Of a stretch of 64,000 bases of DNA, positions 1 to 64,000 are shown piece by piece. The notes beneath the pieces are model-generated. The model was not told the origin of the DNA and searched no databases. It worked only from the letters and a program-made list of their open reading frames with translations. How positions within the stretch are numbered: the first letter of the stretch is position 1; every line of letters starts with the position of its first letter. The stretch spans positions 1,318,471-1,382,470 of the forward strand of contig NZ_BMEM01000001.1 of the NCBI RefSeq assembly GCF_014636495.1. Direction: 5' to 3'. The translations under genes and the position numbers were made by a program. This DNA comes from Ornithinimicrobium tianjinense (GTDB lineage Bacteria > Actinomycetota > Actinomycetes > Actinomycetales > Dermatophilaceae).

Positions 1-270
1 CGCGGCGACGGCCAGCCGCTTGGCCTCGACCGTGGCGTCCTGGGGAGTGCCCAGGTTGACCAGCACGGCAGAGGCGACCCGGGCGAAGGCGCCCGCCTCG
101 TGCGGGTTGTCGACCATCGCGGGTGCCGCGCCGGCGGCGAGCAGCACGTCGGCGGTGCGCTGGGTGGCCACGACGTTGGTCAGGCACTGGACCAGGGGCG
201 ACCGGGACCGCACCCCCTCCCAGGTGCGACCGAGATCGTCGGCAGTGGGCAGGGTCGGTCGAACGCTCAT
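1..270 (-). CDS. thiM: Hydroxyethylthiazole kinase, N-terminal part
   Basis: ThiM phosphorylates 4-methyl-5-(2-hydroxyethyl)thiazole during thiamine salvage in the cytoplasm. Only the first 90 residues lie in the window; the rest runs off the left edge. The visible part contains [20 protein letters not shown] and [14 protein letters not shown], which fit the conserved N-terminal substrate- and ATP-site segments of ThiM. I chose the ATG at 268-270, which has a GAAGGGA-like ribosome site just upstream. A TPP riboswitch lies in its leader on the same strand, which independently supports a thiamine gene and predicts repression by thiamine pyrophosphate. Downstream genes such as thiD or thiE may follow but cannot be seen. 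Confidence 0.9.
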
Positions 271-277
271 GGAGACG

Positions 278-352
278 TCCCTTCGCTAGTACGAGCTAGA
301 TCAGGTTCGACGGGTGTGATCTCAGCCTCCGGACAGGAGGCACCCCGCGTCG
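278..352 (-). promoter_or_regulatory. TPP riboswitch (THI element)
   Basis: On the minus strand the leader of thiM carries the conserved THI-box blocks in order: GGGGTGCC, GGCTGAGATCACACCC, GAACCTGATCTAGCT and AGCGAAGGGA. Order and spacing match the TPP aptamer. It ends about 8 nt before the thiM start, so ligand binding probably hides the ribosome site, since I see no separate intrinsic terminator between aptamer and gene. Confidence 0.93.
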
Positions 353-400
353 TCGGCGAGCCTAGCCCTGCTCACGGGCGGCCTCGTCGGTGGGGCCGTG

Positions 401-406
401 CACACT
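401..406 (+). promoter_or_regulatory. Possible leaderless promoter -10 of the nuclease gene
   Basis: CACACT is followed by 7 nt and then GTG, the spacing of actinobacterial leaderless promoters. The first base deviates from TAnnnT, so support is moderate. Confidence 0.4.
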
Positions 407-413
407 GCTCCCT

Positions 414-1001
414 GTGCGAGTGACGAGGAAGGACCTGGGCTGCCTGCTCGTGCTGGTCGCCCTGGGGATCGCCGTCTGGCTGGCGTTGCGTCTGACCGGG
501 ACGAGCCTGGGCGACCTGCGCGACAGGGTTCTCGGTGGGGCCGGTGCGACCGACCTCGAGACGGTGACCGTGCGCTCCGTGCTCGACGGTGACACGGTGC
601 AGGTCGAACGACCAGACGGGACCACCGTGCGTGTGCGGCTGATGAACATCGACGCCCCGGAGACGGGCTACCGGACCGGGGCAGAGCCGGAATGTCTGGC
701 CGAGCAGGCGCGCTCGCACCTCGGCGAGCTGCTGACCCGGGGCACGGCCGTCGGGCTCGAGCTCGGGCCGGACCCCCGCGACCGCTACGGGCGGACGGTG
801 GCGCTGGTGTGGCGGGGCGACGTCCTCGTGAATGCCGAGATGGCCCGGGCCGGGCTCGCGGTGCCGCTTCTCGTGGGCGCCAACGACCTCGGCTACGACG
901 CGGTGCTCGACGCCTTTGACGAGGCGCGCGAGCGCGGGGTCGGCTTCTTCGACCCGGACCTGGGTTGCGCCGAACCGCTGTGGCTGCGACCGCAGGGGTG
1001 A
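414..1001 (+). CDS. Membrane-anchored thermonuclease (SNase-like)
   Basis: Predicted staphylococcal-nuclease-fold enzyme that cleaves nucleic acids in a calcium-dependent way. Residues about 9-28 form one hydrophobic segment, so the protein is probably anchored in the membrane or exported. The SNase domain covers roughly residues 48-175, with LDGDTVQVE, the active-site block VRLMNIDAPE (Asp and Glu plus an upstream Arg) and DRYGRTVALVW, which supplies the second catalytic Arg region. I chose GTG at 414 because a -10-like CACACT sits 7 nt upstream; GTG at 420 is an alternative. It is divergent from the riboswitch-thiM unit and has no obvious functional partner. Confidence 0.85.
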   Translation: MRVTRKDLGCLLVLVALGIAVWLALRLTGTSLGDLRDRVLGGAGATDLETVTVRSVLDGDTVQVERPDGTTVRVRLMNIDAPETGYRTGAEPECLAEQARSHLGELLTRGTAVGLELGPDPRDRYGRTVALVWRGDVLVNAEMARAGLAVPLLVGANDLGYDAVLDAFDEARERGVGFFDPDLGCAEPLWLRPQG

Positions 1002-1040
1002 GGTGCTCCGCTCTAGACTTGAGCGACGGAGGTGGACGGT

Positions 1041-1700
1041 ATGGCGCAGCACGAGCAGCCTGACCCGCGCCAGCCGTGGGGGCGGCCGGGGGAGAGGCCG
1101 GGTGCCCCGCGGGCCGCGGACCAGCTCGCCGACCAGGGGCTGAGGCACCGCCCGGCACCGTCGGTCACGGCGCGTGCCGTGTCCGGCTGGGTGGACCAGC
1201 AGATCGAGCAGGCGCAGCGCCAGGGGGCGTTCGACAACCTGCAGGGCGCCGGCCGTCCGCTGCCGGACGTCGACACCAGCACCGACCCGGACTGGTGGGT
1301 CCGAAGCCTCGTGGAGCGCGAGAAGCTCGACCTGTCGGCCGCGATGCCGGGACCTATGCAGCTGCGCAGGGAGAAGGCGGGCTTCCCCGCGTCGCTGCTC
1401 GACCTCCCGGACGAGGCCACGGTGCGCGCTCACCTCGAGGACTTCAACGAGCGCGTGCTCGCCGACCGAAGGCGGCCCTACGCCGGGGCAGGCTCGCCGC
1501 CCGTGGTCGGGCGGGTGGACGTGGACGAGGTCGTGGCGTCCTGGCGCGAAGCACGGGCCCGCCGTGACGATGTCCCGCCCGAGGCACCCGACCGCACGTC
1601 TGGTCAGGGGCAGCTGGGCCCCGCTGCAGACCTCTCCGACCGTGCCGCGTCAGTCCGCCGGCGGTGGTGGCACGGGATTTTCGGCTCTGCCAGACCATGA
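1041..1700 (+). CDS. DUF1992 (DnaJ-C28-like) protein
   Basis: Cytoplasmic protein of unknown function, 219 residues. The stretch from about residue 45 to 150 carries the DUF1992 signature: a helix with VDQQIEQAQRQGAFDNL, the loop GAGRPLPD and then WVRSLVEREK. This domain also occurs in eukaryotic DNAJC28, but no J domain is present here. The ATG at 1041 follows a GGAGGTGG ribosome site by 7 nt, and a TAGACT -10 lies at 1014-1019, giving a short untranslated leader. The C-terminal 60 residues are low in complexity and not conserved in the family as far as I can tell. Confidence 0.8.
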   Translation: MAQHEQPDPRQPWGRPGERPGAPRAADQLADQGLRHRPAPSVTARAVSGWVDQQIEQAQRQGAFDNLQGAGRPLPDVDTSTDPDWWVRSLVEREKLDLSAAMPGPMQLRREKAGFPASLLDLPDEATVRAHLEDFNERVLADRRRPYAGAGSPPVVGRVDVDEVVASWREARARRDDVPPEAPDRTSGQGQLGPAADLSDRAASVRRRWWHGIFGSARP

Positions 1701-1735
1701 CCCGGTCTGCGACCACGTGACATTGGCACCTCCCA

Positions 1736-1779
1736 GGAGCCAAGGTGTCGAGTGGTGCTCGTTCGGAGCCAAGGTGTCG
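1736..1779. repeat. Two 15-bp direct repeats in a 121-bp intergenic region
   Basis: GGAGCCAAGGTGTCG occurs at 1736-1750 and again at 1765-1779, 29 bp apart, between two convergent genes. The rest of 1701-1821 shows no clear gene or uridine-tailed terminator; a GGTGTCACC/GGTGTCA pair downstream may form a weak hairpin. Confidence 0.6.
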
Positions 1780-1821
1780 GGTGGAGCCCGGAGGGAGCCG
1801 GTGTCACCTGCCGGCCAGGTG

Positions 1822-2673
1822 TCAGGCCAGCTCGGCGGATCGGACCGCCGCTGCCGCACGCGCGGCGCCCAGGCGCCCGCACTCGGTCGGTGGGAGACCG
1901 GCGACCCAGCCCGTCGCGAAGCCCGCGAAGAACGCGTCACCCGCACCGTTGCTGTCCACCACCTCGTCGACACGCACCGCAGGGACCTCCACCCACCCGT
2001 CGTCGGTCAGCACCGACGCGCCCTCAGCGCCGTGGGTGACCACGACCGCACGAGCCCCGGACCGCACCCGCGCCTCGGCGAAGTCACGCCAGTCCGGTAT
2101 GGACACCGAGCTGAGCTGGAGGTACGTCGCCGCCTCGACGAAGTCGCCGTGGTAGGGCTTGACGCCGTCGTAGTCGTGGACGTCCACCCAGAGCTCCACG
2201 CCGGCCTCGCGCAGGGGCGTCAGCAGAGATCGGGTCTGCTCGAAGATCGTCACGGCGACGATGTCCGCGGCGACCGCGCGGCGGACGATCTCCTCGCGCC
2301 AGCGGTCCCCGACAGGAGCCTCGAGGCTGCCCGTCGTGGCGAAGATCGACACGCGTCCGCCGTGGGGATCCATGAGGTTGACGTGCTGCATCGTTCCGCG
2401 CGGGTCGACGTCCACCAGGACCTCCACCCCCGCGCGCTCCAGTGACTCGCGCACCCGGTGACCTGGCTCGTCGTCCCCGAGGCGGCACCACAGTGCGACC
2501 TCGCTGCCGCAGGCGCGCAGGTTGAGCGCCTTGCCCGCTCCGCTGGACCCCACCGCCTCGTGGCTGCCGAGGGCGAAGATCGTCTCCGACGTGCCCTGGG
2601 GGAGCGCCGGCACCCGGACCATCCGGTTCCACGACGCCCCCGCGACCACGAGAGCCCTCGGCGGCTCAGCCAC
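1822..2673 (-). CDS. PfkB-family sugar kinase
   Basis: Ribokinase-family ATP-dependent carbohydrate kinase of 283 residues. The family's C-terminal signature is clear: VVDSNGAGDAFFAGF near residue 240, where the Asp is the catalytic base and GAGD forms the anion hole. The N-terminal glycine motif reads GSSGAGKALNLRACG rather than the usual GGxxxN form. Substrate cannot be read from sequence. It begins with GTG at 2673, overlapping the stop of the glycosyltransferase upstream by 8 nt, so the two are translationally coupled. That coupling suggests a role in making or salvaging a sugar for surface glycan. Confidence 0.82.
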   Translation of the reverse strand: MAEPPRALVVAGASWNRMVRVPALPQGTSETIFALGSHEAVGSSGAGKALNLRACGSEVALWCRLGDDEPGHRVRESLERAGVEVLVDVDPRGTMQHVNLMDPHGGRVSIFATTGSLEAPVGDRWREEIVRRAVAADIVAVTIFEQTRSLLTPLREAGVELWVDVHDYDGVKPYHGDFVEAATYLQLSSVSIPDWRDFAEARVRSGARAVVVTHGAEGASVLTDDGWVEVPAVRVDEVVDSNGAGDAFFAGFATGWVAGLPPTECGRLGAARAAAAVRSAELA

Positions 2674-3901
2674 CGGGCGCCAGGAGCGGGGAGTCCAGCC
2701 AACGGCCGAGGACCGCGGCGGCCGTCCTGCCGTCGTGCTGGTCGCGCGCCCACGCGGTTCCGCGAGAGGCCAGCTCCTGGTATGCCGCCCGGTCGCCCAG
2801 CACGGTCGCGAGCATTTCGCGAAGGCTCCCCGGGTCCGCCTCGACGACCGGGGGCGCCTCGGGCCAGCGGGCCAGGACCTCGGGCCGGAGGTGGGTCACC
2901 ACGAGCCGGCCGGCGGCGAGAGCCTCCGTCATCAGCACGCCCGGGTTGCCGAGGACGACCTGGTCGACCACGACGTCCGCGTCGGCCACGAAGGCCGCCA
3001 TCTGCGCGTGCGGCACCCCGCTGAGACGCCGGTACTCGACCAGGCCGGCCTGCTGCATACCCTCGAGGACCTCCTCGACCACGGCGGTGCCCTTGAGCAC
3101 CGGGTTGGAGGGCGCGTGCAGCACGACCGGACGGGCACGCTCGAGCGGCGTGACGCCCGAGGCCGCGGCGGCGCCCGCGAACCGGTCGACGTCGACCACG
3201 AGCGGAAGCACCGTCGCCCCCGGCACGAAGTCCACGAGGTCCGGCGTCGAGACGAAGACCGGGGCGCCGGTCGCGGCATACGACGCGAGGTCGGCGCGGT
3301 TCTTGCCCACGATCGACTGGAGGGTGAGGAAGTAGTCGTCCCACTCGCGCTCCGGCGCGCGGAACGGGGAGTGGGCGTAGGTCTGCGCGTGCTCGCGCAG
3401 GTCGCGGATCTCGCTGCCGTGGTAGATCACGCCGTGCCGGACGCCGGCCGCGTCGAGAGCGGCGACGTCGTCGAGCATGGACGCCGCGTGGAAGTCGGCC
3501 AGCACCGGACGTCCCGACTCGAACAGCACGTGGCTCGCCTGCGCCAGCACCCGGGCCCCGTGGATCTCGCGGACGCGACCCCGCTGGGCGAGCACCGAGA
3601 GCTCGTGGTCTGCCGGGTAGTGGAAGTGAGCCTGGGTCAGCGAGCGCTGCGCCCACAGGTTCTGCGCCGCGGTGTCCGGCAGGCGCTGCTCGGCGGCCCG
3701 CGCCCAGGCCCAGGCCTGGCCCGCGGTGTTCCACGGACCGAGGTAGAGCCGGCGCGCCGCCCCCGGCATCGCGGCGAGAGCCCTCAGCTCGGCATCGGCG
3801 CGCCGGCGCACAGGGAGCGAGGCCAGGTCGCGCACGGGACGGGGGAGCAGGGCGAGGCCCTTCCAGGCCAGTCGTCGCAGGTCGTTCACCGGATCGGCCA
3901 C
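2666..3901 (-). CDS. GT-B-like glycosyltransferase
   Basis: Probable family-1/4 type glycosyltransferase, 411 residues. The C-terminal half looks like a GT-B nucleotide-sugar domain: VLHAPSNPVLKGT, then VVVDQVVLGNPGVLMTEAL followed by AAGRLVVT, the place where GT4 enzymes hold the conserved acidic E(x)7E-like segment. The N-terminal half contains FHYPADHELSVLAQRG and GVIYHGSEIRDL, typical of an acceptor domain. It starts with GTG at 3901, 6 nt after a minus-strand TAGGCT, so the mRNA is probably leaderless. It is coupled to the PfkB kinase and divergent from the ABC exporter. Donor and acceptor are unknown. Confidence 0.72.
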   Translation of the reverse strand: MADPVNDLRRLAWKGLALLPRPVRDLASLPVRRRADAELRALAAMPGAARRLYLGPWNTAGQAWAWARAAEQRLPDTAAQNLWAQRSLTQAHFHYPADHELSVLAQRGRVREIHGARVLAQASHVLFESGRPVLADFHAASMLDDVAALDAAGVRHGVIYHGSEIRDLREHAQTYAHSPFRAPEREWDDYFLTLQSIVGKNRADLASYAATGAPVFVSTPDLVDFVPGATVLPLVVDVDRFAGAAAASGVTPLERARPVVLHAPSNPVLKGTAVVEEVLEGMQQAGLVEYRRLSGVPHAQMAAFVADADVVVDQVVLGNPGVLMTEALAAGRLVVTHLRPEVLARWPEAPPVVEADPGSLREMLATVLGDRAAYQELASRGTAWARDQHDGRTAAAVLGRWLDSPLLAPGG

Positions 3902-3907
3902 GACCTC

Positions 3908-3917
3908 AGCCTACGAT
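3908..3917. promoter_or_regulatory. Overlapping divergent leaderless promoters
   Basis: AGCCTACGAT holds TAGGCT (minus strand, 3908-3913, 6 nt before GTG 3901) and TACGAT (plus strand, 3912-3917, 7 nt before GTG 3925). The two -10 hexamers share TA at 3912-3913, so polymerase probably cannot occupy both at once. Confidence 0.6.
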
Positions 3918-3924
3918 GGGACGC

Positions 3925-3942
3925 GTGAGGCTGGACGGATGA
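3925..3942 (+). CDS. Five-codon leader ORF before the ABC exporter
   Basis: GTG AGG CTG GAC GGA TGA begins exactly 7 nt after the plus-strand -10 TACGAT and ends with its TGA overlapping the exporter's ATG as ATGA. It could let a leaderless ribosome terminate and restart on the exporter. It is too short to test by coding statistics. Confidence 0.35.
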   Translation: MRLDG

Positions 3943-5714
3943 GCAGGCTGTGGCGTGCGTTACGTCAGCTGATGCCCCTCCTCCCCTCGTCGACCCGCTG
4001 GTTCCTCGTCGGCTACGCCGTCCTCTCCAGCCTGCTGGCCGTCGTCGACATCCTTGCCCTGTCGCTCCTGGCGCTCACGCTCGCGCCGATGGTCCAGGGT
4101 CGCCCGGTCCAGCTGCCGGTCGTGGGGGAGGTGCCGCCCGACCGCTACCTCTGGCTGCTCGGCGCGATCACCCTGCTCGTCGTGCTCAAGGGGTTGGCCA
4201 CGCTCGTGCTGCAGTGGCTCGTCGCCCAGCGCCTCGGTGCCTACGACCTCGTCATCGGCGACCGGCTCTTCGGCGCCTACATCCGGGCCCCGTGGACCGA
4301 ACGCCTGCGCCGCAACACCGCCCAGCTGGTCCGCCTCGCCGACGTCGGGATCGCCAACACCACCACGGGCCTGCTCCTGCCGGCCGCCTCGCTGCCCGCC
4401 GAGCTGGCGACCTTCGCCGCCGTCCTCGTCGTGCTGCTGGTGGCGCAGCCGCTCACGGCCCTGATGACCTTTGCCTACCTCGGTGGCCTGGCCGTCCTCA
4501 TGTATGTCGTGATCTCGCCCCGCGCGGTCGTCGCCGGCCGGGTGGGCCGCGACTACTCCTTCAAGGTCGCGGGGCTGATGACCGAGATGATGGGCGCGCT
4601 CAAGGAGGTGACCCTGCGCGGCAAGGCGCAGGAGGTCGCCGACGAGGTGCACGCCCACCGGGTCCACGCCGTCCGCGCGCGCACCCACCTGATGTTCCTC
4701 AACTCGGTGCCCAAGTTCGTCACCGACACCGGGCTCGTCCTCGGCTTCGCCCTCGTCGGCGGTATGGCGTTCCTGCTCGGCGGGACGGCCCAGGCCTTCG
4801 AGGCGATCGCGCTCTTCGCGGTGGCCGGCATGCGGATGATCCCGAGCGTCAACCGCTTCCAGTCGATCATGACCCAGACCGCCTCGACGCTCCCGCACGC
4901 CGAGGCCGTCATCGGCGACATCGTCGAGGCGCAGGGCTACGTGCGGCAGGCGGAGCAGCTGGGCCAGGACCCGCTGCCCGACGAGCCGCGCCTGCTGTCG
5001 CTGCGCGACGTCTCCTTCACCTATCCCGGCACCGAGGTGCCGGCCCTGCGCGAGGTGGACCTCGACATACCCCTGGGGTCGTCGGTCGCGCTCGTCGGGG
5101 CGAGCGGGGCGGGCAAGTCGACGCTGGTCGACGTGCTGCTGGGCCTGCTCGTGCCGCAGCAGGGGCAGATCCGCGTGGACGACCGGCCGCTGCCGGACGT
5201 GCTCGCGGCGTGGCGCTCGCGGGTCGGCTACGTCCCGCAGGAGGTCAACCTCTTCGACGGGACGATCGCCCAGAACGTGGCGCTGACCTGGGGCGACGAC
5301 GTCGACGACGAGCGGGTGTGCCGGGCGCTCGAGCGGGCGCAGCTGCTCGACGTGGTCGAGGACCGCGGCGGGCTCGGCACGAGGGTCGCCGAGCGAGGGC
5401 TCGCGCTCTCCGGCGGCCAGCGCCAGCGCCTGGGCATCGCCCGGGCCCTGTATGCCGACCCGCTCGTCCTCGTCCTCGACGAGGCCACGTCCGCGCTCGA
5501 CACCGCCACCGAGGACGCCGTCGCGCGCGCGATCCGCGAGCTGCACGGTGAGGTGACGGTGATCGCCGTGGCCCACCGGCTCTCGACCGTGCGGCACAGC
5601 GACCAGGTCTGCTTCATGACGAACGGCACGATCGCCGCGCGCGGCACCTTCGACGAGGTCGTCGCCGCCCACCCCGAGTTCGCCACGCAGGCCCGACTGT
5701 CAGGCCTCGCATGA
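3939..5714 (+). CDS. ABC exporter, PglK-like flippase
   Basis: Half-transporter of 591 residues with the membrane domain fused to the ATPase. About six transmembrane helices occupy residues 20-320. The nucleotide-binding domain shows Walker A GASGAGKS, Q-loop GYVPQEVNLF, signature LSGGQRQR, Walker B LVLVLDEATSALD and the switch His in AVAHRLS. This arrangement fits type-IV exporters that move lipid-linked oligosaccharides or lipids (PglK, MsbA). Its place between glycosyltransferase genes suggests it flips a glycan intermediate across the membrane; that is inference. A GAGG lies 8 nt upstream of the ATG, and a five-codon leader ORF overlaps the start. Confidence 0.85.
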   Translation: MSRLWRALRQLMPLLPSSTRWFLVGYAVLSSLLAVVDILALSLLALTLAPMVQGRPVQLPVVGEVPPDRYLWLLGAITLLVVLKGLATLVLQWLVAQRLGAYDLVIGDRLFGAYIRAPWTERLRRNTAQLVRLADVGIANTTTGLLLPAASLPAELATFAAVLVVLLVAQPLTALMTFAYLGGLAVLMYVVISPRAVVAGRVGRDYSFKVAGLMTEMMGALKEVTLRGKAQEVADEVHAHRVHAVRARTHLMFLNSVPKFVTDTGLVLGFALVGGMAFLLGGTAQAFEAIALFAVAGMRMIPSVNRFQSIMTQTASTLPHAEAVIGDIVEAQGYVRQAEQLGQDPLPDEPRLLSLRDVSFTYPGTEVPALREVDLDIPLGSSVALVGASGAGKSTLVDVLLGLLVPQQGQIRVDDRPLPDVLAAWRSRVGYVPQEVNLFDGTIAQNVALTWGDDVDDERVCRALERAQLLDVVEDRGGLGTRVAERGLALSGGQRQRLGIARALYADPLVLVLDEATSALDTATEDAVARAIRELHGEVTVIAVAHRLSTVRHSDQVCFMTNGTIAARGTFDEVVAAHPEFATQARLSGLA

Positions 5715-5844
5715 CCGGACAGGCGTTCCTGCCGGACCGGACAGGCGTTCCTGCCGGACCGGACGGGCGTTGCTGCCGGACCGGACGGGCGTTGCTGCCG
5801 GACCGGGCAGGCGTTGCTGCCGGACCGGACAGGCGTTCCTGCCC
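5713..5844. repeat. Six tandem copies of a 22-bp hairpin-forming unit
   Basis: Six head-to-tail 22-bp units fill the gap between the exporter stop and the next gene, starting at 5713, 5735, 5757, 5779, 5801 and 5823. Units 1, 2 and 6 contain GGACAGGCGTTCCTGCC; units 3 and 4 contain GGACGGGCGTTGCTGCC; unit 5 is intermediate. Each can fold with CAGG/CCTG and flanking CCGG/CCGG pairs around CGTT. Two copies in the opposite orientation lie inside the following gene. Confidence 0.95.
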
Positions 5845-5864
5845 AGCGCACCGAGGAGCCATAG

Positions 5865-8297
5865 ATGTCTCTGAGTGACGTCGACGTCGATGTCGTCGTC
5901 GCGGTGCACGACCTGGCGCGCCGCGTGGACCGGACCGTGCTCTCTGCTCTGTGCGGTGCCGATGTGCACGGTGTGCTGCCCAGTGGGCACCGGGTGAGGG
6001 TCACTGTGGTCGCTCACGAGCTGGCGGTCCACGACGTGCGCGCGGTCGTCGAGGCGGGCCTCAAGGGCGGGACGGCCTACCTCGGGGCGCACGTCCGCTA
6101 CCTCGAGGTCCGCGACGGGCTGCGCTCGCCGGCGGGCCCGTTCAACGCCGGACTCATGGCTGCCGACGGCCGCTTCGTGAGCATCATCGGCTCCGACGAC
6201 CGCTATGCCGAGGGAGCACTGGCTGGGTGGGCGAGGCTCGCCGACGAGCTGGGCTCGGCCTGGCTCATGCCACGCCTGGAGACGGACACCGGCGAGCACA
6301 TCCCCACCCCCCGGACGCGTCCCGGGCGCAGCCGTGACCTCGACCTGGTCCTGGACCGCCTCGCCTACCGGACCGCACCGCTGGGACTCCTGCGGCGCGA
6401 GGTGCTGGTCGAGCTGGGTCTGCTGCCTCCCGCGGACTCCTCACCGGAGTGGCAGGAACGCCTGTCCGGTCGGGGGGAGGAGCGGCAGGAACGCCTGTCC
6501 GGTCGGGAGGGGCCGCTGACGCCCGGGCTGGCGACCGGTGAGGACATCGAGCTGTCGCTGCGGCTGGCGACGTCGGGGGAGCGGATCGACTACGCCGTGG
6601 CGCTGCCGCCCTACGTCATCGGCACCGGGACCCACCCCGCAGACCAGCCGCACGACCGCGTCACGCACGCACGCCGCCCGGTCGCCGACGAGCTGGCGGC
6701 CCACGCCCGCCTGCTCGACCTGCGCTGGGTGCGCGCGCTGCCCGAGCCCGCCCGCCGCGCGATCGTCGTCAAGACCCTGCGCATCCACGTCCTCGCCGCC
6801 GTCCGGCGCAGGCCCGCAGCGCTGGACTGGGCGGCGGGCGAGACGGAGTGGCTGCAGGAGCTGACCCGCGACCTGCTCGCCATGGCCCCCGACGCCGAGC
6901 ACGCCCTGCACCGCGCTGACCGTGACCTGCTGGACGCGCTCCTCGTCGCTCGCAGCACCGACGACCTCGCCGCCGCCTCCAGGCACCGCGCTCAGGCCGG
7001 CCGCTGGGACATCCTGCTCACCCCCCGCCCGCAGCACAACCTCGACCCGGAGTCCACCGTGCGCCAGCACCTCGACACAGCCGCGACCGTAGCCCTGGGC
7101 CGCGCCCGGGACGCGCTGGAGCGCCGGCCCGGCGCACGGCATACCGGCAAGGCCCTGCACCAGCCGGCCCGTCCCCGCGTGCTGGTGCTCTCCTTCAGCC
7201 CCATCGCCGCCGACGTGCGCGTGCTCAAGCAGGTGCGCCACCTGTCGGCGGAGTTCGACGTGGTGACCTGCGGCTACGGGCCCGCGCCGGAGGGCGTCAC
7301 CGCGCACGTGCGCGTGCCCGACGACCGCCAGAACCGGCTCGACGGTCGGCTGATCACCGCGCACGCCTACCACGCGGCCTACCGCGCCCAGGCCGGCGTG
7401 CGCTGGGTGCTCGCGCACGTGCGCCCCGACACCGCCGACGTCGTCCTCGCCAACGACCTTGATGCCGTTCCGCTCGCGCTCGCCCTGCGCCCGCGCGCCG
7501 GCGTCCACGCGGACCTCCACGAGTACTTCCCGCGCCTGCACGAGGAGCATGAGGCGTGGATGCGGCGGATCTCGCCCTACCAGGAGTGGCTCTGCCGCCG
7601 GTTCCTCCCGCGGTGCGCGGCGGTCACGACGGTCAGCCACCGGATCGCGGAGGAGTATGCCGAGCAGTTCGGCATCGGGGTCGGCGTGGTCACCAACGCC
7701 GCGCCGTATGCCGACCTCTCACCCGGGCCGGTCCGCTCGCCGCTGCGCCTGGTCCACTCGGGCGCCTGCCTGCGCAACCGGGACCTGCACGTGATGGTCG
7801 ACGCGGTGTCGGCGGCGGCGCAGGACGGCGCAGGCGTGACTCTCGACCTCTACCTGACGCCCAACGACCCCGGCTACCTGCAGGAGCTGCGGGAGCGGGC
7901 CGGGCTCGCCGGAGGCATCGTCACCGTGCACGACCCGGTGCCCTACGCCGACCTGCTCACCACCCTCCACCGGTATGACGTGGGCGTGCACGTGCTGCCG
8001 CCCGTCTCGTTCAACAACGCCAACGCGCTGCCCAACAAGATCTTCGACTACGTTCAGGCGCGGCTGGGACTGCTGGTCGGGCCGAGCCCGGAGATGGCAC
8101 GGGTCGTGCACGAGCACTCGCTCGGGGTGGTGGCGACCGCGTTCGACGCGCGCGCGGTGGCGGCTGCCGTGGCGCGCCTGGACGAGGCGACGGTCACGGC
8201 ATACAAGCAGGCGGCGGACGCCGCGGCGCACCAGCTCTCCGACGCCGAGCAGTCGCGGCGCTGGGTGGAGTCGGTGCGGCGGATGGCTGCCCGATGA
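5865..8297 (+). CDS. Bifunctional glycosyltransferase, GT2 then GT4
   Basis: 810 residues holding two glycosyltransferase modules. Residues 1-330 are a GT-A, family-2-like domain: DVDVVVAVHDLARR at the start, RSPAGPFNAGL and SIIGSDDRYAEGAL, where the SDD is the metal-binding DxD-like site. Residues about 425-810 are a GT-B, family-4-like domain beginning VLVLSFSPIAADVRVLKQV and containing HADLHEYFPR and ALPNKIFDYVQ. A GAGGAG ribosome site precedes the ATG. Near residues 195-220 an insertion absent from the paralogous GT2 module at 12254-14491 is encoded by two copies of the upstream 22-bp repeat. It is coupled to the next glycosyltransferase by ATGA. Confidence 0.82.
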   Translation: MSLSDVDVDVVVAVHDLARRVDRTVLSALCGADVHGVLPSGHRVRVTVVAHELAVHDVRAVVEAGLKGGTAYLGAHVRYLEVRDGLRSPAGPFNAGLMAADGRFVSIIGSDDRYAEGALAGWARLADELGSAWLMPRLETDTGEHIPTPRTRPGRSRDLDLVLDRLAYRTAPLGLLRREVLVELGLLPPADSSPEWQERLSGRGEERQERLSGREGPLTPGLATGEDIELSLRLATSGERIDYAVALPPYVIGTGTHPADQPHDRVTHARRPVADELAAHARLLDLRWVRALPEPARRAIVVKTLRIHVLAAVRRRPAALDWAAGETEWLQELTRDLLAMAPDAEHALHRADRDLLDALLVARSTDDLAAASRHRAQAGRWDILLTPRPQHNLDPESTVRQHLDTAATVALGRARDALERRPGARHTGKALHQPARPRVLVLSFSPIAADVRVLKQVRHLSAEFDVVTCGYGPAPEGVTAHVRVPDDRQNRLDGRLITAHAYHAAYRAQAGVRWVLAHVRPDTADVVLANDLDAVPLALALRPRAGVHADLHEYFPRLHEEHEAWMRRISPYQEWLCRRFLPRCAAVTTVSHRIAEEYAEQFGIGVGVVTNAAPYADLSPGPVRSPLRLVHSGACLRNRDLHVMVDAVSAAAQDGAGVTLDLYLTPNDPGYLQELRERAGLAGGIVTVHDPVPYADLLTTLHRYDVGVHVLPPVSFNNANALPNKIFDYVQARLGLLVGPSPEMARVVHEHSLGVVATAFDARAVAAAVARLDEATVTAYKQAADAAAHQLSDAEQSRRWVESVRRMAAR
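6451..6504. repeat. Two in-frame copies of the 22-bp repeat inside a coding region
   Basis: GGCAGGAACGCCTGTCCGG occurs at 6451-6469 and 6484-6502, 33 bp apart, in reverse orientation to the 5713-5844 array. Both copies are read in frame and encode the repeated residues QERLSGR. Confidence 0.95.
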
Positions 8298-9445
8298 GAC
8301 CAGATCCACGCCGCACCCTGCTCATCATGAGCTTCAGCCCGCTGCGCTCGGACGCGCGCGTGCTGCGTCAGGTGCGGCTCTTCAGCGAGCGGTATGCCGT
8401 GACGACCCTGGGCTACGGCGAGTCACCGGACGGGGTGGTCGAGCACCTGCGCCTGCCCGACGACGTCGTCAACTGGCACAAGGACCGCCGGATGCTGGTC
8501 GCGCGGCGGTTTGAGGCGGCATACCGGAGCGCGCCGGTGGTCGTCGCCGCGCGCGCCCTGCTGGAGGGGCGCTCGAGGAGCTTCGACGTGGTGCTGGCCG
8601 ACGACATCGACACCGTCCCCCTCGCGCTCGACCTCGCCCCGCCTGGCGGCGTGCACGCCGACCTGCACGAGTACCACCCCCGCCAGAACGAGGAGAACAC
8701 CCGCTGGCGGCTCTTCGTCGCGCCGTACTACCGCTGGCTCGTGCGCACCTACGGCACGCGGGCCGACTCGGTGACGACGGTCGGGGAGGGCATCGCCCGG
8801 GAGTACCGCCGCCGCTTCGGGATCCGCGCGGGCGTCGTCGTGAACGCGCCCAACTACGTCGAGCTCTCGCCGTCGCCGGTCTACGAGCTGCGACCGCTGC
8901 GGCTGGTGCACTCCGGCAACGCCCAGCGCCACCGCCTGGACGTCATCCTCGAGGCGATGGACCTGGTGACGCGTCCGATGACGCTGGACCTCTACCTCAT
9001 GGCCAACGACACCGCCTACCTCGAGGAGCTGCAGGTCAGGTATGCCGCGTCCGACCGGGTGCGTATCCACCCGCCCGTCGCGCCCCACGAGCTGCCGGCG
9101 ACGCTCAACGCCCACGACGTCGGTGTCTACGTGCTGCCGCCGGTGTCGTTCAACCACCTGTGGGCGCTGCCCAACAAGATCTTCGACTTCGTGCAGGGAC
9201 GGCTGGCTCTCGTGGTGGGGCCCAGTCCGGAGATGGCCGCGGTGGTGCGCAGGCACCGGATCGGCGTGGTCACCGACGACTTCACGGCGCAGTCACTGGC
9301 GAGCGCGCTGGACGGGCTGACCGCCCAGGACGTGCGTGGCTACAAGGAGGCCTCCGCCGACGCCGCGCGCGAGCTGTCGGCCGAGCAGCAGGTGCTGGCC
9401 TGGGAGCGGGCGGTCGACACGCTCGCCGCCCGCCTCAACGGCTGA
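8294..9445 (+). CDS. GT4-type glycosyltransferase
   Basis: 383 residues, a stand-alone paralogue of the C-terminal half of the preceding gene. Shared landmarks include MSFSPLRSDARVLRQVRLF near the start, VLADDIDTVPLAL, HADLHEYHPR, VTTVGEGIAREY and ALPNKIFDFVQGRLAL followed by VGPSPEMA. These fit a GT-B fold; the last segment is the nucleotide-sugar side. The ATG overlaps the preceding TGA (ATGA), so the pair is co-translated and probably acts in sequence on the same glycan. It most likely arose by duplication of one module of the bifunctional neighbour, or donated it. Specificity cannot be read. Confidence 0.8.
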   Translation: MRPDPRRTLLIMSFSPLRSDARVLRQVRLFSERYAVTTLGYGESPDGVVEHLRLPDDVVNWHKDRRMLVARRFEAAYRSAPVVVAARALLEGRSRSFDVVLADDIDTVPLALDLAPPGGVHADLHEYHPRQNEENTRWRLFVAPYYRWLVRTYGTRADSVTTVGEGIAREYRRRFGIRAGVVVNAPNYVELSPSPVYELRPLRLVHSGNAQRHRLDVILEAMDLVTRPMTLDLYLMANDTAYLEELQVRYAASDRVRIHPPVAPHELPATLNAHDVGVYVLPPVSFNHLWALPNKIFDFVQGRLALVVGPSPEMAAVVRRHRIGVVTDDFTAQSLASALDGLTAQDVRGYKEASADAARELSAEQQVLAWERAVDTLAARLNG

Positions 9446-9567
9446 GCCGGCGCATCGCGCCGCTGTGCCGCAGATCACCTGCCGTGGCCCGGCTCACCTC
9501 TCCGGCGCGGGAGGACAATGGGGGCAGGACCTCGGGTCCGAGGTCCAGCCGCACGAGGAGGTGCGTC

Positions 9568-9942
9568 ATGACGACCACATCCGCCCACCGTCCCGTCCAG
9601 CACGCGGATCACGACGTCCGCAACGCCTGGCTGAGCGTGCTCCTGCTGCCGGTCGCGTTCGGGCTGGCCTTCCTGATCGGTGAGGGGCTCATCTCAGCCC
9701 TGGGCTACGAGGTGGGTGACCCGAGCGCGGAGGCGCCGCTGTGGGCAATCCTGGTCGCGACCGTGCCAGCGCTGCTCGTCTTCTGCGCGCCGGCCGTCGT
9801 GTCCTCGTGGTTCGCCCGGCGCGCGGCCCTGCGCGGCGACCGGCGCGGCTGGGTTCCGGCCGGCCTGCTGATCGCAGCCGCGGTGCTGTTCATCGGCCTG
9901 AACGTGGCCGCCGGCCTGGGTCTGGAGGCCCAGCTCGGTTGA
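9568..9942 (+). CDS. Small integral membrane protein, unknown
   Basis: 124 residues with no family I recognise. Three hydrophobic segments are visible, at about residues 22-42, 57-77 and 95-115, with basic residues (RRAALRGDRRG) between the second and third, so that loop should be cytoplasmic. The ATG at 9568 has a GAGGAG ribosome site 7 nt upstream. The 122-bp gap after the glycosyltransferase makes it a separate unit. It is convergent with the acetyltransferase gene that follows. Confidence 0.7.
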   Translation: MTTTSAHRPVQHADHDVRNAWLSVLLLPVAFGLAFLIGEGLISALGYEVGDPSAEAPLWAILVATVPALLVFCAPAVVSSWFARRAALRGDRRGWVPAGLLIAAAVLFIGLNVAAGLGLEAQLG

Positions 9943-9972
9943 GCCGCGACCGCGCCCAGCCGAGCGCGGACG

Positions 9973-11058
9973 TCATACCCGCTGCTGCCAGCCGCCCTCC
10001 ACGCTCGCGGGGCGGAAGCCGAGCGCCACGTTGATCGCGAGCATGTGCTCGTTCTCGCCGGCGTTCCAGGTGTGCAGCCGCTCGACCGCGGGCGCGTGGG
10101 CGGCGAGCCGCTGCAGGTTCTCGGCCTTGACCAGCATCCCCAGGCGGTGACCCCGGTGCTCGCCGTGCACCAGGGTGTCCTCCTGGTAGCCCACCGCCGG
10201 CTTGTCCCGCGGCAGGTCGACAAGGGTGTAGGCCACGAGCTCCCCGCTGGCGACATGCTGGGCGACCGTCATCACGCGCGTGCGACCGACGCTCTCGGTG
10301 ATCCGCTCCGCCTCCGCCACCCGCTCGGCGTCCCACGCCTCGGCCTCGATCTCGAGCTCGCCCGTCGGCACGTCGGTGCTCATGCGGCCCATGAGACGCG
10401 CCATGCCGTCGAGGTGCTCCGGAGGGGTGGGGCCGACCCAGCCCAGTGTCCGGTATGCCGTGCCCGCCGCCTCGCGCGCGCCGGGCAGCTCCGCGGCGGC
10501 CAGGCCCAGGGCCTCCTGCACGTGCAGCACGCTGTGCCGCTCCACCTGCTCCAGCTCGAAACCCAGGTCCTGCAGGACCCTGGCGACCGGGTCCGCAGGG
10601 ACGCTGCCGACGCCGGTCCGCGGGACGATCTGCTCGGCCGAGGGGTCTGTCGCGTGGCTGGTCCACATCTGGACGGTGGTGCGGCCCGCGGCCTCCAGCT
10701 CTGGGCGCACGCGTTCCCAGAGGGCGGGGACGGCCTCGCCAGCCCGCTCGAGGGGGTCGACGAGGAAGGAGACCTCGGCGACGGTGGTGTTGTCCTTCTG
10801 CGGCATGCGGACCCACATCCCGCCGACCGTCTGCTCGCCGTCGCGCACGAGGAGCGCGAGCTTGCGGTGGTAGGTCTGCTCGGGGAAGGTCGCGTGCAGG
10901 ACCGACACGGGGTTGGCGAGGTCGTCGTGGCCGAACAGCGCGAGCAGGGCCCGACGCTCCACGTCGGCGAACTCGGCCAGCTCGGGGGCCGGGTGGGTCT
11001 GGGGGTCGTGACGGACGACGGTGACGGCGAGCGGCATACCTTCAGTGTGGGCCGACAC
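9973..11058 (-). CDS. GNAT acetyltransferase with two GNAT folds
   Basis: Cytoplasmic N-acetyltransferase-like protein of 361 residues. The C-terminal half carries the acetyl-CoA pyrophosphate loop HRGHRLGMLVKAENL preceded by the beta strand QEDTLVHGE, and ends with NEHMLAINVALGF, standard for GNAT enzymes. The N-terminal half has the strand order of a second, degenerate GNAT domain (VGGMWVRMPQKDN then VSFLVDPLERAG) without the glycine loop. Similar tandem-GNAT proteins are frequent in actinobacteria, often annotated only as N-acetyltransferases. GTG at 11058 is assumed; ATG at 11037 would shorten the protein by seven residues. Substrate unknown. Confidence 0.75.
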   Translation of the reverse strand: MSAHTEGMPLAVTVVRHDPQTHPAPELAEFADVERRALLALFGHDDLANPVSVLHATFPEQTYHRKLALLVRDGEQTVGGMWVRMPQKDNTTVAEVSFLVDPLERAGEAVPALWERVRPELEAAGRTTVQMWTSHATDPSAEQIVPRTGVGSVPADPVARVLQDLGFELEQVERHSVLHVQEALGLAAAELPGAREAAGTAYRTLGWVGPTPPEHLDGMARLMGRMSTDVPTGELEIEAEAWDAERVAEAERITESVGRTRVMTVAQHVASGELVAYTLVDLPRDKPAVGYQEDTLVHGEHRGHRLGMLVKAENLQRLAAHAPAVERLHTWNAGENEHMLAINVALGFRPASVEGGWQQRV

Positions 11059-11077
11059 GCCGGCCGGGACAACGGGT

Positions 11078-12148
11078 TTAGAGGTTCGCCTGACGCTCAG
11101 TCAGCGCGTCTAGCACTGCCGCGGCGGCGTGACCGTCACCGTAGGGGGCGGCGTCGGTCGGTTCCGGCGCGGGGCGCGAGGCGGCGTCGCGCAGGGCCGG
11201 CCCCGGCTTCACGAGCACGTTCCAGCCGAGCTGGACGGTCTCGACCCACTCGGTCTCGGTGCGCACCGTCGTGCAGGGCGTGCGGAGCGCGAAGGCCTCC
11301 TTCTGCAGGCCGCCGCTGTCGGTGATGACGCCGCGGGCCGCGCTGACCGCTGCGACGAGCGCCGGGTAGGGGAGCGGCGCACGCGTGGTGAGAGCGCCGC
11401 CGACCAGGTCGAGCCCCTGCTGCTCGGCGCGGGCCCGCAGCCGCGGGTGGGCCAGGAGGACCACGGGGTGGTCGACCTGCTGGAGCGCCTCGACGACCGC
11501 GCGGAGCCGGGCGGGGTCGTCGGTGTTCTCGGCACGGTGGATGGTCGCCACGGAGAACCCACCGAGCTCCTGACCGAGCTCGGTGAGGACGGCGTCGGTG
11601 TCGGCGAGCTGGTCCCGCACCTGGTGCAGCACGTCGATCATCACGTCGCCCACGACGACCGTCCGGTCGGCCAGACCCTCCTCCGCAAGGTGACCGCGGG
11701 CGACCTCGGTCGGCGCGAGGAGCAGGTCGGCGGCGTGGTCGGTGAGCACGCGGTTGTGCTCCTCGGGCATCCGCCGGTTGAACGAGCGCAGCCCGGCCTC
11801 CAGGTGGGCGACGGGCAGGTGCAGCTTGACCGCCGAGAGGGCGCCGGCCAGCGTGGAGTTGGTGTCGCCGTAGACCAGCACCCAGTCCGGCGCGTGCTCC
11901 TCCAGGACGGCGTCCATGGCGCCCAGGATGGCGCCGGTCTGCACACCGTGACCTCCCGAGCCGACGCCCAGGTGCACGTCCGGCTCGGGGATGCCCAGGT
12001 CGCGGAAGAACACGTCGGAGAGCATCGGGTCGTAGTGCTGCCCTGTGTGCACGATGACGTGCTGCACCCCACGGCGCGCGCACTCCGCGGCGACGGGGGC
12101 CAGCTTGACGAACTGGGGGCGGGCGCCGACGACGGAGAGGATCTTCAC
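11078..12148 (-). CDS. wecB: UDP-N-acetylglucosamine 2-epimerase
   Basis: Interconverts UDP-GlcNAc and UDP-ManNAc for surface polysaccharides. All family landmarks are present in 356 residues: GARPQFVKLAPV at the start, HTGQHYDPMLSDVFF, VYGDTNSTLAGALSA, HLEAGLRSFNRRMPEEHNR, ATIHRAENTDDP and ITDSGGLQKEAF. The catalytic acidic residues lie in those blocks. The start is GTG at 12148, 7 nt after the minus-strand -10 TACCCT (12156-12161), so I infer a leaderless mRNA. With the nucleotide-sugar dehydrogenase at 15695 it could supply UDP-ManNAcA for the glycosyltransferases around it. Confidence 0.93.
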   Translation of the reverse strand: MKILSVVGARPQFVKLAPVAAECARRGVQHVIVHTGQHYDPMLSDVFFRDLGIPEPDVHLGVGSGGHGVQTGAILGAMDAVLEEHAPDWVLVYGDTNSTLAGALSAVKLHLPVAHLEAGLRSFNRRMPEEHNRVLTDHAADLLLAPTEVARGHLAEEGLADRTVVVGDVMIDVLHQVRDQLADTDAVLTELGQELGGFSVATIHRAENTDDPARLRAVVEALQQVDHPVVLLAHPRLRARAEQQGLDLVGGALTTRAPLPYPALVAAVSAARGVITDSGGLQKEAFALRTPCTTVRTETEWVETVQLGWNVLVKPGPALRDAASRPAPEPTDAAPYGDGHAAAAVLDALTERQANL

Positions 12149-12155
12149 GAAGGTC

Positions 12156-12161
12156 AGGGTA
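12156..12161 (-). promoter_or_regulatory. Leaderless promoter -10 of wecB
   Basis: Minus-strand TACCCT is followed by 7 nt and the GTG start of wecB. Confidence 0.55.
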
Positions 12162-12240
12162 TGTCGTCGCGGCTCCGCCGGCCGTCCCCGCCCGTGCGCC
12201 GTCCGCGCGTGCGCGCGCCGTCCGCGCGTGCGCGCGCCGG

Positions 12241-12246
12241 TAGGTT
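12241..12246 (+). promoter_or_regulatory. Leaderless promoter -10 of the GT4-GT2 gene
   Basis: TAGGTT is followed by 7 nt and ATG at 12254. The 80 bp upstream are very GC-rich and contain near-tandem copies of CGCCGTCCGCGCGTGCGCG. Confidence 0.55.
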
Positions 12247-12253
12247 GGGACGC

Positions 12254-14491
12254 ATGCGCGTGCTGGTGGTGACGACCTGGTTCCCCACCCCGGCCTCGCC
12301 GTCGACGGGGGTCTTCGTGGCGCGGGACGTCGCGGCGATCGCCGGTCGGCACGAGGTGAAGGTCCTGCACCTGTGCGCGCCCGCGTTGCTGGGCGAGGGG
12401 GACGAGGGGCGGAGGGACGAGCGGGGGTTCACGGTCGAGCGTGGGTTCACGGTCGAGCGGCTCCCGATGGACCCCCGTCGGCCCGATCACGTGGCGCGCG
12501 CGGCCCGGCGGGTCAGGACGCTGGTCGGTGACACCGACGTGCTCCACACGATGGCCGTCTCGGCGCTGCTGCCGATGGTCGGCTGGCGACCGGACGTGCC
12601 GTGGGTGCACACGGAGCACTGGTCCGGGCTGCTCGCCCCGCAGACGCTGACGCCGGCGCTGCGTGCGGCCCGGCCGGTGGTCCTGCGGATGCTGCGGCGG
12701 CCCGACGTCGTCGCCGTCGTCAGCGAGCACCTCGCCGCCGGCGTGCGCCGGGTCCGCACCGGCCCGGTGGTCGTGGTGCCGAACATCGTCGAGGGCTCCG
12801 GGCGCCCCTCCTCCCGGCGTGCCCCCGACGTGCCGCTCACGGACCGTGGTCCGCTCGAGATCGTGGCCGTCGGCGGGCTGATCGCCCGCAAGGACCCGTC
12901 CACCGCGGTGGACACCGTGGCCGAGCTGCGGCGGCGAGGTGTCGACGCGCGGCTGACCTGGGTCGGCGACGGGCCGTTGCGCGAAGCGACGGCCGACCAT
13001 GGCGAGGCGAGCGGCATACCTCTCACGCTCACGGGCCCGGTGCCGCCCGGTCGGGTGCAGGAGATCGTCGACCGCGCGGACCTCTTCCTGCTGCCGACGC
13101 GGGCGGAGACCTTCTGCGTCGCGGCAGCGGAGGCGCTGGCTGCGGGGCGCCCGGTCGTGGTGGGGGACAGCGGGGGGCCGCGGGACTTCGTGGCCGCGCC
13201 CAGCGGGAGGCTCGTGACCCCGGGCGCGCCGGCGCAGAGGTGGGCGGACGCGGTGGAGCGGGTGTGGGCCGACTGTGCTGACCTCAGCGCGGAGCAGATC
13301 GCGGCGCCTGTCGTCGAGGCCTACAGCGGGGAGGCCTACGCGGCGGGCCTCGACGAGGTCTACCGGTCGTTGAGCGGCGATGCTGGGCGAGGACCGGAGT
13401 CGCGTGGCCCGGGGGAGCCCCTCGTCGACGTGGTCATCGCCACGCACTCTGCGCAGCGGCAGACGGAGCGGGCGGTGCGGTCCGTCCTCGACGGGACGTC
13501 GGCGTCGGTGCCGGTCCGGGTCACCGTGGTGTGCCACGACCTGCCGGTCGAGGAGGTCGCGGCGAGCCTGTCGCAGGAGACCCTGGCCGACCGGCGGGTG
13601 CGGCTGCTGCACCATGCCGACGGGGTGGCGAGCCCGGCGGGGCCGTTCACGGCGGGGCTGGACGCCGCGACCGCGCCGTGGGTGAGCATCATGGGCAGCG
13701 ACGACCGGCTCGAGCCGGGCGCGGTCGAGGGGTGGCTGAGCGTGGCCCGCGAGACGGGGGCCGAGGTGGTCCTCACGCGCCTGGTGCTCGAGGGCACGGC
13801 CGTGGCGACCCCGCCGACGCGGATCGGGCGCAACCACGACCTCGACCTGGTGGCCGACCGGCTGGCCTACCGGAGCGCGCCCCTGGGCCTGCTGTCGCGC
13901 GCGGCGGTCGAGCGCAGCGGAGCCCGGCTGCTGCCCGGTGCCCAGACGGGGGAGGACGTGCCGTTCTCGACCCGGCTCTACGCGGAGGCGCGGGTCGCGC
14001 TCGCCGGTGGTGCGGCCTACCTCGTGGGGACGGACGCGGGGGACCGGACCACCTATGTCCCGAGGCCGATCCGCGACCAGCTGGTCTGCGTCGAGGCGAT
14101 CCTCGACGACCCGTGGTGGGGGCGGCGGCCGGCCGGGCAGCAGCGCGCGGTGGCGACCAAGCTCCTGCGGATCCACGTGTTCGGGGCGGTGCTGACGCGG
14201 ACCGATCCGCAGTGGTGGACGCCGGGGGAGCGCGCGGAGCTGGCCCGGATCACCCGGCGGCTGCTGGAGGAGGTGCCCGGGTGCGCCCGTCCGCTGAGCC
14301 TGGCCGACCACGACCTGATCGGCGCGATCTTCGATCCGGCGGTCTCCGCCCAGCGGCTGCTCGACCTCGCTGAGGCCAGACGGCGGCACGGGAGCCCGCG
14401 CACGCTCGTGCCCGCCGACCTCCGCGCGGCGCTGGACCCCGAGGCGCCGCTGCGGTTCATGGCCGCCTCGCTCGCCGCCACCCGCCGCTGA
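12254..14491 (+). CDS. Bifunctional glycosyltransferase, GT4 then GT2
   Basis: 745 residues with the two module types of the 5865-8297 protein in reverse order. Residues 1-375 are GT4-like: VVTTWFPTPASPSTGVFVAR at the start, VGGLIARKDPSTAV for donor binding, and LLPTRAETFCVAAAEALAAG, the E(x)7E catalytic segment. Residues about 390-745 are GT2-like: LVDVVIATHSAQRQ, SPAGPFTAGL and SIMGSDDRLEPGAV, nearly identical in layout to the other GT2 module. Starts with ATG 7 nt after TAGGTT, probably leaderless. A six-residue duplication (GFTVER twice) sits near residue 58. Divergent from wecB, so the two are likely part of the same glycan pathway. Confidence 0.85.
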   Translation: MRVLVVTTWFPTPASPSTGVFVARDVAAIAGRHEVKVLHLCAPALLGEGDEGRRDERGFTVERGFTVERLPMDPRRPDHVARAARRVRTLVGDTDVLHTMAVSALLPMVGWRPDVPWVHTEHWSGLLAPQTLTPALRAARPVVLRMLRRPDVVAVVSEHLAAGVRRVRTGPVVVVPNIVEGSGRPSSRRAPDVPLTDRGPLEIVAVGGLIARKDPSTAVDTVAELRRRGVDARLTWVGDGPLREATADHGEASGIPLTLTGPVPPGRVQEIVDRADLFLLPTRAETFCVAAAEALAAGRPVVVGDSGGPRDFVAAPSGRLVTPGAPAQRWADAVERVWADCADLSAEQIAAPVVEAYSGEAYAAGLDEVYRSLSGDAGRGPESRGPGEPLVDVVIATHSAQRQTERAVRSVLDGTSASVPVRVTVVCHDLPVEEVAASLSQETLADRRVRLLHHADGVASPAGPFTAGLDAATAPWVSIMGSDDRLEPGAVEGWLSVARETGAEVVLTRLVLEGTAVATPPTRIGRNHDLDLVADRLAYRSAPLGLLSRAAVERSGARLLPGAQTGEDVPFSTRLYAEARVALAGGAAYLVGTDAGDRTTYVPRPIRDQLVCVEAILDDPWWGRRPAGQQRAVATKLLRIHVFGAVLTRTDPQWWTPGERAELARITRRLLEEVPGCARPLSLADHDLIGAIFDPAVSAQRLLDLAEARRRHGSPRTLVPADLRAALDPEAPLRFMAASLAATRR

Positions 14492-14557
14492 GGGAGACAA
14501 GATCCTGCACCTGATGCGTCGTCGTCGGTGCTGCATCGGGTGCAGGACCTTGTCCCT
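14492..14557. repeat. Long imperfect palindrome, copy 1
   Basis: Arms of about 24 bp, CAAGATCCTGCACC on the left and GGTGCAGGACCTTG on the right, close over the loop GTCGTCGTCGGTGCT. It lies between two convergent genes and begins 1 nt after the glycosyltransferase stop, so its RNA could stop transcription from both sides, though it has no U-tract. Confidence 0.9.
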
Positions 14558-14574
14558 GCCGCGGGCTGCAACGG

Positions 14575-14638
14575 AGGGACAAGATGTTGCACCTGATGCG
14601 TCGTCGTCGGTGCTGCATCGGGTGCAGAACCTTGTCCC
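14575..14638. repeat. Long imperfect palindrome, copy 2
   Basis: Second copy of the palindrome about 84 bp after the first, with an identical loop and a left arm changed to CAAGATGTTGCACC. Tandem copies with conserved loops suggest a repeated extragenic element rather than a simple terminator. Confidence 0.9.
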
Positions 14639-14697
14639 CGCCGCGCGGCGCTCGGCTGGCCAGCGGCAACCATCCGGCGCGTCCGGTGGGGATGGGG

Positions 14698-15618
14698 TCA
14701 GAAGTGGGCGTCGAGCCAGGCCAGGAGATTTGCCTCGACCTCGTCGCGGTTGGTCTCGTTGAGGACCTCGTGGCGCGCGCCGGGCCAGACGCGGACGGTG
14801 ACGTCGCGCACCCCGGCCGCGAGCAGCAGGCCGGCGACCTCGACCGCGGCGGCCTGGCCACCGACCGGGTCGACCTCTCCGACCACGATGTGCACCGGAA
14901 GGTCGGACGGGGTCAGCGCCGCGGTCGAGGGGCGGTTGACCCGGCGCAGGCCCTGCAGCAGGTCGCGGTAGAAGGCGGCGGTCGCGGTCCCGCCTGACAG
15001 CTCGTCGGCCGCGTAGGCGTCGACCTGGGCGGCGTCGCGCGAGAGCCAGTCGAACTTCGTGCGCGCGGGCCGGAAGGGTCGGTTGTTCGGGCCGAGCACG
15101 AGGGCCTCCATGAGGCGGCTGCGCGCACGTGGACCGCGGACGCGCGCCTCGAGGGAAGCGAGCCGTTGCCCCACCGCGCCGAGCAGCCCCGGGTCACCCG
15201 CCGTGCCGGACAGGATCAGCCCGTCGATCAGCTCGCCGTGGCGGGCCGCGTAGGCGCGCGCGAGGAAGGAGCCCATGCTGTGCCCGAGCAGCACCACGGG
15301 CACCCCCGGGTGGGCGTCGCGCAGCTCGGCGGTCAGCGCCGCGAGGTCGTCCACCACCGCGTCGAAGCCGCCGTCGTCACCGAGGTGTCCGAGCTCGTCC
15401 GGTCCGCCGGCGGTGCGTCCGTGACCACGGTGGTCGGAGGCGTACACGGCATACCCCGAGGCGGACAGCCGCTCGCCCAGGTGGTCGTAGCGCGCAGCGT
15501 GCTCGACCATCCCGTGCGCGACCTGGACGACCGCGCGCGGGAGAGCCTCCGGAAGCCAGCGGTGGACGTGCAGGATGGTCCCGTCCGGGACCGCGTGGGT
15601 GAAGGTCGACGTCGACAT
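14698..15618 (-). CDS. Alpha/beta hydrolase, monoacylglycerol-lipase-like
   Basis: 306-residue serine hydrolase resembling monoacylglycerol lipase and lysophospholipase. Key parts: oxyanion block VVQVAHGMVEHAARYDHL, then SDHRGHGRT, nucleophile elbow VVLLGHSMGSFLAR (catalytic Ser), and the late Asp (GEVDPV) and His (PGARHEVLNE). No signal peptide is visible, so it should be cytoplasmic. ATG at 15618 follows minus-strand TACCCT by 7 nt, indicating a leaderless mRNA. It is divergent from the nucleotide-sugar dehydrogenase and may have no link to the glycan genes. Physiological substrate unknown. Confidence 0.88.
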   Translation of the reverse strand: MSTSTFTHAVPDGTILHVHRWLPEALPRAVVQVAHGMVEHAARYDHLGERLSASGYAVYASDHRGHGRTAGGPDELGHLGDDGGFDAVVDDLAALTAELRDAHPGVPVVLLGHSMGSFLARAYAARHGELIDGLILSGTAGDPGLLGAVGQRLASLEARVRGPRARSRLMEALVLGPNNRPFRPARTKFDWLSRDAAQVDAYAADELSGGTATAAFYRDLLQGLRRVNRPSTAALTPSDLPVHIVVGEVDPVGGQAAAVEVAGLLLAAGVRDVTVRVWPGARHEVLNETNRDEVEANLLAWLDAHF

Positions 15619-15625
15619 GGCAGAC

Positions 15626-15631
15626 AGGGTA
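15626..15631 (-). promoter_or_regulatory. Leaderless promoter -10 of the lipase-like hydrolase
   Basis: Minus-strand TACCCT, 7 nt before the ATG at 15618. Confidence 0.55.
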
Positions 15632-15646
15632 GGTGGGCGGGCCCAC

Positions 15647-15652
15647 GTATCC
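15647..15652 (+). promoter_or_regulatory. Promoter -10 of the dehydrogenase operon
   Basis: TATCCT lies about 42 nt upstream of the dehydrogenase ATG, leaving a leader of roughly 35 nt, unlike the leaderless neighbour on the other strand. Confidence 0.4.
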
Positions 15653-15694
15653 TGGCAAGCGCACGGGACCCTCCCACAGGACGGACATCAACGG

Positions 15695-17035
15695 ATGAAG
15701 ATCGCGGTCGTCGCGCTCGGCAAGATCGGCCTCCCGCTCGCGGTGCAGTTCGCCGACGCCAACCCCACGCACGAGGTCGTCGGCGTCGACGTGAGCCAGC
15801 GGGTGGTGGACACGGTCAACCGCGGCGAGGAGCCCTTCCCGGGGGAGGCCCACCTGGCCGAGAAGCTCGCCGAGCTGGTGCCGGCCGGCCGGCTGCGCGC
15901 CACCACCGACTACGGCGACGCGATCCCCGGGGCCGACGCGGTCGTGCTCGTCGTGCCGCTCTTCGTCGACGAGACCACCGGCCAGCCGGACTTCGGCTGG
16001 ATGGACGGCGCGACCCGCAGCCTCGCCGAGCACCTCACGCCGGGCACGCTCGTCTCCTACGAGACGACGCTGCCGGTGGGCACGACCCGCACCCGCTGGA
16101 AGCCGATGATCGAGGAGATCTCCGGCCTCACCGAGGGTGCCCCCGGCGACCAGGGCTTCCACCTCGTCTTCAGCCCCGAGCGCGTCCTCACCGGCCGGGT
16201 GTTCGCGGACCTGCGCAAGTACCCCAAGCTCGTCGGCGGCCTCAGCGAGGAGGGGACGCGCCGGGCGATCGAGTTCTACGAGGCCGTCCTCGACTTCGAC
16301 GAGCGCCCCGACCTCGCGACGCCGAACGGCGTGTGGGACCTGGGCTCGGCCGAGGCCGCCGAGATGGCCAAGCTCGCCGAGACGACCTACCGGGACGTCA
16401 ACATCGGTCTGGCCAACCAGTTCGCGAGGTTCGCCGACACCGCGGGCATCGACGTCCACCGCGTCATCGAGGCGTCGAACTCCCAGCCCTACAGCCACAT
16501 CCACACCCCCGGCATCGCGGTCGGCGGCCACTGCATCCCGGTCTACCCGCGCCTCTACCTGTCGACCGACGGCGACGCGAGCGTGGTCCGCACCGCCCGC
16601 GAGGCCAACGCCGCGATGCCGGAGTATGCCGTGGCCCGCGCCGAGTCCCTCCTCGGGTCACTGGCGGGGCTGCGCGTCGTCGTCCTCGGGGCGTCCTACC
16701 GCGGGAAGGTCAAGGAGACGGCCTTCTCCGGCGTGTTCGCCACCGTCGAGGCGCTGCGCGCGCGGGGTGCCGAGGTCCTCGTCCACGACCCGATGTACAC
16801 CGACGAGGAGCTGACCGGGTTCGGCTGGACGCCCTACCGCTGGACCCCCGGCACCCCCGGCGAGGCCGTGGACGTGGCCATCGTCCAGGCCGACCACCCG
16901 GAGTACGCCGAGCTGTCCGCCGACGACCTGCCCGGCCTGCGGCTGCTGCTCGACGGCCGTCGGGTCACCGACCCGGCGAGGTTCACCGGCGTGCCCCGCC
17001 TGACGATCGGCGGGGGCGAGCCGGTCACCGCATGA
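15695..17035 (+). CDS. Nucleotide-sugar dehydrogenase (WecC-like)
   Basis: NAD-dependent four-electron oxidation of a UDP-sugar to the uronic acid. 446 residues: Rossmann start VVALGKIGLPLAVQFADANP, VVLVVPLFVDETTG, SYETTLPVGTTR, catalytic lysine region EAAEMAKLAETTYRDVNIGLA and the catalytic Cys in GGHCIPVYP. The C-terminal UDP-binding domain begins VVVLGASYRGKVKETAFS. I favour UDP-ManNAc dehydrogenase because wecB is nearby, but UDP-glucose or UDP-GlcNAc cannot be excluded. Its TGA overlaps the ATG of the next membrane protein (ATGA), so the two are co-translated. Confidence 0.88.
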   Translation: MKIAVVALGKIGLPLAVQFADANPTHEVVGVDVSQRVVDTVNRGEEPFPGEAHLAEKLAELVPAGRLRATTDYGDAIPGADAVVLVVPLFVDETTGQPDFGWMDGATRSLAEHLTPGTLVSYETTLPVGTTRTRWKPMIEEISGLTEGAPGDQGFHLVFSPERVLTGRVFADLRKYPKLVGGLSEEGTRRAIEFYEAVLDFDERPDLATPNGVWDLGSAEAAEMAKLAETTYRDVNIGLANQFARFADTAGIDVHRVIEASNSQPYSHIHTPGIAVGGHCIPVYPRLYLSTDGDASVVRTAREANAAMPEYAVARAESLLGSLAGLRVVVLGASYRGKVKETAFSGVFATVEALRARGAEVLVHDPMYTDEELTGFGWTPYRWTPGTPGEAVDVAIVQADHPEYAELSADDLPGLRLLLDGRRVTDPARFTGVPRLTIGGGEPVTA

Positions 17036-19014
17036 GCTGGGGGGAGGCGCTTCCCGGGCTCCTCGGGCTGACGGTGCTCTGGGTCCTGCCCGGGTATGCC
17101 GTGCTCCGGCTGCTCGGGTTCCGCGGGCTGCTCGCCCTCGGCGGGGGCGCGCCGGTCACCTCCGGGCTCTCCGGCACCCTCGCGATCGGCTACGGCCTCG
17201 TCGGCCTGCGCTGGTCGCTGCCGACGCTGCTCCTCGGCCTGCTGGTCGCCGTCCTCGCGGCGGCGCTGGTCGGCCGCCTGCTCGGGACCACCCAGGACCC
17301 CTCGGGGGTGACGGTCGCGGGGGAGCGGCGGCTGCGGCATACCGAACGGAGCTGGCTCGCCCTCACCTGGACCCTGGGCGGCGGCGCTCTGGCCGCGGCG
17401 ATGACGGCCGGGATGGGCCGGGCCGACCAGCCGCCGCAGGCCTGGGACGCCGTCTTCCACCTCAACGCGCTGTGGTTCGTCCGGCAGACGGGCGAGGCCA
17501 GCTCCCTCGGTGGCCTGGCGCCGATGTATGCCGACCTCTCCGCCCCGTTCTACCCCGCGACCTGGCACGGCCTCGTCGCCGTCGCGCCCTTCTTCCCCCG
17601 GGTGACCGAGGCCGCCAACTCCTCCTCGGTCGTCCTCGGCTCGGTCGTGTGGATCGCCGGTCTGGTCGCGCTCTCGCGGGTGGTGTGGCCGGCGCGTGCG
17701 CTGCCCACCGTCCTGGTGCCGGTGCTGGCGGCGTGCTACGTCACCTTTCCCGCGATCGCCGTGTCGATGCTGGCGGTCTGGCCGTTCGCGCTGTCGGTGG
17801 CCTGCGTGCCGGGCACCATCGCCCTGCTCATCGCGACCGTGCGCGGGGTGCTCTCGTGGCGGATGCACCTGGCCCTGGCCCTCGGGCTCGCCTGGGCGGT
17901 CGCGGGGGTGGTGCTGGCGCACCCCAGCGGGCTGTTCTCCCTGGTGCTGCTCGCGCTGCCGCTGCTCACCGTGCTGCTGGCCCGCCAGCTCTGGCGGGTC
18001 GCCAGGCTCGGCGCCCCGGTGCGGGCGGCCGTGCTGATGACCACCTGGGTCGTCGCGATCGTGGGGACCCTGGTCTTCCTGCTCAACTTCCCGCCGGTCC
18101 GCTCGATCATGGACTACCAGCGCGGCGGGCAGGACTCCTATCTCCCGGGCCTGGGGTCGCTGCTCATCGACCACCCCCTGATCTACGTCTACAAGATCAC
18201 CTCGGTCAACCTCGTGGGCACCGTGCTCGTGCTGCTGGGCGCCGTGCTCGCGGTGCGCTGGCGGCACGCCCGCTGGCTGGTGGTCTCCCTCGTCGCCGCC
18301 GCGGTGCTGACGCTGCTGGCGGCCGGCCCGCCGGAGCAGCCGCTGCGGACCCTCGCCGGGTTCTGGTACACCCAGGCGTCGCGGATCAACCAGCTCCTCG
18401 TCATCCCGGCCGTGCTGCTCGCCGCGGGCGCCGGCTCCTGGCTGTCGCGGGCCGTGGCGCGGCGGGTGGGCGCCCCGCTGTGGGCCCCGGCGGCGCTGCT
18501 GGTCATCGGGATCGTGACGCTGACCTCGGGGCTGAGGTGGGAGAGCCAGACCCAGGTGATGGCGTCCACGTACACCACATACCCCATCGCGTGGGGCACC
18601 ATCCTCGAGCCCGAGGAGATCGCGATGATCGACCGGGCCGCCGAGGTGCTCCCTGACGACGCCGTGGTGCTGGGGGAGCCGGTCGCGGGGTCGCCCTACC
18701 TGCTCAACCGGGCCGACGTGCAGGTGGTCTTCCCCCAGCTCAGCCCGATCCCCGACTCCCCGGAGCGCACCCTGCTGGAGCAGCACTTCGACGACTGGGC
18801 CACCGAGCCCGGCGTCTGCGAGGCGGTCCGTGCGCTCGGCGTCACCCACGTGTATGCCGACACGCTCACCTTCGAGGACCCGCTCAACGCCAAGTACGAG
18901 GAGACGACCCCGGGCCTCTACCTGCTGCGGCCGATGGAGGGCGAGGACTGGCGCAAGCTGGACGAGGGCGGGCACGCCTCGCTGTGGGAGTTCCACGGCT
19001 GCGACGCCCCGTGA
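17032..19014 (+). CDS. Large polytopic membrane protein (DUF6541-like)
   Basis: 660 residues with about twelve hydrophobic helices between residues 5 and 500, then an extracellular C-terminal part of about 150 residues. An acidic, aromatic loop after the early helices reads PPQAWDAVFHLNALWFV and is followed by PFYPATWHGLVAVAPFF, the pattern of GT-C-type enzymes whose first large loop holds the catalytic acidic residue. Actinobacterial proteins of this kind are labelled DUF6541. Coupling to the dehydrogenase by ATGA suggests it is a lipid-linked-sugar-dependent glycosyltransferase or polymerase of the glycan pathway. That role is inference. Confidence 0.75.
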   Translation: MSWGEALPGLLGLTVLWVLPGYAVLRLLGFRGLLALGGGAPVTSGLSGTLAIGYGLVGLRWSLPTLLLGLLVAVLAAALVGRLLGTTQDPSGVTVAGERRLRHTERSWLALTWTLGGGALAAAMTAGMGRADQPPQAWDAVFHLNALWFVRQTGEASSLGGLAPMYADLSAPFYPATWHGLVAVAPFFPRVTEAANSSSVVLGSVVWIAGLVALSRVVWPARALPTVLVPVLAACYVTFPAIAVSMLAVWPFALSVACVPGTIALLIATVRGVLSWRMHLALALGLAWAVAGVVLAHPSGLFSLVLLALPLLTVLLARQLWRVARLGAPVRAAVLMTTWVVAIVGTLVFLLNFPPVRSIMDYQRGGQDSYLPGLGSLLIDHPLIYVYKITSVNLVGTVLVLLGAVLAVRWRHARWLVVSLVAAAVLTLLAAGPPEQPLRTLAGFWYTQASRINQLLVIPAVLLAAGAGSWLSRAVARRVGAPLWAPAALLVIGIVTLTSGLRWESQTQVMASTYTTYPIAWGTILEPEEIAMIDRAAEVLPDDAVVLGEPVAGSPYLLNRADVQVVFPQLSPIPDSPERTLLEQHFDDWATEPGVCEAVRALGVTHVYADTLTFEDPLNAKYEETTPGLYLLRPMEGEDWRKLDEGGHASLWEFHGCDAP

Positions 19015-19041
19015 GCCGGGCGGCACCTGCTCGCCACCGTC

Positions 19042-19824
19042 CTAGTCGACCCACTCGCCGCGCGCGCGGAGCACGTCCCTGAGCAGGTCCGCCCGGTCGG
19101 TGACGATCCCGTCGACGCCCAGGTCGAGCAGCCGCACCATCTCGGGCACGTCGTTGACGGTCCAGACGTGGACGAACGCCCCGACCTCGTGCGCGGCGGC
19201 CACGGTGTGCGGCGTGACGACCTCGACCCCGGAGTGGCGCACCGGCACCTGGAGGCCGTCGACCCCGGCCATCACGCGAGCCACGACCGGCGTGCGCACC
19301 AGCGCAGGGAGCGCGGCGGCGGCGCGGAACCGGGCGGCGGTCGTCTGACCGGCGGAGGTCGCGACAGGGCGGGTCAGGCGCATGAGCGCCTCCCGGCGCC
19401 GGACGTCCGAGAACGAGGTCACGCAGACCCGTTCGTGCGCGCGGGTGCGCTCGATCACGCGCACGAGGGGCAGGACGGCTCCCGGTGTCTTGATGTCGAT
19501 GTTGATGCGCAGGTCGGGCCACGCGCCGAGCAGCTCCTCGAGCGGGGGGACCGGCTGGTCGCTGCCGCCCACCCGGGCGCGCGCCACCTGCTTCCAGGAC
19601 AGCTCGGGGATCCGCCCGGTCCGGTCGGTGACCCGGTCCAGCGTCTCGTCGTGGAACGCCACGACCACCCCGTCGTGCGTCGCGTGGACGTCGGTCTCGA
19701 CGTAGCGGAAGCCCAGCTCGACGGCAGCCTCGAAGGCGGCCATGGTGTTCTCCAGGCCCTCGAGGGAGAAGCCCCGGTGCGCCATGGGCACGGGTCCGGG
19801 GTGGTCCAGGTATGCCGTCCTCAC
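19042..19824 (-). CDS. Glycerophosphodiester phosphodiesterase
   Basis: Hydrolyses glycerophosphodiesters to glycerol-3-phosphate and an alcohol. The 260-residue TIM barrel shows the family blocks MAHRGFSLEGLENTMAAF (catalytic His plus Glu/Asn), YVETDVHATHDGVVVAFHDE (metal-binding Glu and Asp with second catalytic His), INIDIK, and VHVWTVNDVPEM near the end. No signal peptide, so it is probably cytoplasmic and handles phospholipid turnover. The GTG start at 19824 lies 6 nt after minus-strand TACGCT, a leaderless arrangement; longer in-frame upstream sequence lacks family features. Convergent with the membrane protein before it. Confidence 0.9.
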   Translation of the reverse strand: MRTAYLDHPGPVPMAHRGFSLEGLENTMAAFEAAVELGFRYVETDVHATHDGVVVAFHDETLDRVTDRTGRIPELSWKQVARARVGGSDQPVPPLEELLGAWPDLRINIDIKTPGAVLPLVRVIERTRAHERVCVTSFSDVRRREALMRLTRPVATSAGQTTAARFRAAAALPALVRTPVVARVMAGVDGLQVPVRHSGVEVVTPHTVAAAHEVGAFVHVWTVNDVPEMVRLLDLGVDGIVTDRADLLRDVLRARGEWVD

Positions 19825-19830
19825 GCCCCC

Positions 19831-19836
19831 AGCGTA
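19831..19836 (-). promoter_or_regulatory. Leaderless promoter -10 of the phosphodiesterase
   Basis: Minus-strand TACGCT, 6 nt before GTG at 19824. Confidence 0.55.
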
Positions 19837-19861
19837 ATGACGCGCTCCGGGCGGGTCAGCC

Positions 19862-20503
19862 TCAGGCGAGACCGGCGCGGAAGGCGTGCACCACGGCCTG
19901 GAGCCGGTCGCGGGCCGGCAGCTTCTGCAGGATGCGGGCCACATGGGTCTTCACGGTGGCCACCTCCACGACGAGGCGCCCGGCGATCTCGGCGTTGGAC
20001 AGCCCCTGGCACATCAGCCTCAGCACCTCGCTCTCGCGCTCGGTGAGCCGTGCGAGACCCGGGCTCGCGTGCCCGGAGTGCCGTTCGACGAAAGTCCCCA
20101 CCACCCTGGCGAGCACGGCCGGCGCCAGCACCGTCTCGCCACCGACGCACGCCCGCGCCGCCGCGATGAGCTCGCGGGCGTCGGCGGTCTTGAGCAGGAA
20201 GCCGTGGGCCCCGGCCTCCATCGCCCTCGCCACGTAGTCGTCGAGGTCGAACATGGTCAGCACGAGGATCCGCACGTCGGGCAGGGCACGGCGCAGGGCC
20301 GCCGTCGCGGTGACCCCGTCCGTCCTGGGCATCTCCAGGTCCATGAAGACCAGGTCGGGACGGGTGCGGCGGGCCACCTGCAGGGCCTGCTCGCCATCGC
20401 CCGCCTCACCGACCACCTCCAGCTCAGGGTCGCTGGCCAGCACCAGGGACAGGCCCGCCCGCATGGAGGCATGGTCGTCGACCACCAGCACCCTGATCGT
20501 CAC
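19862..20503 (-). CDS. NarL/LuxR-family response regulator
   Basis: 213-residue DNA-binding response regulator. The receiver domain (1-120) has the acidic pair VVDDH, phospho-acceptor Asp55 in FMDLEMP, the switch Thr in LVLTMF and Lys in GFLLKTADA. The C-terminal LuxR HTH (about 148-205) reads LTERESEVLRLMCQGLSNAEI and then ATVKTHVARILQKL. It overlaps its sensor kinase by 4 nt (ATGA), so the pair is one operon and one signalling unit. Stimulus and targets are unknown. Confidence 0.93.
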   Translation of the reverse strand: MTIRVLVVDDHASMRAGLSLVLASDPELEVVGEAGDGEQALQVARRTRPDLVFMDLEMPRTDGVTATAALRRALPDVRILVLTMFDLDDYVARAMEAGAHGFLLKTADARELIAAARACVGGETVLAPAVLARVVGTFVERHSGHASPGLARLTERESEVLRLMCQGLSNAEIAGRLVVEVATVKTHVARILQKLPARDRLQAVVHAFRAGLA

Positions 20504-22272
20504 CGGTCCACCTCCTCGGTGCCGAGCCTAGGCCCGGCGGGCAGGAACGCGCTGACGCAGAACCCTCCCTCGGGACCTGCAGGACCGAGGGAGAGCGTGC
20601 CTCCGGCGAGCTCGACGCGCTCGCGCAGCCCGACCATCCCGTAGTGATGGCGCCGCCCGACGCCAGGCTGGACCCCGGGCCCGTCGTCCCGGACGAGCAG
20701 GCGCGTGCCCCGCTCGTCGACGTCGATGAGCACGTGGGCCGCGGCGCCCGGCGCGTGCTGGAGGACGTTGGTGAGCGCCTCCTGGAGCAGGCGGTAGACC
20801 ACCGGCAGCTGCCGTGGGTCGGGCGTGCCGTGCGCTCGTACGTCGACGACCAGACCCGAGGCGCGCAGGCGGTCGAGGAGCGACGAGACGTCGGTCATCG
20901 TGCGCGTGGGCGGCAGCGGGCTCAGGCCACCCAGGAAGTGGGCCTCGATGCTGAGCAGCTCGTCCAGCGTCCCGTCGCAGGTCTGGCGGATCGACCTCAG
21001 GGTGCGCTCCCGCTGCGCCGGGTCCGTGACGACGTCGAGCACGTTGAGCTGCATCGAGATCACCCCGACGCTGTGCGACACCGCGTCGTGCAGCTCGCGG
21101 GCGAGGCGCACGCGCTCGACACCGACCGCCCGGTGGAGCTCGGCGGCCCGGGCGCGACGCAGCACGTCCGTCTCACGTCTCTCGAGAGCGGCGCGACGCC
21201 CGTGCGCCGCCGCGACGAGACCCCCGGACAGGGCGACGAGGACCACGCCCCACGTGGCGATGACGCCGATCGTCGGCTCCTGCTGCCGGGTCCCGAGCAC
21301 CGTCGTCGTCAGGAACAGGGCCGCCCCGGTCCCGGGCCACGTCGGCCTGCTCGTCGCAGCCGCCCAGAGCACCGCACCGACACCGCGTACGAGCCAGACT
21401 CCTGAGACGAGCGGCGCCGCGGCCCAGAAGCCGACGGCGAAGAGGAGTCCCTGCGCCACGGCGGTCAGCACCGGCGAGGCCGCCCGCCACGCGAAGGCCG
21501 CGGCCGCCGCCGCGGTCAGGACCACCGGTGTCGCGGTCAGCCCGCCGGGGCGGCCCGGCAGGTCGATCACGCACTCCACCACGGCGAGGGCCGTGAGGAG
21601 CAGGGCCTCCACGACGTCCCGACGCCGTGGGCGACCCAGAGGCTGCGGTGAGTCCTCCGGGTGGAGGGAGGCCCGGGGCGGACGATCCTGCCGCTGTCCT
21701 TGGGTCTGGTCGCCGGAGCCGGCCGCCACCTGCCCCTCCGCGGCGCGCAGGATCCCCAGAAGCCGACGCAGCTCGCTGGCAGCCAGGTGGGTGCGGGACC
21801 GCAGCTGCGTGACGGCGACCTCGACGTCCGGTCCGGCGGCCCCCGCGGTGAGCACCTCCGCCACGATCTCCCGGATCTCGGTCAGGGCGTCCAGGAGCAC
21901 CCGGCGGATGTCACCGGCCAGGCGACGCCGTTCCTCCCGGAGCGCCGGCTCAGGGCTCTCCCGCGCCATCCGTGCCAGGCGGTCGCTGTGCGCTCGGGTG
22001 CTCTCACGCGCCGCCCGGTAGCCGTCCAGGGCACGCACGACGAGCACGCCGGCCGCGCCGTAGACGTAGACGCCGGCCAACCACAGGAGGGGCGTGGGAG
22101 GTCCCACGCGCACCGCCGGCGCGGTCACGGTCGCGAGGAGCGCGGACGCGACGAGCACGAGGGCGTCGCGCGCGACGACCGCACGCCGCGCGGGGTAGAT
22201 GCCCATGCGCTCCAGCCCACCAGCCAGGAACCGCTGACCGCGACGGCCGGTCGGAGGACCCGCCTCCTTCAT
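20500..22272 (-). CDS. NarL-type sensor histidine kinase with a duplicated, degenerate DHp
   Basis: 590-residue membrane kinase partnering the regulator at 19862. Two helices at about 35-80, then a HisKA_3-like segment (111-176) with RREERRRLAGDIRRVLLDA, a polar linker (180-218), four to five helices (220-355), a true HisKA_3 domain with RVRLARELHDAVSHSVG and catalytic His395, and an ATPase domain containing EALTNVLQHAP and DDGPGV, then HHYGMVGLRERVE. At the position of His395 the first segment has Arg123, so it cannot be phosphorylated there and may act in dimerisation or regulation. A CAAGAT -10-like box precedes the ATG by 7 nt. Confidence 0.88.
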   Translation of the reverse strand: MKEAGPPTGRRGQRFLAGGLERMGIYPARRAVVARDALVLVASALLATVTAPAVRVGPPTPLLWLAGVYVYGAAGVLVVRALDGYRAARESTRAHSDRLARMARESPEPALREERRRLAGDIRRVLLDALTEIREIVAEVLTAGAAGPDVEVAVTQLRSRTHLAASELRRLLGILRAAEGQVAAGSGDQTQGQRQDRPPRASLHPEDSPQPLGRPRRRDVVEALLLTALAVVECVIDLPGRPGGLTATPVVLTAAAAAAFAWRAASPVLTAVAQGLLFAVGFWAAAPLVSGVWLVRGVGAVLWAAATSRPTWPGTGAALFLTTTVLGTRQQEPTIGVIATWGVVLVALSGGLVAAAHGRRAALERRETDVLRRARAAELHRAVGVERVRLARELHDAVSHSVGVISMQLNVLDVVTDPAQRERTLRSIRQTCDGTLDELLSIEAHFLGGLSPLPPTRTMTDVSSLLDRLRASGLVVDVRAHGTPDPRQLPVVYRLLQEALTNVLQHAPGAAAHVLIDVDERGTRLLVRDDGPGVQPGVGRRHHYGMVGLRERVELAGGTLSLGPAGPEGGFCVSAFLPAGPRLGTEEVDR

Positions 22273-22309
22273 GAGGATGATCTTGGCACCGCAGACGCGC
22301 GGCCGGTGG

Positions 22310-23104
22310 TCAGCTCAGGCGCAGGGATCCTGGGTCGGGCGGTGCGGGGGAGGGCTCGCCGACCGGCCCGAAGGCGGCGGCCCCGCCCACCAGCCGGCGG
22401 ACCTCGTCAGCCCCGCGCCACGTGCTCGGGAACGATGCCCGCGCCGCGGCGCGACGCAGCCGCACGTCGTCGAGCGGTGCGCGGGAGGCGACCACGACCA
22501 CGTTGCCGAAGCGTCGGCCCTTGGCGACCTCCTGCAGCACCAGCTGCCCGACGTGCCCGAACGCCCCGTGCAGGGTGGCGCAGAGCCGTGCCACCCACCG
22601 CAGCCCCGGCTCGTCCGCGGCGTTGACCAGCACCAGCCCGCCCGGCGCCAGCACGCGGTCCAGCTCGGCGACCCACGCCGCCCCGGCCAGCTCGCCCGGG
22701 ATGCGCCCTTGCGCATAGGCGTCGACCACGACGACGTCGGCCGAGCCGTCGCGCAGGCCGCGGACGCCGTCCTGCCCCCGCTCGGGCCGCACCCGGACCC
22801 GGTGCCCGCGCGGCAGCGGCAGCTCCCGCCGGACCAGGTCGGTCAGCGCCACGTCCGGCTCGAGCACGATCTGCGGGCTGCCGGGGTGGACCCGGTGCAC
22901 CCAGCGGGCGAGCGTCATACCGGCACCGCCGACGTGCGTCACCCGCAGCGGCGCCGGGTCGGGGCGCAGGGCCTCCAGGACGAGCGCGAACTGCTCGACG
23001 TACTCGAAGACGAGCAGCAGCGGGTCGTCGGGGTCGACGTAGGACTGCGGGTGGCCGTCCCGGACCACCGTGGCACCGCCACGTTCGTCCCAGACGATCT
23101 CCAT
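22310..23104 (-). CDS. Spermidine-synthase-like methyltransferase-fold protein
   Basis: 264 residues with the Rossmann fold of the spermidine synthase/SAM-methyltransferase group. The nucleotide-binding region reads VTHVGGAGMTLARWVH, followed by IVLEPDVALTDLV and, about 45 residues on, DVVVVDAYAQGRIPGEL, matching the aminopropyltransferase layout; GGLVLVNAADE follows. It lacks the long N-terminal beta domain of true spermidine synthases. Actinobacterial proteins of this kind are usually annotated 'fused MFS/spermidine synthase' or 'spermidine synthase-like' without proven activity. ATG at 23104 is the first usable start, 39 nt after the stop of the MurA-like gene, so both may share a transcript. 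Confidence 0.72.
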   Translation of the reverse strand: MEIVWDERGGATVVRDGHPQSYVDPDDPLLLVFEYVEQFALVLEALRPDPAPLRVTHVGGAGMTLARWVHRVHPGSPQIVLEPDVALTDLVRRELPLPRGHRVRVRPERGQDGVRGLRDGSADVVVVDAYAQGRIPGELAGAAWVAELDRVLAPGGLVLVNAADEPGLRWVARLCATLHGAFGHVGQLVLQEVAKGRRFGNVVVVASRAPLDDVRLRRAAARASFPSTWRGADEVRRLVGGAAAFGPVGEPSPAPPDPGSLRLS

Positions 23105-23142
23105 CAGGTATGCCGTCGCGCCGGTCGGTCCCGGGACCCGCC

Positions 23143-24672
23143 TCAGATGTCGCGGAAGGTCTGGATCCGGGCGCCGAGGGCGTTGAGGCGGCTGGCCAGC
23201 TCCTCGTAGCCGCGGTTGATGACGTAGACGTTGCGCAGCACGGAGACACCCGGGGCCGCGAGCATCGCCAGCAGGATCACCACGCCGGGCCGCAGCGCGG
23301 GCGGGCACATGATCTCGCCGGCGCGCCACTTCGTCGGCCCCTCGATCATCACCCGGTGCGGGTCCATGAGGTGCACCTTCGCGCCGAGGGTGGTGAGCTC
23401 GGTGAGGTAGATCGCGCGGTTCTCGTAGACCCAGTCGTGGATGAGCGTCGACCCCTGCGCGCAGGCCGCGATGATCGCGAAGAACGGCAGGTTGTCGATG
23501 TTGAGACCGGGGAAGGGCAGCGGGTGGATCTTGTCCAGGGGTGCCTTGAGGGGACCGGGCACGGTCGTCAGGTCGACGAGTCGCGTGTGCCCGTTGGCGG
23601 AGGTGTACTCCTCGCTCAGCTCGCACTCGAACCCCATGGTGTCGAGGACGGCGAGCTCGATCTCCATGAACTCGATCGGCACCCGCCTGATGGTGATCTC
23701 CGAGCCGGTGACCACCGCGGCGGCGAGCAGGCTCATCGCCTCGATCGGGTCCTCGGAGGGGGAGTACTCGATGTCGACGTCGATGCTCTCCAGGCCGGTG
23801 ACCGTGAGGGTGGTCGAGCCGAGGCCCTCGATCTGCACGCCGAGCTTCTGCAGGAAGACGCACAGGTCCTGGACCATGTAGTTGGACGAGGCGTTGCGGA
23901 TGATGGTCGTGCCGGGGTGGCGGGCGGCGGCCAGCAGGACGTTCTCGGTGACGGTGTCGCCGCGCTCGGTGAGCACGATCGGACGGGTCGGGCGCTTGGC
24001 GGGGTCGACGCTCGCGTGGTAGGAGCCGGTGGTGGCGGTGACGTCGAGGCCGAAGTGGCGCAGCGCGATGAGGTGCGGCTCGACGGTGCGGGTGCCGAGG
24101 TCGCAGCCGCCTGCGTAGGGCAGCTCGAAGGCGTCGAACTCGTGGAGCAGCGGACCGAGGAACATGATGATCGTGCGGGTGCGGCGCGCTGCGGACTCGT
24201 CGATGGCGTCGAGGTCGATCGCGGCGGGGGGCACGATCTCCAGGTCCGACGAGTCCGGGAGCCAGCGGATCTTGAAGCCGATCGAGGTGAGGACCTCGGT
24301 GATCCGGTTGACCTCCTCGATGCGCGCGAGGTTGCGCAGCGTGGTGCGGCCCTTGTTGAGCAGCGACGCGCAGAGCAGGGCCACGGCGGCGTTCTTGGAG
24401 GTGCGCACGTCGATCTCCCCGGAGAGCTTGACGCCTCCCTCGATGCGCAGGTTCTGCGGGACGCCCGAGGAGACCTGGACGATCTCGGAGTCGAGCTTCT
24501 CGCCGATCCGGGCGATCATCTCCAGCGAGAGGTTCTGCTTGCCCTGCTCGATGCGGGCGACCGCGCTCTGACTGGTGCCGAGCAGCTCGGCCAGCTCGGC
24601 CTGCGTGAGGTCCTTGTGGCGGCGGGCGTCGCGGATGAGACCGCCGATGCGGGACAGGTAGCTCTCAGTCAT
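23143..24672 (-). CDS. XRE-type HTH fused to a MurA-like enolpyruvyl transferase
   Basis: 509 residues. Residues 5-65 form an XRE helix-turn-helix (IRDARRHKDLTQAELAELL, then SQSAVARIEQGKQNLSL). Residues 75-509 are an EPSP-synthase-fold domain like UDP-GlcNAc enolpyruvyl transferase: LSGEIDVRTSKNAAVALL with the Lys-Asn pair at 93-94, and YAGGCDLGTRTVEPHLIAL, where Cys190 fits MurA's catalytic Cys. It therefore may be active, or may sense UDP-GlcNAc and PEP. ATG at 24672 is 7 nt after a TACAGT -10, and a perfect inverted repeat sits just upstream, suggesting autoregulation. A separate essential murA would be expected elsewhere. Confidence 0.88.
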   Translation of the reverse strand: MTESYLSRIGGLIRDARRHKDLTQAELAELLGTSQSAVARIEQGKQNLSLEMIARIGEKLDSEIVQVSSGVPQNLRIEGGVKLSGEIDVRTSKNAAVALLCASLLNKGRTTLRNLARIEEVNRITEVLTSIGFKIRWLPDSSDLEIVPPAAIDLDAIDESAARRTRTIIMFLGPLLHEFDAFELPYAGGCDLGTRTVEPHLIALRHFGLDVTATTGSYHASVDPAKRPTRPIVLTERGDTVTENVLLAAARHPGTTIIRNASSNYMVQDLCVFLQKLGVQIEGLGSTTLTVTGLESIDVDIEYSPSEDPIEAMSLLAAAVVTGSEITIRRVPIEFMEIELAVLDTMGFECELSEEYTSANGHTRLVDLTTVPGPLKAPLDKIHPLPFPGLNIDNLPFFAIIAACAQGSTLIHDWVYENRAIYLTELTTLGAKVHLMDPHRVMIEGPTKWRAGEIMCPPALRPGVVILLAMLAAPGVSVLRNVYVINRGYEELASRLNALGARIQTFRDI

Positions 24673-24679
24673 GCGAGCC

Positions 24680-24685
24680 ACTGTA
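24680..24685 (-). promoter_or_regulatory. Leaderless promoter -10 of the HTH-MurA gene
   Basis: Minus-strand TACAGT followed by 7 nt and ATG at 24672. It favours this start over the in-frame GTG at 24681, which overlaps the hexamer. Confidence 0.6.
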
Positions 24686-24689
24686 GATC

Positions 24690-24706
24690 ACATATATGAG
24701 ATATGT
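24690..24706. promoter_or_regulatory. Probable operator for the HTH-MurA protein
   Basis: ACATAT-ATGAG-ATATGT is a perfect inverted repeat with 6-bp arms, an AT-rich island in a GC-rich region. It lies between the expected -35 and the -10 of the HTH-MurA gene, where a bound HTH dimer would block polymerase. Binding is inferred, not shown. Confidence 0.65.
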
Positions 24707-24720
24707 CTGGAAGAACGCCC

Positions 24721-25974
24721 TCAGGGGTGGGCGTGGAGGGCCGCGGCCAGGATCGGGCCGACCAGCTCGCGCTGCCACGGCCGGGCACCGAGCTGCTCCA
24801 GGGCGACCGACACCCCCTCGGGCGTGCGGTCTCCGGGGGGTCGCCACAGCACCCGCCTGACCGTGTCCGGGGTCAGGAGGTTCTCGACCGGCACGTCCAG
24901 AACCTCCGACAGCGCCGCGAGGTCGGCCCGCGCCTGGGTCAGACGTGCGGCGGCGGCGGGATCGCGGTCGGCCCACACCCGCACCGGCGGCGGGCCGTCA
25001 CTGCGGGCGTTCGGCGGCGGGAGCTCCTCCTCGGGCAGCTCGACCGCACGGCGGATCGCCGCCAGCCAGGTCCGCTGGTAGCGCAGGATGCCCTGCTCGG
25101 CGCGCCGCTGCCGGGAAGGCGAGCGCTCGGCGCGCTCCGGGGTCAGCGAGGAGGCGTGCCTCGGCATCCGCGTGGCCAGGTCCACCAGCGTGGTGTCGGG
25201 CAGGACGCGCCCGGGGGAGACGTCGCGCTCGCGCGCGATCTCGTCGCGGGCCAGCCACAGCTCGCGCAGCGCAGCGGTGTTGCGCCGTCCGCGCAGGCGA
25301 TGGGTGCCCGAGGTGCGGCGCCACGGGTCGGGGTCCTGCAGCCGCTGGGGCACGAAGTCGCACAGCGCCGCGAACTCCTGCCGCGCCCACTCGAGCTTGC
25401 CCTGCTCGGCGAGGTCCCGCTCCATGCGGTCGCGCAGCTCGACGAGGACCTCGACGTCGAGGGCGGCATAGCGCAGCCACGGCTCCGGCAGCGGTCGGGT
25501 CGACCAGTCGACCGCGGAGTGCTCCTTGGCCAGCGTGAGGCCGAGGTAGTACTCCAACGAGGCCGACAGGCCGACGCGGTGCAGCCCCGCGAGCCGGGCG
25601 CCGAGCTCGGTGTCGAAGAGCGCCCGGGGCCGCAGCCCGATCTCGTCGAGGCAGGGGATGTCCTGGGTCGCGGCGTGCAGGACCCACTCCGGGCCGGTGA
25701 GCACCTCGGCCAGCGGGGTAAGGTCCTCGAGCGGGACGGGGTCGATGAGCCAGGTGCCGGCACCCTCGCGGCGGATCTGCACGAGGTAGGCGCGCTGGCC
25801 GTAGCGGTAGCCCGAGGCACGCTCGGCGTCGACGGCGATCGGGCCGGTGCCCTGCGCCAGCGCGTCCGCGGCCTCCTGCAGGTGCTGCGGGGTGGCGACG
25901 ACCTCCGGTATGCCCTCCCGCGGCTCGTCGAGCCGCTCGAACTCGTCGTGGTCCTCGGGCAGGTCCGCGCTCAC
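24721..25974 (-). CDS. rnd: Ribonuclease D
   Basis: 3'-5' exoribonuclease for RNA maturation and turnover, 417 residues. DEDD-type exonuclease residues are visible: Asp and Glu in IAVDAERASGYRYG, Asp in LHAATQDIPCLDE and the Tyr/Asp pair in LRYAALDVEVLVELRD. An HRDC domain follows (about 225-300; RRNTAALRELWLARDEIA), and the C-terminal part resembles the second helical domain of actinobacterial RNase D. It starts with GTG at 25974, overlapping the stop of DUF3000 (GTGA), so the pair is co-translated. The stop lies 48 bp before the next start on the same strand. Confidence 0.92.
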   Translation of the reverse strand: MSADLPEDHDEFERLDEPREGIPEVVATPQHLQEAADALAQGTGPIAVDAERASGYRYGQRAYLVQIRREGAGTWLIDPVPLEDLTPLAEVLTGPEWVLHAATQDIPCLDEIGLRPRALFDTELGARLAGLHRVGLSASLEYYLGLTLAKEHSAVDWSTRPLPEPWLRYAALDVEVLVELRDRMERDLAEQGKLEWARQEFAALCDFVPQRLQDPDPWRRTSGTHRLRGRRNTAALRELWLARDEIARERDVSPGRVLPDTTLVDLATRMPRHASSLTPERAERSPSRQRRAEQGILRYQRTWLAAIRRAVELPEEELPPPNARSDGPPPVRVWADRDPAAAARLTQARADLAALSEVLDVPVENLLTPDTVRRVLWRPPGDRTPEGVSVALEQLGARPWQRELVGPILAAALHAHP

Positions 25975-26612
25975 CGTCGCGACCCCGACAGGGCGATGAC
26001 GCCCTCGGGCAGCGGCGGCAGACCGGCCAGCGTGCACAGCAGGTCGCCCCAGGCGCGCAGGTGGGCGGCCAGCTCGGCGCTCTCACGGCCGGTCGTGAGC
26101 AGCGGGGTCCACGAGGCGCGGATCTCCAGCTCGACGCTGGGGGCACGTGACGACAACGCTCCGAAGGACTCGGAGGTCACGCAGGTCACGGTGCCGGCGG
26201 CCGCCGCCCAGCCCACACCCGCGGCGTCGAGCTCGTCGGTGAGCCAGGACCAGCCGGCCTGGCCGGCGAGCGGGTCGTGGCCCACCTCGGGCTCCATCTG
26301 AGCCTTGGCGTAGCTGACGACGCGCCAGGCACCCTCCCAGGGCTCCGGCTCGTCCGGGTCGTGCAGCAGGACGAAGCGGCCGGTCGCGACGGCGTCGTCG
26401 TCCTCGTCGTGGGAGGTGATGACCTCGCCGGACAGGGCCACCGCGTGCGGTGCCAGGCGCGTGGGCGCGGGCACCTCCTCGAGCACGAGCTCGGCGCGGG
26501 TGCCGACGTCGCGGAGACCGGCGATCGCCCGCCCGAAGAACGACGCGTCGGGCACGTCGGTGCCGCCCGACGCCGACTGGCGCGAACGGCTCCCTGAGAT
26601 CCGGCTCACCAC
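25971..26612 (-). CDS. DUF3000 protein
   Basis: Actinobacterial protein of unknown function, 213 residues. The middle and C-terminal parts fit DUF3000: [20 protein letters not shown], then [20 protein letters not shown], and [20 protein letters not shown] near the end. No signal or membrane segment. I chose GTG at 26612 because minus-strand TACTGT (26620-26625) lies 7 nt upstream; GTG at 26609 is one codon later. It is coupled to RNase D and divergent from hemE, a gene order common in actinobacteria. Confidence 0.82.
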
Positions 26613-26619
26613 ACCCACC

Positions 26620-26625
26620 ACAGTA
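26620..26625 (-). promoter_or_regulatory. Leaderless promoter -10 of DUF3000-rnd
   Basis: Minus-strand TACTGT, 7 nt before GTG at 26612. Confidence 0.5.
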
Positions 26626-26679
26626 GGACTCTGGCCCGACCCGGGCCAGCACCGCCACGCCGCGTGGGAGGATGCGGGG

Positions 26680-27720
26680 GTGACCCCTGCCACCTCCAGC
26701 CTGCTCGTCCGTGCCGCCCGGCGGGAGGAGGTGGAGCGCACTCCCGTCTGGTTCATGCGCCAGGCGGGCCGCTCGCTGCCGGAGTACCGCGCCCTGCGCG
26801 AGGGGGTGCCGATGCTCGAGTCCTGCCGCACCCCCGAGCTCGTCACCGAGATCACCCTCCAGCCGGTGCGACGCCACGGCGTGGACGCCGCCATCTTCTT
26901 CAGCGACATCGTGGTGCCGCTCATGGCCGTGGGCCTGGACCTCGACATCGTGGCCGGCGTGGGCCCGGTCGTGGCCGAGCCGGTCCGCGCCCGCGCCGAC
27001 CTGGACCGGCTGCCGGAGCTGACCGCCGAGCAGGTCCCCGACATCGCCGAGTCCGTGCGCCGGGTCGTGGCCGAGCTGGGGCAGACGCCGCTGATCGGCT
27101 TCGCCGGCGCCCCGTTCACGCTCGCGTCATACCTCGTCGAGGGCGGGCCGTCGAAGAACCACGAGCGGACCAAGGCCCTCATGCACGGCGACCCCGAGCT
27201 CTGGCACGCCCTGTGCGAGCGGCTCGCGCAGATCTCGCTGACCTTCCTGCGGGTGCAGGCCGACCACGGCGCGAGCGCGGTGCAGCTCTTCGACTCGTGG
27301 GCGGGGCACCTCTCACGCGCCGACTACGAGCGCTACGTCGCGCCGCACAGCCGGCACGTCCTGGCGGGCATGGCCCAGAGCCACCCCGACGTGCCGCGGA
27401 TCCACTTCGGCGTCGGCACCGGCGAGCTGCTCGTGCCCATGGCCGAGGCCGGCGCCGACGTCATCGGGGTGGACTACCGCGTCAGCCTCGCGGACGCCGT
27501 CTCCCGCACCGGCGGCCGGTATGCCGTGCAGGGCAACCTCGACCCGGCGCTGCTCTTCGCCCCCTGGCCCGCGCTCGAGCGCCGGGTGCGGGAGATCGTG
27601 GAGGAGGGCCGCCGGGCGCCCGGGCACATCTTCAACCTGGGCCACGGCGTGCTGCCCACGACCGACCCGGAGGTGCTCACCAGGGTCGTCGAGCTCGTGC
27701 ACGACGCGTCCGCCCGCTGA
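26680..27720 (+). CDS. hemE: Uroporphyrinogen decarboxylase
   Basis: Removes four carboxyl groups from uroporphyrinogen III to give coproporphyrinogen III in haem synthesis. 346 residues, the usual length. The signature [20 protein letters not shown] (substrate-binding Arg) lies near residue 25, followed by [18 protein letters not shown] (catalytic Asp) and [17 protein letters not shown], with [18 protein letters not shown] at the end. GTG at 26680 has a GGGAGG ribosome site. It is near cgoX and chdC, separated from them by the oppositely oriented nadE; together they mark the coproporphyrin-dependent route. Confidence 0.96.
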
Positions 27721-27735
27721 GGGCGGCCCCGCCTC

Positions 27736-28581
27736 TCAGCGGTCGCCGAGGAAGCCGTCGGGGGTGACGGGCAGCGCCCGCTTGTGCGCGGTGCGGCGGT
27801 ACCACCCCAGGATCGTGGCCTCGTCCTCGGCTGAGATGTCCTGGCCCTCGAGGTAGTCGTCGACCGCCTGGTAGGAGACCCCCAGGGCGACCTCGTCGGC
27901 GATCAGCGGCTTGTCGCTCTCCAGGTCGGCGGTCGGCACCTTCTCCACGAGCTGCTCGGGGGCGCCGAGATGCCGGGCGATGGCCTTGACCCGCCGCTTG
28001 GGCAGCCCGAACAGCGGCGTGAGGTCGGCGGCCCCGTCGCCGAACTTGGTGTAGAAACCGACGACCGCCTCGGCCGCCTGGTCGGTGCCGATGACGGCCA
28101 TCCCGCGCACGCCGGCGATGGTGAACTGCGCGACCATGCGGTGCCGGGCCTTGACGTTGCCCTTGTGGTAGTCGTCCTTGACGTCGTCGACCGTGAGGCC
28201 CGCCGCGAGGACCGCGTCCCACTGCGCGTCGACCCCGGGACCGATGTCCACGGTCATCTCCTCGTCGGCGGCGATGAAGTCGAGCGCCCGCTGGGCGTCC
28301 GCCTCGTCCTTCTGCACGTGGTAGGGCAGGCGCACCGCGATGAAGGTCGCCTCGCCACCCTCGGCGCGGACCCGCTCGCAGGCCAGCTGGGCCAGGCGGC
28401 CGCCGGTGGTGGAGTCGACGCCCCCGCTGATCCCGAGCACGTAGCCCTTCAGCCCCGAGGTCCGCAGGTAGCTGGCCAGGAAGTCGATCCGGCGCTCGGC
28501 CTCAGCGCCCGCGTCGAAGGTGTCGGGGTCGATCACCTCGAGGGCGGCCCGGATCTCCTGCTGCGTCTGGGTGTCGGTCAC
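27736..28581 (-). CDS. nadE: NAD synthetase, ammonia-dependent
   Basis: Amidates nicotinate adenine dinucleotide to NAD using ATP and ammonia. 281 residues without the glutaminase domain, so it is the short ammonia-dependent type. The PP-loop is [19 protein letters not shown], followed by [36 protein letters not shown], then [17 protein letters not shown], all diagnostic. GTG at 28581 follows minus-strand TAGCAT by 7 nt (leaderless). It is divergent from cgoX and interrupts the haem genes. No operon partner is visible. Confidence 0.95.
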
Positions 28582-28588
28582 GCGGCCG

Positions 28589-28594
28589 ATGCTA
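28589..28594 (-). promoter_or_regulatory. Leaderless promoter -10 of nadE
   Basis: Minus-strand TAGCAT, 7 nt before GTG at 28581. Confidence 0.55.
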
Positions 28595-28645
28595 CGTCTC
28601 CGACCCGTCGTCGGGGGCGCCCGACGCGCGTGCCACGCTTGGGGC

Positions 28646-30079
28646 ATGACTACGTACCTCGTCGTAGGAGGTGGCGTCAGCGGTCTGACGGCCGCCGACG
28701 ACATCCTCCTCCGGGACCCGTCCGCGCAGGTCACCGTGCTGGAGGCCGGCGACCGTGTCGGCGGCAAGCTCCGTGGCGCGGAGGTCGCCGGCTGCACCGT
28801 CGACGTCGGGGCGGAGGCGGTCCTGGCCCGCCGACCGGAGGCCATGGAGCTCATCGCGCGGGCGGGCCTCGCCGACGAGGTGGTCCACCCCACGTCGGCA
28901 GGGGCGCAGATCTGGTCGCGAGGGCGGCTGCACGTCCTGCCGCCGCGGACGTTCATGGGGGTCCCCGCCGACCCCGACGCGCTGCGCGGGCTGCTCACCG
29001 ACGAGGAGGTCGCCCGGGCCCGCGCCGAGAAGATCATGACCACCGACGCCGACGATCTCTCGGTCGCCGAGCTGGTGACCGACAGGCTCGGCCCGGCGGT
29101 CACCGAGCGGCTCGTGGAGCCGCTGCTCGGGGGCGTGTACGCCGGGCACGCCACCCTGCTCTCGGCCCGTGCCGCCTTCCCCCAGCTGCTCGACGTCGCC
29201 CGGCGCGGTGACTCCCTGGTCGGGGCTGTCGCACGGATGATGCCCGCGCCCACCGACGGCACCCACGCCCGGGCTGCCGCCCCCTTCTTCGCCACCGTGC
29301 GCGGTGGGCTGCACCGGCTGCCGCAGGCGCTGGCCGACAGCCTCGCCCACCGCGGGGTGAGCATCCGCACCGGCACGACGGTCCGTGAGCTGCACCGCCT
29401 GCCCGAGGGGGGCTACGAGGTGGTGACGGGCCCGCGGCCCAGCCCCACGGCATACCGGGCGGACCGGGTGGTGCTCGCGGTCCCGCCCGCACCTGCGTCC
29501 CGGCTCCTGCAGGACGTGGCCCCGGAGGCCGCGCGGCTGCTGGCCGAGGTGGAGACGGCGTCGATGGCCGTCGTCACGCTCGCCTTCGACAGCCGGGCGC
29601 TGGGTGACCTGGAGGGGTCGGGCTTCCTCGTGCCGCCGGTCGAGGGGCGGGCGGTGAAGGCGTCGACCTTCAGCGCCAACAAGTGGGACTGGGTCCGCGA
29701 GGCGGGTCGCGGCCGTGGTCCCGAGGGCCAGGACCTCACCATCCTGCGCGCCTCCCTGGGCCGGCACCGGGAGGAGGCGACCCTGCAGGTCTCCGACGAG
29801 GAGCTGGTGCGCACCAGCCTGGCCGAGCTGGCCGAGGCGGTGGGCCGGGCGCTGCCCGAGCCGGTGGGCACGCACGTGCAGCGCTGGGGCGGCGCCCTGC
29901 CGCAGTATGCCGTGGGTCACGTGGCCAGGATCGCCGCCGTCCGGGCCGCGCTGGCCGGCGTGGAGGGGCTCGCCGCCTGCGGTGCGACCTTCGACGGCGT
30001 GGGCATCCCCGCCTGCATCACCTCCGCGCACAGGGCGGTGGAGGAGCTGCTCGGCACCCGTCGGACAATGGACGCATGA
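28646..30079 (+). CDS. cgoX: Coproporphyrinogen III oxidase (HemY type)
   Basis: FAD-dependent oxidase that converts coproporphyrinogen III to coproporphyrin III. 477 residues: FAD dinucleotide motif [16 protein letters not shown] followed by [19 protein letters not shown] at the N-terminus, [20 protein letters not shown] in the middle, and the second FAD block [19 protein letters not shown] at the C-terminus. In actinobacteria, HemY next to chdC works on coproporphyrinogen, not protoporphyrinogen; I name it cgoX on that basis. It starts 6 nt after CACGCT, a weak leaderless -10, and overlaps chdC by ATGA. Confidence 0.92.
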
Positions 30080-30783
30080 GCGACTACGCGCACCCGACCG
30101 CTGACCAGGCCGAGCAGATCAACAGCGTGATCCGTTACGCCGCCTACTCCGTCTTCCAGGCTGTGGCGCCGCTGCCGGAGGACCGCCAGGCCCTGGCCGC
30201 TGAGGTCGAGGAGCTCTTCGCCGCGATGGCGGGCGAGGGCCTGGTCGTGCGCGGGGTCTACGACGTCTCCGGGCTGCGGGCCGACGCCGACCTGATGATC
30301 TGGTGGCACGCCGAGGACATCGAGCTCGTGCAGTCCGCCTACCAGCGCTTCCGCCGCACCGAGCTGGGCCGCCACCTCGAGCCGGTCTGGTCCAACGTCG
30401 GCCTGCACCGGCCCGCGGAGTTCAACCGTGGCCACGTGCCCGCCTTCCTCTCGGGGGAGGAGCCGCGACGCTTCGTCTGCGTCTACCCCTTCGTGCGCTC
30501 CTACGACTGGTACGTCCTGGACGCCGCCGAGCGCGGGCGGATGCTGCGCGAGCACGGCGAGGCCGCACGCGACTACAAGGACGTGCTCGCCAACACCATC
30601 TCGGCCTTCGCCCTCGGCGACTACGAGTGGCTGCTGGCCTTCGAGGCCGACGAGCTGCACCGGATCGTGGACCTGATGCGCGAGCTGCGCGCCGTGGACG
30701 CGCGCCGCCACGTCCGCGAGGAGGTCCCCTTCTTCACCGGACCACGCGTCGACCTGGCCCGCCTCGTCGCCTCGCTCCCGTGA
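30076..30783 (+). CDS. chdC: Coproheme decarboxylase
   Basis: Last enzyme of the coproporphyrin-dependent haem route: peroxide-dependent decarboxylation of coproheme to haem b (also called HemQ). 235 residues, chlorite-dismutase fold. [11 protein letters not shown] starts the first ferredoxin-like half, [20 protein letters not shown] follows, and [16 protein letters not shown] contains the Tyr expected to carry the radical. [20 protein letters not shown] closes the second half. It overlaps cgoX (ATGA) at its start and a ProC-like gene (GTGA) at its end. The ferrochelatase cpfC is not within the window. Confidence 0.94.
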
Positions 30784-31580
30784 GCCTGCCTGACGGCGCC
30801 GGCCACGGCACCGTCGGGATCCTCGGCGTCGGCTCGCTGGCCGGAGCCGTCGTCGAGGGCCTGTGCGAGGGGGTCGACGTCCCGCCCCGGGTCGTGCTCT
30901 CCCCGCGCGGGGCGGACACGGCGACGCGGCTGGCGGCGACCTACCCCACGGTGCGGGTGGCCGCGGACAACCAGGCGGTGCTCGACGCCAGCGACACGGT
31001 GCTGGTCTGCCTGCGGGAGCGGGACGCCGGCGTCCTGAGCACCCTCACCTGGAGCGAGGCGCACTGCGTCGTCAGCGCGACCGCGGGCCTGTCCGCCGCG
31101 CGGCTCGCGGCAGCCGTCGCACCGGCGCGCCAGCTGGCCAGGGCGGTGCCGATGGTCGCGGTCGCCGAGCGTGCGTGGACCACTCCGGTGCGCCCGGCGG
31201 TGCCCCGGGCCGTCGCGCTCCTCGAGCGTCTCGGGGGAGCGATGGCGATGGGCAGCGACGAGGAGTTCGACGCTGTCTACACCGCCCTGGGGACGGTCGC
31301 GCCCTTCGTCGACTACCTGCGGACGGTCAGCGCCTTCCTGGCCGACCACGGGGTGGACCGGCCCGCGGCGGACCGTCTGCTGGGTCGCAGCTTCGCCCTC
31401 CTGGCGCCAGAGCTCGCCGCCGCCGACGTGGACCTCGGTCGCCTCCTGCGGGCCCACGCACCGTCCGGCGGGGGCAACGACCAGCTCGCGACGCTCCTGA
31501 GGGAGGCCGGCGTGCCCGCAGCCACGCGCGCGGCGCTGGACGAGGTGTTCCGGCGCCAGACCCACGGCGTCTGGGAGTGA
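30780..31580 (+). CDS. Pyrroline-5-carboxylate reductase-like protein
   Basis: 266 residues resembling ProC, which reduces pyrroline-5-carboxylate to proline with NADPH. The N-terminal Rossmann motif is [18 protein letters not shown] and the strand [12 protein letters not shown] follows; the C-terminal helical dimer region includes [19 protein letters not shown] and [20 protein letters not shown], analogous to ProC's HPGxxxD-like cofactor-substrate region. Similarity is modest, so it may be a ProC-family protein with another role. Its GTG overlaps the chdC stop, placing it in the haem operon, an odd partner for proline synthesis. Confidence 0.72.
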
Positions 31581-31602
31581 GCGGCGCGGGAGTGAGCGGG
31601 GC

Positions 31603-32058
31603 TCAGCTCTCCTTGGGCTGCAGGGTCATCGCGATGGAGTTCATGCAGTAGCGCAGGTCGGTCGGCGTGGAGTAGCCCTCGCCCTCGAAGACGTGACCCA
31701 GGTGCGAGCCGCAGCTGGCGCAGCGGACCTCGGTGCGGGTCCGGCCGAGGGAGTCGTCCTGGAGGTACTGCACGCGGTCCTCGGCGAGCGGGGCGTAGAA
31801 GCTCGGCCACCCGCAGTGGCTCTCGAACTTGGTCTCGGAGCGGAACAGCTCCGCCCCGCAGGCGCGGCAGGCATAGACACCCTCGGTGGTCGTGTCGGTG
31901 TACTCGCCGACGAACGGGCGCTCGGTGCCCGCCTCGCGGAGCACGTGGTACTCCTCGGGGGTGAGCTGCTCGCGCCACTGCTCCTCGGTCCTGGCTCCGG
32001 GGTAGGCCGCGCCGGCCTGGGCGGCGTCGGTGGCGGGGGTGCTGTGCTGGCTGCTCAT
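31603..32058 (-). CDS. msrB: Peptide-methionine (R)-S-oxide reductase
   Basis: Reduces methionine-R-sulfoxide in damaged proteins using thioredoxin. 151 residues, full MsrB domain: two CxxC zinc pairs (ACRACGAELF and VRCASCGSHLGHVF), KFESHCGWPSFY in the active site and the catalytic Cys in LRYCMNSIAM. No signal peptide. ATG at 32058 lies 6 nt after minus-strand TAGGCT, a leaderless layout. It is convergent with the ProC-like gene, and its start is only 37 bp after the end of the protease gene on the same strand. Confidence 0.95.
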   Translation of the reverse strand: MSSQHSTPATDAAQAGAAYPGARTEEQWREQLTPEEYHVLREAGTERPFVGEYTDTTTEGVYACRACGAELFRSETKFESHCGWPSFYAPLAEDRVQYLQDDSLGRTRTEVRCASCGSHLGHVFEGEGYSTPTDLRYCMNSIAMTLQPKES

Positions 32059-32064
32059 GCGGCC

Positions 32065-32070
32065 AGCCTA
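32065..32070 (-). promoter_or_regulatory. Leaderless promoter -10 of msrB
   Basis: Minus-strand TAGGCT, 6 nt before ATG at 32058. Confidence 0.55.
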
Positions 32071-32095
32071 CGCCCCGCCACCGACGCTCCCGGGT

Positions 32096-35000
32096 TCACT
32101 CCAGCGTGCGCAGGCGGTCCTCCACGCCCTGCGACACCACGCCCGTCCCGCCGAGGACGAAGACCCGACCGGGGTCCAGCCGGTCCAGCTCGGCCCACGT
32201 GACGGCGGGGATGTCGCCCGTCCGGACCAGCAGCACCGGCGCCCCGGTGGCTCCTGCGCGCGCGGCGCCGGCGAGCGCGTCCGGCCAGTCCAGACCGGTG
32301 GCGACGAAGACGTCCTGCGACGTCTCCAGCTCCTGCGCCAGCCTGGCTGCGGTGTCGTACCGGTTGACCCCGGCGACCCGCTCGACGCTGCCGTAGGCAC
32401 CCAGCTCCCGCGCGACCGCCGAGGAGACCGCGGCGGTGCCGCCGAGGACCACGATCCGGGACGGCATGAGCCGGGCCAGCTGCGTCCGTGTCGCGGACGG
32501 CACCGAGTCGGTCTTCACGAGGAGCACCGGTGCGTCGTGCGCCGCCGCCCGGGCGGCCCCGGCCAGGGCGTCCGGGAAGGTGGCGCCGGTGGCGACATAG
32601 ACCACGTCCGCGGTGGGCACGTCCGCAGCGATCCGCGCCGCGGTGCCGTAGCGGTCGGCCCCGGCCCGTCGGACGACGGAGCTGTCCGGCAGGAGGTCGG
32701 CCACGGCGGCCTGGACCCCGGTCGAGACGACGCCGGTGCCTCCGACGACCACCACCCGGCCCGGCTGGAGCCGCTCGAGCTCCTGCACGGTCACGCTGGG
32801 CAGCGCGGTCGTCTTGGTCAGCAGCACCGGTCCGCCCAGGCTTCCGGCACGCGCCGCCGCCGCCAGGGCGTCGGCATACCCGCTGCCGGTGGCCAGGAAC
32901 ACCGTGTGCACGCCGGGCGCGAACTGCCGGCTGACCCGGGCCGCCGTGTCGTAGCGGTCCGTGCCCGCGACCCGGACGACCTCAGGGTTGACCGGGCCCG
33001 GGTTCTCCCGGCACTCGTCGTCCAGCATCGAGAAGTCCTGGACCACGGTGTCGCCGCGGACGAGGTCGACGAGGTGGCTGTCCGGGCGGTAGCCGCCCAG
33101 CATCGCGGTCATCCTCAGGGTGCCGACCTGGGTGTTGAACCAGCGGGCGTAGGTGCCCTCCTGGTCAGTGGTGAGGAGCCAGCCGTCGCCGACGCCGTCC
33201 CGCACCGGCACCACGTCGATCGCGATGCTGTCACCGGCGACCTGTCCGCCCTCGCAGTCCTCGAGGTATGCCGTGCCCGTCACCTTGCCCCACGTGAGCG
33301 GGGGAGCGACGTGCATGGTGACCGACACCGGCTCGACCGCGACCGGCACGTTGGCCGTGATCGAGACGCCGGCCGTGTAGGTCCCCGGCTGGTTGACGGA
33401 CGCGCTGTCGGTGGTGACGCCCACGGTGACGCTCTCACCCGGAGCCAGCACCGCCTCGCCGGTGTCGATGGAGAGCCAGTCGACGTCCGCGCCGGCGGCG
33501 TCGCACACGTCATAACCGGGCAGCAGCTCGGCCGCGTTGGTGGGCCAGAACTCCTGGTCCAGCCCGCCGACCTTGGCGAAACCGCATGCGCCGCCACCCC
33601 GGAAGGTGGCCACGTTGGCGTTCGGCAGCGGGGTCCAGGTGTCGCTCGCCAGGTCGAACGCCCAGGAGGCGTTGGTCAGGGTGTCGTCCTGGATACCGCC
33701 CACGACCAGCAGCTGGGCGTTGGCGGCCGCCCAGGACGCGCCGGCGGTCCGAGCGGGTGCCGGCGCGGCCGGGGCCCACGTGTCACCGGACGGGTCGTAG
33801 ACCCAGGTGCTGTCGATGGTGACGCCGCCGTCGCTGAAGCCGCCGGAGCAGACGAGCGAACCGTCGATCCCGCCGCAGGCCTGGTGCGACGTGGTCTCGG
33901 GGACGGCCGCCCCCATGGACCACGCGTCCGCCGCGGGGTCGTAGACCTGGACGGAGCTGCTGACGGGGGAGCAGTCACCGTTGGTGCACCCGCCCACCGA
34001 GTAGACGAGACCGCCGATGACGCCGGTGCCCGGTGCCGCGACCGGCTCGGGCATCGGAGCGCCCGGGCTCCAGCTGTCGGCCGCCGGGTCGTAGAGCCAC
34101 GTGCTGGTGAGGGTGCTGCCGTTCTCGTCCCACCCGCCGGACACCACGATCTGGCCGTCCACCGCGACCGCCAGAGGCAGCATGGTGGGAGCCGGGAGCG
34201 GCGCGACGGGCACCCAGTCCAGGGCCTCGGCGTCGTAGCGGTAGACGTCCGTGACCAGGCCCGCGTCGCCCACGCCGCCCACGGCATACCACTGGCCCTC
34301 GAGAGAGACGACGCGGTTGTCGAGCAGCGCCACGGGGAACGACGGCAGGTCGGTCCACGGCTCTTCGGCGGTGCGCGGCGAGAGGGTGCCGGCGACCGCC
34401 TCGGGCGTGATCACGCCGGGTTCGAAGACCATGGGTGTCCGGACCAACGGGGCACCCGTCGACCCGGCGACCTGCTCGGTCGTCATCCGGCTGCCGTCAG
34501 CACGCAGGATCTCGAAGCCGCCGCGGCGCTCACCGAAGGTGATCTCCGCGGTGGACGTGCCGGTGTTGGTGACGGTGAAGGATCCGCCGTCCGCCTCGCC
34601 CAGCATCACCGAGGTCTCGATCGCCGTCGGGTCGACCCCCAGCACCGCCTGGCCGAGGACGAAGTCAGCCCGGGCGACGTCGGCCTCGGCAACCGGGACG
34701 TCCTGCTCGTCGGTGCCGTAGTTGCGGGCCGTGGCCAGGAACGGGTGCGTGCCGGTCAGCGAGGAGTACAGCCAGTAGAAGCCGTCCTCCAGGGCCGGGT
34801 CGTCGGGCGTGGCCCTGGTCGTGCCCTGGTCAGCGGGCTCGTCGAGCGAGCTCACCTTGGCGTTGAGGATGCCGGAGCCGTCGATGTCGTCCTGCACGTA
34901 GCCGGTGACCAGTCCGCCACCCAGCGGGTCGCAGGTGCGGCTGCCGAGGAAGACGTCGTCGACCTGCCACAGGAAGTCGGGCTCGGGCGGGGCGTCCAGG

Positions 35001-37411
35001 TAGCGGAAGCGCACCTGGGCCTGGGTCGACCCGGCCAGCTGCTCGGTCAGGTCCAGCATGACGGCGTCGCGCCACACGAACGAGGTGATCTCCAGCACGA
35101 CGGTCCAGGTGGTGCCGCCGTCGCTGCTCACCTCGACCGCTCCGCTGGAGTCGCCCATGGTGTCGAACAGCTGCTGGTAGTTCAGGGTGACGTTGGACAT
35201 GGCCGACGCGTCGAGGACCGGCGAGACCAGGACCGTGTCGAGCCCGGTGTCGGGCAGGGCCCCCAGCATGCTGTTGGCCTCGGCGAATGCGCCCTCGCCG
35301 CCGGTCTCGTTGCCGATGCCCATCGGGTCGTCGAACCGCCAGAGCACGTCCCCGCCGGTCAGGTCCTCGAGGGACCAGCCCTCCGGCAGGGTGGGCTCGT
35401 CGAAGCCCTGTCGGATGCCGTCGAGGTTGAGCGCGTAGCCGGGGGCGGTGCACGTCCGGGAGTCGACGAGGAGCGCGAAGTCGGCGAGGAGGTCGCCGGA
35501 CTCGGTGATGGTCACCTCGCGGGCGTCGGTCTGGTAGCCGGGGAGCTGCGAGACGACCTGGACGACGTGCGTCCCGACCGGCAGCTCGAGGGCGTACGCC
35601 CCGGTCTGGGGGTCGGTGTAGGTCCCCACGTCGGACTGGCCCTTCACGCTGACCCTTGCGTAGAGCGGGTAGCCGTTGCCCGACCCGTCGGTGACCGTCC
35701 CGGTCAGGGTCGCGGTCGGGGCCGGGTCGAGGGCGACGTCGTGCGTGGTCGTGGCGTCCTTCATGACCGTGACCGTCGCGGTGTCCGGCAGGTAGCCGAA
35801 CCTGCTCACCTCCGCCGTCCACTCGCCCACGCCGAGGCGCAGGCCGTAGGTGCCGTCCGCGGCCGTCGTGACCGAGCGGGTCCGCTCGGCGGTGAGGGTC
35901 ACGGTCGCGCGGGCGACGGGCTCGCCGGTCACGGCGTCCGTGACGATGCCGGTCACCCGACCGGTGTCGCCGATCGGGGCGGCGTCGAGGAGGGCCAGGG
36001 CGTCCAGACGCCCCTCGCCGTAGACGTTGTTGTCGTCGTCGGTGCCGCCGCACTGGTCGTCGGGGGTGTCGGTCGCGGACTCGTCGAGCAGGTCGCGCGT
36101 CAGTGCCGTGTCGCCGATGAGGTCAGGCGCGGCGGACCAGAGGAGCGCGATGGTGCCGGCGAGGTGGGGCGCGGCCATCGAGGTGCCGCTGAACTCCTCG
36201 TAGCCGCCGCCGGGCACCGAGGAACGCACGTTCACGCCCGGCGCGGAGATGTCCGGCTTGATCGCACCGTCCTGTCCCGACCCGCGTCCGGAGAACGGGG
36301 CGACGGTGTTGTCGATGTCGTACGCGCCGACGGAGTAGTTGATGATCCGGCTGCCGGGGCTGCCGGACGTCTGGCACTCCGGCCCGCTGTTGCCGTTGGA
36401 CCAGACGCCGAAGATGCCGGCGGCCGCCCAGGCCTCCGAGACGTCCTCCATGAAGGGGTCGTTGCTCGGGACGACACTGCCCCAGGAGTTGTTGATGACG
36501 TGGGGGCGCAGGTCGGCTCGCGGGTTCTCGCCCGCAAGGTCGGTGGGCGCGAGCATCCACTCGCCGGACTCGATGAGCGCGACGTCGGAGGGGCAGCAGC
36601 CGTTGGCCGCGATCCACCGGGCTCCAGGAGCGACCCCGATCTGGTTGGACCCACCGTCGCTGCCCACCATCGTGCCCATGGTGTGGGTGCCGTGGGCCTC
36701 GAAGTCCACCGGCTCCTCCGAGCCCGTGCCGCCGGCGTCGAACCAGTTGTAGTTGTGGTCGAAGGTGCCGTCACCGTTGTTGCCGCGGTACTGGTCCACG
36801 AGGGCCGGGTGCTGGTAGTCGACGCCGGTGTCGATGTTGGCCACGACGATGCCCTCGCCGGTGGCGCCGTATCCCGACCAGACGTCGTCGGCGTTGATGT
36901 TCGCGATGCCCCACTCGACCGCGTCCGGCACGAACTGGGGCTCACCCGGGAGAGGCTCAGGGAGCTCGTACTGCGCAGGCAGGTAGACGCCCTCGACCTC
37001 GGCGCTGAGCGCCAACGAGGTGAGCACCTCGCGGTCCGCCCCGGTCACGAGGATCGCGTTGCTGATGAAGTAGCTCTCGTAGTCGAGACCGGCACGGTCG
37101 AGCTGTGCCCGAGCCTCGGCCTGGCTGCGCTCGGCGGTCGTGGCGAGCGCGTCGTAGACGGCCTGACCGCGCTCGGCCCAGCCCTCGATGTCGTCGAAGG
37201 CGCCCATGTCGGGGCGGTCGGCGAACCTCACCAGGACGTTCGCCCGGCCCAGCTCGTCGAGCTCGGCGTCGACGTCAGCCTGGATCTTGTCCTCCGGGCT
37301 GGCCGCCGCCCAGGCAGGTGCGGCCACCGCTCCCGTCCCCAACGGCCCTGCCAGAGCGACCAGCGCGCCGGTCAAGCCGGCGATCCACCGTGTGCGACGT
37401 TGCACGGACAT
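32096..37411 (-). CDS. Giant secreted S8 serine protease with kelch and cell-wall-binding repeats
   Basis: 1,771 residues. A signal peptide covers about 1-37 (basic start, hydrophobic core, AWA-A). The subtilisin domain (about 165-470) has Asp194 (VANIDTGVD), His240 (EAHGTHTMG) and Ser411 (FSGTSMAAPHLAG). Three carboxypeptidase-regulatory-like beta domains follow, each with a VTGIVTDA- or LTGTVTDG-like start, then a domain rich in aromatic beta strands, several kelch-type repeats (about 1080-1330, for example VYDPAADAWSMGAAVP) and three CWB2 repeats at the C-terminus (VAGTDRYDTAARVS; RAGADRYGTAARIA; VAGVNRYDTAARLA). It should be exported and attached to the wall non-covalently. Probably a nutritional or surface-remodelling protease. 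Confidence 0.93.
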   Translation of the reverse strand: MSVQRRTRWIAGLTGALVALAGPLGTGAVAAPAWAAASPEDKIQADVDAELDELGRANVLVRFADRPDMGAFDDIEGWAERGQAVYDALATTAERSQAEARAQLDRAGLDYESYFISNAILVTGADREVLTSLALSAEVEGVYLPAQYELPEPLPGEPQFVPDAVEWGIANINADDVWSGYGATGEGIVVANIDTGVDYQHPALVDQYRGNNGDGTFDHNYNWFDAGGTGSEEPVDFEAHGTHTMGTMVGSDGGSNQIGVAPGARWIAANGCCPSDVALIESGEWMLAPTDLAGENPRADLRPHVINNSWGSVVPSNDPFMEDVSEAWAAAGIFGVWSNGNSGPECQTSGSPGSRIINYSVGAYDIDNTVAPFSGRGSGQDGAIKPDISAPGVNVRSSVPGGGYEEFSGTSMAAPHLAGTIALLWSAAPDLIGDTALTRDLLDESATDTPDDQCGGTDDDNNVYGEGRLDALALLDAAPIGDTGRVTGIVTDAVTGEPVARATVTLTAERTRSVTTAADGTYGLRLGVGEWTAEVSRFGYLPDTATVTVMKDATTTHDVALDPAPTATLTGTVTDGSGNGYPLYARVSVKGQSDVGTYTDPQTGAYALELPVGTHVVQVVSQLPGYQTDAREVTITESGDLLADFALLVDSRTCTAPGYALNLDGIRQGFDEPTLPEGWSLEDLTGGDVLWRFDDPMGIGNETGGEGAFAEANSMLGALPDTGLDTVLVSPVLDASAMSNVTLNYQQLFDTMGDSSGAVEVSSDGGTTWTVVLEITSFVWRDAVMLDLTEQLAGSTQAQVRFRYLDAPPEPDFLWQVDDVFLGSRTCDPLGGGLVTGYVQDDIDGSGILNAKVSSLDEPADQGTTRATPDDPALEDGFYWLYSSLTGTHPFLATARNYGTDEQDVPVAEADVARADFVLGQAVLGVDPTAIETSVMLGEADGGSFTVTNTGTSTAEITFGERRGGFEILRADGSRMTTEQVAGSTGAPLVRTPMVFEPGVITPEAVAGTLSPRTAEEPWTDLPSFPVALLDNRVVSLEGQWYAVGGVGDAGLVTDVYRYDAEALDWVPVAPLPAPTMLPLAVAVDGQIVVSGGWDENGSTLTSTWLYDPAADSWSPGAPMPEPVAAPGTGVIGGLVYSVGGCTNGDCSPVSSSVQVYDPAADAWSMGAAVPETTSHQACGGIDGSLVCSGGFSDGGVTIDSTWVYDPSGDTWAPAAPAPARTAGASWAAANAQLLVVGGIQDDTLTNASWAFDLASDTWTPLPNANVATFRGGGACGFAKVGGLDQEFWPTNAAELLPGYDVCDAAGADVDWLSIDTGEAVLAPGESVTVGVTTDSASVNQPGTYTAGVSITANVPVAVEPVSVTMHVAPPLTWGKVTGTAYLEDCEGGQVAGDSIAIDVVPVRDGVGDGWLLTTDQEGTYARWFNTQVGTLRMTAMLGGYRPDSHLVDLVRGDTVVQDFSMLDDECRENPGPVNPEVVRVAGTDRYDTAARVSRQFAPGVHTVFLATGSGYADALAAAARAGSLGGPVLLTKTTALPSVTVQELERLQPGRVVVVGGTGVVSTGVQAAVADLLPDSSVVRRAGADRYGTAARIAADVPTADVVYVATGATFPDALAGAARAAAHDAPVLLVKTDSVPSATRTQLARLMPSRIVVLGGTAAVSSAVARELGAYGSVERVAGVNRYDTAARLAQELETSQDVFVATGLDWPDALAGAARAGATGAPVLLVRTGDIPAVTWAELDRLDPGRVFVLGGTGVVSQGVEDRLRTLE

Positions 37412-37520
37412 GACGACCCCGTCCCGCGCGGAGCGGGGCCGGGGCCCCTCCCCGGACGCTGCGCACTACGACCGAAACTAGTGGCGCGTCCGGGGACGGG
37501 CATCCGTGGAAGTACGTGCC

Positions 37521-37877
37521 TCAGGCGCCCTGAGGTGCAGCGCGACGTGCGGTGAACCAGCTCGCGGCCGCGGCGCGGTTCGGCATCTGCAGCTTGCGCA
37601 GGATCGCGCTGACGTGAGCCTCCACCGTGCGCTCGGACAGGTGCAGCTGCTCGGCGATCTGCCGGTTGGTCCACCCCTGCGCGACCAGGCCGCAGATGCG
37701 GTCCTCGGCGGCGGTGAGCCGCCCGGGGCACTGCGGCACGATGTTGACCATGGCCAGGACCGCGGTGGTGAGGATGGCCCGAGCCTCGTCCTCCACCGAG
37801 CGGCCGTTCTTCGCCGCCTGCGCGGCGAGCAGTCGCCCGACCTGCTCGTCCAGCCCCCGTACCGTCACCGCCGTCAT
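37521..37877 (-). CDS. Small regulator: RHH-like N-terminus plus LuxR HTH
   Basis: 118 residues. Residues 1-36 (VTVRGLDEQVGRLLAAQAA, then NGRSVEDEARAIL) closely resemble the FitA-type ribbon-helix-helix antitoxins. Residues 52-112 are a LuxR HTH: LTAAEDRICGLVAQGWTNRQI, then SERTVEAHVSAILRKL. There is no receiver domain and no toxin gene beside it. The ATG follows minus-strand TAGCAT by 5 nt. It lies 109 bp upstream of the secreted protease in the same direction and just after another secreted-protein gene, so it may control either. Fusion of two DNA-binding folds is unusual. Confidence 0.78.
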   Translation of the reverse strand: MTAVTVRGLDEQVGRLLAAQAAKNGRSVEDEARAILTTAVLAMVNIVPQCPGRLTAAEDRICGLVAQGWTNRQIAEQLHLSERTVEAHVSAILRKLQMPNRAAAASWFTARRAAPQGA

Positions 37878-37882
37878 GTCTG

Positions 37883-37888
37883 ATGCTA
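37883..37888 (-). promoter_or_regulatory. Possible leaderless -10 of the RHH-LuxR gene
   Basis: Minus-strand TAGCAT, 5 nt before ATG at 37877; slightly shorter spacing than the other cases. Confidence 0.4.
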
Positions 37889-37915
37889 TCGCCGCAGGGC
37901 CCTCCCCAAGGAGGG

Positions 37916-38575
37916 TCACAGCTTGTACGTCGACGAGAAGGAGAACCGTCCGAAGGACGCCCACGCGTCGATGACCGGGTGACCGCCCAGCGTGCCGCCC
38001 ACCTCGCCCTGGCGGGTGGTGGAGCGCATGGTCCCGCGGTAGCGCTCCCCGGTCGTCGGGTCCTGGTAGGTCTGGCTGCTCCGCTCGGTGAGGGTCCCGC
38101 CGGTGCCGCTGACCAAGAGGTCCACGGCGAGGGTGCCGAGCTCCTCCGACCAGCACTCCTCGTCGTCGCAGGTCCACGTGGAGATCGTCAGGTCCCCGGC
38201 CACGGTCGCCGCGGTGAGCTTCTTGTCCGTGTCCACCGTGAGCGGGCCGCTCAGCTCGGCCCACCCGGCCGGTGCGCAGAGGAGCTCGCCGGTCTCCGGG
38301 TCCCAGGGCATCGTGACGCCGTCGGCGCACGTGTAGGAGTCTACGGAGCCCCAGGTCATGCTGCCCTCGCCGGAGGTCTCCTGAGCACTGATCCCGACGA
38401 GGTGGACGTTGCCACCGAGACCGTCGAGGTCACCGAGGAGAGTCCCCTGGACGTCCACGCTCTCGCCCGAGACGGAGAAGCGCTCGGGAGCGGCGGCCAC
38501 GGCGGGTGCGCTCGCCGCGGCGGCGACGGGAAGGGCCACGAGGGCGGCGGTGAGGGTGCGGGCGATCGTGCGCAT
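37916..38575 (-). CDS. Secreted protein of unknown function
   Basis: 219 residues with a clear signal peptide (MRTIARTLTAALVALPVAAA, cleavage near AVAAAP). The mature part is beta-rich and has two likely disulphide pairs: Cys in SYTCADG and LLCAPAG, and Cys in STWTCDDEECWSEE. I recognise no family. The ATG at 38575 is preceded by a GAAGGGG ribosome site at the right distance. The gene lies upstream of the RHH-LuxR regulator and the secreted protease on the same strand and may be co-regulated with them. Confidence 0.78.
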   Translation of the reverse strand: MRTIARTLTAALVALPVAAAASAPAVAAAPERFSVSGESVDVQGTLLGDLDGLGGNVHLVGISAQETSGEGSMTWGSVDSYTCADGVTMPWDPETGELLCAPAGWAELSGPLTVDTDKKLTAATVAGDLTISTWTCDDEECWSEELGTLAVDLLVSGTGGTLTERSSQTYQDPTTGERYRGTMRSTTRQGEVGGTLGGHPVIDAWASFGRFSFSSTYKL

Positions 38576-38710
38576 GATGGTCCCCTTCGGTCCGAGGTCG
38601 TCGTCGACCTGGATGGTGACCGGTCGAGCGACCGGTTCACCCCCTTGACGTCTGACCCCGGCGTGATGTTTGGGCGCCAAGGTCACAGTTCGGTCACGAT
38701 CCGCAGCGAC

Positions 38711-38716
38711 TACGGT
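38711..38716 (+). promoter_or_regulatory. Leaderless promoter -10 of the LigD-type polymerase operon
   Basis: TACGGT followed by 7 nt and ATG at 38724. Confidence 0.55.
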
Positions 38717-38723
38717 GGGCGCC

Positions 38724-39815
38724 ATGGCTGACGCGCTGATCCTGACCTCGCAGGACGCTGAGGGACACCCGCGCGAGGTGCGGCTCTCCAGCCCGGACAA
38801 GATCGTCTGGCCGTCCACCGACCAGGGGCGCGCGATCACCAAGGCCGACCTCGCGGCATACCTGCAGGCGGTGGCCGAGCCCATGCTGGGGGGACTGGCG
38901 GACCGGCCGGTCACCCTCCAGCGGGTGCGCGGCGGCATCGAGGGGGAGGAGTTCTACTCCAAGAACCCGCCGAAGGGCGTGCCGGCCTGGTCGCGCACCA
39001 CCGAGGTGACCTACCCCTCCGGGAGACGCCATCCCCAGCTGGTCGTCGACGACGAGGCCACCCTGCTCTGGACCGCGCAGATGGGGACCGTGACATGGCA
39101 CCCCTGGCCGGTCCGCAGCGGCGACAACGACCGTCCGGACGAGGTCCGCATCGACCTCGACCCCCAGCCCGGTCGTGCCTTCGCCGACGTCGTGGAGGCG
39201 GCGCTCGGCCTCCGGGAGGTGATGCTCGCGGCGGGGCTCACGCCGTTCGTCAAGACCACGGGCAGCCGCGGCGTGCACGTCTTCGCCCCGGTGCGCCCCC
39301 GGCTGGAGTTCCTCGAGGTGCGCCACGCCGTGATCGGGCTGGCCCGCGAGCTCGAGCGGGAGATGCCGGACCTGGTGACCACCGCCTGGTGGAAGGAGGA
39401 GCGCGGGGAGCGGATCTTCGTCGACTTCAACCAGGCGACGCGCGACCGGACGCTGGCCGCCGCCTGGAGCCCCCGCATCCTGCCCGGCGCGCCGGTGTCG
39501 GTGCCGGTCACCTGGGAGCAGCTGGCGGAGGTGCGGCCGGCGGAGCTCACCGTGCACACCGTCCCGGCCTGGCTCGGCGAGCACGGCGACGCGTGGGCGG
39601 ACCTGCACGCCGCTCCGGCCGAGATCGACGGCGCCCACGCGCTGTGGGAGGCCGACCTGGAGCGCGGGCTGGGCGAGCTCAACTTCCCGCCCGACCACCC
39701 GAAGATGCCGGGGGAGCCGCCGCGGGTGCAGCCGAGCAAGAAGGTCGCGGAGCACTGGGACGAGCAGGGCAGACGGGTCGAGCCCGAGGTCCGTCGGCGC
39801 CGTGGGGCAGACTGA
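38724..39815 (+). CDS. LigD-type DNA/RNA polymerase (AEP primase family)
   Basis: 363 residues corresponding to the stand-alone polymerase domain of LigD, which fills gaps during non-homologous end joining, with preference for ribonucleotides. Key parts: LSSPDKIVWP at the start, EFYSKNPPKGVPAW, catalytic Asp pair in EVRIDLDPQPGRAF, and TTGSRGVHVFAPVRP; the third metal-binding Asp is likely in ERIFVDFNQATRDRT. It has no ligase or nuclease domain. A separate ATP-dependent ligase starts 4 nt downstream, so polymerase and ligase are split but co-transcribed. Ku is not in the window. Confidence 0.92.
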   Translation: MADALILTSQDAEGHPREVRLSSPDKIVWPSTDQGRAITKADLAAYLQAVAEPMLGGLADRPVTLQRVRGGIEGEEFYSKNPPKGVPAWSRTTEVTYPSGRRHPQLVVDDEATLLWTAQMGTVTWHPWPVRSGDNDRPDEVRIDLDPQPGRAFADVVEAALGLREVMLAAGLTPFVKTTGSRGVHVFAPVRPRLEFLEVRHAVIGLARELEREMPDLVTTAWWKEERGERIFVDFNQATRDRTLAAAWSPRILPGAPVSVPVTWEQLAEVRPAELTVHTVPAWLGEHGDAWADLHAAPAEIDGAHALWEADLERGLGELNFPPDHPKMPGEPPRVQPSKKVAEHWDEQGRRVEPEVRRRRGAD

Positions 39816-39819
39816 CGAC

Positions 39820-40905
39820 GTGGACCTGCCCGTCATGCCTCCGGTGGCGCCGATGCTCGCCAAGCCGCTGAAGACGCTGCCCGCCGGGTGGCTCTACGAT
39901 CCCAAGTGGGACGGCTTCCGCTCGATCGTCTTCCGTGACGGCGATGAGGTCGAGCTCGGCAGCCGCAACGAGAAGCCGCTCACCCGCTACTTCCCCGAGC
40001 TCGTCGAGGCGGTGCGCCGGGACCTGCCGGAGCGGTGCGTGGTCGACGGGGAGATCGTGGTGGCCACGCCCGACGGCGAGAGGCTCGACTTCGAGGCCCT
40101 CCAGCAGCGCATCCACCCGGCGGACTCGCGCGTGCGGTTGCTCGCGGAGCAGACCCCGGCGGCCTTCGTCGCCTTCGACCTCCTCGCTCTCGGGGACGAG
40201 GACCTGACCGGTATGCCGTTCGCGGCGCGCCGGGCGCGCCTGGAGGAGGTGCTCGGCCAGCACCGGGCGAGCGGAGTGGGCGGGACGGTCCACCTCTCGC
40301 CCATCACCGACGACCTCGACGTGGCGATGCGGTGGTTCCGCGACTTCGAGGGCGCGGGTCTGGACGGCCTCATCGCCAAGGACCCCCAGGACACCTACCA
40401 GCCGGACAAGCGGGTGCTGACCAAGCTCAAGCACGAGCGCACGGCCGACTGCGTGGTGGCCGGCTACCGCCTGCACAAGAGCGGCGACGACGCGGTCGGG
40501 TCGCTGCTCCTGGGGCTCTACGACGACCGGGGAGTGCTGGCCAGCGTGGGGGTGGCCGCCTCCTTCACGATGGCGCGGCGGCGGGAGCTGCTGACCGAGC
40601 TGCAGCCGCTCGTCACCACCCTCGAGGGTCACCCCTGGGACTGGGCGGCCCAGCTCGACGGCGAGCGGACGCCGCAGAAGAACGCCGGCTCCCGCTGGAA
40701 CGCCGGGAAGGACCTCTCGTTCGTGCCGCTGCGCCCCGAGCGCGTGGTGGAGGTGCGCTACGACTACATGGAGGGGGCCCGGTTCCGGCACACGGCGCAC
40801 TTCGTGCGCTGGCGGCCGGACCGCGACCCGCGCAGCTGCACCTACGACCAGCTGGAGCTGCCCACCGACCACGACCTCTCCGAGGTGCTGGGGGTGCGGG
40901 GATGA
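39820..40905 (+). CDS. ligC: ATP-dependent DNA ligase (LigC type)
   Basis: 361 residues. The adenylation motif is WLYDPKWDGFR, with Lys as the nucleotidyl acceptor; VVDGEIVVA, FVAFDLLAL and GLIAKDPQDTYQPDKR supply motifs III-IV, and LTKLKHERTADCVV motif V. The OB-fold C-terminus follows. GTG at 39820 gives the start DLPVMPPVAPMLAKPL typical of LigC. It is 4 nt after the polymerase gene and overlaps the next gene by ATGA. Probably used in end joining or base-excision repair under stress rather than replication. Confidence 0.93.
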   Translation: MDLPVMPPVAPMLAKPLKTLPAGWLYDPKWDGFRSIVFRDGDEVELGSRNEKPLTRYFPELVEAVRRDLPERCVVDGEIVVATPDGERLDFEALQQRIHPADSRVRLLAEQTPAAFVAFDLLALGDEDLTGMPFAARRARLEEVLGQHRASGVGGTVHLSPITDDLDVAMRWFRDFEGAGLDGLIAKDPQDTYQPDKRVLTKLKHERTADCVVAGYRLHKSGDDAVGSLLLGLYDDRGVLASVGVAASFTMARRRELLTELQPLVTTLEGHPWDWAAQLDGERTPQKNAGSRWNAGKDLSFVPLRPERVVEVRYDYMEGARFRHTAHFVRWRPDRDPRSCTYDQLELPTDHDLSEVLGVRG

Positions 40906-42077
40906 CGCAGAGCACCACGCCCGTGCGCCGGACCGCCGTCGCCGGGGTGGCCGTCGCCGGTGGTGCGGTCCTCGGCGGCGCGGTCTCCATGGGCACCGCC
41001 ACCTACTTCGCGCACCGGATCATCACCCCCGAGCACGAGAAGAAGGACGACGTCACCGTCCTGTCCGTCACGGACGCCACCGTGACGGTGCGCGCCACCC
41101 CTGACACCACGGCTCGGGGACGCTACGGGCTGTGGTTGGACGGCGGCGCGGGGCACGCGCGCCTGGGTGACGTCCTGACCACGGAGGGCGCGGGGCGTAC
41201 CGCGACGGTGACCCGCGAGCTGCTCGGAATCGACATCGGTGAGCTGGCGCCCGGGTCAGCACGGTGGAACAAGTACTTCTACTGCGGCACACCGTCGTCC
41301 GCGCTGGGGCTGGACCACGAGGACATCGTGGTGACCTCCGACGTCGGCGACCTGCCGACCTGGCGGGTCCCGCCGCGCGAGGGCGTGGGCCGGGGCGACT
41401 GGGCGATCCTCGTCCACGGCCGCAGCGCGATGCGCGAGGAGACGCTGCGCGCCATACCCGTCCTGCACCGGCTCGGCATGACCTGCCTGGTCCCGATGTA
41501 CCGCAACGACATCGGGGCACCGCCGAGCGAGGACGGCCGCTACAGCCTGGGTCTGTCGGAGTGGCGGGACGTGGACGCCGCCATGCGCTACGCCCTCGCG
41601 CACGGAGCCCGGCGGCTGGTGCTCGTCGGCTGGTCGATGGGTGGGGCGATCGTGCTGCAGGCGCTCAACCGCTCCGACGTGGCGCACCGCGTGCACCGGG
41701 TCTTCCTGGACGGGCCGGTCATCGACTGGGGGTCGGTCCTGGCCCACCAGGCGGACCTCAACCACATCCCGCGCCCCCTGGACCACCTCGCCCGCCGGCT
41801 GATGCGCAGCCGGGCCTCGCGCCACCTGCTGAGGATCGCCGAGCCCGTCGACGTGGCCGCGACCAACTGGGTCGACCGGGCCGACGAGGTGGCCCACCGG
41901 ATGTTCATCATCCACTCGGCCACCGACGAGACCGTCCCCTTCGCGCCCTCCCTCGACCTGGCCCGGCGCCGCCCGGGTCTGGTCCACACCTACGTGTGGC
42001 CGCAGGCGCGGCACTGCCAGGAGTGGAACACCAACCCCAGCCTCTGGGAGGACCTGGTCGCCTCGTTCCTGCGCTGA
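40902..42077 (+). CDS. Alpha/beta hydrolase with N-terminal anchor
   Basis: 391 residues. An N-terminal hydrophobic segment (about 10-32, AVAGVAVAGGAVLGGAVSMG) suggests a membrane anchor or signal. The hydrolase domain starts near residue 165 with WAILVHGRSAMREETLRAI; nucleophile Ser is in LVLVGWSMGGAIVLQAL, the acid Asp in SATDETVPF, the His in QARHCQEW. It overlaps the ligase by ATGA, which ties it to the repair operon for reasons I cannot see. Substrate unknown; similarity is to general esterase or peptidase-type hydrolases. Confidence 0.82.
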   Translation: MTQSTTPVRRTAVAGVAVAGGAVLGGAVSMGTATYFAHRIITPEHEKKDDVTVLSVTDATVTVRATPDTTARGRYGLWLDGGAGHARLGDVLTTEGAGRTATVTRELLGIDIGELAPGSARWNKYFYCGTPSSALGLDHEDIVVTSDVGDLPTWRVPPREGVGRGDWAILVHGRSAMREETLRAIPVLHRLGMTCLVPMYRNDIGAPPSEDGRYSLGLSEWRDVDAAMRYALAHGARRLVLVGWSMGGAIVLQALNRSDVAHRVHRVFLDGPVIDWGSVLAHQADLNHIPRPLDHLARRLMRSRASRHLLRIAEPVDVAATNWVDRADEVAHRMFIIHSATDETVPFAPSLDLARRRPGLVHTYVWPQARHCQEWNTNPSLWEDLVASFLR

Positions 42078-42101
42078 GTCCCGGCGGGCCGGTGGCTCGG
42101 C

Positions 42102-42800
42102 TCAGTCCCGGTCGTCCCAGACGGGGGCAGAGAGCAGCCGCACCTCGGCGTCGTGCAGGTAGGCGAGCATCGCCTCCGCCGCGCCGTCACGGTCACCGGC
42201 CTCCAGGAGCGCGACGATCTGGCCGTTGCGGTGCAGGAAGTCCGGGTGGAAGGTGCGGTCGGCCGTCATCACGTCGAAGACCAGGCGCATCTCGGCCAGC
42301 ATGTCCTCCATCAGCTCCTGCACGCGCGAGCTGCCCGAGAGCGCGCTGACCCGGCGGTGGAAGAGCTGGTTGGCCGAGACCATCCCCTGGACGTCCTCCC
42401 CGCGGGCGGCGTCCTGACCGAGCGTGACCGCCTCGCGCAGCCCCTCCAGCGCTGCGACGTCCAGCCCCGGCCCGCGCCGCAGCGCGGCGGGCTCGATCAC
42501 CCGGCGCGCGGCATACAGGTCCCGCACGTCCTCGGACGAGAGGGTCGCGACGACGACGCCGCGGTGGGTCTCGCGGACGACGAGTCGCTCCGCCGCCAGG
42601 AGCGCGAGGGCCTCGCGGACGGTGTTGCGCGAGAAGCCGAGCGCGGAGCCGATGGTCTCCTCGACCAGCCGTGTCCCGGGGCGGAGGTGCCCGTCCACGA
42701 TCTGCTGACGCAGGGCCGAGCGCACCGACTCCGCCGCCGTCGGTCTGCGCAGCGGCGCCACGTCGATCCGCGTCAGGGCCTCTCGGAGGGAGCGACTCAT
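42102..42800 (-). CDS. GntR/FadR-family regulator
   Basis: 232 residues. N-terminal winged helix (about 20-85): AAESVRSALRQQIVDGHLRPG, then GFSRNTVREALALLAAERLV. C-terminal FCD-type helical ligand domain (about 95-220) with metal- or ligand-binding His and Asp residues (NQLFHRRVSAL; FLHRNGQIVALLEAGD). ATG follows minus-strand TACGGT by 7 nt. It is divergent from the NRAMP-pxp operon, and a TGTTCAACA palindrome lies in that operon's promoter, so it most likely controls 5-oxoproline use, replacing the IclR-type KipR seen in Bacillus. Confidence 0.88.
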   Translation of the reverse strand: MSRSLREALTRIDVAPLRRPTAAESVRSALRQQIVDGHLRPGTRLVEETIGSALGFSRNTVREALALLAAERLVVRETHRGVVVATLSSEDVRDLYAARRVIEPAALRRGPGLDVAALEGLREAVTLGQDAARGEDVQGMVSANQLFHRRVSALSGSSRVQELMEDMLAEMRLVFDVMTADRTFHPDFLHRNGQIVALLEAGDRDGAAEAMLAYLHDAEVRLLSAPVWDDRD

Positions 42801-42807
42801 GCGTCGG

Positions 42808-42813
42808 ACCGTA
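42808..42813 (-). promoter_or_regulatory. Leaderless promoter -10 of the FadR-type gene
   Basis: Minus-strand TACGGT, 7 nt before ATG at 42800. Confidence 0.55.
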
Positions 42814-42838
42814 CACCCCGAGGCTTGAGACTGGGGGA

Positions 42839-42867
42839 TTGTCAGATTGTTCAACAGCCAGTACGTT
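42839..42867 (+). promoter_or_regulatory. Promoter of the pxp operon with embedded operator
   Basis: TTGTCA (-35, 42839-42844), 17-bp spacer, TACGTT (-10, 42862-42867). The spacer contains the palindrome TGTTCAACA at 42848-42856, a likely site for the adjacent FadR-type regulator. A leader of about 35 nt with GGGAG precedes the permease ATG. Confidence 0.6.
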
Positions 42868-42907
42868 GTCCGCCATCATGCTCACCGCACCCTGACGGGA
42901 GACCCCT

Positions 42908-44137
42908 ATGGACGACGCCACGGCCACCGATCCGCGCACCCAGACGCCCCGGGCGAGCAGGCGCAGCGCCCTGCTCGGCGCGATGTTCCTCATGGCCACC
43001 TCGGCCATCGGTCCTGGCTTCATCACCCAGACCACCAACTTCACGGTGGAGCTCGGGGCGGCCTTCGCCTTCGCGATCCTGGTCTCGATCCTCGTGGACA
43101 TCGCCATCCAGATGAACGTCTGGCGGGTCGTCGGCGTCTCGGGGCTGCGCGCCAACGAGCTGGCCAACCGCATCGCTCCCGGCCTCGGGTGGGTCCTCGC
43201 CGCGCTCATCCTGGTGGGCGGGCTCGTCTTCAACATCGGCAACATCGCCGGCACCGGGCTCGGCACCGACGCCATGATGGGCCTGGACCCGAAGATCGGC
43301 GGCGTCGTGTCCTGCGCGATCGCGATCGCCATCTTCCTGTCCAAGCGCGCCGGTCTGGCCCTGGACCGCATCGTGGTCGTCCTCGGCGTGGTCATGATCG
43401 CCCTGACCACCTTCGTCGCGATCACGAGCCGGCCGCCGGTGGGTGAGGCCCTGGTCAACTCGGTCGCGCCCGAGACGATCCAGTGGCTGGCCATCACCAC
43501 GCTCATCGGCGGGACCGTCGGCGGCTACATCACCTACGCCGGTGCCCACCGTCTCATCGAGTCCGGCACCACCGGGCCGGAGAACGCCCGCGCCATCTCC
43601 AGCGGCTCGATGATCGGCATCCTGGTCACCGGGGTCATGCGCGCGATCCTGTTCCTGGCGATCCTGGGCGTCGTGGCCGGAGGTGCCACCCTCGACCCGG
43701 CCAACCCGGCGGCCAGCGCCTTCGAGCAGGCTGCGGGCGAGATCGGGCTGCGGATGTTCGGCGTCATCCTGTGGGCGGCGGCCATCACCTCGGTGATCGG
43801 CGCGAGCTACACCACCGTGAGCTTCCTGACGACGCAGAAGTCGTCGCAGCGCACCCGCTCGCTGCTCACCGTCGGCTTCATCCTGCTCTGCCTGGTCCTC
43901 TTCCTGACCCTCGGCAAGGCGCCGGTCCCGCTGCTGATCTTCGCCGGAGGCTTCAACGGCCTGATCCTGCCGATCGGCTTCACGGTGGTGCTCTGGGCGG
44001 CGTGGCGCCGGCGCGACCTGCTCCAGGGCTACGCCTACCCGCGCTGGTTGCTGGTCGCGGGTGTGCTGGCCTGGCTGCTCACCCTCTTCCTCGGCTACAA
44101 GTCGCTGGAGGGGCTGCAGGCCCTGTGGGCAGGATGA
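42908..44137 (+). CDS. NRAMP-family permease (YcsG-like)
   Basis: 409 residues with about eleven membrane helices. The start of helix 1 reads MATSAIGPGFITQTTNF, the NRAMP-type GPGF region, but the metal-binding DPGN of true NRAMP transporters is changed, so a metal substrate is unlikely. Homologues such as YcsG sit in 5-oxoproline operons; here too it is the first gene before pxpA, pxpB and pxpC. I infer import of 5-oxoproline or a related compound. It is followed by pxpA after 4 nt. Confidence 0.85.
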   Translation: MDDATATDPRTQTPRASRRSALLGAMFLMATSAIGPGFITQTTNFTVELGAAFAFAILVSILVDIAIQMNVWRVVGVSGLRANELANRIAPGLGWVLAALILVGGLVFNIGNIAGTGLGTDAMMGLDPKIGGVVSCAIAIAIFLSKRAGLALDRIVVVLGVVMIALTTFVAITSRPPVGEALVNSVAPETIQWLAITTLIGGTVGGYITYAGAHRLIESGTTGPENARAISSGSMIGILVTGVMRAILFLAILGVVAGGATLDPANPAASAFEQAAGEIGLRMFGVILWAAAITSVIGASYTTVSFLTTQKSSQRTRSLLTVGFILLCLVLFLTLGKAPVPLLIFAGGFNGLILPIGFTVVLWAAWRRRDLLQGYAYPRWLLVAGVLAWLLTLFLGYKSLEGLQALWAG

Positions 44138-44141
44138 GGTC

Positions 44142-44933
44142 ATGAGCACCGCGCACGTCGACCTCAACGCCGACCTCGGCGAGTCCTACGGCACCTGGCG
44201 GCTGGGTGACGACGAGGCGATGCTCGGCATCGTCACCTCGGCCAACGTGGCGTGCGGCTTCCATGCCGGGGACGCCCTCACGCTGCGGCGCACCTGCGAG
44301 CAGGCCGCGGCGCGCGGCGTGGTCGTGGGTGCCCAGGTCGGCTACAACCACCTGGCAGGGTTCGGCCGGTGGAGCATCGACATGCCCTCGGCCGAGCTGA
44401 CCGCCGACGTGCTCTACCAGATCGGGGCGCTCGACGGCCTCTGCCGGGTCGCCGGCACCCGCGTCCGCTACGTCAAGCCGCACGGTGCCCTCTACAACAC
44501 CGCAGCGGTGGACGAGCGTCAGGCGCGTGCCGTGGTCGACGCGGTCGTGGAGTATGACGCGTCGCTCCCCCTTCTGGGGCTGCCGGGCTCGGCGCTCCTG
44601 CGGGTCGCCGAGGAGCGGGGTCTGCGCACGGTGCGGGAGGCGTTCGCCGACCGGGCCTACACCCCCGAGGGGCGACTCGTGTCCCGCCAGCAGCCGGGCT
44701 CGGTGCTGCACGACCCCGAGGAGGTGGCCGCGCGGGTGGTGCGGCTGGTGACCGAGAGGCGGCTCACGGCCGTGGACGGCACCGAGCTCGAGCTCGGAGC
44801 CGACTCCGTGTGCACCCACGGCGACAGCCCGGGCGCCGTCCAGATGGCGGGCGCCGTGCGACAGGCCCTGACCGCGGCCGGGGTGGCGATCACCCCGTTC
44901 GTCGGGACTGGACCCTCGGCGGACCCGGCCTGA
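44142..44933 (+). CDS. pxpA: 5-oxoprolinase subunit A
   Basis: LamB/YcsF-family subunit of the ATP-dependent 5-oxoprolinase PxpABC, which opens 5-oxoproline to glutamate. 263 residues: [14 protein letters not shown] at the N-terminus (metal- or nucleotide-binding Asn, Asp and Glu), [19 protein letters not shown] and [11 protein letters not shown] at the C-terminus, all family signatures. Its stop overlaps the pxpB start (TGATG), so translation is coupled. Cytoplasmic. Confidence 0.95.
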
Positions 44934-45586
44934 TGGGTGACGTGCCGATGCGGCTGCTCCCGATGGGGGAGGAGGCGATCCTCGTCGAGACGGAGGACAT
45001 CGCGTCCGTGCTGCGGCTGCGCACGCTCCTCGCGGACCTGGTCGAGACCGGTGAGGGCGCCTGGGCCCAGGTCGCCGAGCTCGTCCCGGCCGCGCGGACC
45101 GTGCTCGTCGTGACCACCCCTGGGGCGGACCTCGCCGCCCTGGCCGGGGAGCTGCGGCACCTCGACACGGCCGCGGCCGGGGACCATGTGGCGCAGCACG
45201 CCCCCGAGGAGGTGGAGATCGTCGTGCGCTACGACGGACCCGACCTCGAGGACGTCGCCGGGCTCACCGGGATGACGCCCGAGGAGGTCGTCGCCGCGCA
45301 CACGCAGACCCCGTGGCAGGTCGGCTTCGGCGGGTTCGCGCCGGGCTTCGCCTACCTCGTGGGCGGCGACCCTCGCCTCCTGGTCCCGCGCCGCTCGACG
45401 CCCCGCACGAAGGTGCCGGCCGGGGCGGTCGGTCTCGCGGGCGAGTTCTCGGGGATCTACCCGCGCGAGTCGCCGGGCGGCTGGCAGCTGCTCGGCACCA
45501 CCGACGCCGTGCTGTGGGACGCCGACCGCGAGCACCCCGCCCTCCTGCGACCCGGCGCCGTCGTGCGCTTCGTGGAGGCGTCATGA
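44933..45586 (+). CDS. pxpB: 5-oxoprolinase subunit B
   Basis: KipI-family subunit of PxpABC, 217 residues. The cyclophilin-like C-terminal domain has [40 protein letters not shown], then [31 protein letters not shown] and [19 protein letters not shown] at 44933 overlaps the pxpA stop; ATG at 44948 is a possible alternative. It overlaps pxpC by ATGA. In Bacillus the homologue was first known as the KinA inhibitor, but metabolic function is the better-supported role. Confidence 0.94.
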
Positions 45587-46470
45587 GCCGCGCCCTGGAG
45601 ATCCTCGACCCCGGCGTGCAGTCCCTGCTCCAGGACCCGGGGCGCCTGGGCCAGCTGGCGGTCGGCGTCGGACGTTCGGGAGCGGCGGACCGCGCGGCAT
45701 ACCGGCTCGGTGCGCGACTGCTCGGCAACGCCGAGGACGCGGCAGCGGTCGAGGTGACGCTCGGCGGGCTGCGGGCCCGGGCCCGCGGCGACCTGCTCGT
45801 GTGCGTCACCGGCGCGACCGCGCCGCTGACCGTCGGGGGGCATCGGGCTGCCCACGCCGCGCCCGTGCACGTGCGCGACGGCGAGGAGATCTCCCTCGGT
45901 ATGGCGTCGGCGGGGCTGCGCGCCTACCTCTCGGTGCGCGGCGGCCTGGTCCCGGAGCCCGTGCTCGGCTCCTGCGCGACCGACACGATGTCGGGTCTCG
46001 GGCCACCACCGCTGGCGGCCGGTGACGTCGTGCCGGTGGGCGAGCGGACCAGGGACTGGCCCAACGTGGACGTGGCCCCCGTGCCCGCCCCGACGGGGGG
46101 CGAGGTGGTGCTCGTCGTGACCCCGGGCCCCAGGCAGGACTGGTTCGCGGACCCCGAGGTGCTGTCGAGCACCGCCTGGGTCGTGTCCGACCGCAGCGAC
46201 CGGAAGGGGATCAGGTTGCAGGGCAAGGGATCCCGTCTCGAGCGGACGCCTGCGCGCCAGGACGCCGAGCTGCCCAGCGAGGGGATGGTGCGCGGGGCCG
46301 TCCAGGTGCCTCCCGACGGCGAGCCGGTCGTCTTCCTCAACGACCATCCGGTCACCGGCGGCTATCCCGTCGTGGGCGTGGTCCGTGGGTCCTCCATGGA
46401 CCGTGCCGCCCAGCTCACGCCCGGACAGGTCGTCTGGTTCCGGTGGGAGAGCCTGGGGTGGCGGCCGTGA
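45583..46470 (+). CDS. pxpC: 5-oxoprolinase subunit C
   Basis: KipA-family subunit of PxpABC, 295 residues, pairing with PxpB. Family blocks: [20 protein letters not shown] near the start, [42 protein letters not shown] and [20 protein letters not shown] near the end, then [17 protein letters not shown] at 45583 overlaps the pxpB stop; the stop overlaps the GTG of the next gene (GTGA). Cytoplasmic. Confidence 0.95.
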
Positions 46471-47291
46471 GCGCGGGGACCGGTCGAGGGACGACCGAGC
46501 TGCCGATCGACCCCGCAGGCCTGGCCCCCCGCGAGGCGCGGCGGTTGTTCGCCGGCGGCCTGGTCGCCCCCACGTCGGGCTGGTGCCAGGGGTTCACCCA
46601 GGCCAACCTCATCGCCGTGCCCCGCGACCTTGCCTTCGACATGCTCCTCTTCGCCCAGCGCAACCCCAAGCCCTGTCCCGTCCTCGACGTGCTCGAGCCC
46701 GGCCGGTTCGGCGGCGGCATCCTGGGCGAGGGAGCGGACGTGCGGACCGATGCGCCGCTCTACCGCGTCTACCGCGACGGAGAGCTGGTCGAGGAGGTCG
46801 CCGACGCGCGCAGCGTGTGGCGCGAGGACCTGGTGGCCTTCCTCATCGGCTGCTCCTTCACCTTCGAGCACCCGATGGCGGCCGCCGGGGTGCCGGTGCG
46901 CCACCAGGAGGCCGGCCGCAACGTCCCGATGTACCGCACCACCACGCGGTGCCGGGACGCCGGGCGGCTCAGCGGTCCGCTCGTCGTGTCGATGCGGGCG
47001 GTGCCGGCGGACCGGGTCGCGGACGCGGTGCGGGTCTCCTCCCGCTACCCGGCGGTCCACGGGGCGCCCGTGCACGTGGGCGACCCCGCGGGCCTGGGGA
47101 TCGTCGACCTCGACCGGCCCGACTTCGGCGATCCACCGGTGGTCGAGGACGGCGACGTGCCCGTCTTCTGGGCGTGCGGGGTCACGCCGCAGGCCATGGT
47201 GATGGAGTCCCGGCCGGGCCTGGCGATCACGCACGCGCCCGGCCACATGCTCGTCACCGACGCGCGGGACAGCGACTACGCCGTGCCCTGA
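46467..47291 (+). CDS. DUF1445 putative hydro-lyase (YcsI-like)
   Basis: 274 residues of the YcsI/DUF1445 family, sometimes called putative hydro-lyase or D-glutamate cyclase-like. Visible blocks: [59 protein letters not shown], then [20 protein letters not shown] and [10 protein letters not shown]. The GTG start overlaps the pxpC stop. Its position suggests it feeds D-glutamate-derived or other 5-oxoproline into the pathway. Its last 16 nt overlap the end of the oppositely oriented RibD-like gene. Confidence 0.9.
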
Positions 47292-47923
47292 CGCAGTCGC
47301 GTCCGCACCAAAACGTCGCCGGCCCACGTGAGCAGGTGCGTGGGCTCGCCGACGAGACGCCCGAAGGTGACCGTCGTCGGGACGAGGAAGGGCCCGTCGC
47401 CGCCGGCCAGCACGGGGCGCACCGTGACGCACAGCTCGTCCACGAGGCACTCCTGCAGCCACGTGCCGAAGAGGGTCGGCCCGCCCTCGACGACGATGCG
47501 GTGCCACCCGCGCTGGTGCAGCGCGGCCAGCACCTGCGCCGCGCTGACCCGGTCGCCGTGCCCGGAGATCAGCACCACCTCGCCCCCGCCGGCCTGGAGC
47601 TCGAGCACGGACCGCGGCGGTTCGGGACGGGTCGACACGACGGCGAGCGGCGTCCCCTGGAGCGCGCCGTACCTCTCCTTGCGCACCGTCCCCGCGCCGA
47701 CGACCACGACGTCGGCCCAGTCACGCAGATGCTCGAAGACGGCGTGGTCGCCCTCCGACCCGGCGTTGAGGCTGCCGCTCACGTCGTCCGGCCCGGTCGC
47801 GCGCCCGTCGAGCGTGGTGATGAAGCTGGCCCGCACCCAGGTGCCGTCCGCGCGGTCGGGCGGCACGGCATACCAGGCGGCGAGGTCGTCGGGGGAGAGG
47901 GGGCCGGATCCGGTGCGCGTCAC
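47276..47923 (-). CDS. RibD C-terminal/dihydrofolate-reductase-like reductase
   Basis: 215 residues of the RibD_C fold, NADPH-dependent reductases related to the riboflavin enzyme and [23 protein letters not shown] is the substrate side; [15 protein letters not shown] and [16 protein letters not shown] are the cofactor-binding segments, followed by [16 protein letters not shown]. There is no deaminase domain, so it is not a complete RibD. GTG at 47923 has a weak CAGGAT -10 6 nt upstream. Convergent overlap with the YcsI-like gene. Pathway unknown. Confidence 0.82.
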
Positions 47924-47981
47924 GGGCCCATCCTGGCTCACCTTTCCGGCGCCCGGGCGGCCGACGTGCCACGATGGCCCG

Positions 47982-48851
47982 ATGGCGAAGAAGGACAAGA
48001 AGAGCAAGGGGCCGCGTGGCGGATCGTTCCGCGACGCGCTGCGGGTGGGCGACGGGTTCGTGCTCGCGGAGCTGGACCCGCGGTCGACCCCGGGGTTCAC
48101 CGGCGACAAGGTGGCGGGCCAGGAGGCGCTGCTCGCTGCCGACGAGGAGATGGACACGCTGCAGGAGCAGCTCTACGCCATGAGCAAGGCAGGCGCGCGA
48201 CGCCGCGTGCTGCTGGTGATCCAGGGCATGGACACCTCGGGCAAGGGCGGGATCATGCGTCACGTGGTCGGGTCCGTGGACCCGCAGGGGGTGCAGCTGA
48301 CGGCCTTCAAGGCGCCGACCGCGGAGGAGAAGAAGCACCCCTTCCTGTGGCGCATCCGCCGGGCGCTGCCCGACCCGGGGATGATCGGTGTCTTCGACCG
48401 CAGCCACTACGAGGACGTGCTCATCGTGCGTGTGCACGACCTCGTGCCGAGGGCGCAGTGGAGCCGCCGCTACGCCCAGATCAACGCGTTCGAGCAGGGT
48501 CTGGTCGAGGACGAGGTGACCGTCATCAAGGTGATGACGCACATCTCGGCGGACGAGCAGAAGGCCCGGCTGCAGGAGCGTCTGGACCGGCCCGACAAGC
48601 ACTGGAAGTACAACCCCGGCGACCTCGACGAGCGGGCGCACTGGGACGACTACCAGGAGGCCTACCAGGCCCTGCTCGAGCGGTGCAGCACCGACGCCGC
48701 GCCCTGGTATGTCGTGCCCGCCGACCGGAAGTGGTACGCGCGTCTCGCCGTCCAGCAGCTGCTCCTGGAGCACCTGCGCGAGCTCGACCTGACCTGGCCC
48801 GAGGCGGACTTCGACGTCGAGGCGGAGAAGGCGCGGCTGGCCCAGATGTGA
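47982..48851 (+). CDS. ppk2: Polyphosphate kinase 2
   Basis: PPK2-family enzyme that transfers phosphate between polyphosphate and nucleotides. 289 residues, single-domain. Walker A in VLLVIQGMDTSGKGGIMRHV, Walker B in GVFDRSHYEDVLIVRVH, lid region around LERLDRPDKHWKYNPGDLDE once shifted by one residue, and PWYVVPADRKWYARLAV. Single-domain members of this type often phosphorylate AMP or NMPs. It starts with MAKKDKKSKGPRGG, a basic tail. A CACGAT -10 lies 6 nt before the ATG. Convergent with glgX. Confidence 0.93.
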   Translation: MAKKDKKSKGPRGGSFRDALRVGDGFVLAELDPRSTPGFTGDKVAGQEALLAADEEMDTLQEQLYAMSKAGARRRVLLVIQGMDTSGKGGIMRHVVGSVDPQGVQLTAFKAPTAEEKKHPFLWRIRRALPDPGMIGVFDRSHYEDVLIVRVHDLVPRAQWSRRYAQINAFEQGLVEDEVTVIKVMTHISADEQKARLQERLDRPDKHWKYNPGDLDERAHWDDYQEAYQALLERCSTDAAPWYVVPADRKWYARLAVQQLLLEHLRELDLTWPEADFDVEAEKARLAQM

Positions 48852-48870
48852 GCGCCGACCGCGCCGGGTC

Positions 48871-50997
48871 TCAGCCCCCGAGCTCCGGCTGCGGGGTGGC
48901 CTGAAGGACGACGACGGCGCGCCCCGGCATCAGGTGCGTCGAGCCGGTCTCCCACGGCACGCTGTCGTCGATGTCGTCGCCCGTGGTGTCCACCACGACC
49001 CGCCAGGTGGTCGTGTCGATCCCGTCCGGGACCGTGAACGGGATCGTCTCGTGGTGGCCGTTGAAGAGCAGGAGGAAGTGGTCGTCGGTCACCACCCGGC
49101 CACGGCGGTCCCGGTCCGGGATCGCCTCGCCGTTGAGGAAGACGGTGACCGCCTGCTCGCGCAGGTGCCAGTCCTCGGCCGGCATCTCGGTGCCCGCAGG
49201 GGAGTACCAGACGATGTCGCCCAGCGCGCTCTGGCCGCCGTGGTCCGCGTCGCCGGCGAAGAAGCGGCGCCGGCGGAAGGCCGGGTGCTCGCGACGCAGC
49301 CGGATCAGCCGGCTGGTGAACTCCAGCAGCTCGAGCTGCTCGGGCTCCAGCTCCCAGTCCATCCATGCCAGCTCGTTGTCCTGGCAGTAGACGTTGTTGT
49401 TGCCCAGCTGGGTGCGGCCGAGCTCGTCGCCGTGCAGGAGCATGGGCACCCCCTGGCTGAGGATGAGCGTGGCCAGGAAGTTCTTCTGCTGCCGCAGCCG
49501 CAGGGCGTTGGTCTCCGGGTCGTCGGTCGGGCCCTCGACGCCGTGGTTCCAGGAGCGGTTGTGGGACTCGCCGTCGTGCCCGCCCTCGCCGTTGGCCTTG
49601 TTGTGCTTCTCGTTGTAGGACACCAGGTCACGCAGGGTGAAGCCGTCGTGGGCGGTGATGAAGTTGACCGACGCGATCGGGCGCCGGCCGCTGTGCTCGT
49701 AGAGGTCGGAGGAGCCGGTGAGCCGGCTCGCGAACTCGCCCAGCGTGGCGGGCTTGCCGCGCCAGAAGTCGCGGACGGTGTCGCGGTACTTGCCGTTCCA
49801 CTCCGTCCACAGGGGCGGGAAGTTGCCCACCTGGTAGCCGCCGTCGCCGAGGTCCCAGGGCTCGGCGATCAGCTTGACCTGCGAGACCACCGGGTCCTGC
49901 TGGACCAGGTCGAAGAACGCCGAGAGCTTGTCGACCTCGTGGAACTGACGGGCCAGGGTGGCGGCGAGGTCGAAGCGGAAGCCGTCGACGTGCATCTCGG
50001 TCACCCAGTAGCGCAGGGAGTCCATGATCAGCTGCAGCACGTGCGGGTTGCGCATCAGCAGGCTGTTGCCGGTGCCGGTCGTGTCGTAGTAGTGCGCCCG
50101 GTCAGAGTCGACGAGGCGGTAGTAGCTGGCGTTGTCGATGCCTCGGAACGACAGCGTCGGGCCCAGGTGGTTGCCCTCCGCGGTGTGGTTGTAGACGACG
50201 TCGAGGATGACCTCGATGTCCGCCTCGTGCAGGGCCTTGACCATGGCCTTGAACTCGGTGACCTGCTGCCCGCGGTGGCCGTAGGAGGAGTAGGCGTTGT
50301 GCGGCGCCAGGAAGCCGATCGTGTTGTAGCCCCAGTAGTTGGACAGCCCCTTGTCCTGCAGGTGCGGGTCGTTGACGAACTGGTGCACGGGCAGCAGCTC
50401 CAGCGCGGTCACCCCCAGCGTGGTGAGGTGGTCGATCACCGCGGGGTGCGCGACCCCGGCATACGTGCCGCGGATCTCCGGAGGGACGTCCGGGTGGTTC
50501 ATGGTCAGGCCGCGCACGTGCGCCTCGTAGATGACCGAGTCGGCGTAGGCGTGCCGCGGCGGGCGGTCGTGCCCCCAGTCGAAGAAGGGGTTGACGACGA
50601 CGGAGAGCATCGTGTGCAGGGCCGAGTCGTCGGTGTTGAAGGACAACGGGTCGCCGAAGTCGTAGCCGAACAGGCCCTGGTGGTTGCGGATCTGCCCGCT
50701 GATCGCCTTGGCGTAGGGGTCGAGCAGCAGCTTGTGCGGGTTGAACCGGTGGCCGAGCTCCGGTGCGTACGGACCGTGGACGCGATAGCCGTAGCGCTGC
50801 CCGGGCTGACAGTTCGGGATGTAACCGTGCCAGACGTGGGCGTCGACCTCGGTCAGCGGGACGACGACCTCCTGGGCGCGGTCGCCGACCAGGCACAGGT
50901 CGACCGCGGTGGCGTGCTCGGAGAAGAGGGCGAAGTTCACGCCGCGACCGTCGTAGGTCGCGCCGAGGGGGTAGGCGTCGCCGGGCCAGACGTCCAT
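48871..50997 (-). CDS. glgX: Glycogen debranching enzyme
   Basis: Hydrolyses alpha-1,6 branches of phosphorylase-limit glycogen. 708 residues, the usual length. An N-terminal CBM48-like domain (GRGVNFALFSEHATAVDLCL) precedes the GH13 barrel with EVILDVVYNHTAEG, DGFRFDLAATLARQ (catalytic Asp), VKLIAEPWDLGDGGYQVG (catalytic Glu) and FITAHDGFTLRDLVSYN (transition-state Asp). SYNEKHNKANGEGG after it is a GlgX hallmark. ATG at 50997 has a GGAAGGG ribosome site. It stands alone, divergent from the tRNA genes. Confidence 0.95.
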   Translation of the reverse strand: MDVWPGDAYPLGATYDGRGVNFALFSEHATAVDLCLVGDRAQEVVVPLTEVDAHVWHGYIPNCQPGQRYGYRVHGPYAPELGHRFNPHKLLLDPYAKAISGQIRNHQGLFGYDFGDPLSFNTDDSALHTMLSVVVNPFFDWGHDRPPRHAYADSVIYEAHVRGLTMNHPDVPPEIRGTYAGVAHPAVIDHLTTLGVTALELLPVHQFVNDPHLQDKGLSNYWGYNTIGFLAPHNAYSSYGHRGQQVTEFKAMVKALHEADIEVILDVVYNHTAEGNHLGPTLSFRGIDNASYYRLVDSDRAHYYDTTGTGNSLLMRNPHVLQLIMDSLRYWVTEMHVDGFRFDLAATLARQFHEVDKLSAFFDLVQQDPVVSQVKLIAEPWDLGDGGYQVGNFPPLWTEWNGKYRDTVRDFWRGKPATLGEFASRLTGSSDLYEHSGRRPIASVNFITAHDGFTLRDLVSYNEKHNKANGEGGHDGESHNRSWNHGVEGPTDDPETNALRLRQQKNFLATLILSQGVPMLLHGDELGRTQLGNNNVYCQDNELAWMDWELEPEQLELLEFTSRLIRLRREHPAFRRRRFFAGDADHGGQSALGDIVWYSPAGTEMPAEDWHLREQAVTVFLNGEAIPDRDRRGRVVTDDHFLLLFNGHHETIPFTVPDGIDTTTWRVVVDTTGDDIDDSVPWETGSTHLMPGRAVVVLQATPQPELGG

Positions 50998-51088
50998 CGA
51001 GTCCCTTCCGGGTTGGGGTGCACGGGCGTGGGACCACGATGTCGCCAGGCCACGATTCTACGGTGATCACGTGGCTCGGGGACCCGAT

Positions 51089-51118
51089 TTGGTGTCTCCC
51101 CGATCCGTCGGCTAATGT
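51089..51118 (+). promoter_or_regulatory. Promoter of the tRNA cluster
   Basis: TTGGTG (51089-51094), 18-bp spacer, TAATGT (51113-51118), about 60 nt before the first tRNA. No other promoter-like site was seen between it and the tRNAs. Confidence 0.5.
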
Positions 51119-51176
51119 TTCCTCTCGCGTCACCGACACGGGGACAGCCCGGAAGGGCACCTGTCGAGGGACGCAG

Positions 51177-51249
51177 GCGGACGTAGCTCAGTTGGTAGAG
51201 CGCAACCTTGCCAAGGTTGAGGTCGCCGGTTCGAGGCCGGTCGTCCGCT
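51177..51249 (+). tRNA. tRNA-Gly (GCC)
   Basis: 73-nt cloverleaf. Acceptor GCGGACG pairs with CGTCCGC; the D arm has GCTCAGTTGGTAGAGC, the anticodon loop is CTTGCCAAG with GCC, and the T arm holds GGTTCGAGGCC. CCA is not encoded. Confidence 0.97.
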
Positions 51250-51279
51250 CGGAGGCAGCACCACCGAGATGCCTCATTT

Positions 51280-51350
51280 GGTGGCGTGGCCGAGAGGCGA
51301 GGCAACGGCCTGCAAAGCCGTCTACACGGGTTCAAATCCCGTCGCCACCT
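51280..51350 (+). tRNA. tRNA-Cys (GCA)
   Basis: 71-nt cloverleaf. Acceptor GGTGGCG pairs with CGCCACC; the anticodon loop CTGCAAA reads GCA; the T arm is CGGGTTCAAATCCCG. CCA is not encoded. Confidence 0.97.
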
Positions 51351-51375
51351 CGTAGTACAGGCCGCACCCGGCCCC

Positions 51376-51450
51376 GGGCGATTGGCGCAGTGGTAGCGCG
51401 CTTCCTTGACACGGAAGAGGTCACTGGTTCAAACCCAGTATCGCCCACCA
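51376..51450 (+). tRNA. tRNA-Val (GAC), with encoded CCA; integration target
   Basis: Acceptor GGGCGAT pairs with ATCGCCC, anticodon loop CTTGACACG reads GAC, T arm CTGGTTCAAACCCAG. The CCA end is encoded. From the T arm to the CCA the sequence is duplicated at 61137-61161, so the 3' part now comes from the integrated element, which rebuilt an intact tRNA. Confidence 0.97.
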
Positions 51451-51451
51451 G
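51427..51451 (+). other. attL, left attachment site
   Basis: 25 bp starting GTTCAAACCCAGTATCGC and ending CCACCAG, identical to 61137-61161. It covers the T loop, acceptor strand and CCA of tRNA-Val. After one mismatch, AGAAA also matches at both ends. Confidence 0.92.
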
Positions 51452-51453
51452 TA

Positions 51454-51498
51454 GAAACCCCCTCTGACCAGGCAAGATGCCAGGGCAAAGGGGGTTTC
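51454..51498 (+). terminator. Hairpin after tRNA-Val supplied by the element
   Basis: GAAACCCCCT (51454-51463) and AGGGGGTTTC (51489-51498) form a perfect 10-bp stem around a 25-nt loop. It takes the place of the native terminator now stranded at 61170-61205. Confidence 0.7.
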
Positions 51499-51506
51499 TG
51501 TTTGCG

Positions 51507-51559
51507 CGTGCCCCAATCGTGCCCCGTTCGGCGTGGCGTGCCCCTAGCGTCGGGGCACG
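51507..51559. repeat. Cluster of CGTGCCCC octamers, left end
   Basis: CGTGCCCC occurs at 51507, 51518 and 51537 and in reverse at 51552. The first two are 11 bp apart (followed by AATC and GTTC). Likely arm-type sites of the element's integrase; similar pairs are found at the right end and at 56849-56867. Confidence 0.75.
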
Positions 51560-51646
51560 GCCGGGGTGTGGGTAGGGGCAGGACCTGGCGAACCGGGCCG
51601 CCCAATCGCCCCGGTGAGTCTCCCCTCACTCTTCATGGCGGCGGCC

Positions 51647-51652
51647 TACCCT
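51647..51652 (+). promoter_or_regulatory. Leaderless promoter -10 of the endonuclease gene
   Basis: TACCCT followed by 6 nt and ATG at 51659; no ribosome site is visible. Confidence 0.6.
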
Positions 51653-51658
51653 CGGGGC

Positions 51659-52561
51659 ATGACGGACGCGCCGGAGCCTATCGACCCGCAGGACGATCCA
51701 CAGGGAGAGGGCACGGTAGACATCGCTGGGGAGGTCCGGGAACTCTCGACCGACGGCTGGCCAAGCGGGTACGTCTATGGAGCGACTCGGTACGCAGACG
51801 TGATCCTGAAGAACTCCTTTCCGGATCGCTTCACCGACCTGACGGGCGCGCTGGCAGGCTTTCACCCGACGCTGGATGAACTGCGTGCTGGCGGCGGGGG
51901 CCGGACCGTGTTCGTCGCCCGCTTCGATGCCTCGCTGGCCGTCATGCACGCTGGTTCCGTCTGGGGCAAGCAGAACATCACCATCGACAAGTCGGTAGGC
52001 CTGGACGGCACCCCGCTGCGAACTACGCGCACTCGCGGTCATGAGATCGACATGTTCGGCAAAGGCTCCGATGAGCAGCCTCTGCCAGGCATCGCGGTCG
52101 AGATGGAGTGGAACAACAAGGACCCGTTCTTCGACCGGGACCTGATCAACTTCCAGGCCCTCCACCACGAGGGAGCCATATCCGTGGGTGTCATCGTCAC
52201 GCGCGGCCCTGGCCTCCAGGGCCTGATCGGCCCCACCATCCGCAGCAAGGACGGTGGTCTGAAGTACGGTCAGAGCACGACACACTGGGGGAAGCTCGTG
52301 CCCAAGGTCAATCTGGGTGGCGGGGGCGAGTGCCCTCTTCTTCTCATCGGCATCGAACCTGAGCGCATCACCGGGATCGAGTTGGTGCGGAAGGTCGCGG
52401 AGGCGTTGGCCGAAGCGGCCGACTTCAAGGCGAACTGGCGCGACACCCACGACCGATGGACGGACGCCAAGCCGGTCCACGACGCCATGAGAACGAAGGC
52501 AGAAGCCATGATGCCGCCGGTCAAGGAGGCCAAGAGTCTCGATGAAGGGGACGGCTCGTAG
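51659..52561 (+). CDS. BglII/BstYI-like type II restriction endonuclease
   Basis: 300 residues. The core resembles the BglII/BstYI family, which cuts AGATCT or RGATCY: a beta-rich region with GHEIDMFGKG (Asp131), then GIAVEMEWNNKDPFFDRDL (143-162), with Glu148, Glu150 and Lys154 as probable catalytic residues, and SVGVIVTRGPGL. The methyltransferase gene starts 55 bp downstream, and two AGATCT sites lie between them. ATG at 51659 is 6 nt after a TACCCT -10. In the element it could exclude other phages or plasmids. Specificity is inferred only from family likeness. Confidence 0.75.
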   Translation: MTDAPEPIDPQDDPQGEGTVDIAGEVRELSTDGWPSGYVYGATRYADVILKNSFPDRFTDLTGALAGFHPTLDELRAGGGGRTVFVARFDASLAVMHAGSVWGKQNITIDKSVGLDGTPLRTTRTRGHEIDMFGKGSDEQPLPGIAVEMEWNNKDPFFDRDLINFQALHHEGAISVGVIVTRGPGLQGLIGPTIRSKDGGLKYGQSTTHWGKLVPKVNLGGGGECPLLLIGIEPERITGIELVRKVAEALAEAADFKANWRDTHDRWTDAKPVHDAMRTKAEAMMPPVKEAKSLDEGDGS

Positions 52562-52571
52562 AGACACGCCG

Positions 52572-52600
52572 AAGTAGATCTTCGGGAGTAAGATCTACTT
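52572..52600. promoter_or_regulatory. Inverted repeat with two AGATCT sites before the methyltransferase
   Basis: AAGTAGATCTT (52572-52582) and AAGATCTACTT (52590-52600) form a perfect 11-bp inverted repeat with a 7-nt spacer. Each arm contains AGATCT. It covers the -35 region of the methyltransferase promoter, so it is a candidate operator sensitive to methylation or bound by the methyltransferase's own HTH. Confidence 0.75.
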
Positions 52601-52604
52601 TCGC

Positions 52605-52610
52605 TAGGCT
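52605..52610 (+). promoter_or_regulatory. Leaderless promoter -10 of the methyltransferase gene
   Basis: TAGGCT followed by 6 nt and ATG at 52617. TAAGAT at 52589-52594, inside the inverted repeat, is an alternative -10. Confidence 0.55.
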
Positions 52611-52616
52611 GCTCCC

Positions 52617-53534
52617 ATGAGCGCCCCCGCCCTACGTGCGAACGACCTTATCTCACCACTCCCAACCGTCGATGGCGGCTTCAAGACGATCCTGGCCGAT
52701 CCGCCCTGGCGCTTCGCGAACCGCACGGGCAAGGTGGCGCCCGAGCACCGCAGGTTGGACCGGTACAGCACGATGGACCTGGAGGCCATCAAGGCACTGG
52801 AGGTCGAGCAGGTGGCGGCCAAGAACGCCCACCTGTATCTGTGGGTGCCGAACGCCTTGCTTCCCGACGGCTTGGCCGTGATGGAGGCGTGGGGGTTCCG
52901 CTACATCTCCAACCTCGTCTGGGCCAAGCGACGTAAGGACGGCGGGCCGGACGGGCGAGGCGTCGGGTTCTACTTCCGCAACACCACCGAGCTCATTCTG
53001 TTTGGTGTTCGCGGGTCCATGCGCACTCTTCAGCCAGCCCGTTCGCAGGTCAACATCATCGAGACGCGCAAGCGAGAGCACTCCCGCAAGCCGGACGAGC
53101 AGTACGACCTGATCGAGGCTTGCTCCCCCGGTCCTCATCTCGAACTCTTTGCGCGCCATGCTAGAGAGGGTTGGACCGTCTGGGGTGATGAGAGCACAGA
53201 AGCCGAAGTGCGCGGAAGAGTGCACCGAGGGTACGCTGGCGGGCCGATCCTCGCCCCTGTTATGGAGCCCCATGCTCGCCTCGCGAAGGGCACCGAGGTG
53301 CGCCTGGCCAAGGACCTGCGCGATCTCTATGAGGCAGGGGGGACGATCCGGGGGCTTGCCAAGGAGACGGGCTACTCGATAGGCCGCGTTCGCAGGCTCC
53401 TCGAACTTGCAGGTACCCAGATCCGAAGCCGTGGCGCGCTGAAGATTCCCCCGCCGGAAACGGGGTGGTCCGAACCTCCCAGGCCGACGCCGCAGGAGCA
53501 ACCGCGAGGCACCGTAAGGAGCCCGGCCCCGTGA
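52617..53534 (+). CDS. MT-A70-family adenine methyltransferase fused to HTH
   Basis: 305 residues. Residues 20-205 are an MT-A70/MunI-type N6-adenine methyltransferase: catalytic DPPW at 28-31 (FKTILADPPWRFANRT), AHLYLWVPNALLPDGL, WGFRYISNLVWAKR and ELILFGVRGSMRTL. Residues 220-275 form a separate helix-turn-helix (KGTEVRLAKDLRDLYEAGGT, then IRGLAKETGYSIGRVRRLLE) like small actinobacterial DNA-binding proteins. It probably protects sites of the adjacent endonuclease; the HTH may repress its own promoter at the AGATCT inverted repeat. Overlaps the next small gene by GTGA. Confidence 0.85.
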   Translation: MSAPALRANDLISPLPTVDGGFKTILADPPWRFANRTGKVAPEHRRLDRYSTMDLEAIKALEVEQVAAKNAHLYLWVPNALLPDGLAVMEAWGFRYISNLVWAKRRKDGGPDGRGVGFYFRNTTELILFGVRGSMRTLQPARSQVNIIETRKREHSRKPDEQYDLIEACSPGPHLELFARHAREGWTVWGDESTEAEVRGRVHRGYAGGPILAPVMEPHARLAKGTEVRLAKDLRDLYEAGGTIRGLAKETGYSIGRVRRLLELAGTQIRSRGALKIPPPETGWSEPPRPTPQEQPRGTVRSPAP

Positions 53535-53752
53535 CCGAGGAGCGGCAGCCTGCCTCGTGGTGGCTGCACAAGGCCCACGCCCGCGTCACAGACTGGGAGC
53601 GGCGAGGGGGTGACTACGCGGTGTGGGCCAGGAGTGACGCCAAGATCGTGCAGGAGCACCGGCCCGTGCCGTTCGAAACCGGCGCGCCCTGTCAGGAGTG
53701 CGGGAAGGCGTGGCCGTGCGGCATGTTCAGAGCCGTCCTCGCGTCCGATTGA
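53531..53752 (+). CDS. Small zinc-ribbon-like protein, unknown
   Basis: 73 residues starting with GTG that overlaps the methyltransferase stop. It has ASWWLHKAHARVTDWERRGG in the first half and a cysteine cluster at the C-terminus (CQECGKAWPCG) that could bind zinc. I recognise no family. Coupling to the methyltransferase suggests it belongs to the restriction-modification unit, perhaps as a controller, but nothing shows this directly. Confidence 0.6.
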   Translation: MTEERQPASWWLHKAHARVTDWERRGGDYAVWARSDAKIVQEHRPVPFETGAPCQECGKAWPCGMFRAVLASD

Positions 53753-53830
53753 TCCGTGGCGTAGCCGCTGGCCGGTGTGCCGGTGCCCGGCTGGTCCGCC
53801 AGGCCGTCGAGCGGCCGCTCAGACATAGCG

Positions 53831-53872
53831 AGCGCCCCGCCCCACGGCTTCCACTGCCGGGGGCGGGGCGCT
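53831..53872. terminator. Bidirectional hairpin between the element's two operons
   Basis: AGCGCCCCGCCCC (53831-53843) and GGGGCGGGGCGCT (53860-53872) form a perfect 13-bp stem with a 16-nt loop. It lies between the rightward restriction-modification genes and the leftward terminase operon. The rest of 53753-53956 holds no gene I can support. Confidence 0.75.
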
Positions 53873-53956
53873 GGGCGCGGCTGGCCTAGTAGGCGGTCGG
53901 CCGCCCGCGCTGGGTGCGCTCACGGCCGGGGCCAGAACCCCAGCCGCCGCGCTGGT

Positions 53957-54625
53957 CTACGAGACGGGGGCGGGCGCCTCCCGGTCGATCAGGTCCGGCT
54001 TGCGGATGGTGTTGGGCACGGCCAGGGCCAGCGCCAGCGCCATGACTAGGTCGCCGTGGCCCTCGCCCTCGCGGCGTGGAGACTCGTACTGCGTGCGGCC
54101 GCTGGGGGTGATCTTCTGGCGGAACGCCAGCATCTCCCGCTGGAGCACATCCACCAGCGGGCCGGGCGCCACCCGCAGGCGGCCGCTCTGGAGGGTGGTC
54201 TGGACCGCGCTGATGAGGTCGGCCTTCGGCAGGTTCCAGCCGTTGCCGTGCTCGCCGCCCGTGATGGTGACGCCGATGGGCTGGTGCGCCCCGGCCAGGC
54301 GGCCGTCGCGCCAGGCCTCGCGGAACATGTCCATCACGGCGGTGCCCACCCCGGTGCGGTCCACGACGAGCAGCGCGTCGGTGGACAGCGGCGGGCGGCG
54401 GGTCAGGCGGCCGACGTCGTTGACGATGTCGGGGTAGGCGGTGCCCAGCGGCCAGCGCTGCATGTGCACCACGTGGTACTCCTCGACGGGGCGGACCATG
54501 CGCCCGGCCAGCCGGTGCAAGCCCTCCACGGTGAGCGTGCCGGGCGGCACGAGCAGCCGCTCGACCACCACCAGCGCGGTGAAGTCCTGCTGCCCGAGGT
54601 CCAGGCCGATCGTGAAGCTTCCCAT
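53957..54625 (-). CDS. Large terminase nuclease domain as a separate protein
   Basis: 222 residues with the RNase H-like fold of TerL nuclease domains. Three acidic residues line up with the metal site: Asp9 in FTIGLDLGQQDFTALVV, Asp89 in ALLVVDRTGVGTAV and Asp193 in GHGDLVMALALAL. It would cut concatemeric DNA during packaging. The ATG at 54625 comes 1 nt after the stop of the terminase ATPase gene and has its own AAGGAG 7 nt upstream, so the split looks genuine rather than a frameshift. Last gene of the leftward operon. Confidence 0.82.
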   Translation of the reverse strand: MGSFTIGLDLGQQDFTALVVVERLLVPPGTLTVEGLHRLAGRMVRPVEEYHVVHMQRWPLGTAYPDIVNDVGRLTRRPPLSTDALLVVDRTGVGTAVMDMFREAWRDGRLAGAHQPIGVTITGGEHGNGWNLPKADLISAVQTTLQSGRLRVAPGPLVDVLQREMLAFRQKITPSGRTQYESPRREGEGHGDLVMALALALAVPNTIRKPDLIDREAPAPVS

Positions 54626-54626
54626 C

Positions 54627-55403
54627 TCAGTCTCCTTGCGTGGGGGTGCCGAAGAGGGGCGGCACGGCTGCCCCGGCCGCCACGGCGGCGCGGACGTCGT
54701 CGCTGCTGAACAGTTGGGCGTCGCTGTCCTCGAAGCGGCACTCGTAGTCGCTAGCGAAGGTAAACCGGGGCACGCTGGCGCGGACCTCGGTTATGCGCTG
54801 CTCGTCGTACTGGTCGCTGGCGTAGACGTCGACAAGGTGGTGCTCCCAGGCGCCGGGCACCGCGTCGGCTCCCTCGTGCAACTCCCAGAACCAGCCGCGC
54901 GCACCCCACGGCGTGGACAGCGCCCACACTGCGCCGGTGCTGCCGACCATCGGCAGGACGGAGGCGAAGATGTCGTCCTCCACGCGGGCGGCCTCGTCGA
55001 GGATGAGCAGCGCCACCCCGGCGAACCCACGGGTGGTGGACTCGCTGCCGGGCAGGCTGAGCACCCGACTGCCGTTGGCGAACTCCAGAGTGCTGGCCGA
55101 CTCGCGTGCAGTCTCCACGGGCCGCCCGGCCGCCCGGTAGAGGCTGCGCACGCGGACCAGGAACTCGTCGGACTGCCGCTGGCTGGGGCTGATCACCAGC
55201 ACCAGCGACTCGGGCCGGTAGAGCGCGGTGTGCAGCGCCTTGATAGACGTCGTCGTGGTCTTGCCCACCTGGCGGGCGCAGCGCACCAGCACCCGCCGTG
55301 AGGAGGACCTGAGCAGGCTCGACTGCCACGCCTCGCTGTGGAAGCCGATGCCACCCGCGAACGCCACTGGGTCGAGGGCCAGGGCCAGGTCACGCGCCAG
55401 CAC
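54627..55403 (-). CDS. Large terminase ATPase domain as a separate protein
   Basis: 258 residues. The packaging-motor ATPase has an adenine-binding start (GIGFHSEAWQSSLL), Walker A RCARQVGKTTT (41-51), Walker B ALLILDEAA with Asp136-Glu137 and the coupling-type motif VWALSTPWGARGWFW. It ends before the nuclease domain, which is encoded by the next gene. GTG at 55403 overlaps the TerS-like gene by 14 nt. Together the two products total 480 residues, the size of a normal TerL. Confidence 0.86.
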   Translation of the reverse strand: MLARDLALALDPVAFAGGIGFHSEAWQSSLLRSSSRRVLVRCARQVGKTTTTSIKALHTALYRPESLVLVISPSQRQSDEFLVRVRSLYRAAGRPVETARESASTLEFANGSRVLSLPGSESTTRGFAGVALLILDEAARVEDDIFASVLPMVGSTGAVWALSTPWGARGWFWELHEGADAVPGAWEHHLVDVYASDQYDEQRITEVRASVPRFTFASDYECRFEDSDAQLFSSDDVRAAVAAGAAVPPLFGTPTQGD

Positions 55404-55929
55404 GGTCGGTCCTCTCGCCGGCGACGACCGTGGGGGCGGCCGGTGCGTCCAGCGCCAGCAACCGGGCGGCCACGGCGCGGGCGGCCTCGGGGTGGGGGGC
55501 CAGGGCCTCCAGCATGGCCTGCCGGGTGGCGAGCCAGGCGGGGTCCGCGCTGACGTTGAGCACCTGGACGGTGTTGCGCTCGTCCAGCTCGCCGGTGATC
55601 TTGGCCAGCAGCGCGGCGGTCTGGCGCATCTCGCTGGACGCCTGAAGCACGAGGTTGGCCTTGCCCTCACGCTCGGCAGCGATCAGCACCCGCTCGACGC
55701 GGCTGAACAGGTGCTCAAGACGCCCGAGGGCCGTGGTGGCCCCGTTGGCCACCTGCTCGGTCACGTGTGCCTGAACGGCCGCCGAGAGGTGGTTGGCCTT
55801 GTGCCGGGCTACGGCATCCTTGTGGAGGTCCCAGCGGCGGCCGATGGCACGGTTGGCCATGCCAGCCACCAGCGCCTCGTCTATGGCCTCCCGCTCGGGG
55901 TGGGTGCAGATGGTGCACGCCAGCGCCAT
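55390..55929 (-). CDS. Probable small terminase subunit or DNA-binding adaptor
   Basis: 179 residues directly upstream of TerL. The N-terminus has CTICTHPEREAIDEALVAGM followed by NRAIGRRWDLHKDAVARHKA, a helix-turn-helix like those of small terminase subunits, preceded by a CxxC-H pair. The middle (residues 60-130) is helical and could form the ring; the C-terminus is Ala-rich. ATG overlaps the stop of a 47-residue ORF (TGATG). TerS assignment rests mainly on position and the HTH. Confidence 0.68.
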   Translation of the reverse strand: MALACTICTHPEREAIDEALVAGMANRAIGRRWDLHKDAVARHKANHLSAAVQAHVTEQVANGATTALGRLEHLFSRVERVLIAAEREGKANLVLQASSEMRQTAALLAKITGELDERNTVQVLNVSADPAWLATRQAMLEALAPHPEAARAVAARLLALDAPAAPTVVAGERTDRAGA

Positions 55930-56072
55930 CAGCGCTCACCTCCCGTGGGGGTGGGGGTGGGGTGGGCGGCCACGGCGGCCTCGGCCCGCTCCAGGGCGGC
56001 CAGCAGCGAGCGCCAGCCGTCGTGATCCGGCAGGGCCGGGGCGGCGGTGGCCAGCGTCTGTGCCTCAGGCAT
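55929..56072 (-). CDS. 47-residue small protein, unknown
   Basis: Short ORF (starting MPEAQTLATAAPALPDHDGW, ending in a Pro-Thr-rich tail) that bridges two genes: its ATG overlaps the stop of the 234-residue gene by 8 nt, and its TGA overlaps the TerS-like ATG. The overlaps at both ends support it as a real translated unit in the operon. No family recognised. Confidence 0.5.
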   Translation of the reverse strand: MPEAQTLATAAPALPDHDGWRSLLAALERAEAAVAAHPTPTPTGGER

Positions 56073-56769
56073 CCTCAGCGCCCCCGTCCAGGTAGGCGGC
56101 CCGCTCGTGCAGGGCGGCCACGGCGGTCGCCTCGGCCCGCTGCATCAGCAGCGACAGCGCCCGGTCGTCGTAGGCGCTGGGCTGGCCCTCGCGCTCGTCC
56201 TGGGTGATGGTGCCCGCCTGGTGGAGCAGGTTGCCAGCGTGCTCGTCCAGCCAGCCCTCCGTGAGGGTGACGTGCTCGAAGGCGTCCAGGGCGGCGGCGG
56301 TGCTGTCGGCCTTCTTGGCCTCGGGCGGCATGGTGGCCTGGGCCAGCCGCATGTAGGTCGCGCCGTCCAGCACCGGGCGGGCCACCCGCACGTACTCGGC
56401 GGCCTGGGCCGTGGCCCCGCTGGTGACGAGGTTCTGGATCAGCGCGGCGGCCTCCAGGCTGCCCAGCCCGGCCAGGTCCGACTGCGCCGCCCCCTGCCAG
56501 TAGCGGCGCCGCTCGAGGTCCTGCCCGCTGGGGTTGTCCACGTAGCGGGCACGCTCGGCACGGTCGGCCTGGATGCCCCGCCTGAAGTCCTCCCTCGCGG
56601 CGGCGATGGCAGCCTCCGCGGTGGCCCTGGCCTGGGTGAGCGCCTGGTCCCGCTCGGCGGGGTACAGGGCGGTGTCACGGTCGGTCCGGCGGACCGCCGC
56701 GTGGTAGTCGTTGAGCGCCTTCCGCATGCGCTGGACGGCGGCCTTCTGGCGCGAGAGCAGTTCGGTCAT
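56065..56769 (-). CDS. Helical protein of the element, unknown
   Basis: 234 residues, mostly charged amphipathic helix: LSRQKAAVQRMRKALNDYHA at the start, then AERDQALTQARATAEAAIAA and DFRRGIQADRAERARYV, consistent with a coiled coil in the first 90 residues. The second half is helical and less charged. I recognise no family; position before terS would suit a scaffold-like or packaging-related protein, but that is a guess. ATG has AAGGAGAC upstream at good spacing. Confidence 0.65.
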   Translation of the reverse strand: MTELLSRQKAAVQRMRKALNDYHAAVRRTDRDTALYPAERDQALTQARATAEAAIAAAREDFRRGIQADRAERARYVDNPSGQDLERRRYWQGAAQSDLAGLGSLEAAALIQNLVTSGATAQAAEYVRVARPVLDGATYMRLAQATMPPEAKKADSTAAALDAFEHVTLTEGWLDEHAGNLLHQAGTITQDEREGQPSAYDDRALSLLMQRAEATAVAALHERAAYLDGGAEDA

Positions 56770-56782
56770 GGTGGGGTCTCCT

Positions 56783-57304
56783 TCAGGAGTTCTTGCGGGG
56801 GTGGACCGCCCACGGCAGGGCGCCGCGAGCGGGGATCTGTAGGGGATTGGGGCACGATCGGGGCACGCCAGCCGCGCCGGATGGCGTGGTGGGCCGATGA
56901 CCTGCGGGTCCCATCGCTCCGGGCGCTGGGGCAATACCAGTAGCGGGCGCAGACTCTGAAGCTTCGGCGTCGTTGAACGGGCCGCGCCCTCCCTCTCGCC
57001 GGCAGATGGTGACGTCGGTGGGGGAGTAGTCATTGCCCGGCCACACGGCCCGGCCGGTGATGTGGGCTACTGCCACCGCCCGGCTGAGTGCGACGGCCTC
57101 GGGCCAGCCGGGTGCAGGGGGAGTCGCTGCCCGCCCTCCGTGCTGGTGCTCCGGTGCGAGCGCCCCGCCCCCCATCAAGAGGGGGGCGGGTGCGTAATCG
57201 CTAGGCGGCGTAATCGGCGTAATCGGTCGCGTAATTGCCTGACCTGCGGCGATGGGCGGGACCGTAATCGGCTGACGGGTGCGTGGTCGGGGTGTCGCGG
57301 TCAT
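56783..57304 (-). CDS. Pro-rich protein coupled to the ATPase gene, unknown
   Basis: 173 residues, rich in Pro and Ala (for example TRPITPITPPSDYAPAP), with one more ordered stretch WPEAVALSRAVAVAHITGRA. ATG overlaps the ATPase stop as ATGA, which argues for translation. Its 5' part contains five of the seven CGTAATCG iteron-like repeats, so its sequence may be constrained more by DNA function than by protein function. Its 3' end contains the paired CGTGCCCC sites. Confidence 0.45.
   Translation of the reverse strand: MTATPRPRTRQPITVPPIAAGQAITRPITPITPPSDYAPAPLLMGGGALAPEHQHGGRAATPPAPGWPEAVALSRAVAVAHITGRAVWPGNDYSPTDVTICRREGGRGPFNDAEASESAPATGIAPAPGAMGPAGHRPTTPSGAAGVPRSCPNPLQIPARGALPWAVHPRKNS
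56849..56867. repeat. Pair of CGTGCCCC octamers in mid-element
   Basis: GGGGCACG at 56849 and 56860, 11 bp apart (the reverse complement of CGTGCCCC). Same spacing and flanks as the pairs at both ends of the element. Confidence 0.7.
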
Positions 57305-57328
57305 GGTGCGTAATCGCCCCCGTAATCG
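57193..57328. repeat. Iteron-like array of CGTAATCG
   Basis: CGTAATCG starts at 57193, 57209, 57218, 57263, 57309 and 57321, with the variant CGTAATTG at 57230: seven copies in 136 bp, all in one direction. The array spans the junction of the replication-type ATPase gene and the next gene. Such arrays often mark plasmid or phage origins; this is a candidate origin of the excised element. Confidence 0.75.
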
Positions 57329-58650
57329 CCCTCGGCGTCGTGAGACGGGTGCAGCCACACGGCCGGTTGGCCGCCTCGGCTGCCACCCTTCGACCCCTCC
57401 CGGAAGGTGAGCCGCCCGGCCGTCACCAACTTGTCCAGCCTGCGGCGTGCCCGCTGCGTCTGAGCATCGGTCGGCTTGGCCGTGTCCTCCACGTTGGCGG
57501 CGGCAGACTTCGCCGTGAGGCCGTCCGTGCCTGCGGCCAGGGCCAGCGCTACGAGGTCGGTCTCGTGGTAGACGGTCGTCAGCCCGGCCGTGTGGTCGTG
57601 CAGCAGCCGGTACGGGCCGACCGTCTCTGCGGGCTGCTTCAGGTGGTGCATGCCGACCACCGGGTCACCGGCCGTTCCCTCCAGCAGCACCACCGATCCC
57701 GCCCCGGCCGTAATCCACGTGGAGCCGTAGAGGTCCGCCAGGGCTTTCGGTGCGCCGCCGTTGGCGTTCTTTTTGATGGTGTGGTGCAGTTCCAGCACCT
57801 CAACTCCGGCCGCGATGCACATCTGCCGGGCACGGTTGTAGCCCGCGCCGACCTCGTCCGACGACAGCCCCAGCGCCGCGTCCTTGACGCTGTCCACCAC
57901 GACGGTGTCGGCGGCGGCCTGCCGGGCCAGCGCCAGCAGCGTCTCGGGCTGGGCGGCCATGTCGGCCAGGGGCGGGCCGGGCCAGAACACCAGCCGCTCG
58001 TCCAGTACCTCGCGGCTGAAGCTTCCGAGTGTGCGAGCCAGCGCACGGGCGATCTGCTGCGGGCGGTCCATGGCCAGGTACAGCACCCGGCTGCTGGTAG
58101 GCCGCACCGTGAGGCCGAGCACCGTGCCACCATCCAGGCGGGCGGCCACCACCTGCCCGGCGAGGGTGGTCTTGCCGACGCCCGGCGTGCCCGCCAGCAC
58201 CAACGACTCGCCCTCGGCCCAGAGCACCTGATCGCCGTCACCCCACACGGCCGGGGTGTCGGGGGGCAGGTCCAGGAGGAACGATCCACCCGGCGCCAGC
58301 CTGTCTGACGCTCCAGCGGCTGCCTCAGTAGTGGCGGCTGCCTGCTCAGCCTGGAACATCTCGAGCGCCCGCTGACGGGCCATCAGGCGGCGGTACTCCA
58401 GCACCATCTCCACCTGCTCGGTGGGGCCGTCCACGCTCTGCAGAGCCTGGCGCAGGCGTCGGGCCTCGGGGCTGGTGCCACCGAACTCGCGGGCGGCCTG
58501 CTCCAAGTCGCGGCGCTGGGCGTCGAGGTCCCGGCTGGACTCCAGCAGCCCACGCATCAGCCGGAACTCGCCGAGCTGGAAGGTGTCGTCGCCGAGCACC
58601 GCCCGCGCCTCGGGGCTGTCCAGGCTGTAGAAGGTGGAGTCCTCCGTCAT
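57301..58650 (-). CDS. RecA-fold ATPase, RepA/AAA_25-like replication protein
   Basis: 449 residues. An N-terminal helical part (1-110) precedes a RecA-type ATPase: Walker A LAGTPGVGKTTLAGQV (152-167), Walker B DTVVVDSVKD (Asp253), and ELHHTIKKNANGG as a sensor loop. The C-terminus (about 375-440) looks like a winged helix (TDAQTQRARRRLDKLVTAGR). This is the layout of RepA-like replicative helicases of plasmids and of phage helicase/loaders. CGTAATCG repeats at its 3' end suggest it acts on that site. Overlaps genes on both sides. Confidence 0.8.
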   Translation of the reverse strand: MTEDSTFYSLDSPEARAVLGDDTFQLGEFRLMRGLLESSRDLDAQRRDLEQAAREFGGTSPEARRLRQALQSVDGPTEQVEMVLEYRRLMARQRALEMFQAEQAAATTEAAAGASDRLAPGGSFLLDLPPDTPAVWGDGDQVLWAEGESLVLAGTPGVGKTTLAGQVVAARLDGGTVLGLTVRPTSSRVLYLAMDRPQQIARALARTLGSFSREVLDERLVFWPGPPLADMAAQPETLLALARQAAADTVVVDSVKDAALGLSSDEVGAGYNRARQMCIAAGVEVLELHHTIKKNANGGAPKALADLYGSTWITAGAGSVVLLEGTAGDPVVGMHHLKQPAETVGPYRLLHDHTAGLTTVYHETDLVALALAAGTDGLTAKSAAANVEDTAKPTDAQTQRARRRLDKLVTAGRLTFREGSKGGSRGGQPAVWLHPSHDAEGDYGGDYAP

Positions 58651-59045
58651 AGGGTGCACGCGCCTTCCAGCGGGTGCCGGTTGCCGCACAGACCACACGG
58701 GTCGGCGCAGCCGTCGTCGGCGGGGTGGTGGGCGCCGCAGCAGCGGCACGGCTCACCCCAGAGCGCGGCGGCGACCTCGTCCAGGTGCTGCCGGGCCGTC
58801 AGGTCCACGACGTCCTGGGAGCAGCCCTCCAGGTCGCTGGTGCCCACCGTGTAGACGCCGACCCGGCGGGCCAGTCCGTTGACGAGGTCGTTGCACTCGG
58901 CGCAGCCGGGGCAGTCCCAGTGGCTCTCGCTCAAGTCCGCAGCAGCCGAGCTGGAAGCGCGAGCGGCCGTAGCCTGAGGGCGGTGCGTCTCCTTCGCGTC
59001 GCCCCGGTGGTGGTCTCCGCTGCCGGGGCGACGTTCGGCGCTCAC
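58647..59045 (-). CDS. Cysteine-rich zinc-binding protein, unknown
   Basis: 132 residues. Three Cys clusters in the C-terminal 90 residues: WDCPGCAECND, EPCRCCGAHH and DPCGLCGNRHP, each able to bind zinc. The N-terminal 40 residues look disordered. GTG at 59045 overlaps the HTH gene stop (GTGA) and the 3' end overlaps the ATPase start. Cys-rich proteins of this size beside phage replication genes are often DNA- or primase-associated, but no family is recognised. Confidence 0.65.
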   Translation of the reverse strand: MSAERRPGSGDHHRGDAKETHRPQATAARASSSAAADLSESHWDCPGCAECNDLVNGLARRVGVYTVGTSDLEGCSQDVVDLTARQHLDEVAAALWGEPCRCCGAHHPADDGCADPCGLCGNRHPLEGACTL

Positions 59046-59269
59046 CGCGCACCTCCTACGGACTGCACCGGCTGGAACAGCGCAGCCACGTCAGCCTCTT
59101 CGACGCGGATCAGTCGGGCGCCCATCCGGTACGCCGGGAGGCTGCCGTCTGTGATGCGGCGGCGCAGCGTGTCCACGCTGACGCCGTACCTGTCGGCGGC
59201 GGCCTCCAGCGAGATGCGCTTCGAGCGCGCCAGCGGTGCCTCCGGGGCGGCCCGGCGCGGGCGGCTCAC
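59042..59269 (-). CDS. xis: Excisionase-like HTH protein
   Basis: 75 residues with a MerR-type excisionase HTH: SLEAAADRYGVSVDTLRRRI and then DGSLPAYRMGARLIRVEEAD, the classic winged-helix layout. It would direct the integrase toward excision and might also repress. GTG at 59269 overlaps the stop of the preceding gene (GTGA); GTG at 59272 is an alternative. It is in the leftward operon, not beside int, so excision may be tied to replication and packaging expression. Confidence 0.82.
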   Translation of the reverse strand: MSRPRRAAPEAPLARSKRISLEAAADRYGVSVDTLRRRITDGSLPAYRMGARLIRVEEADVAALFQPVQSVGGAR

Positions 59270-59637
59270 CACGCCCTCCCGCTGGCGAGCAGGGACGCCA
59301 GGTGGTTGCGCTGGTCCAGCGTGAGCAGGCCAGCGGCCAGCGTCTCGTTGATGTCGCGCTCCAGCAGCGCGGCGGCCAGGGCGCTGCGGGCCTGGACGAA
59401 CTCGGGGTCTGACTCCGGGCGGGAACGGGACAGCGCCGCCACACGGGCGCGGTGCCGAAAGACTTCGGTTGAGCGGTGCATAAGCAACTCCACGTACTCG
59501 TGGAGTGGCTCCCAGCGCTGCCGCCCGTGCGGGACTGGTGATCCTCCGGCTGCATCCTCCCCGCCGCTCTGGCGGGGTGCCACCTTGACCTCATGTGCGA
59601 GATGGACCCGGGTGGATGCTCCCGGCCACTGCCTCAT
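59266..59637 (-). CDS. First gene of the leftward operon, unknown
   Basis: 123 residues. The first 45 are basic and look disordered; residues 45-120 are helical (HEYVELLMHRSTEVFRHRAR, then FVQARSALAAALLERDINET). No family recognised. ATG at 59637 lies about 33 nt after the operon's predicted start site. Its stop overlaps the excisionase-like gene. Being first, it could be a regulator of the operon, but nothing in the sequence proves it. Confidence 0.55.
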   Translation of the reverse strand: MRQWPGASTRVHLAHEVKVAPRQSGGEDAAGGSPVPHGRQRWEPLHEYVELLMHRSTEVFRHRARVAALSRSRPESDPEFVQARSALAAALLERDINETLAAGLLTLDQRNHLASLLASGRAW

Positions 59638-59676
59638 GGCCCCCGGCGCCTGGCCGGTGCATTACGACTGAGCCTC

Positions 59677-59705
59677 AAGTTAGGTGCTTCTCTGGCAAGG
59701 TGCAA
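59677..59705 (-). promoter_or_regulatory. Promoter of the leftward element operon
   Basis: On the minus strand TTGCAC (59700-59705), 17-bp spacer and TAACTT (59677-59682). It lies about 40 nt before the first gene and is the only clear sigma-70-type promoter in this gap. Confidence 0.65.
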
Positions 59706-59716
59706 GCAAAGTTTGC
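59706..59716. promoter_or_regulatory. Possible operator beside the leftward promoter
   Basis: GCAAAGTTTGC is a perfect 11-bp palindrome directly upstream of the -35 box. Its position fits a repressor or activator site for the operon. Confidence 0.5.
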
Positions 59717-59774
59717 AGAGTTATCTATCTCCGTCATAGGAGTGGGTTTCCCAGCCATTCCTGATAGCGCGAGA

Positions 59775-59805
59775 CGGCCCGCTGAGCGGTTTGCTCAGCG
59801 GGCCG
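59775..59805 (-). terminator. Terminator of the integrase gene
   Basis: CGGCCCGCTGAGC (59775-59787) and GCTCAGCGGGCCG (59793-59805) form a perfect 13-bp stem with a 5-nt loop, 22 bp after the int stop on the minus strand. No U-tract, as is common in this genome. It insulates int from the leftward promoter. Confidence 0.8.
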
Positions 59806-59826
59806 GGGGTGCTCGGCGGGGGAGTG

Positions 59827-60969
59827 CTACTCGCCGCTTGAGAGGCGGCCGAGCGCCGCAGCGATGGCAGCGTCGCGTCCCTTGGCGGTGTGCTGGTAGC
59901 GCATGGCCATGCCAGGGCTGCTGTGTCCCAGGCGGCCCATCAGCTCGGCGGTGGTGGCGCCCACCTGAGCGGCGAGCACCGCACCCGTGTGGCGCAGGTC
60001 GTGCCAGCGCAGGTCCGGCCGACCGATGGCCCGCCGTGCCGGGTAGAAGACGCCGTAGAGGGTGCTGGGCGCCAGGTGGCTGACGCCGTCGGCGGCCGGG
60101 AAGAGCAGACCCTCGCGGCCACCCGCGATGCTGATGGCCATGTGTTCGCGCAGCGCGTCCACCACCTGCGGCGGCATGGCAACGTCACGCACGCCAGCGT
60201 CACTCTTCGGGGTGCCGACGATGAACTCACCGCCCACCCGCGTGACACCCCGGCGCACCTTGACCACCCCACGCGCCAGGTCTATGTCCTTGCGGCGCAA
60301 CTCGGTCAACTCCCCGAAGCGCAGCCCGCACCACGCGGCTAGAAGCGTCATGGCGCGGTAGCGCTCGGGCATGGCCTCCACGAGAGCCGTCAACTCGGCG
60401 GTGCTGAGCGGTTCGATCTTGTGCACGCGCTTGGCGTTGCTGGCGCCACGGATGTGGCAGGGGTTCGCGTCGGCCAGCCCATCCTGCACCGCCGTCGTGA
60501 AGATGGTGCGGAGCAGGCTGTAGGCGTGGCTGCGCATGGTCGGGGTGCTCTTGTCCAGCCCGGCGTACCACGCACGCACCACATCGGGGGTGATGCTCTT
60601 CGGGCGTCGGTCGCCCAGCGCGGGGAGAATGTGCTGGTCCAGAAGCTTCCGGTAGTGGGCGCGGCTGCGGGGCTTCAGGTCCCGCTCGGCGAGCCAGGTC
60701 TCGGCGTATGCGGCGAGCGTGTCGTGCGCCTTGATCCGCGCCTGCGTCTCGGTGGTGGGCGGCTGCCACTCCTCGTCCAGGTACTCGGCGCGGCGCACCG
60801 ACTCTTCCATGTCCGACAGCCACTTTCGAGCGTTCCGCATGGTGTCCCACGTCTTGCTGTAGCGCTTCCCGTCCGGCCCGCGGAAGCGAGCCTGCGGCTT
60901 GCCCGAGGGCAGCATGCGGACGGACCCGGAGCCGTAGTCGCGGCGCTTGGGCTGGGTGGTGCTGGTCAT
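59827..60969 (-). CDS. int: Tyrosine integrase
   Basis: 380 residues, phage-type tyrosine recombinase. Residues 1-60 are the arm-binding part (DYGSGSVRMLPSGKPQARFR), 65-165 the SAM-like core-binding domain and 190-375 the catalytic domain with Arg in AAWCGLRFGELTELRRKDID, His-x-x-Arg in LRWHDLRHTGAVLAAQ and nucleophile Tyr in GMAMRYQHTAKGRD. ATG at 60969 has AAGGAG upstream. It ends the element 170 bp from attR, as expected for a tRNA-targeting integrase. All catalytic residues are present, so it should be functional. Confidence 0.95.
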   Translation of the reverse strand: MTSTTQPKRRDYGSGSVRMLPSGKPQARFRGPDGKRYSKTWDTMRNARKWLSDMEESVRRAEYLDEEWQPPTTETQARIKAHDTLAAYAETWLAERDLKPRSRAHYRKLLDQHILPALGDRRPKSITPDVVRAWYAGLDKSTPTMRSHAYSLLRTIFTTAVQDGLADANPCHIRGASNAKRVHKIEPLSTAELTALVEAMPERYRAMTLLAAWCGLRFGELTELRRKDIDLARGVVKVRRGVTRVGGEFIVGTPKSDAGVRDVAMPPQVVDALREHMAISIAGGREGLLFPAADGVSHLAPSTLYGVFYPARRAIGRPDLRWHDLRHTGAVLAAQVGATTAELMGRLGHSSPGMAMRYQHTAKGRDAAIAAALGRLSSGE

Positions 60970-60995
60970 GGCGGCTCCTTGCGGTGGGCTGGGCG

Positions 60996-61046
60996 CGTGC
61001 CCCGTTCGTGCCCCAATCAAAGCACACCCGTGCCCCAACGTGCCCA
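60996..61046. repeat. Cluster of CGTGCCCC octamers, right end
   Basis: CGTGCCCC at 60996, 61007 and 61029, with the variant CGTGCCCA at 61039. The first two are 11 bp apart, followed by GTTC and AATC, the reverse order of the left end. They lie between int and attR, where arm-type sites are expected. Confidence 0.75.
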
Positions 61047-61136
61047 CTTCTGCGTCATATCCGTGGGGCGCATAAGCGCAGGTCAGAGAGCGTCTATGCA
61101 GGTGATCGGCCTGTCAGGTTAGCAGCCACGGCGCTA

Positions 61137-61161
61137 GTTCAAACCCAGTATCGCCCACCAG
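61137..61161 (+). other. attR, right attachment site
   Basis: 25 bp identical to 51427-51451, the displaced original 3' end of tRNA-Val. It is not a functional tRNA, as the 5' part is missing. Confidence 0.92.
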
Positions 61162-61169
61162 CAGAAAAT

Positions 61170-61205
61170 GGCCCCTGAGCCGCGAACACGCGGCCGGGGC
61201 CTTTT
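61170..61205 (+). terminator. Native tRNA-Val terminator, displaced
   Basis: GGCCCC and GGGGCC close a stem also containing CCGCG/CGCGG, followed by TTTT. It lies just after attR and would have ended the tRNA transcript before integration. Confidence 0.75.
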
Positions 61206-61261
61206 CTCACGGACCACCTGCCATCGCGGTCGTTCGACGGGACCGTCGGGACGGTCGGGCC

Positions 61262-61267
61262 TAGCGT
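61262..61267 (+). promoter_or_regulatory. Leaderless promoter -10 of the small membrane protein
   Basis: TAGCGT, 6 nt before ATG at 61274. Confidence 0.55.
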
Positions 61268-61273
61268 GGACGG

Positions 61274-61426
61274 ATGACGGATCACGATCCCGAGAGCCGG
61301 GTTCCCCGCGCCCGGCTGAGCCGGCGTGCCGACCGCAACCCCGCACGCCTGGCGCCGTTCATGGGGCCGCTCCTGCTGCTGGGGCTGGCGATCGTCATCC
61401 TGCTCGTCTTCGTGCTGCTGCGTTGA
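61274..61426 (+). CDS. 50-residue single-pass membrane protein
   Basis: A basic, probably cytoplasmic N-terminus of about 28 residues (RVPRARLSRRADRNPARLAP) is followed by one hydrophobic helix (FMGPLLLLGLAIVILLVFVL) at the C-terminus. Too short for family assignment. Support comes from the clean leaderless promoter 6 nt upstream of ATG and from the distinct protein character. It lies on host DNA just outside attR. Confidence 0.6.
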   Translation: MTDHDPESRVPRARLSRRADRNPARLAPFMGPLLLLGLAIVILLVFVLLR

Positions 61427-61429
61427 CGA

Positions 61430-61545
61430 GAGGGCCGTGCCGGACACCCTGGCTCGAGGCCGAGCTGGCACTGGTCGAGCCCGAGGTGGTCGTGTGCCTG
61501 GGCGCCTCGGCCGGCCGCGCGGTCCTGGCCGCCCGGTGCGGATCG
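61430..61545 (+). pseudogene. Probable UdgX-like uracil-DNA glycosylase remnant
   Basis: The translation TPWLEAELALVEPEVVVCLG and ASAGRAVLAAR matches what I know of the C-terminal half of UdgX-type uracil-DNA glycosylases (conserved C-P-W-L-x-x-E and V-x-L-G-A segments). No start, no catalytic N-terminal half and no stop of its own are present; the frame runs into the alpha-galactosidase gene. I read it as a truncated fragment. Confidence 0.5.
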
Positions 61546-61566
61546 GTGCCGAACGTGGAGGTTCCC

Positions 61567-61572
61567 TACGAT
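61567..61572 (+). promoter_or_regulatory. Leaderless promoter -10 of the alpha-galactosidase operon
   Basis: TACGAT, 6 nt before GTG at 61579. It decides the start of the alpha-galactosidase gene against the longer open frame upstream. Confidence 0.6.
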
Positions 61573-61578
61573 GACCCG

Positions 61579-63723
61579 GTGACCCCAGACGTCCTGTACC
61601 TCCGCGCCTCCGGGACCTCCCTGGTCCTCGAGCTCGCCGACGACCTGCTGCCCGTGGTCCGGCACTGGGGGTCCGACCTCGGTGACCTGACCGACGAGGA
61701 CCTGGCCGCCCTCGGGACCGCCGCGCGGGTCGCCTTCTTCGACAGCCCGTTCGACGTGGCCGACCAGGTGACCGTGCTGCCCGAGCACGCGCGGGCCTGG
61801 ATCGGCCGGCCCGGGGTCGAGGGCTCCCGCGAGGGTCGTGACTGGTCGCCCGCCTTCCGGACCAGCGGGCCGGCGACCACGTCGACCGAGCCGGACGGCA
61901 CCCAGCGGGTCGTGGTGCGCGGGGCCGACGCGACGGCATACCTGGAGGTCGTGCTCGAGCTCGAGCTGCACCCGGGCGGGCTCCTGCGCGTGCGGTCGAC
62001 GCTGACCAACACCGGCCACGACACCTACACCCTGGGCGCGGTCCGCCACGTGCTGCCGGTGCCCGAGGTCGCGGGCGAGCTGCTGGACTTCACCGGGCGG
62101 CACACCTACGAGCGGGTCCCGCAGCGGCAGCCGTTCAGCGCCGGCGTCCACTCGCGCGAGGTGCGGACGGGACGCACCGGGCTGGACGCCGTGCACCTGC
62201 TCTGCGCGGGCGAGCCCGGCTTCGGCTTCCGGCACGGCCAGGTGTGGGCCGTCCACCTCGGCTGGAGCGGCAACCAGCAGGCGTACGCCGAGCGCCTCCA
62301 CAACGGCGCGCGGGTGCTCGGCGCCGGGGAGGCGCTGGAGCACGGGGAGCTGCGCCTCGCTCACGGGGAGTCGTGCACGACCCCGTGGCTGTATGCCGCG
62401 CACGGCACCGGCCTCGACGAGGTCACTGCGCGCTTCCACGCCTTCTCGCGCAGCCGGCCGCACGCGCCCTCGCGCCCGAGGCCGGTGACGCTCAACACCT
62501 GGGAGGCGGTCTACTTCGACCAATCCCTGGAGCGGCTGACGGCGCTGGCCGACGCCGGGGCCGCGGTGGGGACGGAGCGCTTCGTGCTGGACGACGGGTG
62601 GTTCGGCGGGCGTTGTGACGACACGACGAGCCTGGGGGACTGGACCGTCTCGCCCGACGTCTGGCCCGACGGCCTGCAGCCGCTCATCGACCACGTGCAC
62701 GGTCTCGGCATGGAGTTCGGGCTCTGGGTCGAGCCGGAGATGGTCAGCATCGACTCGGACCTGGCGAGGGCCCACCCGGAGTGGATCTTCGCCGCCGGCG
62801 GCCGGCGGGGGCTGGAGTCGCGGCAGCAGCACGTGCTCGACCTCGGTCATCCGGGCGCGTACGCCCACGTGCGCGACCAGCTGGTGAGGCTGCTGCAGAC
62901 CTACGACATCGCCTACCTGAAGTGGGACCACAACCGCTACCTCAACGACGCCGGCCACACCCCCGGGGGCGAGGCCGGGGTGCGCGCCCACACCCTCGCG
63001 GCCTACCGCCTGATGGACGAGCTGATCGCCGCCCGGCCAGGCCTGGAGATCGAGTCCTGCGCGGGCGGCGGCGGCCGGGTCGACCTCGGAGTCATGGAGC
63101 GCTGCGTGCGGGTCTGGGCCTCGGACTGCATCGACCCGCTGGAGCGCCAGCAGATCCAGCGGTGGACCTTCGCCCTGCTGCCGCCCGGCTGGGTCGGCAC
63201 CCACGTCGGCTCGCCGCGCGCGCACACCACCGGCCGGCGGCACGACCTGTCCTTCCGCGGCGAGACCGCGATCTGGGGGCACCTGGGGATCGAGTGGGAC
63301 CTCACCCGCGCGACGCCCGAGGAGCTGGCCGAGCTGGGGGAGTGGGTGGCCTTCCACAAGGCGCACCGCGACCTCCTGCACGAGGGCGTCGTCGTCAACG
63401 CCGACCACCCCGACGAGGCCGTCTGGGTGCACGGTGTGGTGGCGGTCGACGGTGCGGAGGCGCTCTACTCGGTGACCTCCCTGGGCCGGCCCGTGACCAC
63501 CGGTCCGGGGCGGGTGAGACTGCCCGGCCTCGATCCGACGCGCCGCTACCGCGCCTCCGTGCCGACACCCGGGACCGAGCTCCGGCGCGAGGGGCGCGGT
63601 GTCGTCCCCTGGACCCGTGAGGGCGTCGTGACGACGGGCCGGGTCCTCGCCGAGGTCGGCCTGCCCATGATCCCGCTCCTGCCGGAGCACTCCCACCTGA
63701 TCCACCTGGAAGAGGTCCGATGA
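61579..63723 (+). CDS. Alpha-galactosidase, GH36
   Basis: Hydrolyses terminal alpha-galactosides such as melibiose and raffinose. 714 residues. The N-terminal beta domain has [20 protein letters not shown]; the barrel has [59 protein letters not shown] (catalytic nucleophile Asp in KWDHNR) and [15 protein letters not shown], with [15 protein letters not shown] supplying the acid Asp. No signal peptide, so it is cytoplasmic. Overlap with galK (ATGA) shows the galactose released is phosphorylated at once. Confidence 0.95.
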
Positions 63724-64000
63724 CGCGGCATTCAGAGACCGTCTGGCGCCCGCCCGCCGACGACGACGAGGTCGCGCACGAGCTGGCTCAGGGCTTTGCG
63801 GGGCGCTTCGGCGCGGAGCCGGACGGCGTGTGGGCGGCACCTGGCCGGGTCAACCTGATCGGCGAGCACACCGACTACAACGGCGGCTTCGCGCTGCCGT
63901 TCGCCCTCCCGCACCGGACCTACGCGGCGGTCCACCGACGCGAGGACGGGGTCCTGCGCCTCGCCTCCGTGCAGCAGGAGCGGACCTGGGAGGGTCGGGT
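63720..64000 (+). CDS. galK: Galactokinase, N-terminal part
   Basis: Phosphorylates galactose in the Leloir pathway; a GHMP kinase. Only 93 residues lie in the window. The galactokinase signature [20 protein letters not shown] follows WAAPGR near residue 45, with the Glu-His-Thr-Asp segment that binds galactose. The ATG overlaps the alpha-galactosidase stop. The rest continues past the right edge. Confidence 0.95.

Follow-up and report, generated by a model that had tools for sequence, protein, structure and literature searches.

The 64-kb window (the whole stretch of DNA analysed here) harbors, at the 3' end of a tRNA-Val gene, an integrated element of 9,710 bp between 25-bp exact direct repeats, which we regard, with moderate confidence, as a phage satellite. 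It belongs to a family of ~9-kb tRNA elements, found in the same bacterial order, that lack a recognisable portal; it has probably lost the scaffold and capsid genes and carries a restriction pair. The anatomy of the element, its att sites, the intact motifs, the family and the nesting in a capsid-bearing clade are directly apparent. No portal, protease or tail is recognisable in the nearest relatives, which are elements of comparable size, and, therefore, of the two readings that an earlier note on this DNA had left side by side, satellite and reduced prophage, the former is favored, with the reservation that a capsid is present in the relatives.

Ends, integration site and genes of the element

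The repeats at the tRNA-Val 3' end, to which the earlier note had pointed, hold up: the core is exact, and when the tRNA end was compared with 200 100-bp stretches drawn at random from the window, the longest match was 10 bp, against 25 bp here. Over a wider span (51424-51457 vs 61134-61167), the repeats match at 94%, with a spacing of 9710 bp. Three traits of PICIs, namely, a size below ~20 kb, att repeats and an integrase, are thus present (9,710 bp, exact att cores, integrase).

The tRNA-Gly/Cys/Val stretch has a match in 31 of 31 same-genus genomes, and the sequence that follows tRNA-Val equals the right side of the window beyond the core, over at least 50 bp, at 7 of the 29 other same-genus loci. 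At one of these seven (G014), a galactosidase homologue resembling the right neighbour in the window lies within 1 kb, so that no such element occupies that site. In five same-genus genomes, the same tRNA-Val has a second att-like copy at a distance of 15-31 kb and, therefore, this tRNA serves as an integration site in general. Where a different element occupies tRNA-Val, in four same-genus genomes, the available stretches (three of the four end before the second att copy) contained no TerL homologue of the window kind. A search of related genomes for the same gene set in tRNA-Val, as suggested originally, brought up no other copy, the TerL found in 1 of 31 same-genus genomes being the window's own. 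The features of the element are as follows.

51376..51450, +, tRNA-Val (gac), integration target, intact (ARAGORN)
51427..51451, +, attL core, 25 bp, direct repeat
51659..52561, +, BglII-like type II restriction endonuclease, 300 aa (PF09195 2.5e-22)
52574..52598, no strand, inverted repeat GTAGATCTT-N7-AAGATCTAC between endonuclease and methylase, containing the only two AGATCT sites of the element
52617..53534, +, MT-A70-family type II methyltransferase with C-terminal HTH, 305 aa (PF05063 3.6e-29, PF19575 4.9e-11; PADLOC MTase_II 7.2e-121)
53465..53752, +, small ORF, 95 aa (no significant family)
53957..54625, -, TerL nuclease half, separate gene, 222 aa (phrog_27743 4.7e-34; PF17289 7.4e-5, just above cut-off)
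54627..55403, -, TerL ATPase half, separate gene, 258 aa (phrog_7579 1.7e-50; PF03237 4.3e-13)
55390..55929, -, TerS-like HTH protein, 179 aa, overlapping the TerL ATPase start (synteny and homology in relatives)
56065..56769, -, p234, predicted all-helical (no family below E 0.08; low-confidence model)
57301..58650, -, RecA-like replicative ATPase/helicase, 449 aa (PF13481 2.9e-19; phrog_6012 1.5e-108)
58647..59045, -, Cys-rich p132 (no family match)
59042..59272, -, Xis-like HTH_17 protein, 76 aa (PF12728 7.7e-8; phrog_66 6.5e-7)
59266..59637, -, p123 (nothing above family cut-off)
59827..60969, -, tyrosine integrase, 380 aa (PF00589 2.8e-18, phrog_1 3e-70)
61137..61161, +, attR core, 25 bp, direct repeat, adjoined by sequence that trails tRNA-Val in other genus members

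The family matches bear out the tyrosine integrase, the excisionase-like HTH protein, the RecA-fold ATPase, both halves of TerL and the endonuclease-methyltransferase pair, all of which had been called from the sequence at the outset. Homologues of the ATPase in mycobacteriophages are annotated mostly as helicase or primase/helicase; p234 had no match among phages. The adjacent PF09195 and PF05063 proteins make up a predicted type II restriction-modification pair of phage type, located between TerL and att; the endonuclease had no match among solved structures, and at its homologue loci in viral contigs, a methylase homologue is present in 23 of 24, within 250 bp in 22. The GC content of the restriction region is 0.659, compared to 0.728 in the TerL-to-Xis block.

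The stop of the TerL ATPase gene ends 1 nt upstream of the start of the nuclease gene; a broken gene or frameshift artefact was rejected as the explanation because the relatives also have two genes. In the alignment, G47, K48, D136, E137, S163 and T164 of the ATPase half, the assignment of which draws also on the solved terminases 4zni and Gp17, are invariant, and so are D9, D89 and D192 of the nuclease half, which had no match among phages.

We consider the 179-aa HTH protein a candidate TerS (hence TerS-like). Its homologues lie immediately upstream of TerL in phages MMP7, MMP17 and Riverbug, and this synteny, which provides the label, is the part of the original TerS assignment that stood. 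The protein had no family match, a fold search against the PDB with its model (pLDDT 85) gave nothing significant, and the best hits of its profile among solved chains, none of them significant, were HTH regulators (E 0.035). Moreover, there are rival candidates: against the synteny label, the depositors of Riverbug assigned TerS to the gene downstream of TerL and, in the relative L010, an HTH gene downstream of TerL matches the TerS family phrog_57 (2.3e-7). Of the PICI combination of a regulator or Xis, a replication gene and TerS, the element has the Xis-like HTH protein and the RecA-like ATPase, with TerS as a candidate.

As had been stated in the earlier note, the portal, capsid, tail and lysis families have no match among the 14 ORFs scanned (10+4), nor do these ORFs include a protease or connectors. 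An AICE, of which RepSA is a mark, was rejected, with no conjugation or RepSA-type match among the 14 ORFs. The host genome, searched for two families, contained neither a PF04860 portal nor a PF05065 capsid.

Capsid-bearing relatives and the split terminase

The closest intact relatives (L017, L018 and L150) are tRNA elements from three further families of the order. In each, the gene order is Xis-ATPase-TerS-TerL(N)-TerL(C), as in the window; next come a scaffold-like gene and one for an HK97 major capsid protein, and no portal, protease or tail is recognisable. L018 has a 57-bp att repeat in tRNA-Tyr with a spacing of 8,996 bp (capsid PF05065 2.4e-34; scaffold-like gene phrog_15003, E 0.0017); L150 has a 43-bp att repeat in tRNA-Pro with a spacing of 8,811 bp and an accessory gene between capsid and att, in the slot equivalent to that of the restriction pair; L017 adjoins tRNA-Val cac, and its capsid gene is cut by the contig end. 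The three capsids are 66-69% identical and occupy the same position, which favors one loss in the lineage of the window copy rather than independent acquisitions. No usable att repeat was found in L010 and L151, nor in one L154 comparison.

Phylogenetic analysis of TerL (99 rows) joined the window with Ornithinimicrobium cerasi (100/100), then with L017 (99/90), then with L018 and L150 (100/100); by this tree, the window and the O. cerasi relative are nested inside the capsid-bearing clade. The window thus falls inside the 100/100 clade of a split-TerL tRNA satellite family represented by L017, L018 and L150 and shares its gene order. The integrase, by contrast, is placed on the other side and has a divergent sequence: it is at the att end distant from the tRNA, whereas that of the three relatives adjoins the tRNA, and identity is only 27-29%, so the integration module was exchanged. 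The nearest relative, that from O. cerasi (L007), is decayed: a deletion has fused its two TerL parts, the ATPase stretch contains a stop and the integrase is broken; it also has no scaffold and capsid, an absence that may be part of this decay. The single-protein TerL scan of genome contigs matched only O. cerasi; scans with the satellite-clade TerL alignment (A6), with a single capsid and, in viral contigs, with the single TerL protein gave no match.

A split TerL was rejected as a satellite hallmark because metagenomic viral contigs often have it: among the 80 viral TerL loci kept (101 relatives found), 48 are split, 27 fused and 5 undecided. A literature search returned no usable paper on split TerL.

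Satellite, remnant or prophage derivative

The relatives carry the capsid directly after TerL and, therefore, the window copy probably derives from a satellite, as opposed to a full prophage, by loss of a capsid module; in other words, it is probably a satellite without scaffold and capsid. In the likely mode of action, upon infection by a helper phage, Int and Xis would excise the element, the RecA-like ATPase would support its replication, the TerS-like protein would select its DNA and the two-part TerL would pump this DNA via the helper portal into the helper capsid, with the tail and lysis functions supplied by the helper; the restriction pair would attack unmodified DNA of competing phages. 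Every step of this cycle, restriction included, is a prediction.

A serious rival is a decaying, immobile remnant, that is, a capsid-bearing satellite in which the capsid genes were deleted or replaced and the restriction pair is a passenger kept for host defence. We hold this to be possible, if rather unlikely. The nesting in the capsid-bearing clade, the degradation of the closest relative (TerL deletion, ATPase stop, broken integrase) and the lack of another copy in 31 same-genus genomes are compatible with such a history, but the reading frames of the integrase, Xis, ATPase, TerS-like protein and the two TerL parts are all open, the catalytic residues of TerL are intact and the att cores are identical. 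In addition, nothing recognisable of the scaffold or capsid seen in the relatives is left in the window element (best E 0.18), which suggests clean replacement instead of gradual drift. The view that the capsid went while the motor escaped decay draws on a single intact copy.

Derivation by deletion from a full-length prophage, with loss of portal, tail and lysis genes, appears improbable. Split TerL of this type does adjoin the portal in viral contigs, where three of the four large downstream ORFs tested are portals (the six tested ORFs of at least 400 aa downstream of split TerL comprise portals in L021, L031 and L033, an FtsK-like protein in L036 and two tape-measure-like proteins in plasmids L103 and L104). 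By contrast, the three nearest intact relatives display no recognisable portal, protease or tail, two of them being bounded at 8.8-9.0 kb and L017 cut, so the ancestor of the clade probably was already small. The earlier note had held that relatives with the same genes next to portal and capsid genes in one longer prophage would indicate a deletion derivative; the capsid was indeed seen, directly after TerL, whereas a portal and a long prophage were not. Least plausible, and hardly credible to us, is a restriction-modification island using phage integration genes, with the packaging genes as inert baggage: the pair lies beside the tRNA, its GC is lower and the same tRNA-Val is a general integration site (five same-genus genomes), but the packaging block is larger, conserved and shared with relatives that showed no restriction pair.

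Relation to known satellites

The suggestion that TerL takes the element beyond the PICI model was overstated: capsid-forming PICIs (cf-PICIs), by the account in PMC10690885, encode both TerS and TerL, and terminase and scaffold genes are present in some candidate mycobacterial PICIs (PMC10654092). Actinobacterial satellites with a capsid are also on record already. As described in the cited papers, satellites either use the packaging machine of the helper or have capsid, portal and motor together. Like the window element, in which TerL is in two genes and TerS is assigned by synteny, cf-PICIs are integrated satellites with TerL; unlike it, they are described as encoding capsid, protease, portal, connectors and HNH, none of which was found in the window (PMC10690885). 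The Streptomyces satellites MulchRoom and MiniFlayer are likewise actinobacterial and have their own terminase genes but, in the same account, also portal, capsid, scaffold and head-tail adapter, and they parasitize virulent phages (PMC10690885). The P4-like satellites share the defence cargo in a variable slot (PMC9122126), whereas P4, as presented in PMC10690885, is packaged by the P2 terminase and the gene set is different.

Candidate mycobacterial PICIs, including phiRv1/phiRv2, resemble the window element in small size and in a tyrosine integrase in tRNA genes (or a serine integrase elsewhere), and some encode a helicase, a terminase and a capsid scaffold; their definition requires an integrase and a major capsid gene, the latter absent in the window and present in L017, L018 and L150, and the description mentions no two-gene TerL or restriction pair (PMC10654092). 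The phage records closest to the L018 capsid are 12 Mycolicibacterium aichiense 'phages' of 10.9-11.1 kb (GenBank OR387110-OR387121, including WillG and Alyssa1). These share the small size of the window element; their capsid is homologous to that of L018 (33% identity), and the gene before the capsid of WillG weakly resembles the L017 scaffold (30%, E 6e-4). By contrast with the window, the two records opened show a serine integrase, a tape measure, head-tail connectors and only a 'terminase' of 97-134 aa, with no portal or lysis gene annotated. A literature search found no paper on M. aichiense, nor on phiRv1 as a 'phage satellite'.

In the window copy, the capsid module apparently was traded for the restriction pair. 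The capsid-less layout fits four TerL lineages, namely, the window, L010 of the same family, and L152 and L154 from other classes of the phylum, the last three being contig pieces without proven ends, with genes scanned in part. Perhaps, though we offer this as a doubtful generalization, satellites with a motor only are a recurrent state, in which an element without portal or capsid would keep a complete terminase of two proteins and a TerS that selects its DNA, this foreign motor would dock on helper portals, and the freed space would take up defence cargo. A family with a complete split motor but without a portal would allow the motor-portal compatibility of unrelated viruses to be tested, and small actinobacterial satellites may exist that capsid-based searches miss.

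Borders and gene content of the element

The element is flanked by exact 25-bp direct repeats (34-bp alignment, 94%, spacing 9710), the left one overlapping a tRNA-Val gene, itself intact, at its 3' end, as the earlier note had reported; the longest chance match in 200 random 100-bp stretches was 10 bp.

Landmarks of the integration site
51376-51450, intact tRNA-Val
51427-51451, left repeat (attL)
61137-61161, right repeat (attR)

Beyond the core, the right side of the window was matched over at least 50 bp in 7 of 29 other same-genus tRNA-Val loci; at one of these, in genome G014, a homologue of the galactosidase that is the window's right neighbour (75% over 189 aa) lies <1 kb from the tRNA, and therefore no such element is present at that site. 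At the same tRNA-Val, five genomes of the genus (G005, G006, G008, G011 and G022) have a second att-like copy 15-31 kb away; the site is an integration hotspot with other elements.

On the minus strand, the order from attR is integrase, p123, Xis-like HTH, p132, RecA-like ATPase (phrog_6012), p234, TerS-like protein, TerL ATPase and TerL nuclease (proteins without family assignment are named by length); on the plus strand, from the TerL nuclease toward attL, follow a small ORF, an MT-A70 methylase and a BglII-like endonuclease adjoining attL. The genes recognized earlier were thus all recovered, and the absence of virion genes noted at that time was borne out, with no match to portal, capsid, tail or lysis families among the 14 ORFs scanned against Pfam and PHROGs, and no scaffold or capsid remnants detected in the element by tblastn (best E 0.18).

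The two-gene terminase

The TerL ATPase and nuclease genes are 1 base apart. Alignment showed invariant R44, G47, K48, D136, E137, S163 and T164 in the ATPase half and D9, D89 and D192 in the nuclease half, which we take to represent Walker A, Walker B, motif III and the RNase H-type site; the ATPase profile matched solved terminases (4zni, 4.8e-13; Gp17, 4.2e-9). The TerS-like protein is so labelled because of its synteny with TerL: a homologue directly precedes TerL in phages MMP7, MMP17 and Riverbug, and in the majority of loci in which a homologue was detected from its sequence. Its AlphaFold model (pLDDT 85, pTM 0.43) has long helices after an HTH, but yielded no significant Foldseek match. 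Furthermore, the depositors of Riverbug annotated as TerS a gene downstream, not upstream, of TerL, and in L010, a family relative from G181, an HTH gene after TerL matches the TerS family phrog_57 (2.3e-7), amid several HTH and excisionase matches, so the name TerS is not proven for the window protein.

Split TerL as a satellite-specific trait was rejected: among the 80 viral loci kept, TerL is split in 48, fused in 27 and undecided in 5, portals lie downstream of split TerL in L021, L031 and L033, and small plasmids carry it as well. A literature search on split TerL in satellites found no paper. Two Salinibacter ruber plasmids, pSR14 (L103, 14.9 kb) and pSR11 (L104, 11.2 kb, with an annotated P4-family primase), contain a gene in the TerS position, split TerL, a tape-measure-like gene and ParA, and look like plasmid-borne phage satellites. 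A 16.3-kb Streptomyces virginiae plasmid (L105) encodes an integrase, a primase, a gene in the TerS position and TerL as two adjacent annotated genes.

Relatives and the missing capsid

The TerL ATPase half was searched in genome samples that overlap one another. It found only the window's own copy among 31 same-genus and 394 class genomes, five matches at E 1e-3 among 186 family genomes (own and G181 below 1e-50), four at 1e-20 among 396 order genomes (own, G321, G512, G394), five at 1e-40, own included, among 396 phylum genomes, and one, G1145, among 398 genomes of G205's family; the family samples of G512 (n=60) and G321 (n=47) each gave that genome alone. A scan of genome contigs yielded one locus, L007 of O. 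cerasi (74%). These matches show a real, though sparse, element family: Xis, ATPase, TerS-like and split TerL genes recur, in common order, in L017, L018 and L150, and no second TerL copy was found in the 31 same-genus genomes.

L018 (G512) contains, between perfect 57-bp repeats of a tRNA-Tyr end, integrase, HTH_17, p247, AAA_25 ATPase and TerS-like genes, followed by the TerL halves, a scaffold-like gene and a capsid gene.

Features of L018
4275-4331 and 13271-13327, 57-bp repeats
9989-10738, TerL ATPase
10739-11425, TerL nuclease
11418-12005, scaffold-like (phrog_15003, E 0.0017)
12150-13001, capsid (PF05065, 2.4e-34)

L150 (G1145), bounded by a 43-bp perfect repeat with tRNA-Pro (15007-15049 and 6196-6238), has the same order, with an extra accessory gene between capsid and att; its capsid is 66-69% identical to those of L018 and L017. 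In L017 (G321), where the genes follow the same order, the integrase adjoins tRNA-Val (cac) and the contig stops within the capsid gene. No portal, protease or tail gene was found in the three loci, some proteins being HMM-scanned and the rest compared by homology, for L017 in the near part only; in L018 and L150, both of whose ends are mapped, every ORF large enough to encode a portal has an assignment.

In a maximum likelihood tree of the TerL ATPase half (99 rows), the window grouped with L007 (100/100), then with L017 (99/90), then with L018 and L150 (100/100; these two alone, 99/70), and L010, L152 and L154 fell outside this clade. The parts of the element, their intactness and their family membership are established, and capsid loss is probable: judging from the tree, the element would most simply have lost its capsid inside a capsid-bearing, portal-less clade. 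The homology and shared position of the three capsids make separate gains less likely. Relatives do, then, carry a capsid after TerL, as expected were the element a deletion derivative of a longer prophage, but neither a portal nor such a prophage was found in L017, L018 or L150.

L007 is decayed: a deletion joins the TerL halves, the ATPase stretch contains one stop, the integrase is in pieces, and its contig has no capsid homologue. L010, L152 and L154 are contig pieces whose ends are not demonstrated. L010 (43% TerL identity) encodes an integrase, an HTH protein, the ATPase, a TerS-like protein and split TerL; the four genes scanned downstream include no recognized capsid or portal. A second integrase fragment (L010:104-681), at the far end of the contig, is perhaps a tandem element or remnant. 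L154 and L152 belong to other classes of the phylum. After split TerL, L154 has a DUF5131 gene and then gyrase-like host genes, and L152 has toxin-antitoxin-like genes (gyrase and toxin-antitoxin labels read from sequence); neither showed a recognized capsid in the portion of ORFs scanned. The DUF5131 gene and a gene without Pfam match in this slot (L154:7869-9832) are possibly defence cargo. In L153, another phylum relative, split TerL is followed by a gene resembling a head protease; the relatives are therefore not uniformly capsid-poor. The 7.7-kb viral contig L012 combines a helicase sharing 55% identity with that of the element and, going by labels read from sequence, other types of primase-, HNH-, TerS-, TerL- and nucleotidyltransferase-like genes: the chassis is similar, the terminase different.

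The phage records closest to the L018 capsid are 12 of Mycolicibacterium aichiense (10.9-11.1 kb). The annotations of two, WillG and Alyssa1, list a 97-134 aa 'terminase', integrase, capsid, tape measure and connectors and no portal or lysis gene; weak similarity (E 6e-4) links the WillG gene preceding the capsid to the L017 scaffold. All 12 records, which include L102 and L141 (GenBank OR387121, OR387110), were deposited as phages; WillG and Alyssa1 may be satellites. In the 13.5-kb viral contig L156, a replication-initiator-like gene, an HTH and an HK97 capsid gene form a block that occurs twice in tandem (capsids 56% and 53% to that of L018), and a TerS-like gene follows the second block (initiator and TerS labels read from sequence).

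A probable satellite lineage and the restriction pair

The element is real and most likely of satellite lineage. Of the earlier alternatives, satellite or reduced prophage, the former is favoured for the lineage, a capsid-bearing, portal-less clade; this copy itself may or may not still be mobile. The contention that TerL takes the element beyond PICI-type satellites is overstated, given that cf-PICIs are described as carrying both terminase subunits (PMC10690885); the same paper assigns terminase, portal and capsid to MulchRoom and MiniFlayer. Mycobacterial candidate PICIs, with which phiRv1/2 are grouped, are described as having an integrase and capsid, and in some of them helicase, terminase and scaffold genes are present (PMC10654092); small actinobacterial elements <15 kb have been suspected to be satellites (PMC10023795), and P4-like satellites are described as having defence hotspots (PMC9122126).

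By analogy with known families, Int and Xis would excise the element, the RecA-like ATPase would replicate it, the TerS-like protein would guide packaging by the two-protein TerL motor, a helper would supply capsid, portal and tail, and the restriction pair would cut competitors. The host genome gave no match to PF04860 (portal) or PF05065 (capsid), the two families sought (controls match in 4 of 14 genomes each), which fits an external helper and an inert element equally.

The GC content of the restriction region is 0.659 vs 0.728 in the TerL-to-Xis block. For 23 of 24 endonuclease homologues in viral contigs, a methylase homologue was found in the flank examined (<=250 bp away for 22); the two genes are therefore an established phage-borne combination. 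The intergenic space holds GTAGATCTT-N7-AAGATCTAC, which harbors the only two AGATCT sites of the element; this spaced pattern, chosen after being seen, has a single occurrence in the window and none in 100 shuffles, and AGATCT alone is not enriched in the window (8 vs 5.24 expected). AGATCT specificity and self-control of the pair are guesses, and the inverted repeat could be a terminator (fold z -2.68). L168, part of a viral contig of 35.5 kb, encodes a helicase (44%), endonuclease (53%) and methylase (82%, main piece) related to those of the element and is a possible donor type.
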